Shown piece after piece: positions 1 through 32,245 of a stretch of DNA of 32,245 bases. The stretch covers positions 1-32,245 of the forward strand of contig JAFVGS010000028.1 of NCBI GenBank assembly GCA_017474845.1. Reading direction: 5' to 3'. The notes under the pieces are model-generated. The model was not told the DNA's origin. It ran no database searches and worked only from the letters and a program-made list of their open reading frames with translations. Made by a program: the position numbers and the translations under genes. Positions within the stretch are counted from its first letter, which is position 1; each line of letters opens with the position of its first letter. This DNA comes from Prevotella sp. GTDB taxonomy: Bacteria > Bacteroidota > Bacteroidia > Bacteroidales > Bacteroidaceae.

Positions 1-80
1 AGACCGTTGGCAGAGGCTATCGCGATGTGGAGAGATTCCGCATTGCTGTACTCTTCTTCTATGGCGGCTTGACGTTGCAT
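1..80 (-). CDS. 5' end of an unidentified minus-strand gene, cut by the window edge
   Basis: Reading the minus strand from an ATG at position 80 gives an open frame to the window edge: MQRQAAIEEEYSNAES, then LHIAIASANGL. An AAGGAAG ribosome-binding sequence lies 5 nt upstream of the ATG, which supports the start. Only about 26 codons are visible, with no signal peptide and no recognisable motif, so I give no function. It diverges from the GH9 gene at 215. Confidence 0.5.
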   Translation of the reverse strand, partial: MQRQAAIEEEYSNAESLHIAIASANG

Positions 81-143
81 AAAGACTTCCTTGTGTTAAA
101 ATAGTTAAGTTAACTCACACTAAATCCTGTAGAACCGAAAAAA

Positions 144-159
144 TATGTTCTTATGTTCT
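144..159. repeat. two tandem 8-bp units (TATGTTCT)
   Basis: Two exact head-to-tail copies of TATGTTCT lie in the intergenic region upstream of the GH9 gene. It is the simplest of the 7-8-bp tandem arrays in this window. Confidence 0.5.
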
Positions 160-178
160 TCTGTCTAAAAAAAATTCG

Positions 179-186
179 TATCTTTG
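179..186 (+). promoter_or_regulatory. -7 promoter box (TATCTTTG) of the GH9/GH97 operon
   Basis: TATCTTTG matches the Bacteroidetes -7 consensus TAnnTTTG and lies 28 nt upstream of the GH9 ATG. No clear TTTG -33 element is present at the usual distance, so the assignment rests on the -7 box and its position. Confidence 0.55.
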
Positions 187-214
187 TGCCCAAATTTCCT
201 AATCAACTGCAATT

Positions 215-2647
215 ATGAACAAAAACAGACTTTTCCTTGTGCTGGCGTCGCTGCTCGTGTTCGCCTTACTGCCTGTCCAGGCCACCAAGGTCCTGGGGCT
301 CCGTGTCATCGACAAGAACTACCTCATGGTACACTTCCGCGACGGCGAGGTGCACTATCGCGACAACGGTACAGGCCCCAGTGCCTATCTCGGACATTCC
401 TTCTCCGAGGGCGATGACACGCTGGTGGTCTTTGGCGAACGGCTGAAGACGACAGAGGCGCAGAAAGCGGAGCTGTGGTTTATAGAGGAAAGTGGAATGA
501 GATTCCAGCCCGTGAAGGTGTGGCGGAAGTCGAAGCCGATGAATATTGATCATACGCTTACTGGCGAATGCGACCACTGGCTGTTCCTTCAGTTGCCACA
601 AGAGATGAAGCAGGGGCGTACGTATACGATTATTATACCAGAGGGTATTGGGGTTGATCAGACCACCCCTAACCCCTCCTACTCAGGAGGGGATACGAGG
701 CAGACAGTCAGTGTCACATACGACATCTGGAACACCCCGTCTGAGGCCGTCCATGTGAACATCATCGGCTATATGCCCTCAGAGGCCCTCCATGCCGCAG
801 ACCTTTACCAGTGGCTGGGCGACGGCGGACAGCGCGACTACTCCTCGTGGGTGGGGCGTAAAGTATACCTCTATAATGTCAATACAAAGAAGAAGCAGAG
901 TGCCGGTGTGGTGAAGTTCTGGAAGAAGGCTTCCGATGCCGAGCAGGAGGCAGGCAAGAAGAACCTCGTGGGCACCGATGTCTGGAACATCGACTTCCGT
1001 GGTACGGCTCCTGGACGCTATCGTCTCGTGGTGGAGGATGTAGGCTGCTCGATGGACTTCGACATAGCCAATGATGTCTATTACCAGCCCTATCGCTATT
1101 CCGTGCGTGGCTACTACTACATGCGTCTCGGCGAGCCCAAGGATCCTGAGCATGTGTGGCCCGTGCCTCGTCAGCCGCAGTTCATCCCAGAGACCGATCC
1201 CAAGGGCCTCACCGTGTATAAAACCGATTTCCATCCCTTCATGCAAGAGTGGAAGGACTTGCATACGGACGTGTGGGACGAGCCTCACTTCAAACCCGCT
1301 CTTGCTTCACGTTTCTGGCAGCATCGTCTGCCCGGCAACCCCGTGAATATCGAGGTGAAGGGTGGTCATTCGGACGCCTTCGACTGGGACCGCCATCTGG
1401 CCCATGTCAGCAATATCTACGACATGCTGCTGCCCTACATCCTCTCCGGTGGACGACTTTCTGACGATAACCTCGGCATTCGTGAGAGTGGCAACGGCAT
1501 CCCCGACATCATCGACGAGGCCCGCAACGAGGTGGACTTCTTCCTCTCCATCCGCGATGGCGAGGGCTATTCTCAGGGAGTCACCAACCCCGACCTCAGC
1601 TGGACGGTGATGTATCAGGCAGGCTGTACCACGATGGCTGCCTGGGCCAATGCCGCCAACTGTGCCATCACCGCAGAGGCGTTCAGGATAATGGAAAATG
1701 AAAAATGGAAATTGGATCATTCCATTGACTCGCTGAAGCGCTACTATACTGCCGAGGCCATCAAGGCCTTCCGCTATGCCTCCAAGCAGGAGTGGAACCA
1801 GCTCGACGACCTGCAGGACATCGGCTCGATGCAGATGCGTGGCCGTGATTTCCGTCAGCTGGCCGCCGCCTTCCTCTATAATGTCACGGGCGACACCGAG
1901 TGGGAGGACATTTTCGTACGGGATTCGGAGATCAAGGGTCCGCAGTCGCAGGTGTTCAGCAAGCGTGATCACGGCTTCTTCGGTGTGGGCGTGATGCATG
2001 CCGAGAACCAGAACGTCGTGCCCTTCTGCCAGATCTGGGCAGCAGCGGCCTATCTCACCTGTCCGCAGACGCGCCACTATGCCGAGCTCTATCAGAACCT
2101 CAAGTCGAGCATCAATGCACAGGCTGAGAGTTATAACATCGGCCACATGGCCAAGCGACCCTCGCGACGCAGTGCCAATGACAGCCGCTGGCAGGTGTCG
2201 CAGAACCTGCAGCTCGTGATGCTCGCCCATTACATCGCCGACAAGGCCCGCAAGCGTGAACTCGAACATGTGATGCTTACGGAAGCCAGCTGGAGCCTCG
2301 GACGTAACCCCGGCAACATCGTTGAAATGACAGGTCTGGGTGAGCGTCATATTACCGACTGCTACACCACCGGCCGCAACGACGGCGCCCCAGAGTGCCA
2401 TCCCGGACAGACGCCCTTCAATGGCACCGAAACATGGTCGCCAAGTCATAACGGCGGCGATGCCCGTGTCTTCCTGAAGTACTGCTATCCGGCCTGGACT
2501 GTTGAGAATGGTATTCAGACTACCACTTGGCCCCGTCAGGAGTCCTACTTCAACCAGCGTTACTTCTGGGTGAACGGTGAGTTCACGCCCCGTGAGACTA
2601 TGCGCGGCAAGATGGCCCTCCTCGGTTATCTCTATGCCATCCGGTAG
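215..2647 (+). CDS. glycoside hydrolase family 9-type enzyme (cellulase-like), secreted
   Basis: An 810-residue protein with an N-terminal signal peptide (MNKNRLFLVLASLLVFALL...QA), so it acts in the periplasm or on the surface. Roughly residues 25-290 look like the N-terminal Ig-like part common in GH9 enzymes. The catalytic (alpha/alpha)6 part follows from about residue 300, with GGHSDAFDWD (D387 and D390, the position of the GH9 catalytic-base Asp pair) and ESGNGIPDIIDEAR, a strong GH9 signature. The C-terminal NGEFTPRET segment (E789 or E794) is where the catalytic acid should lie, but it differs from the usual NEVA-type motif, so substrate preference may differ from classical endoglucanase. 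GH9 enzymes cleave beta-1,4-glucans, including xyloglucan backbones. The coding sequence carries two repeat-like insertions (673-692 and 1688-1715). The next gene starts 36 nt downstream and is probably co-transcribed. Confidence 0.85.
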   Translation: MNKNRLFLVLASLLVFALLPVQATKVLGLRVIDKNYLMVHFRDGEVHYRDNGTGPSAYLGHSFSEGDDTLVVFGERLKTTEAQKAELWFIEESGMRFQPVKVWRKSKPMNIDHTLTGECDHWLFLQLPQEMKQGRTYTIIIPEGIGVDQTTPNPSYSGGDTRQTVSVTYDIWNTPSEAVHVNIIGYMPSEALHAADLYQWLGDGGQRDYSSWVGRKVYLYNVNTKKKQSAGVVKFWKKASDAEQEAGKKNLVGTDVWNIDFRGTAPGRYRLVVEDVGCSMDFDIANDVYYQPYRYSVRGYYYMRLGEPKDPEHVWPVPRQPQFIPETDPKGLTVYKTDFHPFMQEWKDLHTDVWDEPHFKPALASRFWQHRLPGNPVNIEVKGGHSDAFDWDRHLAHVSNIYDMLLPYILSGGRLSDDNLGIRESGNGIPDIIDEARNEVDFFLSIRDGEGYSQGVTNPDLSWTVMYQAGCTTMAAWANAANCAITAEAFRIMENEKWKLDHSIDSLKRYYTAEAIKAFRYASKQEWNQLDDLQDIGSMQMRGRDFRQLAAAFLYNVTGDTEWEDIFVRDSEIKGPQSQVFSKRDHGFFGVGVMHAENQNVVPFCQIWAAAAYLTCPQTRHYAELYQNLKSSINAQAESYNIGHMAKRPSRRSANDSRWQVSQNLQLVMLAHYIADKARKRELEHVMLTEASWSLGRNPGNIVEMTGLGERHITDCYTTGRNDGAPECHPGQTPFNGTETWSPSHNGGDARVFLKYCYPAWTVENGIQTTTWPRQESYFNQRYFWVNGEFTPRETMRGKMALLGYLYAIR
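673..692. repeat. hairpin repeat CCCCTCCT/AGGAGGGG inside the GH9 gene
   Basis: A perfect 8-bp inverted repeat with a 4-nt loop (ACTC), preceded by CCACCCCTAA, lies in frame in the GH9 coding region and encodes roughly TTPNPSYSGGD (residues 149-159). The composition and symmetry look unlike the surrounding coding sequence and suggest a dispersed repeat absorbed into the gene at a loop of the N-terminal beta-sandwich part. Confidence 0.6.
1688..1715. repeat. degenerate 7-bp tandem array inside the GH9 gene
   Basis: Four consecutive heptamers, ATAATGG, AAAATGA, AAAATGG and AAATTGG, encode about IMENEKWKLD (residues 492-501) in the catalytic part. The tract is A-rich against a GC-rich background. 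Confidence 0.55.
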
Positions 2648-2683
2648 ACATGAGAACAATAATAACCATAACATAATTTTTGT

Positions 2684-5600
2684 ATGATGAAGACCAACAA
2701 ACAAAACCTGTGGCGCCGCATTGCTGGCGCAACGCTATTCTTTATCCAAGTGTCGGTAGTGGCTGCCTTTGGACAGGAGTCAGGAGTCAGGAGTCAGGAG
2801 ATCGAAAGCCCTGACGGTAGGATGACGGTGACGGTTAGTGTCGCCAACGGCTGTCCGAAGTATGAGGTGAAGCTCGACGGACAGGTGTTTATCCAGCCTT
2901 CGCCCTTGGGACTGAAGATGAACTTTGAGGATCTGACGCAGGGCTTGACGCTGAAGGGCTGCGACGTGAGCAAATTTGAGGACGAGTACTGTCTGAAGAC
3001 CACGAAGCAGAGTCATGTGAAGGTGGTGGCCACTGAAGGCGTCTGCCATTTCGAGAAGGACGGCCGGGAGGCGATGGACGTGATCTTCCGCGTGACGAGT
3101 CGCGATGTGGCTTATAGATATAAGGTCTATCCGAAGAAGGTGCGTGGCGGCGAGACGTTGTCGGGTGTCGTGGAGAGCGAGGCCAGTGGGTTTGTGCTGC
3201 CCGAGGGTACGACGACGTTCCTTTGTCCGCAGATGAAGCCGATGACGGGCTTTGCACGGACGGCCCCGAGCTATGAGACGATCTATACCCCTGACGACAC
3301 GATGGGTAAGAACGGCTGGGGATTCGGATATACGTTCCCCTGTCTGTTCAAGACGCCTATGGGGTGGGTGCTTCTCTCTGAGACGGGCACGGACGGCGGA
3401 TATGTAGGATGTAGGCTTGTTTGTGAGGGAGATAAAGAAGTTAAAGGACAGTTGTATCAGATCGGATTCCCGTTGGCGGAGGAGATGAACGGCACGGGAG
3501 CCGTGACGCCGTTGGTGGCACTGCCTGCAGAGACCCCATGGCGTACGATTACCGTTGGTACGACCCTTGCACCGATTGTGGAGACGACGATTGCGAATGA
3601 CTTGGTGAAGCCGAAGTATAAGGCCTCTAAGGACTATACCTACGGCAAGGGCTCGTGGTCGTGGATCATCGGCATGGATCCCAGTTGTAACTTTGACGAA
3701 CAGAAGCGATATGTTGATTTCTCTGCTGCCATGGGATTCCGCTCAGTGCTTGTGGATGCACTCTGGGATACGCAGATAGGTTATGAGAAGATGGAGGAGC
3801 TGGCGCGTTATGGACGGGAGAAGGGCGTAGGCCTGTTCCTGTGGTATAACTCGAACGGTACGTGGAACGATGCTCCGCAGGGACCTCGCGGCAAGATGGA
3901 CAAGGCCGGGCCACGAAGGAAGGAGATGGCATGGATGCAGAAAAACGGCATCTTAGGCATCAAGGTAGACTTCTTCGGCGGCGACAAGCAGCAGATGATG
4001 CAGTTGTATGAGGATATCCTGACGGACGCCAATGACTTTGGCATTCAGGTGATCTTCCACGGTTGTACGCTGCCCAGAGGCTGGGAGCGGATGTATCCGA
4101 ACTTCGTGGCTGCCGAGGCGGTGCTGGCATCAGAGAACCTGCACTTCGGACAGGGTGCCTGCGATGCGGAGGCGTTTAATGCCTGTCTGCATCCGTTCAT
4201 CCGTAATACCGTGGGATCGATGGACTTCGGCGGCTCGACGCTGAACAAGCGATACAGCGCCGATAACCAGCACGGTACTGTCCGTAAGACCAGCGACGTG
4301 TTTGCGATGGCGACGGCCGTGCTCTTCCAGAGCAGCGTGCAGCACTTTGCAATGGCACCCAATAATCTGGAGGATGCGCCGGCTTGGGCTGTACAGTTTA
4401 TGAAGGATGTGCCCACGACGTGGGATGAGACGAAGTTTATAGACGGCTATCCCGGGAAGTATGTGATTATGGCAAGACGAAGCGGGGATAAGTGGTATGT
4501 CGCTGGGGTTACTGCGGATTCAACTCCTCTCAAAGAGAAGTTGAATAATGGACAATGGATAATGGATAATGGACAATTGTTTGAGGATTCGGATGCCATT
4601 GTGATGGTGGCTGATGCTCAGCAGCCGCTATTGAAAACGCATGTGGAGACGGGCGACGTGGAGGGTGTGCTCGAAGGCGGTCTTGCTGTCTATAAGGCTA
4701 TCCCGTATGCAGCACCTCCCGTGGGAAGCCTGAGATGGAAGGCACCGCAGCCTGCCAAGGCTTGGGAGGGTGTGAGGAAGTGTGACACGTTTGGTCCGCT
4801 GCCTCCGCAGCCCACAAGACCCGGACGTACGGCAGATATGATGAGTGAAGACTGTCTGTACCTTGGCATCGCCACACCTGCTAAGTCGGCGAACGATAAG
4901 TTGCCCGTGATGGTGTGGATCCATGGTGGCGGCTTCCAGACGGAGCACTATGGTGGTGACCTGTGGAGCCTGCTTGCCCAGCGTGGCGTGGTCATTGTCA
5001 GCGTGGAATACCGTACGGGTGCCCTCGGATTCATGGCTCATCCCGAGTTGGCGAAGGAGGCAGACGGTCATACCGGCAACTATGGTATCTTAGACCAGAT
5101 CTACGCTCTGCAATGGGTACAGCGTAATATCGCTAGTTTCGGCGGAGACCCCTCGAAGGTGACCATCTTCGGCGAGAGTGCAGGTGCCATCAGCTGCAGT
5201 ATCCTCTGTGCCTCGCCGCTAGCGAAGGGATTGCTCCATGGCTGTATCAGTCAGAGTGGTGGTTCGTTCGCTCCCTGGAGTGATGCGCCGCGCAGCATCG
5301 GTCTGGATGCTTCTCAGAAGGGTGCCGAGCAGCAGGGACTGGCCTTCCAGAAGCATCTGAAGAAGAAGTCACTGAAGGAACTGCGCGCGATGGATGCGAT
5401 GGCGCTCTGCGACGGCAATGTAGGTTTCAGCGGCTTCTGGCCCTGCGTAGACGGCTATGTGATCTGCGACGACCAGTACCGGATGTATGAGCGTGGGGAG
5501 TATAATGATGTACCTGTGATTGTGATGACGAACTCTGATGAGGGTGCGCTGTTCACACCGCCCACGGTGAAGGCTGAGGACTATCAGAAGAGTGCCAGCC

Positions 5601-6124
5601 GCATGTTCGGCGACATGGTCGACGAGGCACTGAAAGTGTATCCTGGCAATACCGACGAGGAGGCCTGGCACGGCAATGGCGATGCCTTCCGCGACCTCGG
5701 TTTTGCATGGCCGTCGTATGCCTGGGTGAAACTGCAGTCGCAGACGGGCAAGAGTCCGGCATATGCTGCCTATCTCGACCAGCCGTCGAAGATGAGTTTC
5801 TCGCAGAATCCGCTCCGTCGGGGTGTGGCCCATGCCGACGATATCATGTATCTGAACGGTATGTTCCTGAACCAGCCGGAGAAGTTCCCTGCCGAGGCTG
5901 CGGTGTCGGAGATCATGCAGCAGTACTGGGTGAACTTCGCCAAAACGGGTAATCCCAATGGTAAGGGGCTACCTTACTGGCCGTCGTTCGACGAGACGAA
6001 GCCCACGACGATGCAGTTCCGTAACGGTGCCTCGCTTATCATGCGTCCGAACCGTGAGCAAATCGATTTCATCGATCGTTTCATGAAGGCGAAGCGGGAG
6101 GCAACCGAAAGGGGAAGGAAATGA
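2684..6124 (+). CDS. GH97 glycosidase fused to a type-B carboxylesterase, secreted
   Basis: A 1146-residue two-enzyme protein with a signal peptide (residues 1 to about 30; the start could also be Met2). Residues about 40-618 are GH97: N-terminal beta-sandwich, then a TIM barrel with GIKVDFFGGD (D429, the nucleophile position of the retaining, alpha-galactosidase-type GH97 branch) and AAEAV (E478). Residues about 650-1135 are a type-B carboxylesterase with EDCLYL, an HGGGF oxyanion segment, FGESAGA (Ser832), NSDEG (E953) and AHADD (H1050), a complete Ser-Glu-His triad. The likely role is coupled removal of alpha-linked sugars and ester substituents from a polysaccharide in the periplasm. The linker (about 622-632) and the signal-peptide junction are both encoded by 7-bp tandem repeats. 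No frameshift or stop separates the halves. Co-transcription with the GH9 gene is likely; a hairpin terminator follows at 6150. Confidence 0.88.
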   Translation: MMKTNKQNLWRRIAGATLFFIQVSVVAAFGQESGVRSQEIESPDGRMTVTVSVANGCPKYEVKLDGQVFIQPSPLGLKMNFEDLTQGLTLKGCDVSKFEDEYCLKTTKQSHVKVVATEGVCHFEKDGREAMDVIFRVTSRDVAYRYKVYPKKVRGGETLSGVVESEASGFVLPEGTTTFLCPQMKPMTGFARTAPSYETIYTPDDTMGKNGWGFGYTFPCLFKTPMGWVLLSETGTDGGYVGCRLVCEGDKEVKGQLYQIGFPLAEEMNGTGAVTPLVALPAETPWRTITVGTTLAPIVETTIANDLVKPKYKASKDYTYGKGSWSWIIGMDPSCNFDEQKRYVDFSAAMGFRSVLVDALWDTQIGYEKMEELARYGREKGVGLFLWYNSNGTWNDAPQGPRGKMDKAGPRRKEMAWMQKNGILGIKVDFFGGDKQQMMQLYEDILTDANDFGIQVIFHGCTLPRGWERMYPNFVAAEAVLASENLHFGQGACDAEAFNACLHPFIRNTVGSMDFGGSTLNKRYSADNQHGTVRKTSDVFAMATAVLFQSSVQHFAMAPNNLEDAPAWAVQFMKDVPTTWDETKFIDGYPGKYVIMARRSGDKWYVAGVTADSTPLKEKLNNGQWIMDNGQLFEDSDAIVMVADAQQPLLKTHVETGDVEGVLEGGLAVYKAIPYAAPPVGSLRWKAPQPAKAWEGVRKCDTFGPLPPQPTRPGRTADMMSEDCLYLGIATPAKSANDKLPVMVWIHGGGFQTEHYGGDLWSLLAQRGVVIVSVEYRTGALGFMAHPELAKEADGHTGNYGILDQIYALQWVQRNIASFGGDPSKVTIFGESAGAISCSILCASPLAKGLLHGCISQSGGSFAPWSDAPRSIGLDASQKGAEQQGLAFQKHLKKKSLKELRAMDAMALCDGNVGFSGFWPCVDGYVICDDQYRMYERGEYNDVPVIVMTNSDEGALFTPPTVKAEDYQKSASRMFGDMVDEALKVYPGNTDEEAWHGNGDAFRDLGFAWPSYAWVKLQSQTGKSPAYAAYLDQPSKMSFSQNPLRRGVAHADDIMYLNGMFLNQPEKFPAEAAVSEIMQQYWVNFAKTGNPNGKGLPYWPSFDETKPTTMQFRNGASLIMRPNREQIDFIDRFMKAKREATERGRK
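2774..2800. repeat. CAGGAGT heptamer array at the signal-peptide junction of the GH97 fusion
   Basis: Three perfect CAGGAGT units and a fourth lacking its last base run head to tail, encoding QESGVRSQE just after the predicted signal peptide. As 7 is not a multiple of 3, gain or loss of one unit would shift the frame of the whole 1146-codon gene. Confidence 0.75.
4548..4579. repeat. ATGGACA/ATGGATA heptamer array in the GH97-esterase linker
   Basis: Four heptamers (ATGGACA, ATGGATA, ATGGATA, ATGGACA) and a partial unit encode NGQWIMDNGQL between the GH97 and esterase domains. A related array occurs near 11429-11469 in the kinase operon. Confidence 0.75.
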
Positions 6125-6139
6125 TGATTGCGTGAATAT

Positions 6140-8050
6140 TTATGCAAGGGGTAGCCGGATGATGAACCGGCTACCTTTTTCGTAGGTGGTGTCGAGGGTG
6201 ATGTCGCCGCCCATCAGACGGATGTATTGGCGGGAAACATAGAGTCCCATGCCGAGGCCTTCGGTGAAGGGATCCGACTTGTAGAAGTGGTCGAAGATGT
6301 GCGGACGGTCCTTTTCGGAGATACCGGGACCCTGGTCTTCGATGGCGAAGTTGATGGCGGCAGGTGTCTCGTAGACTGAGAGCTTGGTGGGACTGTTATC
6401 AGGGGCGAACTTCTTCGCGTTGAAGAGCAGCTCGTGTATAATATAATATAGGTGTATGTCTTGGACGCGCAGTAGGGTATCGTCGTCGACGGAGGTCTCG
6501 AAGATGAAGTTGCCGCCGTCGTAGGGCGGGAATATTGTAAAGGCCTGGATGGCTCTGCGTGCTATCTCGTTGCAGCTCACGATGTCATGATACTCTAGTT
6601 CCTGGGCAGTCTCGAGCCAGGAGGCGTCGTAGAGCATATACGCCATTCGTCGCAGTGAGAAGGCATTCTGTTCCATAGTGACCGTAATGTGTTTTTTCTC
6701 CTCTGGCGACAGGTTTTCGTGGTCGTTGAGGATGACCTGGAGGAAGCCGTGGATAATGTTCAATGGTGTCCGTATCTGGTGAGACATATCCTGCAGGAAG
6801 GCCACCTTTTGCTGACGTGCCGCCTGTGCCAGGTCATTAGCGCGCTGCAACTCGTGGTTGCGCTCCTCGGCCTTCTCGTGGGCCTGTTGCAGACGGGTGA
6901 TTTGTTCTGCCAGCGACTTCTGCATGGTGGAGAAACTGTTTTGTAGTTGGCCCACGAGGTCTGTCCTGGGTGTGCGGGCCATGGGCTCAGTGAAATGTCC
7001 GGAGGCGATACGGTGCGACTGGCTGACGAGCTGGTTCAGGGGTGCCACGAAACGAGTAATAGTGCGCATGAAGAACAGGAGCAGTAGAATCAGTCCGACG
7101 ATCAGCGCGGTGAAGATGATAAAGCCCAGACGGTTGTAATTGCCTAGGATGTCACGCTCGGGACAGATGAGGGCGATGTGCCATCCCGTCTGCTGTAGAG
7201 GCTGGAAGAATACATAGCAGGGTTCTCCGCCGATGTTCAGACGCATGTGGTCGTCGAAGCCAGAGAGTATCTTCTGCCCTAATACCTCCATTTCTGCCCG
7301 CTCGCCAGGGGCTGAGGCGCTGAAGATAGTGTGCTTCACCAGCTTCTCCGGATCGGGGTGAACGTAGTATCTGCCGTCGTGCCCCAACATGACGCTGTAG
7401 GAGTGAGGGTAGGGCTTCTCTCCGGAGATGGCCTTTGAGAGCCATGTCAGCGACAGGTCGGTGGAGATGACACCGATGAAGCGGCCTTTCTTGTCTTTGA
7501 GGGGCATGGAATAGGATACGATCATGTCCTCGTTGGAGAGGGTGCCGGCATTATAGTCGTCGAAGGGGTCTATCCAGCAGGGCTTTCCCTGGTCCTTGGC
7601 AGTCTTGTACCACACCTTCGAATAATAGTCATAATCACCCTCGCGCTGGGTGACGACGCTGTTGCCCTTTCTGACACTGTAGGCCGAGAAACGCCCCACG
7701 GCGGGAGGGTAGAAGTCGGGTTCCATGGTGATGGAACAGCCGTCGATGTCGGATCCGAATGTCACGATACGGTGTGTGTATGCCAGAAGGCTGTCGGGAG
7801 TCTGATCCTGGTTGACGATCCACTTGACATTCTCCGTGACGGCCTCAATATCTGAGAGATAACCTGCGACGCGGAGAGCGGTCTTGTCGAGTACCTTCCC
7901 GGCGCGCTCCATGGCCTCTTGCTTTACCAGCTGACGGGAGCGGTTGTAGAGCAGTCCTACCGAGACGACGAAGAGCACGACGACAAAAGAGATGATGGTG
8001 ACACCGAGTTTCAGTGAGAGGGAGTGACGGTGGAATCCGATCTGACTCAT
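6140..8050 (-). CDS. Cache-HAMP sensor histidine kinase (complete), fourth gene of the sensor operon
   Basis: A 636-residue inner-membrane kinase. There is a TM helix at about 16-35, then a periplasmic Cache-type domain to about 305 (VWYK...GKPCW and SYSMPLKDKKGRFIGV are typical), TM helix 306-328, HAMP 329-385, coiled coil and HisKA with MSHQIRTPLN (H424 phospho-acceptor). The HATPase domain runs to the end (N-box HELLFNAKKF, G1 DQGPGIS, G2 GLGMGLY). It should autophosphorylate in response to an extracytoplasmic small ligand and pass phosphate to a response regulator not encoded here. Its ATG overlaps the upstream partner's stop by 4 bp, indicating translational coupling. Its last codons form the hairpin that probably terminates the convergent GH97 operon. 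Confidence 0.92.
   Translation of the reverse strand: MSQIGFHRHSLSLKLGVTIISFVVVLFVVSVGLLYNRSRQLVKQEAMERAGKVLDKTALRVAGYLSDIEAVTENVKWIVNQDQTPDSLLAYTHRIVTFGSDIDGCSITMEPDFYPPAVGRFSAYSVRKGNSVVTQREGDYDYYSKVWYKTAKDQGKPCWIDPFDDYNAGTLSNEDMIVSYSMPLKDKKGRFIGVISTDLSLTWLSKAISGEKPYPHSYSVMLGHDGRYYVHPDPEKLVKHTIFSASAPGERAEMEVLGQKILSGFDDHMRLNIGGEPCYVFFQPLQQTGWHIALICPERDILGNYNRLGFIIFTALIVGLILLLLFFMRTITRFVAPLNQLVSQSHRIASGHFTEPMARTPRTDLVGQLQNSFSTMQKSLAEQITRLQQAHEKAEERNHELQRANDLAQAARQQKVAFLQDMSHQIRTPLNIIHGFLQVILNDHENLSPEEKKHITVTMEQNAFSLRRMAYMLYDASWLETAQELEYHDIVSCNEIARRAIQAFTIFPPYDGGNFIFETSVDDDTLLRVQDIHLYYIIHELLFNAKKFAPDNSPTKLSVYETPAAINFAIEDQGPGISEKDRPHIFDHFYKSDPFTEGLGMGLYVSRQYIRLMGGDITLDTTYEKGSRFIIRLPLA
6150..6180 (+). 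terminator. intrinsic terminator of the GH9/GH97 operon, inside the 3' end of the convergent kinase gene
   Basis: A perfect 9-bp stem (GGTAGCCGG/CCGGCTACC, loop of 8) is followed by five T residues on the plus strand, 26 nt after the GH97-esterase stop. The same bases encode the conserved GSRFIIRLP end of the kinase ATPase domain on the other strand, so the sequence does two jobs. Confidence 0.7.
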
Positions 8051-9516
8051 GGCTTACCTCCTTCCTTTACCGATACCAGCAACAGACGGTCGAGCAGCTC
8101 TGTGACGATGTCTGTCTCTGTGTGTATCTTTTGGGCCAGCTGTTTGGCTTCCTGATGGTCCATGTGGTGAAAGTCCTTATGTGCTTCGCTGACAATGTCC
8201 TTGATGTTGATGGCGGGCTGCAGCAGCTGGTCTGAGAGGTTTATCAGGAAGGCGTTCATCGCGCGTTCCGCCTGCTGGGCCTGTTCGGAGGCTTCCTGAA
8301 GAACAGCGTTGCTGTCTTCCAGTTGGTCGTTCATCTGTCGGATGTCGTCTATGCGGCTGGAGATGGACTGCTGCATGGCCTTGAAGCTTCGTTGCAGCGA
8401 GCCGATCTCATCAACACGTTTCGTGTCGGGCACATAGTCGTCATAGTGACCCTCAGAGAGTCGACGGGCTGTCTGTGCCAGGAGAATGAGAGGCTTGACG
8501 GACTTGCTGATAAAGAAGATACAGAACAGGAGCAGGGCAATCAGTCCGACGAAGGCTATCAGAAGTACGGTGGCCAGCAGCCTGGTGCTTGTACCCATGA
8601 TTTCACTTTCCGGGCAGACAATGGCAGCTATCCATCCTTTATAGCGGAACGGCTTGTAGAAGACATAGCTCGGCACGTCGTCGATGTCCACTTCCTTATA
8701 GCCGCTCTCTCCAGACATCATCGATTCGAGCAGCATCTCCATCTTCGTGTCGCGTTTGGGACCGTTGATCAGTTCGAACACGTTACGCCTGTTCATCTTC
8801 GTTGAGTCGGGATGTACGATATACCCTCCTTGGCGGCCGATGATCGAACAGTAGGAGCGGGGGAAAGGCTTCGTGTTGTTGATGAAGCCCGAAAGCCAGT
8901 TGAGTGGGATGTCCAGGCCTAAAATGCCAACCACTTTCCCTTCGCTGTCGTGGACGGGGAGGCTGTAGGTGGCGGGCTTCACGCTGTATTCGCCTTGCTC
9001 ATAAGGTCTCACCCAGTTGGCTTCGCCGTTTTCCATAGGAATGGTGTACCAGCTCTGCTCTAAATAGGATGTCTCGTCGTAGTGGTCGCTCTCAAGAATC
9101 TCTGACTGCTGTGTCGGGGAACCGCCGTCGATTGCTTTGCGGTAGGTATAGATAATGAACTCCCGATGGAAATAGGCAGTGTCCATGGCGATGGCGCAGC
9201 CGATAAGCGCAGGGTTATCTTCTACCATCTTCCTGCAGTCGCGGCTCAGGGCCTTAGGATCATCTAGATGACGCTCCATGTTCCATCCCACCATCCTTCC
9301 TGTCACCTCCACATTCCTCAGAACATTGTCGATACTAAGTCCCATACAATCGAGCGTCTCACTGGCCTTCGCCAATGCTTCTTCCTTCACGGCCTGGTGA
9401 GAGAAGTGATACATGACCGACAGCGTGGCAACAATCAGGATAGCTACAAACGTGACGACCCAGAGGCTCAGACGGACGGACATCCTGTTGCGTATTATCT
9501 TCAGTATCTTGGACAT
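8047..9516 (-). CDS. truncated Cache-HAMP sensor with pseudo-HisKA (His to Asp), third gene of the sensor operon
   Basis: 489 residues: TM helix about 16-36, Cache-type periplasmic domain to about 308 (SWYT, NWVRPY and YSLPVHDSEGKVVGI present), TM helix 312-334, HAMP to about 390, coiled coil, then a region that aligns with the HisKA helices of the neighbouring kinase. FLINLSDQLLQPAINI lines up with FLQDMSHQIRTPLNII, so the acceptor His is Asp429 while the following Pro is kept. The protein ends after the second helix and has no ATPase domain. It cannot autophosphorylate; its dimerisation helices suggest it pairs with the kinase translated from the overlapping next gene. The upstream kinase gene ends 4 nt before its start. 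Confidence 0.85.
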   Translation of the reverse strand: MSKILKIIRNRMSVRLSLWVVTFVAILIVATLSVMYHFSHQAVKEEALAKASETLDCMGLSIDNVLRNVEVTGRMVGWNMERHLDDPKALSRDCRKMVEDNPALIGCAIAMDTAYFHREFIIYTYRKAIDGGSPTQQSEILESDHYDETSYLEQSWYTIPMENGEANWVRPYEQGEYSVKPATYSLPVHDSEGKVVGILGLDIPLNWLSGFINNTKPFPRSYCSIIGRQGGYIVHPDSTKMNRRNVFELINGPKRDTKMEMLLESMMSGESGYKEVDIDDVPSYVFYKPFRYKGWIAAIVCPESEIMGTSTRLLATVLLIAFVGLIALLLFCIFFISKSVKPLILLAQTARRLSEGHYDDYVPDTKRVDEIGSLQRSFKAMQQSISSRIDDIRQMNDQLEDSNAVLQEASEQAQQAERAMNAFLINLSDQLLQPAINIKDIVSEAHKDFHHMDHQEAKQLAQKIHTETDIVTELLDRLLLVSVKEGGKP

Positions 9517-9520
9517 GCTG

Positions 9521-11464
9521 CTATTTGATCTTTGGCAGTTCTATGATCATTCGACAACCGTTATTGTAGGTCTCGTCGATGAATACATCTCCACCGAGGT
9601 TGTGGATATGGCGTCTGGCCAGCGCAAGTCCGAGTCCGAGGCCTTCGGAGAGGTCGTTTACCTTCGTGAACATCTCGAACATGCGTTCGCATTCCTTCTT
9701 GGGGATGCCGGGGCCTTCGTCCTGTACGATGAAGCGAATCTTCGACAAGTATTCCGTTACCCTGAGCCATGCATAGCCGCCCGTGGAATGGTTGGCGGCA
9801 TTGATGAGCAGTTCGCGGACGCTCAGCATCAGGTAGTGGTGGTTGGCACTGATAGAGAAATCATCGGGAAGATCGACGGTGAGTCTGAAGTCGATGTCGG
9901 GATAGTTCTCCCTGGCTTTGGCGATGCTCTCCTGAGCCACCTCCAGACATGACACCTCCTCGTTCTTGCTTGCATAGAGTTCCTGAGTGACACCCCTGGC
10001 GGAACAGTCGGCGAGCATGAGCACCATCCGGTTGAGTAACACAGCATTGTGGCGCATCATGTCGGTAATTTTTTTGGCCTCTTCGTCTGGCATGAGGCCC
10101 TTGCTCTCTTTCAGGATCTGCGCGAAGCCCATGATGATGTTCAAGGGTGTGCGGATCTGATGTGACACGTTCTGGATGAACAGCGTCTTCTGCTGGCTGG
10201 AGGCTTTCGCCAGTTCGCTGGTATGCACCAGTTCCTCGTTACGGCGCGAGGCCTCTTCGTTCATCTGTCGGATCTCGTTCACGTGATTGTTGAGTGAATC
10301 CTGCATCGCGGCGAAACTGTTCTGCAGACGTCCCACGACGTCGTTAGTCGGACTTCGTGGTATCTGTTGGTCGTAGTGTCCTTGGGCAATGCGATGCAGG
10401 TTGCCTGTCAGTTTGTTCAGCGGATGGATGGCATGGGCCACGGTGACACTGCTGAACAGCATAACGAGCAGGAGACCGATGAAAAAAAGCGGCGCGATAA
10501 TATAGTTCATCCGGTTGTAACACCTGAGGATGCTTCTCTCCGGACTGACGAGAGCGAGGCTCCAGTTGGTGCCGGGCACTGCCTGATAGCTGACGAGGCA
10601 CTGCTCTCCGTTGCTCCTGACGCTCATGCTGCCTGTCTTGCCTGTGGTCATCTCATGTCCCAGGGCGAAGATGTCAGCATTCTCGCGGGGGTTGGCGTCG
10701 CTGTAGATGGTGTTGGTGAAGAGTTGCGCCGTATCGGGATGGAGGAAGTAGCGGCCTTCATCGCCTGTCATCATGAAGTAGGAACCCTCGTAGGGCGTCT
10801 CTGAGGTGATAACTTTCGAGAGGCGTATCAGTGAGAGGTCGGTGGAGATGACACCCACGAATTGCTTCTCGTCGTTGTACAGAGGCTTGCTGTAAGAGGC
10901 GATCATGCCGTCGAGGGTGAGGGATAGGGAGTCACTCTCGTCGTAATAGACCACCCAGCAGGGCTTTCCCTGGAGGTGTGGCGTCTTATACCATACCTTC
11001 TCGAAATACTCATAGGGTTCTTCGATGACGGTGGTGATGGTGTCTGATTCCCGGACGGTGTAGGCCGAGAAGTTCCTGCCGTATTTTGGGAAGATGTTAG
11101 GCTCGGTGCTGATGGAACAGCCGTCGATATGTCCGTTGAGCACGACGATACTGCGCGAGATGGCCAGGAGGGAATCTGGCTGCAGATTGGCCGTTGCTTC
11201 CCAGTCGTTGACGTCGGTGGCCGTCTCCACGATGTCCATAAAGCGTGTGATATGCTGCATGGTGGTGTTCACCACGCTGGCAGCATGTTCAGTGGCTTCT
11301 TTCTTCACCTTCTCCCTCGAATGGATGAAGAGGAAACCTATGGAAAGGGCAAAGATGGGTATGGCCATGAGCAGGATGCCCAGGCTGAGCTTCCAGGATA
11401 GCGATTGGCGGATATGTCGTATTATATTATTATCCATTTGTCCATTCCTTGATTCGTTATCCAT
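9521..11464 (-). CDS. Cache-HAMP sensor histidine kinase (complete), second gene of the sensor operon
   Basis: 647 residues from the ATG at 11464, or 638 from an ATG at 11437. The latter (MDNNIIRHIRQSLSWKL) matches the N termini of its paralogues better and has AAGGA 8 nt upstream. TM helix about 27-46, Cache-type domain with VWYK and GKPCW, TM helix 322-342, HAMP, HisKA with NVSHQIRTPLN (H435), and HATPase with RELLINAANH, DEGPGIP and GLGLGLALA. Overall it is a close paralogue of the kinase at 6140-8050. The 11464 start overlaps the stop of the upstream truncated sensor by 8 bp, and that junction lies in a 7-8-bp repeat array, so the first nine residues may be repeat-derived. Confidence 0.9.
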   Translation of the reverse strand: MDNESRNGQMDNNIIRHIRQSLSWKLSLGILLMAIPIFALSIGFLFIHSREKVKKEATEHAASVVNTTMQHITRFMDIVETATDVNDWEATANLQPDSLLAISRSIVVLNGHIDGCSISTEPNIFPKYGRNFSAYTVRESDTITTVIEEPYEYFEKVWYKTPHLQGKPCWVVYYDESDSLSLTLDGMIASYSKPLYNDEKQFVGVISTDLSLIRLSKVITSETPYEGSYFMMTGDEGRYFLHPDTAQLFTNTIYSDANPRENADIFALGHEMTTGKTGSMSVRSNGEQCLVSYQAVPGTNWSLALVSPERSILRCYNRMNYIIAPLFFIGLLLVMLFSSVTVAHAIHPLNKLTGNLHRIAQGHYDQQIPRSPTNDVVGRLQNSFAAMQDSLNNHVNEIRQMNEEASRRNEELVHTSELAKASSQQKTLFIQNVSHQIRTPLNIIMGFAQILKESKGLMPDEEAKKITDMMRHNAVLLNRMVLMLADCSARGVTQELYASKNEEVSCLEVAQESIAKARENYPDIDFRLTVDLPDDFSISANHHYLMLSVRELLINAANHSTGGYAWLRVTEYLSKIRFIVQDEGPGIPKKECERMFEMFTKVNDLSEGLGLGLALARRHIHNLGGDVFIDETYNNGCRMIIELPKIK

Positions 11465-11469
11465 TGTCC
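11429..11469. repeat. degenerate 7-8-bp array spanning a stop/start junction in the sensor operon
   Basis: On the minus strand, successive ATGGAC/ATGGAT-like units cover the last codons of the truncated sensor (KDNG) and the first codons of the kinase (MDNESRNGQMDNN). The units resemble the ATGGACA/ATGGATA array at 4548. The array supplies both the stop codon and two candidate start codons. Confidence 0.55.
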
Positions 11470-12809
11470 TTGATCTTCTCCGACTCGGCGATGAGTTGGT
11501 TCAGCAGTGCCGTTACCTTCTCGCCCCGTAGTTGTATGCCATCCACCAGTTGGCAAGTCTCCTCTTCCGTCAGCTGGTTGTCTGACTGGCTGATGGTCAG
11601 CACACGTTGGCGGATGCCGTCCACAGGTGACATCATCTGGTCTGACATGTTATAGAGGAAGTTCGTTTTCATGCGTTCTGCTGCCTGGGCCTGCTCGTAG
11701 GTCGTCTGCAGCTCCTCACCGCGCTGTTTGAGTGTCGCCATCAGCTGGCTCATCTCTCCCATACGGGTGGCAAGTGACTGCTGCATCTCACGGAAGTGGT
11801 TCTGCAGGCGTCCCACTTCGTCTTGTCTTCTGCTGTACTGGATGGATTCCTGATAGTCCCCCTCTGCTATACGCTGTGCCGACCTCTCCAGTGTCCTCAG
11901 AGGCAACAGCTGGCGGCGGATGTAGAAACGGCACGACAGGAAAAGCAGCAGCAGTCCGATGACGGCGATGATGAGTACGGTATAAAGCAGATGGTTGTAG
12001 TCACCGAAGATGTCTTCCTCAGGATAGACGATGCCGGCACTCCATCCGAGTCTCGACATGGCGCGCCCCGTCACTTCGGCACGCTCAAAGGGCCTGTAGA
12101 ACACGTAGTAGTCCTCGCCGTTGAGATTAAAGTACTTATAGCCTGTCTCTCCATTCAACATGGCTTGTGCGGCTTCTGCCATCGAGGGGTGGCCGTCTTT
12201 GACGAATTCGAGGATGTTCTTGTTCAGTGCCGTGCTGTCTGGATGGACGATGACCGTGCCGTCGTTCTTCAGCAGCGTGCAGAAGGAATTGGGTGAGGGC
12301 TTGGCGTCGAGCAGGATTTTGGAGATGAGTGTCAGCGATACGTCAACATCCATCACGCCCACTTTCCGCATCTTGTCGAAGAGGGGAAGACGGAAGGTAG
12401 TGATAGCTGTGACGTTCTTCTCCTCGGGGTCGATCCATCCGGTGAAGATGGAGTCGGCAGCAGTACTGTCATTATCCCAGGTGATGGAGCAATCGGTGAT
12501 GTAGGGTGTCGTCTCCACCAGCTTGCGGGTGTAAACCTCCAACTTTTCGGGCTGGTGGATATGGGGCAGCATCTTCCAGTAGATATTGCCGGAGGACTGC
12601 TCCACTTTCAGCAGGATATTGTCGATGCGCTGTATGGTTGCCTCCAGTGTCTGGCTGGCATCCTGAAGGGCTTCTTCCTTAACGGCCTTCCGCGAAAAAA
12701 CAAAGATGATCAGCAAAGCCACCAACAGGAGTGTTGCCAGCGCCACGATGACTGCCAGACTCAGTCTGAAAGACAAGGTCCTGGTGATTAACCTCGGTAG
12801 TTTAGCCAT
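11457..12809 (-). CDS. truncated Cache-HAMP sensor with pseudo-HisKA (His to Asp), first gene of the sensor operon
   Basis: I place the start at the ATG at 12809 (MAKLPRLITRTLSFRLSLAV, 450 residues): it aligns with the paralogues and lies just after a promoter box, whereas longer in-frame starts run through the promoter region. TM helix about 16-38, a shortened periplasmic Cache-type domain that lacks the WY...GKPCW stretch of the other three proteins, TM helix 275-296, HAMP and coiled coil. Then comes a HisKA-like segment, FLYNMSDQMMSPVDGI, in which Asp390 replaces the acceptor His. There is no ATPase domain; the protein ends after the second DHp-like helix. The pairing with the next complete kinase repeats what is seen at 8047-9516 and 6140-8050. 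Confidence 0.83.
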   Translation of the reverse strand: MAKLPRLITRTLSFRLSLAVIVALATLLLVALLIIFVFSRKAVKEEALQDASQTLEATIQRIDNILLKVEQSSGNIYWKMLPHIHQPEKLEVYTRKLVETTPYITDCSITWDNDSTAADSIFTGWIDPEEKNVTAITTFRLPLFDKMRKVGVMDVDVSLTLISKILLDAKPSPNSFCTLLKNDGTVIVHPDSTALNKNILEFVKDGHPSMAEAAQAMLNGETGYKYFNLNGEDYYVFYRPFERAEVTGRAMSRLGWSAGIVYPEEDIFGDYNHLLYTVLIIAVIGLLLLFLSCRFYIRRQLLPLRTLERSAQRIAEGDYQESIQYSRRQDEVGRLQNHFREMQQSLATRMGEMSQLMATLKQRGEELQTTYEQAQAAERMKTNFLYNMSDQMMSPVDGIRQRVLTISQSDNQLTEEETCQLVDGIQLRGEKVTALLNQLIAESEKIKDNG

Positions 12810-12817
12810 ATCTGCGG

Positions 12818-12825
12818 CAAATATA
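12818..12825 (-). promoter_or_regulatory. -7 promoter box (TATATTTG) of the sensor operon
   Basis: TATATTTG on the minus strand matches TAnnTTTG and is only 8 nt from the ATG at 12809, so the transcript would have almost no leader. No good TTTG -33 element is seen. Confidence 0.55.
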
Positions 12826-12900
12826 CGAAAAAACTTTGATAATTGCGTCATAAAATCGGAAAAATTATTAAAAATAGGTATAATATACCAACTTTTTTCG

Positions 12901-12908
12901 TATATTTG
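12901..12908 (+). promoter_or_regulatory. -7 promoter box (TATATTTG) of the catabolic operon
   Basis: TATATTTG lies 28 nt upstream of the amidohydrolase ATG at 12937. It is the same octamer as the divergent sensor-operon box, and both sit in one AT-rich 127-bp region, which could be co-regulated. Confidence 0.6.
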
Positions 12909-12936
12909 CACCCATAAAACCATAACTTGGTCAAAA

Positions 12937-13875
12937 ATGAACCTATTTCCCATTATTGATGCGCATAGTCATCTGTGGCTTCGGCAGGACACCCAGTGGG
13001 ACGGAAAACCGATCCGTACCCTCACCAACGGGCGCTCTCTCTTCCTTGACGATGAGGTACAGATGCTGCCCCCTTTTATGATCGACGGACGGAATACTGC
13101 CGAGGTCTTCCTCTCGAACATGGACTACGCCCAAGTGTCGGCAGCCGTTGTCGTACAGGAGTTCATCGACGGCATCCAGAATGACTACCTCGCAGAGGTT
13201 AAGCAACAGTATCCGGACCGTTTTTTTGTCTTTGGCATGGTCGACTATCTCCATGATGGGTTCTATGATCATGCGCAGGCTTTGTTGGATCAGGGCTTCA
13301 AAGGTCTTGCCATTCCTGGGCATAGACTCTTGGGGCGTTCGCTCACCGATGACGAGATGATGCGGATGTTCAGACTCATGGAGTCCCAAGGTTCCCTGCT
13401 CTCCATCACCTTGGCCGATGGCGACCGTCAGGTGGAGGAGTTGCAGGAGGTCATCAGTGAGTGTCCGCAGCTGAAGATTGCCATAGGCCACTTAGGCATG
13501 GCCAATCCGCCCGTCACCCCTCCATGGGAGAACGATAGCTGGCGGCACCAGATTCTCTTGGCGCGTCATGAGAATGTCTATGTCGAGACGGGTGGTATCA
13601 CGTGGCTCTACAATTCTGAGTTCTACCCTTTCCCATCCGCAGTGCGGGCCATCAGGGAGGCTGCTGAGCTCGTGGGTATGGAGAAACTGATGTGGGGCAG
13701 CGACTATCCCCGCACCATCACCGCCATCACCTACCGCATGTCGTATGATTTCCTCGTGAAGTCCAGCGAACTCTCTGAGGACGAGAAACGTCAGCTGTTA
13801 GGTCTCAATGCCCAGCGTCTCTATGGCTTTGAGGACCTCAAGCCTCTTCCATATATCAAGAATATGAGTGAATGA
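12937..13875 (+). CDS. amidohydrolase-2 family TIM-barrel hydrolase, probably a sugar-acid lactonase
   Basis: 312 residues from the ATG at 12937 (MNLFPIIDAHSHLW), chosen because the conserved family N terminus begins here and a promoter box precedes it. IDAHSHLW (H10, H12) supplies metal ligands, AIGHLGMANP a later His, and LMWGSDYPRT the typical late Asp. This family (COG3618-like) includes L-fucono-, L-rhamnono- and related lactonases and some decarboxylases. There is no signal peptide, so it is cytosolic. It heads an operon with a sugar-acid-type dehydrogenase, GH31 and GH43, which favours a role in oxidative catabolism of a sugar released by those enzymes; the exact substrate is unknown. 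The last codons lie in a short AGTGAA-like tract. Confidence 0.75.
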   Translation: MNLFPIIDAHSHLWLRQDTQWDGKPIRTLTNGRSLFLDDEVQMLPPFMIDGRNTAEVFLSNMDYAQVSAAVVVQEFIDGIQNDYLAEVKQQYPDRFFVFGMVDYLHDGFYDHAQALLDQGFKGLAIPGHRLLGRSLTDDEMMRMFRLMESQGSLLSITLADGDRQVEELQEVISECPQLKIAIGHLGMANPPVTPPWENDSWRHQILLARHENVYVETGGITWLYNSEFYPFPSAVRAIREAAELVGMEKLMWGSDYPRTITAITYRMSYDFLVKSSELSEDEKRQLLGLNAQRLYGFEDLKPLPYIKNMSE

Positions 13876-13925
13876 AAGTGAAAAGAGCCTGTAATCTGTG
13901 GTTAATTGATAAAAATTAGATAAAC

Positions 13926-14945
13926 GTGAAAGCAATTCAGATTTTAGAGCCGTCGGTGATGAAGGTCATCGATATGGCAGCGCCCCAGGCGGGCGATGAT
14001 GAGGTGCTCCTGAAGATGGAGTATGTAGGTTTTTGTGGCAGTGACCTGAGCACCTTCCGTGGTGGCAATCCGATGGTGCGCATGCCAGTAGTGCCTGGCC
14101 ATGAGGTGGGAGCTACGATCGTCAGCGTCGGCAAGAATGTGCCTGAGGGTTTGAAGTCTGGCATGACCGTGACCGTCAACCCCTACACGAATTGTGGCAA
14201 GTGTGCCTCCTGCCGCAATGGCCGTGTGAACGCTTGTCAGCATAATGAGACCCTCGGCGTACAGCGCTGGGGAGCCATGTGCGAGTATATCGCCCTGCCT
14301 TGGGAGAAAGTAATTCCCGCAGGACTGCTCACACCCCGTACCTGTGCCCTCATCGAACCTATGAGTGTGGGCTTCCATGCTGTCAGCCGTGCACAGGTGA
14401 CAGATATAGACGTGGTGGTTGTCATTGGCTGTGGTATGGTGGGAATGGGTGCCGTTGTACGCTCTGCCCAGCGTGGCGCTACCGTCGTGGCTGCCGATAT
14501 CGATGACGAGAAACTTGCCATCGCCCGTGAGATGGGTGCCAGTTATACCATTAATACCTTGAAGGATGATGTCCATGCCCGTCTGTTGGAGATGACCTCC
14601 GGCTATGGCCCTGATGTGGTGATCGAGGCCGTGGGCAGTCCTGCGACCTATCAGATGGCCGTCGATGAGGTAGCCTTCACAGGACGTGTCATCTGCATCG
14701 GCTATGCGAAGACGGAGGTATCGTTCCAGACGAAGTATTTCGTGCAGAAGGAACTCGACATCCGTGGATCGCGCAATGCCCAGCCTTCCGACTTCCGAGC
14801 CGTCATCCACTACCTCGAGCGTGGCACATGTCCCGTAGACCGTCTCATCACCCGTGAGGTCAGTCCCGAGGAGGCTCCGGAGGCCTTGCAGTGGTGGCAT
14901 GAGAACCCAGGTAAGGTGTTCCGTATTTTAGTTAATTTCAAATAA
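13926..14945 (+). CDS. zinc-dependent medium-chain dehydrogenase, L-galactonate/sugar-acid dehydrogenase-like
   Basis: 339 residues with a GTG start; the next ATG would remove conserved N-terminal sequence. Catalytic zinc ligands are C37, H59-E60 (GHE) and E144; the structural zinc cysteines are 90, 93, 96 and 104. The Rossmann motif is GCGMVG (168-173). The GSRNAQPSDF motif near the end resembles GSRN(A)TPEDF in E. coli LgoD/YjjN-type L-galactonate 5-dehydrogenases, so oxidation of a sugar acid or polyol is likely. Cytosolic. It lies 50 nt after the lactonase-like gene and 10 nt before GH31, so it is in the operon. Together with the lactonase it suggests a lactone, aldonate, ketoaldonate route for a hexose or deoxyhexose, which is an inference. 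Confidence 0.8.
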   Translation: MKAIQILEPSVMKVIDMAAPQAGDDEVLLKMEYVGFCGSDLSTFRGGNPMVRMPVVPGHEVGATIVSVGKNVPEGLKSGMTVTVNPYTNCGKCASCRNGRVNACQHNETLGVQRWGAMCEYIALPWEKVIPAGLLTPRTCALIEPMSVGFHAVSRAQVTDIDVVVVIGCGMVGMGAVVRSAQRGATVVAADIDDEKLAIAREMGASYTINTLKDDVHARLLEMTSGYGPDVVIEAVGSPATYQMAVDEVAFTGRVICIGYAKTEVSFQTKYFVQKELDIRGSRNAQPSDFRAVIHYLERGTCPVDRLITREVSPEEAPEALQWWHENPGKVFRILVNFK

Positions 14946-14955
14946 ACCAACACTT

Positions 14956-17310
14956 ATGAAGAGGTATCTGTTCCTATTCGCCGCCTGCCTCACGACTGTC
15001 GCAGGGCTGGCACAGCCAGACGTGAAGATAGAGTTCTTCACGCCAAGTATCGTTCACATCGTGAAGGGTCAGCCTACGAAAAGCCTGGTGATTACCGCCA
15101 AGCCTGAGCAGGTGGAGGTCATACACCAGGGCAACACTTGGAAAAGCAGTGAACTCATTGTCAAGTATGATCCTGCCATGATGAGTTTTACGTTCTGCAC
15201 CGCTAAAGGCCGTGTGCTTCTGCGTGAACAGGGGTGGAGCACCATCCGGCAGAACCTGGAAGAGTTCAAGGTGAGCCAGACATTCCTCCTCGACAAGGAT
15301 GAGGCCATCTACGGCCTCGGCACCATCCAGAACGGTAAGATGAATCGTCGTGGGGAGCACAAGCGCATGGAACAGTCTAACCTCGAGGATTTCCAGAATG
15401 TCTTGCAGTCCGTGAAAGGCTGGGGTCTCTACTGGGAGAACTATTCACCCACGCAGTTTGATGACGATGCCAACGGCATGACCTTCACTTCCGAGGCAGG
15501 CAGTGGCATCGACTATTACTTCATGTACGGCGGCTCTGCCGATGGCGTCATTGCACAGATGCGTCACCTTTCTGGCGATGTGCCTATGTTCCCCCTTTGG
15601 ACCTATGGCTTCTGGCAGTCGAAGGAACGCTATAAGAGTGCTTCTGAGACGGAGAGCATTGTCGACCAGTACCGTGCCCTACAGGTGCCCCTCGACGGTA
15701 TCATTCAGGATTGGCAGTACTGGGGCTCCAACTACCTGTGGAACGCGATGGACTTTCTCTCTGAGGAGTTCACCACGGGTCCGCAATTGATACAGAACGT
15801 CCATGCAAAGCACGCCCATTTCATGATCTCCATCTGGGCGAGCTTCGGCCCGCAAACACAGCAGTTCCGTGAACTCAATGAGAAAGGTCTACTGCTACCC
15901 ATCGAGACATGGCCGCAGAGTGGACTCTCCCATATATGGCCCCCCCGCATGGACTACCCCTCAGGCGTGAAGGTCTATGATGCTTTCAGTCCCGTGGCCC
16001 GTGACATCTATTGGAAACATCTGAAGCGACTCTATGACTACGGCACCGATGCCTGGTGGATGGACTCTACGGACCCCGACTTTTTCAATCCCCGTGAGTC
16101 TGACTATGCTCATCAAGTCACTGGCGGCACCTGGCGTCAACTGCGTAATGCCTTCCCCTTGGAAACAGTGAGGGGTGTATATAACTCCCAGCGCAGAGTC
16201 GGGGAGGAAAAGCGGGTCTTCATCATGACACGCTCTGCCTTTGCTGGCCAGCAGCACTACGGCTCAAACATGTGGAGCGGCGATGTCAATTCCTCATGGG
16301 ACATGCTTCGCAAACAGGTACCCGCAGGACTGAGCTTCTCGCTGACGGGCGATCCTAACTTCAACACCGATATCGGCGGTTTCTTCTGCAACGCTTACAA
16401 CACCCATGGCCCTGGTTCTGCCCCCAAGAACCCGCAGTTTCAGGAGCTCTACGTGCGCTGGATGCAGTACGGGCTCTTCTGTCCTGTATTCCGCAGCCAT
16501 GGTGCTGATGCCCCCCGTGAGATCTGGCAGTTTGGCAAGAAGGGTGAACCCGTCTATGATGCGATAGAAAAGCAAATTCGCCTGCGTTACAGACTGATAC
16601 CGTATTTATACAGTACTGCCTGGCAGGTGACTTCCAACAACGAGAGCTATCTCCGTCCGCTGTTCAGCGACTTTGTCCAAGATCGTCGTGTGTGGGACAT
16701 CGCTGATGAGTTCATGTTCGGACGCAGCATCCTCGCCGCTCCCATCCTCGACCCTCAGTACACGGAGGAGAAGATTGTCCGCACGGATGCCATGACGGGG
16801 TGGGATAGGAAAAAGGAGTCAAGAGACAGTAGTCAGGAGACAGTCGTGGATTGGAATGAAACGAAGACTACCACGAAATATTTGCCGAAGGGTGCGACAT
16901 GGTACGACTTCTGGACGGGGAAGTCCTATAAGGGTGGACAGACCGTCACCCTTGATACCACTCTCGACCGTGTGCCGATGTTCGTCCGTGCAGGCAGCAT
17001 CCTCCCTCTCGGCCCTGAGATGCAGTATGTAGGTGAAAAGTCTTGGGACAACCTCGAACTGCGCCTATATCCTGGAGCAGACGGCACCTTCACACTCTAT
17101 GAAGACGAAGGCGACAACTACAATTACGAGAAAGGCTACTATGCCACCATCACCTTCCAGTGGAATGATAAGTCCCGCCAACTCACTATTGGTACTCGTC
17201 AGGGTGGTTATAAGGGCATGATACTCGACCGTAAGTTCACCATCGTTCTCCCTGATGGCACCTCACGCACCGTTTCCCACGACGGCAACGAGCAGATCAT
17301 CCAGCTGTAA
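14956..17310 (+). CDS. glycoside hydrolase family 31 (alpha-xylosidase or alpha-glucosidase), secreted
   Basis: 784 residues with a signal peptide (MKRYLFLFAACLTTVAGLAQ). An N-terminal beta-sandwich is followed by a TIM barrel from about residue 205 (MFPLWTYGFWQSKERY) with nucleophile WWMDSTDPD (D370) and acid/base WSGDV (D443), then C-terminal beta-sandwich domains. GH31 enzymes remove terminal alpha-linked glucose or xylose. FWQSKERY followed by an IIQDWQYWG segment fits the alpha-xylosidase-like bacterial group, which would suit xyloglucan side chains, but the sequence does not prove this. A surface loop at residues 620-631 is encoded by a 7-bp repeat array (16814-16848). It lies 10 nt after the dehydrogenase stop in the same operon. 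Confidence 0.9.
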   Translation: MKRYLFLFAACLTTVAGLAQPDVKIEFFTPSIVHIVKGQPTKSLVITAKPEQVEVIHQGNTWKSSELIVKYDPAMMSFTFCTAKGRVLLREQGWSTIRQNLEEFKVSQTFLLDKDEAIYGLGTIQNGKMNRRGEHKRMEQSNLEDFQNVLQSVKGWGLYWENYSPTQFDDDANGMTFTSEAGSGIDYYFMYGGSADGVIAQMRHLSGDVPMFPLWTYGFWQSKERYKSASETESIVDQYRALQVPLDGIIQDWQYWGSNYLWNAMDFLSEEFTTGPQLIQNVHAKHAHFMISIWASFGPQTQQFRELNEKGLLLPIETWPQSGLSHIWPPRMDYPSGVKVYDAFSPVARDIYWKHLKRLYDYGTDAWWMDSTDPDFFNPRESDYAHQVTGGTWRQLRNAFPLETVRGVYNSQRRVGEEKRVFIMTRSAFAGQQHYGSNMWSGDVNSSWDMLRKQVPAGLSFSLTGDPNFNTDIGGFFCNAYNTHGPGSAPKNPQFQELYVRWMQYGLFCPVFRSHGADAPREIWQFGKKGEPVYDAIEKQIRLRYRLIPYLYSTAWQVTSNNESYLRPLFSDFVQDRRVWDIADEFMFGRSILAAPILDPQYTEEKIVRTDAMTGWDRKKESRDSSQETVVDWNETKTTTKYLPKGATWYDFWTGKSYKGGQTVTLDTTLDRVPMFVRAGSILPLGPEMQYVGEKSWDNLELRLYPGADGTFTLYEDEGDNYNYEKGYYATITFQWNDKSRQLTIGTRQGGYKGMILDRKFTIVLPDGTSRTVSHDGNEQIIQL
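16814..16848. repeat. degenerate 7-bp tandem array inside the GH31 gene
   Basis: Five heptamers (AGGAGTC, AAGAGAC, AGTAGTC, AGGAGAC, AGTCGTG) encode about ESRDSSQETVVD, just before the conserved KYLPKGATWYDFWTGK segment. The units resemble the CAGGAGT array at 2774. Confidence 0.65.
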
Positions 17311-17311
17311 T

Positions 17312-17335
17312 AATTCTCAAATTCTCAAATTCTTG
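17312..17335. repeat. three tandem 8-bp units (AATTCTCA) between GH31 and GH43 genes
   Basis: AATTCTCA occurs twice, followed by AATTCTTG, filling over half of the 43-nt gap between the two genes. Confidence 0.65.
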
Positions 17336-17353
17336 ATATAAGAACTCATCACT

Positions 17354-19009
17354 ATGAACAAAAGATCATTCCTGAGGCTTTTTGCCTTACTTTTCACTTT
17401 TCACTTCTCACTTCTCACTTCCTTCGCTGAGGACTACGAGACTCTCAACACCGAGCCCATCAAGAATCCCATGCTTTGGGCAGACGTCCCTGATCCTGAC
17501 GTGATCCGAGTGGGCGACACGTTCTATCTCGTCTCCACCACCATGCACCTTATGCCTGGAGCACCCGTTATGGCCTCGAAGGACCTGAAGAATTGGGAGA
17601 CCGTCGGCTATATCTTCGATCGTCTCACTGATTCGCCGAAGTATGACTTGCAGGAAGGTACCGTCTATGGCCGCGGACAGTGGGCCACCTCGCTGAAGTA
17701 TCATAATGGTAAGTTCTATGCCCTCCTGGCTCCCAACGAGCAGGGTGCCATGGGCGACACATATATCTTCTCCGCAGAAAAGGCCGAAGGCCCCTGGGAA
17801 CTTGTCTCCCGCATGCGCCACTTCCACGACTGTTCGCTGTTCTTCGACGATGATGGACGTGTCTACGTCATCTATGGCACGGGCGAACTGATGGAGCTCA
17901 AGCCCGACCTCTCCGACGTCATCGAGGGTACTCACATGAAGATCTTCGAACGTGAGGAAGACGAGAAAGGCCTTCTTGAGGGCTCGCGCGTCATTAAGAA
18001 AGACGGCAAATACTATCTGCTGATGATTTCCCACGTCTATGCCCCTGGCAAGCACCGCCGTGAGGTGTGTTACCGTGCCGACGACATCCACGGCCCCTAT
18101 GAGAAGCAGGTCATCCTCGAGAGTGAGTTCGGTGGTTTCTCGTACGAAGCTCAGGGCACTATCGTCGACAGCCCCTCCGGCGACTGGTACGGCATCATCT
18201 TCCAGGACCGTGGCGGTGTGGGTCGTGTGCTCACCGTCATGCCCTGCCGTTGGATCAACGGCTGGCCGATGCTTGGCGATGAGAATGGTAAGGTGCCCGA
18301 CACCGTACGTCCTTTCGTCAGTGGACAGCCAAAGGCAGCTATCGTGAAGAGCGATGATTTCTCTGATCCGAAACTTGGTCTCCACTGGCAGTGGAACCAC
18401 AATCCCATCGATGCCGCCTGGAGTCTCACTGAGCGCCCAGGCTTCCTCCGCTTGAAGACCAATCGTGTGGTCAACACCCTCTACCTCGCCCCCAACACAC
18501 TCACCCAGCGCATGGAGGGTCCTCAGTGCTCGGGCTCTGTCGTCATCGACTGTGCGAAGATGAAGGATGGTGATTGTGCCGGTATGGCTGCTTTCAATAG
18601 TGATACGGGCGCTCTGGTTATCAAGAAGAAAGGCAAGAAGTTCTCCCTCCAAATGGTGGAAATGACCTGTCAGCTCTCTGAGCGTGAAAAGGCTGTGACC
18701 AGCTTCGAAGAGAAGGTCATCGAGGAGATTCCTCTCACTTCGTCGAAGATATGGCTACGCATTGATGCCGACTTCCGCCCTGGAACCGGCACGGGTATGC
18801 GACGCTTTGGTGGTGCAGACTGCGCTAACTTCTCCTATAGTCTCGATGGCAACACGTGGGCGAAGATCGGCACAGGGGACTATCGCCTCGGCTTTGACTG
18901 GCGCCGCTTCTTCATGGGCACCAAGTTTGGCATCTTCTGCTACGCTACAAAAAAGGCAGGTGGATATGTCGATATCGACGAGTTTTGCTATGAAAGAGCC
19001 GAAAAATAG
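17354..19009 (+). CDS. glycoside hydrolase family 43 (subfamily 12-like) with C-terminal beta-sandwich, secreted
   Basis: 551 residues. The signal peptide includes the hydrophobic stretch LFTFHFSLLTSFA, encoded by a 7-bp repeat. The five-bladed propeller (about 35-320) has DVPDPDVIR (D47 base), HFHDCSLFFDDDG (D159) and LLEGSRVIKKDGKYYLL (E209 acid). Residues about 330-551 form a second beta-sandwich typical of GH43_12-like enzymes. Expected activity is alpha-L-arabinofuranosidase or beta-xylosidase on oligosaccharide side chains. With GH31 and GH9 this resembles the set found in xyloglucan loci of Bacteroides, which is established for that genus but only inferred here. Last gene of the four-gene operon, 43 nt after GH31. 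Confidence 0.88.
   Translation: MNKRSFLRLFALLFTFHFSLLTSFAEDYETLNTEPIKNPMLWADVPDPDVIRVGDTFYLVSTTMHLMPGAPVMASKDLKNWETVGYIFDRLTDSPKYDLQEGTVYGRGQWATSLKYHNGKFYALLAPNEQGAMGDTYIFSAEKAEGPWELVSRMRHFHDCSLFFDDDGRVYVIYGTGELMELKPDLSDVIEGTHMKIFEREEDEKGLLEGSRVIKKDGKYYLLMISHVYAPGKHRREVCYRADDIHGPYEKQVILESEFGGFSYEAQGTIVDSPSGDWYGIIFQDRGGVGRVLTVMPCRWINGWPMLGDENGKVPDTVRPFVSGQPKAAIVKSDDFSDPKLGLHWQWNHNPIDAAWSLTERPGFLRLKTNRVVNTLYLAPNTLTQRMEGPQCSGSVVIDCAKMKDGDCAGMAAFNSDTGALVIKKKGKKFSLQMVEMTCQLSEREKAVTSFEEKVIEEIPLTSSKIWLRIDADFRPGTGTGMRRFGGADCANFSYSLDGNTWAKIGTGDYRLGFDWRRFFMGTKFGIFCYATKKAGGYVDIDEFCYERAEK
17390..17422. repeat. CTTTTCA/CTTCTCA heptamer array encoding part of the GH43 signal peptide
   Basis: Two CTTTTCA units, two CTTCTCA units and a partial CTTCC run without interruption and encode LFTFHFSLLTS, the hydrophobic core of the signal peptide. 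A related array in the same plus-strand sense lies at 27286-27331. Confidence 0.8.
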
Positions 19010-19083
19010 CGATTGAATAGTTAAATATCTATAAATAATAGTGCTTTCTAAACGAAAAGCGTGCAACTTACAAAAGAATTTTG

Positions 19084-19091
19084 TACCTTTG
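19084..19091 (+). promoter_or_regulatory. -7 promoter box (TACCTTTG) of the sigma factor gene
   Basis: TACCTTTG matches TAnnTTTG and ends 28 nt before the ATG at 19120. No clear -33 TTTG is seen. Confidence 0.6.
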
Positions 19092-19119
19092 CGCACTTTT
19101 TCAGAGTAACAAAATATTT

Positions 19120-19992
19120 ATGAGGCAATTAAAGATTCAAAAAAGCATTACCAACCGTTCGAGTGAGGCCCTTGATAAGTACCTCGTAGAGATTGGTCGT
19201 CAGCCCCTCGTAACCATCGAGGAGGAAATCGAACTGGCGCAGGCTATCCGCAAGGGTGGTCCTGAGGGCGAAAAAGCAAAGGAGCGTCTGGTCACGGCCA
19301 ACCTCCGTTTCGTCGTCTCAGTGGCCAAGCAGTACCAGCACCAGGGTTTGACGCTTACCGACCTTATCGACGAGGGCAACATCGGACTGGTGAAGGCTGC
19401 TGAGAAATTTGACGAGACGCGTGGATTCAAATTCATCTCTTATGCTGTCTGGTGGATCCGTCAGAGTATCCTCCAGGCCATCGCCGAGCAGAGCCGCATC
19501 GTGCGACTCCCTCTCAACCAGAGCGGCGCACTGAGCAAGATCAATCAGGAGATCAACCGTTTCGAACAGATTCACCAGCGCCGCCCCTCAGTGACTGAGC
19601 TGGCGGAACTGACACAGATTGATGAAGCAAAGATTGAACAGACGGCGAAGGCCGACAGCCACCACATGAGCATCGATGCTCCCTTCGGTGAGGACGATGA
19701 CAACTCGATGGCCGATCTCCTGAGTTCTGGCGATGACAGTCGTACTGACAAACAGGTAGACTATGAGTCATTGACCAGCGACCTGGAGAACGTACTGCGC
19801 AGCGTGCTCAAAGACCGTGAGCTGAAGATTGTGCGTGAGTGCTTTGGCATTGGCTGCCAGGAGCGCGGACTTGAGGAGATTGGCGCAGAGATGGGGCTTA
19901 CCCGTGAGCGCGTCCGTCAGATCCGTGAGAAGAGTATCACCAAGCTCCACGACTCCGGCCACGCCCGCATCCTGATGAAATACTTAGGCTAA
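19120..19992 (+). CDS. rpoD: primary sigma factor of RNA polymerase (RpoD/SigA, Bacteroidetes type)
   Basis: 290 residues from MRQLKIQKSITNRSSEALDK, chosen because this is the conserved start of the family and a promoter box precedes it. Region 1.2 is at about 14-45 (LDKYLVEIGRQPLVTIEEE). Region 2 (about 55-125) contains NLRFVVSVAKQY, DLIDEGNIGLVKAAEKFD and FISYAVWWIRQSI. Region 3 covers about 135-210 and region 4 about 225-285, with the helix-turn-helix GLTRERVRQIREKSITKLH that binds the -33 element. At about 290 residues and without region 1.1 it fits the short Bacteroidetes primary sigma, which recognises the TTTG/TAnnTTTG promoters seen across this window. It is a single-gene unit closed by a strong hairpin. 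Confidence 0.95.
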   Translation: MRQLKIQKSITNRSSEALDKYLVEIGRQPLVTIEEEIELAQAIRKGGPEGEKAKERLVTANLRFVVSVAKQYQHQGLTLTDLIDEGNIGLVKAAEKFDETRGFKFISYAVWWIRQSILQAIAEQSRIVRLPLNQSGALSKINQEINRFEQIHQRRPSVTELAELTQIDEAKIEQTAKADSHHMSIDAPFGEDDDNSMADLLSSGDDSRTDKQVDYESLTSDLENVLRSVLKDRELKIVRECFGIGCQERGLEEIGAEMGLTRERVRQIREKSITKLHDSGHARILMKYLG

Positions 19993-20035
19993 GTCATTAA
20001 AAAAGGCTCGCAATTTGCGAGCCTTTTTTAATGAC
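19993..20035. terminator. bidirectional intrinsic terminator between the sigma factor and the OmpA-type lipoprotein
   Basis: A perfect inverted repeat with 20-nt arms and a 3-nt loop starts right after the sigma factor stop and ends right before the convergent stop. The core is GGCTCGCA/TGCGAGCC flanked by A6 and T6, so it gives a U-tract in both directions. Confidence 0.9.
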
Positions 20036-20890
20036 TTATTCATTGTCTGGAGCCTGCCCAATCAGATCCATAAACTCATCAAGCTTCGGCGTGATGATGA
20101 TCTGCGTGCGGCGGTTGCGCTGCTTGCCTGCCTCCGTTGTATTGGGGGCGATGGGGTTGTACTCACCACGACCACCGGCGGTCAGACGCTTAGGATCCAC
20201 ACCGTAGTCGTTCTGCAGGGCCTGCACCACACTCGAGGCACGGAGGGTAGAGAGATCCCAGTTGTTGCGGATGTTCGGCTTCGAGATGGGCACATTGTCC
20301 GTGTTACCTTCGATGAGCACGTCGTAGTCCTTGTAGTCCTTGATGATCTTCGCGATCTTCGACAGTGTCTCGGCGGCACGGGCGTTGATCTCATACGAGC
20401 CGCTCTTGTAGAGCATGTTGTCGGCCAGCGAGATGTAGACGACACCCTTCAGCACCTGCACGTCCACTTCTTTCAACTCCTCCTTCGAAAGCGAGCGGGT
20501 GAGGTTGTTCGTCAGCACCATGTTCAGCGAGTCGCTCTTCGACTTCACCTCCACTAAGTGACGGATGTACTGGTTCGACTCGTTAATCTGGTCCACGAGT
20601 TTCTCAATCGAGATGTTGTTCTGTGAGGCATTTGTCAGGCTCTTGTCGAGTGCCTCCTGCATCTTGGCATACTTGTCCTCAGAGTTCTTGAGCAGCTGCT
20701 GCATACCGCGCTGCTGTTCCTCCAAGGCGCTGATGCGGGCATTCTTTGCAGCCAGGTCTTCCTTGGCAGCCTGCAGGCTCTCGGTGAGCGACTTGTTCTC
20801 TGTCTGGCAGTTCTCCAGATCTTTCTTGCTGGCGCAGCTGGACAGTATCAGTCCACATGCCACAGCCATCATCATTACACTTTTCTTCAT
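20036..20890 (-). CDS. OmpA-family outer-membrane lipoprotein with coiled coil
   Basis: 284 residues. The signal peptide ends in a lipobox (LSSC, Cys19). Residues about 26-130 are a long alpha-helical coiled coil rich in K, E, L and Q. Residues about 150-275 are an OmpA/MotB peptidoglycan-binding domain (SYEINARAAETLSKIA, IEGNTDNVPI, NNWDLSTLRASSVVQAL, AGGRGEYNPIAPN, RRTQIII). It probably sits in the outer membrane with the OmpA domain holding peptidoglycan in the periplasm. NWDLSTxRA followed by GRGEYNP is typical of Bacteroidetes flagellar-motor-like/OmpA proteins. Single gene with its own consensus promoter. Confidence 0.9.
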   Translation of the reverse strand: MKKSVMMMAVACGLILSSCASKKDLENCQTENKSLTESLQAAKEDLAAKNARISALEEQQRGMQQLLKNSEDKYAKMQEALDKSLTNASQNNISIEKLVDQINESNQYIRHLVEVKSKSDSLNMVLTNNLTRSLSKEELKEVDVQVLKGVVYISLADNMLYKSGSYEINARAAETLSKIAKIIKDYKDYDVLIEGNTDNVPISKPNIRNNWDLSTLRASSVVQALQNDYGVDPKRLTAGGRGEYNPIAPNTTEAGKQRNRRTQIIITPKLDEFMDLIGQAPDNE

Positions 20891-20946
20891 AACTTGTAGT
20901 CGATTTTAATTGGTGAATTCTTTCCGATATATTATTGATTCCGGTG

Positions 20947-20977
20947 CAAAGGTAATGCAAATCGTGGAAAACACAAA
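20947..20977 (-). promoter_or_regulatory. consensus promoter of the OmpA-type lipoprotein
   Basis: On the minus strand TTTG (20974-20977), a 19-nt spacer and TACCTTTG (20947-20954) match the Bacteroides primary-sigma consensus exactly. The leader to the ATG is about 56 nt. Confidence 0.8.
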
Positions 20978-21055
20978 ATAAATTAGATTTTATTATTATT
21001 TCGTGGTGTTTTATCTTTTTTCCCAATATTCTTCTTTACTTTCTATAACTTTTTG

Positions 21056-21063
21056 TACTTTTG
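21056..21063 (+). promoter_or_regulatory. -7 promoter box (TACTTTTG) of the BASS transporter
   Basis: TACTTTTG fits TAnnTTTG and ends 29 nt before the ATG at 21093; no clear -33 element is seen. Confidence 0.5.
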
Positions 21064-21092
21064 CAGATAAAATTAATAAACGAAAGGAAAAG

Positions 21093-22022
21093 ATGTCTGT
21101 AAAAGAGTTTTGTGGCTTTATATCCAGGTGGATGGGTGTGCTGGTGCTGGTGGCGGCTGTAGCGGCGATGATACTGCCTGAGGCGTTTGTGTGGATTGAC
21201 ACATGGACCATCAATCCGATATTGGGACTGATCATGTTCGGTATGGGTCTGACGCTTTCGCCGCAGGATTTCAAGGTGGTGCTGAGCCGTCCAAAGGACG
21301 TGTTGTTGGGTTGTCTTGCGCAGTTTGTGGTGATGCCGCTATTGGCCTGGCTGTTGTGTCAGGTGTTTGCCCTTCCTGAGGAACTGGCCTTAGGCGTGAT
21401 CCTTGTGGGCTGCTGTCCTGGCGGTACAGCCTCGAACGTGATTACCTATCTGGCGAAAGGCGACCTGGCGCTCTCGGTGGGGATGACGGCGATGTCGACG
21501 CTGTTGGCACCCGTGATGACGCCGTTACTGGTTTGGCTCTTGGCAGGGACGATGGTCGACGTGGACACGATGGGCATGCTGCTGAGCATCGTCTATGTGG
21601 TGATAGCCCCCATCGTGGCAGGTCTGTTCTGTCAGCGTTATCTGCCTGAACTGACGAAACACCTCGTGCCTTATCTGCCAGCCTTCTCGACGCTGATGAT
21701 CACCTTAGTGGTGGTGATTGTGGTGTCTCACAACGCCACAAAGCTGATGGTGGGTGGCCTACTGGTGGTCTTGGTGGTGATGCTGCATAATCTCCTGGGA
21801 CTCTTGGTGGGATATCTCGTGGGGCGTGGTTTGCACCTGTCGAGACCCAAATGTGTGGCGCTGAGTGTCGAAGTGGGTATGCAGAACTCCGGACTGGCAT
21901 CGTCGTTGGCAGTACTCCACTTTGCGGCCTATCCGCTGGCAACGATCCCTGGGGCTGTGTTCAGCGTCTGGCACAACATCAGCGGTGCCTTGGCGGCGAG
22001 GTTCTACTCACGGGGGCAGTAA
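21093..22022 (+). CDS. bile acid:sodium symporter (BASS) family transporter
   Basis: 309 residues, almost entirely hydrophobic with about 9-10 TM helices. The start at MSVKEFCGF is preceded by AAAGGA 4 nt upstream and by a promoter box; longer frames would include the promoter. LGLIMFGMGLTLSPQDF and GCCPGGTASNVITYLAKGDLALSVGMTA are the hallmark BASS segments of the discontinuous helices that bind Na+ and substrate. The later VEVGMQNSGLASSLA is also typical. The family carries bile acids, pantothenate, pyruvate or other organic anions; the substrate cannot be told here. Convergent with the next gene across a hairpin terminator. Confidence 0.9.
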   Translation: MSVKEFCGFISRWMGVLVLVAAVAAMILPEAFVWIDTWTINPILGLIMFGMGLTLSPQDFKVVLSRPKDVLLGCLAQFVVMPLLAWLLCQVFALPEELALGVILVGCCPGGTASNVITYLAKGDLALSVGMTAMSTLLAPVMTPLLVWLLAGTMVDVDTMGMLLSIVYVVIAPIVAGLFCQRYLPELTKHLVPYLPAFSTLMITLVVVIVVSHNATKLMVGGLLVVLVVMLHNLLGLLVGYLVGRGLHLSRPKCVALSVEVGMQNSGLASSLAVLHFAAYPLATIPGAVFSVWHNISGALAARFYSRGQ

Positions 22023-22032
22023 AATAAAAGAA

Positions 22033-22060
22033 ACGGGGTTCGCAATGGCGAGCCCCGTTC
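22033..22060. terminator. bidirectional hairpin between the BASS transporter and the MBL-fold hydrolase
   Basis: A 12-bp stem with one G-T pair (AACGGGGTTCGC/GCGAGCCCCGTT, loop AATG) occupies the 41-nt gap between two convergent stops. The T-tract is weak (CTCTTTATTT on the plus strand). The right arm shares GCGAGCC with the hairpins at 19993 and 28404. Confidence 0.75.
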
Positions 22061-22063
22061 TCT

Positions 22064-22807
22064 TTATTTGTAGTTGCGGACGCGGACGTCGATGCCGCTT
22101 CCTGCAAGAGCCATGGATATCTTGTGCACTGGGGTGTCGTTGTAGTGATAGGGAAAGAGCACCCTGGGCTTAATGATCTTTGCAGCGTTGACTACCTGGT
22201 CGACGGTCATCGTGTAGGGCTGGTTACAAGGCAGGAATGCCACGTCGATATCCTTGATGTCTGCCATCTCGGGGATATCCTCCGTGTCGCCGGCGATGTA
22301 GATGCGGAATCCGTCGAGGGTGAGGATATAGCCGTTGTCACGTCCTTTGGGGTGGAACTCCTCGCGTCCGGGGGTCGTGTTGTAGGCTGGCACTGCCTCG
22401 ATGATGATGTCTGCGGCATATTTGCGCTGTTCGCCGTTCTGCATGACAAGACCGTTGCGGAAGTGTCCATAGACGGCCTGGTTCACGTAGATGCTCGTGG
22501 CCGGTGTGCGGATCTCGTGGATGGCGGCACGGTCGAAGTGGTCTTTATGCTCGTGGGTGACGAGGATGATGTTGGCCTTGGGGAAGGTGGCATAGTCGGT
22601 CTCGGGCTTGAGCCACATACCCACGGGATCTACTTGGATCTCGACGCCGTTGTAGTTGATTTCCATGCTGGCGTGCTTGATGCAGGTAATGGTGATTTTC
22701 TTACCACTCTTGGTAGTGAACTCGTCAGTCTTCAGCTGGGCTGAAGCGGTGAGTGCAAAAAGGAATGTGAATAGCAAGGCAATGGACCTTAAAGAAGATT
22801 TTTTCAT
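22064..22807 (-). CDS. secreted metallo-beta-lactamase-fold hydrolase
   Basis: 247 residues with a signal peptide (MKKSSLRSIALLFTFLFALTASAQ). Metal-binding motif THEHKDHFD gives H85, H87, D89 and H90. FHPKGRDNGYIL (H152), AGDTED (D174) and FPYHYND (H221) complete a UPF0173-like binuclear-metal site. This subgroup (COG2220-like) is distinct from true beta-lactamases and its substrate is generally unknown. It is probably periplasmic. It follows the TPR histidine kinase by 34 nt on the same strand and may be co-transcribed; the gap contains a heptamer array. Confidence 0.85.
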   Translation of the reverse strand: MKKSSLRSIALLFTFLFALTASAQLKTDEFTTKSGKKITITCIKHASMEINYNGVEIQVDPVGMWLKPETDYATFPKANIILVTHEHKDHFDRAAIHEIRTPATSIYVNQAVYGHFRNGLVMQNGEQRKYAADIIIEAVPAYNTTPGREEFHPKGRDNGYILTLDGFRIYIAGDTEDIPEMADIKDIDVAFLPCNQPYTMTVDQVVNAAKIIKPRVLFPYHYNDTPVHKISMALAGSGIDVRVRNYK

Positions 22808-22820
22808 TTTGTTTGAGTAT

Positions 22821-22855
22821 TTAATGATTAATGTTCAATGTTCAATGCTCAATCT
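22821..22855. repeat. five tandem heptamers at the end of the TPR kinase gene
   Basis: TTAATGA, TTAATGT, TCAATGT, TCAATGC and TCAATCT run without gaps. The minus-strand stop codon and last residues (QIEH) of the kinase lie inside the array, so the array defines its C terminus. Confidence 0.75.
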
Positions 22856-24599
22856 GCTTGAAGGGTAGTGTGAGGACGAAACGGGCGCCGAGGATATAGT
22901 TGGTGTCGAGGGTGAGGATACCGCCCAGCTGTTCGGCGAGCTTGCGGCTCAGAGGGAGTCCGAGCCCGATGCCCTGCTTGAAGGAGTCGAGCTTGACGAA
23001 GCGCTCGAAGATGTTTTCCGCCTGATCTGCGGGAATGCCGCAGCCAGTGTCCTCGACGGTGAGGATGAGTGTCTGTGCGACGGTCCTGGCCTTGAGGGTG
23101 ACGCTGCCCTTTTCAGTGTTCTTGAGGGCATTGTCGGTGAGGGCACTCAGGATGCGGTAGAGCATGTTCCTGTTGGTGGCGAAACTGAACTCAGGATCGA
23201 GTTCACTGTCGACGCGGAGGGTCACCTGCGGCTGGACATTGTCTTCATAGTCGGCGACGACGCTCTCGAGCAGTTGGTTCACCTTGACGATATCATCTTT
23301 GACCACGTTGGTGGAACTCTCTATGAGCGAGAGGCCGATGATCTCGTCGATGAGGTTTGTGATCTGCAGGGCACTCTTCTGCATCATTGTGGCCATGTGC
23401 TGCCGCTCCTCGTCGCTCTCGGTAAGGGTGGGGTCGGCGATGACCTGCGAGAAGCCGCTGATGATGTTCAGGGGCGTGCGCACCTCGTGGCTGACATTCT
23501 GGATGAAGCTTGTCTTCATCTTGTCCGACTCGAGGGCGTGCTGGTAGGCGGCATGGAGCTGCTTCAGATGACGGCGGCGGGAGTTGAAGAGGTAAGCCAG
23601 CAAACCCACGAGTACACCCAGCAGACAGACGATGATGCTGAGGGTGATGAGGCGGATGCGGGCGGCTTTACGTTCTGCGTCGTAGACGATCAGCTCGTCG
23701 CGGATGCCCTCCATGCTGTTGGAGAGCACCACATTGTTCACGGAGTCATTGGCCTCGAAGGCTTTCCGCTGGGCGTTGAACGCCTCTTCCCACCGTCCTG
23801 CCTTCTGGTAGATCTGTGTGATGGCGTCGTAGCCGTCTTCGTTGAACTCCTTCTCTGCAAGAGCGACGGCCTCGTCTGTCTTGCCTTGAGAGGCAAGGAA
23901 ATACACTTCGACCATGCGCCCGTGGACGGAGGTCTTGCCCATCTTCTCGCCGGCCTTGTAACGCTTGTAGCCTTCGAGGAACCGGGGCATGTCGCCGTCG
24001 TTGAAGTAGGCCAGGGTGCGACGCGTCTCAATATCGAACACGCGTTCCGGGGCGTACTTCTCTGCAATCTCCTTGGCTCGTGCGAGCAGTTCAAGAGCCT
24101 CCTGCGGATTGTCGCCCATCTCCACATTGACAATGTTCATATAGATGGGTGGCATGTTCTCCCAGTAGCCTTCCTGTTCCATCAGCTCAATCACCTTCTC
24201 GAAATTCTGTTTGGCGGCATCGCGGTTACCGCAGATACGGTTGATGTGGCCCTGCATATTGTAGGCCATATACATCTCCTTGTCGATTTTCTTTTCGCGG
24301 AGTTCTGCCGAGAGCTGACGGGCGAGTTTGTAGGCCTCATAGATCTTCTGACGGTTCATGAGGAACACGATCTCGTTGCAGCGCTGGTTGTAGTAGCCGT
24401 GTACGTCCTGCTTGTCGAGCAGATACTTCTCCAGAGCCTTGACGGCAGGGAAGAACTTGGCGGAGTCACCCTCGTTGAAAGTACGGGTCATAGCTTCGCG
24501 CAGGGCCTTGTATTCAGGCTCTTCCTTATAGTCTTGCGCCTGGGTGGAGGCATGCATGAAGACCGTCAGTATCAGGGTCAATAGCAGAACTCTTGTCAT
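22842..24599 (-). CDS. TPR-containing sensor histidine kinase
   Basis: 585 residues: signal peptide (MTRVLLLTLILTVFMHASTQAQ), a periplasmic helical region with TPR-like repeats (about 25-310), one TM helix (about 316-338), a short coiled coil, HisKA with NVSHEVRTPLNII (H371), and HATPase with ALTDNALKNT, DTGCGIP and GIGLGLPLS. This is a common Bacteroidetes kinase design in which the TPR part senses a periplasmic protein or peptide. No response regulator adjoins it. The HisKA core is close to those of the 6-12 kb kinases (FIQNVSH...RTPLNII). The final residues derive from a heptamer array. Confidence 0.9.
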   Translation of the reverse strand: MTRVLLLTLILTVFMHASTQAQDYKEEPEYKALREAMTRTFNEGDSAKFFPAVKALEKYLLDKQDVHGYYNQRCNEIVFLMNRQKIYEAYKLARQLSAELREKKIDKEMYMAYNMQGHINRICGNRDAAKQNFEKVIELMEQEGYWENMPPIYMNIVNVEMGDNPQEALELLARAKEIAEKYAPERVFDIETRRTLAYFNDGDMPRFLEGYKRYKAGEKMGKTSVHGRMVEVYFLASQGKTDEAVALAEKEFNEDGYDAITQIYQKAGRWEEAFNAQRKAFEANDSVNNVVLSNSMEGIRDELIVYDAERKAARIRLITLSIIVCLLGVLVGLLAYLFNSRRRHLKQLHAAYQHALESDKMKTSFIQNVSHEVRTPLNIISGFSQVIADPTLTESDEERQHMATMMQKSALQITNLIDEIIGLSLIESSTNVVKDDIVKVNQLLESVVADYEDNVQPQVTLRVDSELDPEFSFATNRNMLYRILSALTDNALKNTEKGSVTLKARTVAQTLILTVEDTGCGIPADQAENIFERFVKLDSFKQGIGLGLPLSRKLAEQLGGILTLDTNYILGARFVLTLPFKQIEH

Positions 24600-24630
24600 A
24601 ACCGTTTGATTTCAGTTCCAATCTTTGGTG

Positions 24631-24638
24631 CAAAAATA
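24631..24638 (-). promoter_or_regulatory. possible -7 box (TATTTTTG) of the TPR kinase
   Basis: TATTTTTG on the minus strand lies 31 nt upstream of the kinase ATG and fits TAnnTTTG; no -33 match at the usual spacing. Confidence 0.4.
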
Positions 24639-24677
24639 CGAAATAAATCTGAAAAAGAAAACTTTTTATGGAAAAAA

Positions 24678-24708
24678 TTGGTGTTAATATAAAAAATATG
24701 TATCTTTG
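24678..24708 (+). promoter_or_regulatory. promoter of trmO, abutting the start codon
   Basis: TTG (24678-24680), a 20-nt spacer and TATCTTTG (24701-24708) resemble the consensus. Only 4 nt (CCGC) separate the -7 box from the ATG at 24713, so transcription should begin at or next to the start codon. Confidence 0.6.
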
Positions 24709-24712
24709 CCGC

Positions 24713-25441
24713 ATGGATATACAGCCGATAGCACATTTTGAATCACCTTTGAAGTCAAAGTTCGGTATTCCGCGGCAGAGCGGACTGGTGGAGGAACTGA
24801 CGGGCAGAATCGTCTTTGAAAAGCCCTTCCGCCAGCTGGAAGCCGTCCGTGGCCTGGAGTCGTTCGACTATCTCTGGCTCATCTGGGAGTTTTCTGCGAA
24901 CCGCAATTGTGGTTCACGGAAAACTGTTCGTCCACCCAGACTTGGCGGCAATAAACGGATGGGGGTCTTTGCGACGCGCTCGCCCTTCCGTCCCAATCCC
25001 CTGGGACTCTCGTGCGTGAAAATAGATAAGGTGGAGGACGACCCGCATTTGGGTCCTGTCATCTATGTCCGTGGGGCAGACCTCATGGACGGCACGCCCG
25101 TCTACGACATCAAACCCTACGTGGCCTATGCCGATGCCCATCCTGGGGCAAGGAGCGGTTTTGTGGACGAGAAGCAGTGGGAGCCGCTGCACGTGGAGAT
25201 TCCAGACAAACTGGCGGTGAAGGTTCCGGCTCAGCATCTCGAGGCCCTGAAGGCGACACTGGCACAGGATCCTCGGCCTGCCTTCCACGAAGATCCGGAA
25301 CGTACTTATGGCATGCCCTTCCTCGATATGGACGTGCGCTTCCGTGTGAAAGACGGCGTGCTAACGGTTGTGGATTGTGCGGGCGCGCCAAAGGTAGCTT
25401 CGCGTCTCGTTGACGATGACACCGTTGAGGCACAACAGTGA
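24713..25441 (+). CDS. trmO: tRNA (adenine-N6)-methyltransferase TrmO (TsaA/YaeB family)
   Basis: 242 residues from MDIQPIAHFESP, the conserved family start; longer frames would read through the promoter. The N-terminal beta-barrel (about 1-150) has FESPLKSKFGIPRQ, LWLIWEF and the signature RMGVFATRSPFRPNPLGLS (82-100), involved in S-adenosylmethionine binding. The C-terminal part (about 165-230) contains the usual DPRPAF...YGMPFLDMDV segment. TrmO methylates N6 of t6A37 in certain tRNAs, fine-tuning decoding. The last 81 bp, including residues after about 216, overlap the end of the convergent symporter gene. Confidence 0.93.
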   Translation: MDIQPIAHFESPLKSKFGIPRQSGLVEELTGRIVFEKPFRQLEAVRGLESFDYLWLIWEFSANRNCGSRKTVRPPRLGGNKRMGVFATRSPFRPNPLGLSCVKIDKVEDDPHLGPVIYVRGADLMDGTPVYDIKPYVAYADAHPGARSGFVDEKQWEPLHVEIPDKLAVKVPAQHLEALKATLAQDPRPAFHEDPERTYGMPFLDMDVRFRVKDGVLTVVDCAGAPKVASRLVDDDTVEAQQ

Positions 25442-26701
25442 CACGAGGTTCGGGATAGCCATCAGTGCGTTCATACAGTCGGCGAGGTTCCACACCACGG
25501 CGAGGTTCATCACCGCCCCGATAAAGACGGCGACAATGTAGAGCACCCGATAACCTAATACCCAACGTTTCCCTTTCAGGTATTCCACGGCCCGCTCACC
25601 GTAGTAGCACCACCCGAGGATGGTGGAGAAGGCGAAGGTGAGCAGTCCGAAGGTGAGCAGCGGACGTCCGATGACGGGGATCTTCGAGAAGGCGTCCTTC
25701 GTCAGTGTGGCGCCGTTGGAGAAGTCAATGTCGGGGTAGGCGAGCACGCTGCTCACGATCACTAGTCCCGTGAGGGCGCAGATGACAACGGTGTCCCAGA
25801 ATGTACCACTCGACGAGACGAGTGCCTGTCGCACGGGGTTGCGTGTCTGTGCCGCAGCGGCCACGATGGGCGCCGAACCCATACCGCTCTCGTTGGAGAA
25901 CAGTCCTCGGGCGATACCGAAGCGAGCCGCCATCATCACTGTCGAGCCGATGAATCCGCCACCTGCCGCCTCAGGCGAGAATGCCGCCTTCACGATGAGG
26001 CAGAGAGCTGGCCAGACGTAGGCCGCGTTGACGATGAGGATATAGAGACAGCCCAACACGTAGAGCGCTGCCATCAGGGGCACGAGCATCGAACACACGC
26101 GGGCGATACTCTTCACGCCGCCAAGTACGACGGCCGCTGTCATCACACAGATAAAGGCGCCTGAGATGTATGGGGATATGCCGTACGACTCGCTGGCGAC
26201 GGTGGCGATGGCGTTGGCCTGCACCGTGTTGCCGATGCCGAAGGCGGCGATGGCGGTGAAGAGGGCGAAGAGGACGGCGAGCCACTTCCAGCCCAAACCT
26301 TTTTCCAGGGCGTACATCGGCCCGCCGAGCATCTTGCCGCTTTTCGTCTTCTGGCGGTACTTGATGGCGAGCAGTCCCTCAGCATACTTCGTCGAGATGC
26401 CGAACACACCCGTGAGCCAACACCACAGCACCGCTCCCGGACCTCCTAAGGCGATGGCTGTCGCCACACCGATGATGTTTCCCGTACCGATGGTGGCGGC
26501 AAGGGCCGTGGCGAGCGAGGCGAACTGCGACACGTCGCCCTCGGCATTGCGGTCGCGCTTAAACGACAGCCTGACGGCCTTGAAGATATGGCGCTGTGGG
26601 AATCGTAGGCGGATGGTCAGGAACAAGTGTGTCCCTAACAGCAGGATGATCATCGGCCATCCCCACAGGAAGTCACTGATTGCAGAGAGTATTTCGTTCA
26701 T
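25361..26701 (-). CDS. AGCS-family sodium:alanine/glycine symporter
   Basis: 446 residues with about 10-11 TM helices. Family signatures are ATALAATIGTGNIIGVATAI, GGPMYALEKGLGWKWLAVLFA and SNESGMGSAPIVAAAAQT. It imports a small amino acid with Na+ across the inner membrane. The ATG overlaps the upstream DUF4230-like stop by 4 bp (ATGA), so it is translationally coupled to that gene. The C-terminal tail (SYLWRARTIHNR) lies in the tail-to-tail overlap with trmO. Confidence 0.93.
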   Translation of the reverse strand: MNEILSAISDFLWGWPMIILLLGTHLFLTIRLRFPQRHIFKAVRLSFKRDRNAEGDVSQFASLATALAATIGTGNIIGVATAIALGGPGAVLWCWLTGVFGISTKYAEGLLAIKYRQKTKSGKMLGGPMYALEKGLGWKWLAVLFALFTAIAAFGIGNTVQANAIATVASESYGISPYISGAFICVMTAAVVLGGVKSIARVCSMLVPLMAALYVLGCLYILIVNAAYVWPALCLIVKAAFSPEAAGGGFIGSTVMMAARFGIARGLFSNESGMGSAPIVAAAAQTRNPVRQALVSSSGTFWDTVVICALTGLVIVSSVLAYPDIDFSNGATLTKDAFSKIPVIGRPLLTFGLLTFAFSTILGWCYYGERAVEYLKGKRWVLGYRVLYIVAVFIGAVMNLAVVWNLADCMNALMAIPNLVSLLCLNGVIVNETRSYLWRARTIHNR

Positions 26702-27282
26702 TTCTTAAAAATAATCGTTACTTTCTTGAATCCCATTGTCTTCATGAGGCTCGTGATCTGTTCACGGGCGTTGTCCTCGGCGGCGGCGAGGTTCTCCTTT
26801 GTCAGTCCGTGCGCAAGCATATTCTTGTGTGCCAGACGGAAAAGCGCCTCACGGTCTTCGGGCTTCCACGTACCCGTCTCGAAGAATGGCTTCGTGCGTG
26901 CCTCGTCAATGAAGTCGCGGTCGAGGAGCGCCACTGGCGGCAGCGAGAGACTCACGCTGTCGCCTTCGGCCGTGAGCCATCCCGGCTCCACCTGGTGCAT
27001 GTTGATACCCAGTCGTAGTGTTCCGTAGTAGATGCGGGCCAGCTCGTCGTCAGAGAAGAAACCCTTGCGCACGGTGTCTGCCAGCTCCTCGAGAGAGACG
27101 CTCAGAAATTCCCACTCACCGATGTCCTTGATGCTCTGTATCTGTGTGGGCGAGGCGTCGATGGCGTTATCGGCACCTATCTCTATATAGTCACCCTTCG
27201 TGCAGCTCCGTAGCCACAATGCGCCAGCAATCACCAGCACCACGCCGAGAAGGATAAGACCCATTTTGAATGATTTTCCCAT
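26698..27282 (-). CDS. DUF4230-like membrane-anchored protein, second copy
   Basis: 194 residues with a single N-terminal TM helix (about 7-24), the rest extracytoplasmic. It has the layout of DUF4230: an N-terminal anchor, a beta-rich middle (WEFLSVSLEELADTVRKG, YYGTLRLGINMHQVEPGWL, VSLSLPPVALLD), and a C-terminal ARExITSLMKTMGFKKVTIIF segment. Function is not known to me. It is a distant paralogue of the gene just upstream, sharing the end pattern (L..MG....VTI.F), and is coupled by 4-bp overlap to the AGCS symporter. Confidence 0.7.
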   Translation of the reverse strand: MGKSFKMGLILLGVVLVIAGALWLRSCTKGDYIEIGADNAIDASPTQIQSIKDIGEWEFLSVSLEELADTVRKGFFSDDELARIYYGTLRLGINMHQVEPGWLTAEGDSVSLSLPPVALLDRDFIDEARTKPFFETGTWKPEDREALFRLAHKNMLAHGLTKENLAAAEDNAREQITSLMKTMGFKKVTIIFKK

Positions 27283-27285
27283 AAT

Positions 27286-27331
27286 TCACTCTTTCGCTTT
27301 TTCACCTTTTCACTTTTTCATTCTTCACTTC
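27286..27331. repeat. degenerate 7-8-bp array between the two DUF4230-like genes
   Basis: Six units of the type TCACTTTT/TCACTTC fill the gap and run into the end of the upstream gene, supplying its stop codon and last residues (SEE). The units resemble the CTTTTCA array in the GH43 signal peptide. Confidence 0.7.
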
Positions 27332-28010
27332 TAATGAGGCTTGGAATATCCGTTGCGTCGAAGTGCTTGCGGAAGGCAATGGTCACCTGGTGCTCCTCAT
27401 AGCCCATCGCCGTGAGTATGGGCACGAGCACCTTTGCTGCGTTGGCCTGAGCCGTCTCGAGGATGCCCAGCTCGGGGATGCTCTCGATGATCGCGGCACG
27501 TCCCTGCTGCTCGTAGGCCGACATCTCTGCATCGCTGAAGTTCGCACGCGCCAAGGCGACATACTGCTTCACGTGTTGCTGGTCGATCTTAGAACTCGTC
27601 ATCGTCACCTGCGGGTCTGGCAGGATGATGGTGATGTGGTCGCCCCGTCGCTCTATGTTGCGCTCTGTGATCTGGCTGAAGTCGATCCATGCCTTCAGCT
27701 TTGCGTCGATGGGGATGGCGATCTTACGGTCACCCAAGGGCAGTTTGATGTTGAACTGTCGCTGCAACAGTGTTCCCTTCAGGCGCAGCACGTCGTCGTG
27801 GGTCACGATCTTGTGCACGCGATACTCGGCCGTGTAGAGCTTCGAACACTTCTGTATCTGCGTGATGAGCATCGGCAGAGTGTCCACGCCGTGGTAGTCT
27901 TCCGCCACGTTGCTCCCGTCTCCCGACTCCTTGACGACCGTACCCTGGCACATCAGCACGCCGATGATGATGACGGCTGCTGCCAGCAGAAAGATAAAGA
28001 ATTTCTTCAT
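27318..28010 (-). CDS. DUF4230-like membrane-anchored protein, first copy
   Basis: 230 residues from MKKFFIFLLAAAVII, chosen because a consensus promoter lies 30 nt upstream and the longer frame would span it. An N-terminal TM or signal-anchor helix (about 2-20) is followed by an extracytoplasmic DUF4230-like domain: LITQIQKCSKLYTAEYRVHKIV, KIAIPIDAKLKAWIDFS, then ITIILPDPQVTMTSSKID, and C-terminal AKVLVPILTAMGYEEHQVTIAF. Function is unknown. First gene of a three-gene operon with the second copy and the AGCS symporter. Confidence 0.75.
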   Translation of the reverse strand: MKKFFIFLLAAAVIIIGVLMCQGTVVKESGDGSNVAEDYHGVDTLPMLITQIQKCSKLYTAEYRVHKIVTHDDVLRLKGTLLQRQFNIKLPLGDRKIAIPIDAKLKAWIDFSQITERNIERRGDHITIILPDPQVTMTSSKIDQQHVKQYVALARANFSDAEMSAYEQQGRAAIIESIPELGILETAQANAAKVLVPILTAMGYEEHQVTIAFRKHFDATDIPSLIRSEE

Positions 28011-28039
28011 ATGTAACAATGCTCTTTGAATCTTGTTTG

Positions 28040-28071
28040 CAAAGGTACAAAATATTAGGGAGATAACCAAA
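28040..28071 (-). promoter_or_regulatory. consensus promoter of the DUF4230/AGCS operon
   Basis: On the minus strand TTTG (28068-28071), a 20-nt spacer and TACCTTTG (28040-28047), with a leader of about 29 nt to the ATG at 28010. Confidence 0.75.
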
Positions 28072-28131
28072 TTTATTTGGATTTTTGTTTTCATAAAATG
28101 CAATGTCTTTTCCTGATTTTCTCACGCCTCT

Positions 28132-28197
28132 GACTTTACTTAGCCTAAACTCCGACTTTACTGCTTGTAAACTTAGACTTTACTTAGCCTAAACTCA
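28132..28197. repeat. three tandem 22-bp repeats
   Basis: Units start with GACTTTACT at 28132, 28154 and 28176. Units 1 and 3 share 21 of 22 bases (GACTTTACTTAGCCTAAACT plus two); the middle unit diverges in its second half. No coding frame is associated. They lie next to the large inverted repeat. Confidence 0.85.
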
Positions 28198-28203
28198 ACA
28201 CTA

Positions 28204-28390
28204 TGTAGACAAGTAGACAGGTAGACAAGTAGACAAAAAGTTATTTTAAATAATCAAAAATAGACAACAATAGATAATAATATTAATATATAATATACAT
28301 ATTATATATTAATATTATATATTATTATAGTTTTTCTTATCCTTTCATTTTCAACTTTTGTCTACTTGTCTACCTGTCTACTTGTCTACA
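28204..28390. repeat. 36-bp inverted repeat made of GTAGACA octamers around an AT-rich core
   Basis: The left arm (28204-28240) contains four tandem GTAGACAA/GTAGACAG units. The right arm (28355-28390) is its reverse complement, identical except for one extra A in the left arm. The 114-bp interior is nearly all A and T and contains a palindrome. No gene lies inside. It may be a miniature mobile element, a protein-binding array or a structured DNA site. Confidence 0.9.
28277..28318. repeat. AT palindrome with 20-bp arms at the centre of the inverted repeat
   Basis: Perfect 20-bp arms (AATATTAATATATAATAT core) are separated by 2 nt (AC). It sits nearly midway between the GTAGACA arms and could extrude as a cruciform or act as an AT-rich unwinding element. 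Confidence 0.85.
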
Positions 28391-28403
28391 GTTTGTACAA
28401 TGT

Positions 28404-28431
28404 TTAGGGCCCGCATCTCTGCGAGCCCTAA
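28404..28431. terminator. terminator-like hairpin TTAGGGCCCGCA/TGCGAGCCCTAA
   Basis: A 12-bp stem with one mismatched (C-A or G-T) position and loop TCTC. Its right arm shares TGCGAGCC with the terminator at 19993. Neither side has a T-tract, so termination is uncertain, and no annotated gene ends here. Confidence 0.5.
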
Positions 28432-28512
28432 GCAATCACTAACTAATCAAATAACCCAATAACAAAACCAAACTTATGAAAAAACTAACTATAACTAACT
28501 TATGTATGAATC
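28404..28512 (-). ncRNA. candidate small RNA from an orphan promoter to the hairpin
   Basis: A consensus promoter at 28518-28549 points left into about 110 nt without a convincing reading frame that ends at the 28404-28431 hairpin. The stretch just before the hairpin is C-free on this strand for over 40 nt (G/T/A-rich), unusual and unstructured. Expression is inferred only from promoter and hairpin. Confidence 0.3.
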
Positions 28513-28517
28513 TGATG

Positions 28518-28549
28518 CAAAGTTACGCCATATTTCGGCCCATTGCAAA
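28518..28549 (-). promoter_or_regulatory. orphan consensus promoter
   Basis: On the minus strand TTTG (28546-28549), 20-nt spacer and TAACTTTG (28518-28525) match the Bacteroidetes consensus. The next minus-strand gene starts about 500 nt downstream and has its own promoter. Confidence 0.55.
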
Positions 28550-28846
28550 CTTTCTCGCTTATATTTCTCCAACTTGTAGCGACAAGCGCCCTCCAAAGCG
28601 ACAAATCGAGCAAAGTCCCTCAAAACTTGACCTGTCAAGACGTTCATTTTACTTCATTCTAAGGTAACGGAGGAATAGTATACGTTGCTTTTTGAACTAG
28701 CGAGACCATTAGAAATACCATATTTGAAGGTAGACTTATGTTAAAAATCCGTCTCGCAAACAAAAAAGTCGCTCAAAAGCTTGCAAAATCCAAATCCTTT
28801 TTATAGCTTGAACTTAATTAATTATTAATCAAAATTTAGTATTCAT
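28550..28846. other. AT-rich spacer with no supported gene
   Basis: No convincing coding region, RNA gene or strong repeat is seen. It marks the change from GC-rich core sequence to the AT-rich accessory cluster. A weak promoter-like TAGCTTGA lies near 28805-28812, upstream of the peptidase gene. Confidence 0.5.
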
Positions 28847-29545
28847 ATGTTTCAAATCAAATTTATTGATAATTTGGCCTTTAATATTGGTAAACTATGT
28901 GCAGAGGGCCGTATGGGATATCCTACAGCCGTATTCTTGAGACAGGGCCAACTTGATGGAGCTTGTGGTGTGTATAGCCTCTTGATGCTACTTATACTAC
29001 ATAAAAGAATCAATAGGGAAGACCTGATATTCGAAACATGCAGTAATGATCCTCCATACGTCAAGCGGTTGAAGAAACAAATCCTTTACCCAATTAAAGG
29101 GCTCTATCCCAAAGGCACTAGTTTTAGTGAACTGCGTGAAAAACTTTTGAGAGTTTTCGACAACCAAATACATATAAAAATATATGATGTTTTTGATAAC
29201 GAAAAGAAAGAGGAAGAGACAAAAATTCTGCGTTCAAAAATAAAGGAACATTTGGATGCCGGATTGCCAGTTCTGTTTAGATACTCACTGCCAAACATCT
29301 CCGTTGGACATGCTGTTGTTGCTATCGGATATACTATTTGTGAGAACATCCTCCGTCTTTATTGTCTAGATCCCAGTGGCACTATTCCATGGTTCTCTAT
29401 TTGGAACAATATCATAGACATGAAAATGAACTGTGGTAACGAGGAATGGCCAGATTATAACTATAAGTCAGAAAGTAAGATAAATATTGACGAGATTCTT
29501 TTGATTGAGGAGAATGAAGTAAAGGATTCAAGTTTGCCCTTTTAA
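28847..29545 (+). CDS. papain-like cysteine peptidase-fold protein (predicted)
   Basis: 232 residues with no signal peptide or TM helix, so cytosolic unless released by lysis or another route. GQLDGACGVYSLLMLL places a Gln (Q33 or Q35) before Cys40 at the N end of a helix. SVGHAVVAIGY gives His155 and LDPSGT gives Asp175, in the order and context of the Gln-Cys-His-Asp site of papain/C39-like folds. The middle (about 55-145) is charged and helical. No close family is recognised. Strongly AT-rich compared with genes to the left. It might be a peptidase, a deamidase or a transpeptidase; it starts the accessory cluster. Confidence 0.65.
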   Translation: MFQIKFIDNLAFNIGKLCAEGRMGYPTAVFLRQGQLDGACGVYSLLMLLILHKRINREDLIFETCSNDPPYVKRLKKQILYPIKGLYPKGTSFSELREKLLRVFDNQIHIKIYDVFDNEKKEEETKILRSKIKEHLDAGLPVLFRYSLPNISVGHAVVAIGYTICENILRLYCLDPSGTIPWFSIWNNIIDMKMNCGNEEWPDYNYKSESKINIDEILLIEENEVKDSSLPF

Positions 29546-29547
29546 AT

Positions 29548-29578
29548 TTTGTAGTTTGAGAAATTCTTATTAAATTTG
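29548..29578 (+). promoter_or_regulatory. consensus promoter of the beta-flower protein gene, abutting the start codon
   Basis: TTTG (29548-29551), exactly 19 nt, TAAATTTG (29571-29578), then only 4 nt (CAAC) to the ATG at 29583. The -33 element begins 3 nt after the stop of the peptidase gene. Confidence 0.75.
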
Positions 29579-29582
29579 CAAC

Positions 29583-29996
29583 ATGAAGTACAACGTGATT
29601 ATTACATTATTAATGGTTTTGTTCGTGGGAAATATGGCTGATGCCCAATCATTCCGCGACAATAACAACAGGCTGCTTGGCACGGTAGAGTCAGACGGCA
29701 CAGTTCGCAATGCCAATAATATGAAGCTTGGTAAGATATTCGATGATGGCGCCATCAGAGATAATAACAATCGTAGAGTTGGCACTATCGAGAAGGATGG
29801 CACTATCAGAAACAATAATAACATGCGACTGGGAACTGTTAGTTCTGATGGCGTCGTTCGCGACAACAACAATATGCGTCTTGGTACTATCAGCCCCGAT
29901 GGCGCAGTGAGAAACAACAATAATATGAGAATTGGAACCGCCAGTGGCATCAATCCAAAATATGCCGCTGTGTTGTTCTTCTTCGATCTATTATAA
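29583..29996 (+). CDS. secreted five-repeat beta-flower-type protein
   Basis: 137 residues with a signal peptide (MKYNVIITLLMVLFVGNMADAQ). The mature part is five back-to-back 17-residue repeats with the pattern [RN]xNNxxxGT[IV]xxDGx[VI], first at about residue 25, plus a sixth incomplete unit, and a hydrophobic end (KYAAVLFFFDLL). Such DG-NN repeats form small closed beta structures known in Bacteroidales as five-fold beta-flower proteins; function is not established. The DNA repeat of 51 bp is visible. It has its own promoter and lies between a peptidase-like gene and two cytosolic proteins. Confidence 0.75.
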   Translation: MKYNVIITLLMVLFVGNMADAQSFRDNNNRLLGTVESDGTVRNANNMKLGKIFDDGAIRDNNNRRVGTIEKDGTIRNNNNMRLGTVSSDGVVRDNNNMRLGTISPDGAVRNNNNMRIGTASGINPKYAAVLFFFDLL

Positions 29997-30021
29997 TTCA
30001 ATTAGTAATTCTAAAATAATT

Positions 30022-30666
30022 ATGGTACAATACAAAAAAGGCATATCATTAAAAGCCGCTTTAGAAGATTTTGATCCAAAAGCATCATTAGAAGATCAAT
30101 TTAAAGAGCTGGCAAAGTTTTTTCTTTATGGTGGGTATATTCATGTAATTAGTGAGAATGTCGATCGCCGTATTTATATAAGAGAGGTGGAGTTCTATTA
30201 TTATAATGAACTAAATAAGCATGATGAAAATAATGACGAAAAAGTTTATCATCGTATTAATAGTCATTATTACACGAACGTTCCTAATAATCCCAATCTT
30301 CCAATAGGAGTAGATACCCATTATCTTAAGATAGGTTCATTATATCTTCATTCATCAGGTGTGGACATAACATTCGAGAAACCGAATTATCGCGCATCTG
30401 CACTTATCCGTGCATTTGCCATCGAGGAAAATGGTGAGATTCAGAAAATCTACAGAAAAGGGCATTATGATTGTGAAAAAGATGAAAGATCAACCTATAT
30501 TTATGAATACCTTTTTGAAGGTCTGTCTATTTGGGGAGATTCTGGATTCTCAATTAATTGGGAGCCAAATGCTAATTGGATAGATGTATCTGAAGTCACA
30601 AGTGACATACGAATAAATATGGGTGATAATAAAAAATGGAGATATATCTGGAAAGAAAACAAATAA
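30022..30666 (+). CDS. uncharacterised protein with faint alkyladenine-DNA-glycosylase (Mpg)-like pattern
   Basis: 214 residues from MVQYKKGISLKAAL; the longer frame overlaps the upstream gene. No signal peptide. YIREVEFYYYN (about 52-62), then KIGSLYLHSSGVDITF (103-118) and ASALIRAFAI (125-134), follow the order of Mpg-type glycosylases (EVEAYL-, then a Y-rich strand, then LIRA-), and similar uncharacterised Bacteroidetes proteins exist to my recollection. The catalytic assignment is uncertain and E55 or E57 would be the key acidic residue. AT-rich, 25 nt after the beta-flower gene and 4 nt before the deiminase gene, so probably co-transcribed with the latter. Confidence 0.5.
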   Translation: MVQYKKGISLKAALEDFDPKASLEDQFKELAKFFLYGGYIHVISENVDRRIYIREVEFYYYNELNKHDENNDEKVYHRINSHYYTNVPNNPNLPIGVDTHYLKIGSLYLHSSGVDITFEKPNYRASALIRAFAIEENGEIQKIYRKGHYDCEKDERSTYIYEYLFEGLSIWGDSGFSINWEPNANWIDVSEVTSDIRINMGDNKKWRYIWKENK

Positions 30667-30670
30667 GCCC

Positions 30671-32059
30671 ATGATTACTGATAATCAAACCAATAAAGTA
30701 TATTTCTCGTCTTTGCTACCCGAGACGTGTCCGAAGCTTTGGAGTGAACTCCAAAAAGTTCTTCGCGAAAATAATGTGGATACAGCCTTACTGAACTGTA
30801 CCAACGATATTTGGTGCAGGGATTTCATGCCCATACAGATAGCACCTGACAAAATGGTCTTTTACGAATATAATCCAGATTATCTGCAGAAAACAAAGAA
30901 ATACATCACCAACACCAAGATGTTGGCCTCATTGTTCCCTAGAGTGATGCATAAGGTCGATATTAAGTATTTGTACCTGAAAATTGACGGAGGAAATGTA
31001 GTCAAATGCGGCGATACCATTGTCATGACCGAGAAGGTCTTCCATGAAAATAGTGCATACAGTCGTGAAGTTATAGAAGAGTATCTTCGATTTGCTTTTG
31101 AGTGTGACTTCTTGTTCCTGCCCTGGGACAAAAGTGAGAAATATGGTCATAGTGACGGCATTATCCATTATTTGGGCGATAACAAGGTATTGCTCACAAA
31201 CTACGATGATTTCGATTCTGATTATTATCATCAATTTAAAGCCATTCTTGAACAGAAGTTTGAAGTGATACCGCTTCACTATCCTGTCAAAATGAAACAC
31301 AAAGATAATTGGTGTTACGTCAACTATCTGCAAATTGGCAATCTGGTTATAGTTCCCCAATTAGGCATTCCAGAAGACGAGATGGCCATCGATCAGATTC
31401 AGAAGGTCCTTCCAGATGCGAAAGTGGTGGGTATATCCGCAACAGAGGCGGTAAGGGATGGCGGTGCTCTTAATTGCCTGTCTTGGAATATCGATGCTTG
31501 TAAAGCACAATTAGTTTCTGATAATCCTTATGACAAGGACAACTATCTTGAACTTATTGAAGAGGCAGAAATTGAACCTGACGTATTTTCTCCATATTTT
31601 GCTTGGCTGGAAAACCGAGAGAACTTACCGACTACTGCTTATATGAATCAGCTATTACGCTATATAGATAATTCTCGGAAAATTACAGAATTGACTCTGG
31701 ATGCAGGTAAACAGGCTTTACATATTCCTGAATTGACATTGTGTCAAAAGTATGCGACAAAAGAAGATATCAAAGACTTAGAACACCAAATTTCATGCAC
31801 TGACCTACTCTTAAATGCGATTTTGCATGATAGTTTACAAATAGAAGATGCAAACAAGTTTTCAAGGTCAAACGTACTTGAAAATACAGGGTTAAAAGAT
31901 ATAGAGCAAAATAGCTCGCAATATCACGATAACATTTTTTATGAAGAAGAATTCGGCAGGTTTTTTATAGAAACCATATCGCCATCTATTCCTGATGATT
32001 CTCATATAGAAATCATAATGCCACCTATTGATCCACCTATTGACGATGTTCCTTTTTAG
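30671..32059 (+). CDS. agmatine/peptidyl-arginine deiminase-fold enzyme (PAD_porph-like) with C-terminal extension
   Basis: 462 residues from MITDNQTNKVYFSS. NDIWCRDFMPI (W48, R50, D51), DGGNVV (106-111), YGHSDGIIHY (H160, D162) and RDGGALNCLSWN (C269) give the complete Asp-His-Asp-Cys set of guanidino-modifying enzymes; the usual His before the Cys is Asn. Bacterial relatives hydrolyse agmatine or arginine side chains to citrulline-type products and ammonia. Unlike Porphyromonas PAD it has no signal peptide or sorting domain. After about residue 290 an extra 170 residues of unknown fold end in a Pro/Asp-rich tail (MPPIDPPIDDVPF). It is AT-rich and 4 nt after the preceding gene. Confidence 0.75.
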   Translation: MITDNQTNKVYFSSLLPETCPKLWSELQKVLRENNVDTALLNCTNDIWCRDFMPIQIAPDKMVFYEYNPDYLQKTKKYITNTKMLASLFPRVMHKVDIKYLYLKIDGGNVVKCGDTIVMTEKVFHENSAYSREVIEEYLRFAFECDFLFLPWDKSEKYGHSDGIIHYLGDNKVLLTNYDDFDSDYYHQFKAILEQKFEVIPLHYPVKMKHKDNWCYVNYLQIGNLVIVPQLGIPEDEMAIDQIQKVLPDAKVVGISATEAVRDGGALNCLSWNIDACKAQLVSDNPYDKDNYLELIEEAEIEPDVFSPYFAWLENRENLPTTAYMNQLLRYIDNSRKITELTLDAGKQALHIPELTLCQKYATKEDIKDLEHQISCTDLLLNAILHDSLQIEDANKFSRSNVLENTGLKDIEQNSSQYHDNIFYEEEFGRFFIETISPSIPDDSHIEIIMPPIDPPIDDVPF

Positions 32060-32084
32060 ACACAGAGGGGTCAGGATCTGTGTC
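32059..32084. repeat. inverted repeat GACACAGA/TCTGTGTC right after the deiminase gene
   Basis: Perfect 8-bp arms with a 10-nt loop (GGGGTCAGGA). The left arm starts with the last base of the stop codon. It has no T-tract. It may be a terminator or the edge of a dispersed element. Confidence 0.6.
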
Positions 32085-32245
32085 CTATTCCTCCAAATTA
32101 TAGCGTAAGCCATCAGTAAACCCCGTCTTGTGAGATTCTATAAGATACTCCGAAAAAGTTGTAGAGATTCTTAGAGATGTCGGAGGAATCTCCAGGATTC
32201 TTGGAAAAAGTCTGAGAGTCTTGGAGGATTTTCAAAGGATGTCAG
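32085..32245. other. downstream region with degenerate GGATTCTTGGA-like repeats
   Basis: No supported gene. ATTCTTAGAGATGTC, GGATTCTTGGA and GAGTCTTGGAGGAT recur loosely near 32165-32235, and GATGTC occurs twice. The minus strand has a 40-odd-codon open stretch without a start that I do not recognise; it may be the remnant or edge of a mobile element. Confidence 0.35.

Follow-up and report, generated by a model that had tools for sequence, protein, structure and literature searches.

Paired genes for ATPase-less receptors and histidine kinases in Prevotella suggest a lopsided two-part receptor

Sensor histidine kinases are commonly portrayed as homodimers. In group A Streptococcus, FasB and FasC are encoded together and form a heterodimer in two-hybrid experiments; FasC reportedly requires its histidine but can dispense with its kinase domain, and has been proposed to be a pseudokinase (PMC12675982). 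RocA is described as a membrane pseudokinase that interacts with CovS; it does not need its histidine, and a version lacking the catalytic domain reportedly complements (PMC7028121). A ChrS variant without a catalytic domain heterodimerizes with the related full kinase HrrS (PMC9491836), and in the case of RetS and GacS one sensor kinase modulates another (PMC5992135).

Here we analyze a stretch of 32,245 nucleotides from a Prevotella sp. (contig JAFVGS010000028.1; ‘the window’), which carries a minus-strand operon with the gene order T1-K1-T2-K2. T stands for a dCache-HAMP-DHp protein without an ATPase domain, and K for a full HisKA kinase, as assigned by Pfam and alignment. Our sequence analysis suggests that in some gut and rumen Prevotella a kinase-less receptor and the adjacent kinase act as one lopsided two-part receptor.

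As in the Fas system, two sensor-kinase-like proteins are co-encoded, and one partner can do without a kinase domain. However, FasC has the histidine and a kinase domain, whereas T naturally lacks both and the histidine resides in K; moreover, the response regulator FasA is encoded in the Fas locus, and none in the T-K loci. RocA resembles T in being a membrane pseudokinase tied to a sensor kinase, with a dispensable catalytic domain, but is described as a single accessory protein, with six TM helices, that serves one system, whereas T is a dCache-HAMP sensor from a large family and is coupled 1:1 with its kinase. ChrS and HrrS likewise combine a kinase without catalytic domain with a related full kinase, although that variant is a laboratory-evolved frameshift and the T-K pairs are a natural family. 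RetS and GacS are both full multidomain kinases, unlike T, which has neither an ATPase nor a receiver domain. HTCS proteins of Bacteroidetes glycan loci hold a receiver and an AraC-type output in one chain, both of which are missing from K1 and K2 by Pfam. A literature search, with most subscription journals beyond its reach, found no description of the Prevotella T-K pairs.

The four genes of the operon

A first-pass annotation had proposed an operon of truncated sensor, kinase, truncated sensor and kinase, with Asp390 and Asp429 in the two truncated proteins, and open reading frames, Pfam and alignment bear this out (Table 1). The interval that it assigned, 8047-12809, takes in T1, K1 and T2, but leaves K2 (6140-8050) outside. 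T1 and K1 overlap by 8 bases, T2 starts 4 bases past K1, and T2 and K2 are joined by an ATGA overlap. The most likely start of T1 is the ATG at 12809, because the first 48 residues of its long open reading frame align with none of the other three window proteins, and relatives of T1 start at residue 49; it is with this start that the Asp is numbered D390. The Bacteroidetes -7 promoter box has the consensus TAnnTTTG, and TATATTTG, which resembles it, is a candidate box.

Table 1. Features of the T1-K1-T2-K2 operon (positions in the window)
Feature	Position	Strand	Basis
T1, truncated sensor, TM-dCache-HAMP-DHp, 450 aa, without ATPase domain	11457..12809	-	ORF, Pfam, alignment
K1, full sensor kinase, dCache-HAMP-HisKA-HATPase_c, 647 aa	9521..11464	-	ORF, Pfam
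T2, truncated sensor, 489 aa, without ATPase domain	8047..9516	-	ORF, Pfam, predicted structure
K2, full sensor kinase, 636 aa	6140..8050	-	ORF, Pfam
T1 long ORF, before start choice	12953-11457	-	ORF list
T1 Asp390 codon (His position)	11642-11640	-	alignment
T2 Asp429 codon (His position)	8232-8230	-	alignment
K1 phospho-acceptor His435 codon	10162-10160	-	Pfam HisKA, alignment
K2 phospho-acceptor His424 codon	6781-6779	-	Pfam HisKA, alignment
TATATTTG, candidate promoter box just 5' of T1 start	12818..12825	-	likeness to consensus

In Pfam, T1 and T2 match HAMP and dCache_1 (the dCache of T1 falling under the cut-off), and neither has a HisKA or HATPase_c match at E ≤ 1 or an output domain of its own. 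dCache_1, HisKA and HATPase_c are above the cut-offs in K1 and K2, with the HAMP of K1 slightly under; both chains terminate with HATPase_c, and Pfam finds no other output domain in them. K1 and K2 have the histidine and the N, G1, F and G2 residues of HATPase_c that mark HisKA sensor histidine kinases, and the ATP-site residues E551, N555, D582, G584, F599, G608, G610 and G612 are conserved across the K alignment. T1 and T2 fall outside this class, with neither the histidine nor HATPase_c. The alignment places SDQMMSP and SDQLLQP of T1 and T2 against SHQIRTP of the kinases, so that Asp occupies the phospho-acceptor position in both and the downstream Pro is retained, as the SDQ-for-SHQ reading in the first-pass annotation had it. 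Both proteins end 60 residues past the Asp.

The tail of T1 and T2 is a two-helix hairpin homologous to the kinase DHp, by profile and by the T2 model. A profile built from 80 T proteins matches solved kinase DHp structures (7z8n, 9.6e-10; 2c2a, 2.4e-8), and the predicted T2 model contains both DHp helices (432-447 and 454-486, with pLDDT about 65-82 there). Structural comparison of this model matched double-Cache sensors, and barely probed the DHp part. Substitution rates show that purifying selection acts on the tail of T (median dN/dS 0.12, and 0.13 in the DHp of K), in agreement with the earlier claim that function has been kept rather than lost to decay. One face of T helix 1 is conserved with a 100-degree period (P 0.002), a pattern absent from helix 1 of active K (P 0.35).

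Pairing, descent and the response regulator

Each truncated sensor had been described as the partner of a complete kinase, and this adjacency extends to every locus gathered. T lies directly upstream of K in 80/80 of the best kinase-side matches, in 19/19 further kinases and in 172/172 kinases overall, with no free-standing kinase of the K clade among the 172; 167 of 170 T-type ORFs come with a kinase. The genes overlap in 131 of the 172 pairs and are 0-50 bp apart in 41, the commonest spacings being -4 (56 pairs) and -8 (36 pairs). Homologues are common, K1 having matches at E ≤ 1e-90 in 45 of 150 genomes of the genus, a count that takes in ATPase-less relatives. Pairs were found in five genera, and a plasmid search with K1 returned distant kinases only, with best identities of about 25%. 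By gene order and sequence, the T-K pairs of the window are part of a conserved two-gene system. Some pairs adjoin plant-glycan enzymes. A cultured rumen species, P. communis E15-14, carries at least three pairs.

A joint tree separates every T from every K, with mirrored subgroups in the two halves, and T and K distances are correlated (r = 0.83, whereas none of 500 shuffles exceeded 0.15). The tree indicates a single T/K split that predates both copies in the window. Given this separation, T1 and T2 inherited their His-less, ATPase-less state, and the proposal of independent retention in two diverged copies is not supported. Mirrored T and K trees would also be expected from co-inheritance alone. 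In a mutual-information test of T-K positions, the peak at equal positions reappears with shuffled pairs and therefore reflects column make-up. Shuffling within clades leaves a weak excess in the coil and helix 1, and no size covariation was found at T-K core positions.

Scanning 169 pair loci with a home-made REC profile turned up a single REC ORF, which lies 5.3 kb away from its pair. An orphan single-domain regulator (L161:2539-2895) occurs in 41 of 45 kinase-positive versus 19 of 105 kinase-negative genomes of the genus. It shows no association with the kinase within the 67 genomes that have any REC match (Fisher P 0.68), and is present in 17 of 399 family-sample genomes at E ≤ 1e-36. Ten genomes with pairs, from four other genera, gave no match to it at E ≤ 1e-20. 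We rejected it as a common partner on these grounds, and keep it as a lead.

The position of the lost histidine

Among 137 aligned pairs, the T residue at the histidine position is Asn in 66, Asp in 55 and His in 1, with Thr, Gly, Glu, Ser, Lys, Arg and Ile also occurring; across the 40 T rows of a tree, at least 13 switches between Asp, Asn and other residues are needed. The Asp is therefore not conserved, and by the rule that the first-pass annotation had set for itself the idea built on this residue fails, while the pair system stands. On our best reading, an Asp or Asn at this position of T marks the absence of an acceptor and is not a phosphomimic. In 89 of the 137 T proteins, though not in T1 or T2, a histidine precedes the lost site by one helical turn and could be a relocated acceptor.

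The K side varies as well. The histidine is lost and the ATP-site residues are kept in 15 of 141 kinases, and at loci such as L252-L255, L257 and L259 the canonical histidine is missing from both subunits, again with ATP-site residues retained. These His-less K proteins may be compared with DivL, in which Tyr replaces the histidine and which is reported to regulate without kinase activity and to bind ATP weakly (PMC4211667). DivL, however, is a single protein with a CA domain, which T lacks, and its weak ATP binding contrasts with the usual ATP-site residues of the His-less K proteins. The L068 pair has a Fas-like order: the histidine is on the T side, and the partner with the ATPase has Gln instead. 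At ten loci neither subunit has an ATPase, and a His-bearing HisKA helix is retained.

Proposed mechanism and alternatives

Each T-K pair is probably a two-gene sensor kinase that acts as an asymmetric heterodimer. The constant adjacency, the mirrored trees, the selection on the T tail, the conserved helix face and the DHp match speak for this, as does the analogy with FasB and FasC. On our best reading, a T:K heterodimer has two sensors, one histidine and one ATPase, and its response regulator is encoded elsewhere. The stalk of HAMP and coiled coil and the DHp four-helix bundle would each be built half from T, which would also add a second dCache sensor. K would contribute its own dCache sensor, the phospho-acceptor histidine, the ATPase and the surface on which the response regulator docks. 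A signal at either sensor would travel along the HAMP and DHp core that the two chains share, and alter the phosphorylation by K of its own histidine. Since T has neither histidine nor ATPase, phosphorylation in the T:K dimer would take place within the K chain, and the phosphate would move on to the regulator, possibly one common to several pairs. We infer the physical T:K heterodimer, as we do the sign of its effect, phosphorylation in cis, the regulator and the ligands. Given the 15 His-less kinases and the ten ATPase-less loci, the heterodimer model cannot apply as it stands to all pairs. It is possible, if doubtful, that a split receptor kinase, working only as a heterodimer, has diversified in one bacterial family, and that some versions of it have left classical phospho-His chemistry.

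K could also form active homodimers, and T might then be a dedicated brake or phosphatase switch, its mixed dimers with K blocking autophosphorylation or favouring the phosphatase state in one ligand state. RetS is reported to inhibit GacS autophosphorylation (PMC5992135), and RocA to act via CovS (PMC7028121). T lacks the histidine and the ATPase, so that its mixed dimers with K would have less catalytic capacity, and the pairing, co-inheritance and selection data fit a brake equally. We nevertheless consider a brake unlikely, given that the K clade has no free-standing kinase among the 172, and that 1:1 coupled genes with overlapping starts are expected of subunits needed in equal amounts, whereas a brake could have other ratios.

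HAMP and DHp homodimerize in known proteins, and T and K may instead be separate homodimers, loosely interacting or in one receptor array, with T signalling through HAMP contacts like a chemoreceptor. The best sensor matches of T do include chemoreceptor ligand-binding domains, and co-variation at the interface was not found; yet T has no signalling tail past the DHp, and selection limited to the DHp packing face makes little sense unless a partner carries the active face, which leaves separate homodimers quite improbable. Asp in both T proteins of the window, and in the 55 counted above, could imitate phosphorylated histidine and hold the bundle in a single state. A general phosphomimic role, as suggested earlier, is unsupported, because Asn occurs no less often than Asp, and with the other residues and repeated state changes at this site we give it very little credence. 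Missing catalytic domain and histidine, together with T genes that are interrupted in L141 and split in L202, might be taken as signs of degenerating kinases. Decay is contradicted by the low median dN/dS of T (0.10-0.12), which is not above that of K; T also stands beside every kinase examined, in five genera, and has conserved residues of its own, such as Tyr at -19 (100 of 109).

The kinase-pseudokinase pairs found in print are single cases, whereas the T-K family offers more than 100 diverged versions of one built-in pair. With its variants without histidine or ATPase, it makes testable whether a single active site suffices for a histidine kinase, how one signalling bundle integrates two sensors, and which role the ATP site plays after the histidine is lost. 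The plant-glycan enzymes next to some pairs suggest, though no more than that, that the pairs may also fill a gap in the account of fibre sensing by Prevotella.

Truncated sensors and their adjoining kinases

The operon consists of two truncated sensors (T1 and T2), each followed by a complete kinase (K1 and K2). T1 and K1 have 8 bases in common, a gap of 4 bases separates K1 from T2, and the end of T2 and the start of K2 share ATGA. Translation of T1 should begin at the ATG at 12809, because the N-termini of relatives coincide with it. T1 and T2 match dCache_1 (below the cut-off in T1) and HAMP, with no catalytic domain found in the Pfam scan, and K1 and K2 match dCache_1, HAMP (slightly below the cut-off in K1), HisKA and HATPase_c. 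In the alignment, SHQ of the kinases is replaced by SDQ in T1 and T2, which retain the Pro five residues downstream and end 60 residues past the Asp.

Features of the window
Feature	Coordinates	Strand	Description
T1	12809-11457	-	truncated sensor
K1	11464-9521	-	complete kinase
T2	9516-8047	-	truncated sensor
K2	8050-6140	-	complete kinase
GH9 gene	215-2647		one flank of operon
GH97-carboxylesterase fusion	2684-6124		1146 aa; same flank as GH9
Amidohydrolase, alcohol dehydrogenase			other flank
ORF	14956-17310		other flank; presumably GH31-like
GH43	17354-19009		other flank, beyond ORF 14956-17310
TPR-HisKA-HATPase kinase	22842-24599		separate kinase
Metallo-beta-lactamase-fold protein	22064-22807		follows TPR kinase, same strand

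The first-pass annotation proposed that each truncated sensor is paired with a full kinase, and this adjacency held among the relatives (loci L001 onwards). A same-strand T lies directly upstream of the kinase in 80/80 kinase-side loci, the best 80 of 582 confirmed stretches; in L141 it is broken into two pieces. Twenty extra genus loci, mostly kinases without a T listed in the T2 search, contained a T at 19 of 19 kinases (running off the contig in L200, split in L202), the twentieth locus being an ATPase-less pair. Since T was used to find many of the other loci, these 80 and 19 are the fair tests of pairing. Across all loci, with a kinase defined by a K-profile score above 400 bits and an ATPase, all 172 have a T partner, which overlaps the kinase in 131 cases and is 0-50 bp away in 41; no spacing is wider, and -4 (n=56) and -8 (n=36) are the most frequent. 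The 14 overlaps exceeding 60 bases are probably start errors, because first possible starts were used for the ORFs. Viewed from the T side, 167/170 T-type ORFs have a paired kinase; the other three are a T whose kinase is off the contig, a split T and an ORF of 797 aa which proved not to be a T. The same genome may appear in both collections, and 143 pairs are left at <90% kinase identity.

Phospho-acceptor site and descent of the pairs

We aligned 137 of the 143 pairs, dropping four with kinases missed by the motif and two with short T pieces. The residue of T at the His site is Asn in 66 pairs and Asp in 55, followed by Thr (4), Gly (3), Glu (3), Ser (2) and Lys, His, Arg and Ile (1 each). 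With at least 13 changes between Asp, Asn and other states on the 40 T rows of a 105-row tree, the Asp singled out in the annotation is not a fixed feature. The kinases have His in 125 pairs, Leu in 5, Arg in 3, Gln in 2, and Ile and Tyr in 1 each. When the four motif-missed kinases are added, His is absent from 15/141, with at least three changes on the 42 K rows; 12 of the 15 keep all ten checked ATP-site positions unchanged (departures: K601 in L230 and L239, F599 and K601 in L076). His-less kinases, with Leu, Ile, Arg, Gln or Tyr, occur outside the window's genus (L252-L255, L257, L259) and in L068, L072, L076, L079, L198, L199, L230, L239 and L256. L252, L253, L254 and L257 have a His four residues before the site in both T and K, and L068 is reversed, with His in T and Gln in the kinase.

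An 86-row tree has two sides: one (SH-aLRT 100) unites all T proteins, including the short ones from ATPase-less pairs, and the other (99) unites all K proteins with their ATPase-less relatives. The 105-row tree, covering more genera, keeps the split (T side 99; K side 90, under the 95 mark) with identical subgroups on both sides and one phosphatase-like outgroup row at its base. Distances between T proteins correlate with those between K proteins (0.83 for 137 pairs; maximum in 500 shuffles 0.15), and the nearest neighbour is identical in 78/137 pairs. The tree split and the distance correlation indicate that the pair is passed down and duplicated as a unit. T1 and T2 thus belong to one T side and are not separate cases, so that the suggested independent retention in two copies falls away.

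Distribution and divergent relatives

Homologues are not rare, as the annotation required. Among 150 genomes of the genus, 49 match T2 at E<=1e-60, including frames near 800 aa that have only sensor and HAMP in common; K1 has matches in 45 of the genomes at E<=1e-90, ATPase-less relatives included. By title, the best 80 of 582 stretches from named genomes comprise 79 Prevotella or Prevotellaceae and one uncultured Bacteroidales, many from ruminant gut, including rumen. In the family sample, the window's genus and the coded genera g10, g14, g19 and g21 yielded T-length matches and confirmed T-K pairs. Among 295 Bacteroidales genomes (at most four candidates scored per genome), the only full-length K matches at E<=1e-120 were the window's own kinases; three further matches are limited to profile positions 1-408. 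L260 (genus g8; 3464-5311; 616 aa) carries kinase domains but lacks an adjoining T, and scores 298, under the 400-bit threshold; its helix GKDIRTPIN has Lys at the His position.

Ten loci (L063, L066, L067, L071, L073, L074, L075, L077, L080, L205) hold ATPase-less pairs. Their short T is 320-342 aa where complete, with HAMP and no Cache in the two scanned; the partner that follows (~480-550 aa) has the His helix (HEIRTPLN in 8/10) and no ATPase, with dCache, HAMP and HisKA in the two scanned. The 900 bases downstream contain no significant ATPase remnant; in L067 an ATPase is encoded by a separate ORF of 1250 aa. In the 105-row tree these pairs cluster with the full pairs L200 and L201, so that absence of the ATPase is probably a later loss. 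Relatives of ~330 aa lie upstream of pairs in L070, L072, L146, L152, L153, L156, L160, L192, L193, L195, L198, L199, L221, L230, L239 and L256, and L011 of the window's own genome encodes a similar protein. The only one scanned (L146) has dCache and neither HAMP nor a kinase domain; they are perhaps a third sensor subunit. In L115 (3857-6631) a single 924-aa frame joins a kinase to a GKRP-type SIS domain.

Output and proposed mechanism

No response regulator was seen among the window genes scanned; the genome assembly (59% complete, 93 contigs) contains 15 matches to receiver domains and 25 to HATPase_c. Searching 169 pair loci (median length 13.6 kb) with a REC profile made from ten receivers gave a single REC ORF, at a distance of 5.3 kb from the pair in its locus. 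Median identity between kinases is 0.71 in helix 1, 0.46 in the sensor, 0.36 in the coil and 0.38 in helix 2. The likeness of helix 1 would fit a shared regulator. An orphan single-domain response regulator occurs at L161:2539-2895 and in L207, L209-L211, L213, L214, L217 and L218, in several loci adjoining what we take to be sugar-transporter-like and arabinofuranosidase-like genes; a co-occurrence test gave no support for it as candidate output. Around 70 non-redundant pairs (69 upstream and 62/64 downstream neighbours scanned), neighbours are mixed: the families listed include GH53, 43, 20, 127, 31, melibiase/GH36, GH5 and arabinofuranosidase, as a raw tally, beside other metabolism genes. 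GH3, GH10, GH43 or CelD_N genes lie close to some other loci.

We consider an asymmetric T:K heterodimer, whether T activates or inhibits the kinase, the most likely arrangement, and hold this with fair confidence from the sequence comparisons. T would form one half of the DHp bundle and K the other, because selection maintains T, each T goes with a single kinase, and its packing face is conserved. Tests for co-variation between T and K did not add to the case. The solved kinases nearest to K include 7z8n (2.1e-40, the best) and HK853 (2c2a; 2.1e-35). HK853 is a cis-phosphorylating kinase, and by analogy K's likeness to it would fit cis phosphorylation.

As far as the available parts of the sources go, the nearest described case is FasB/FasC (PMC12675982), then RocA (PMC7028121), the ChrS variant (PMC9491836) and RetS/GacS (PMC5992135), with DivL (PMC4211667) as the comparison for His-less K; in those parts, no case has a partner that is truncated by nature and tied 1:1 to its kinase throughout a clade. 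A prior description of the Prevotella pairs was not found in the literature searched. We place the T-K pairs within kinase-pseudokinase pairing, as a variant with a naturally truncated partner, 1:1 and clade-wide.
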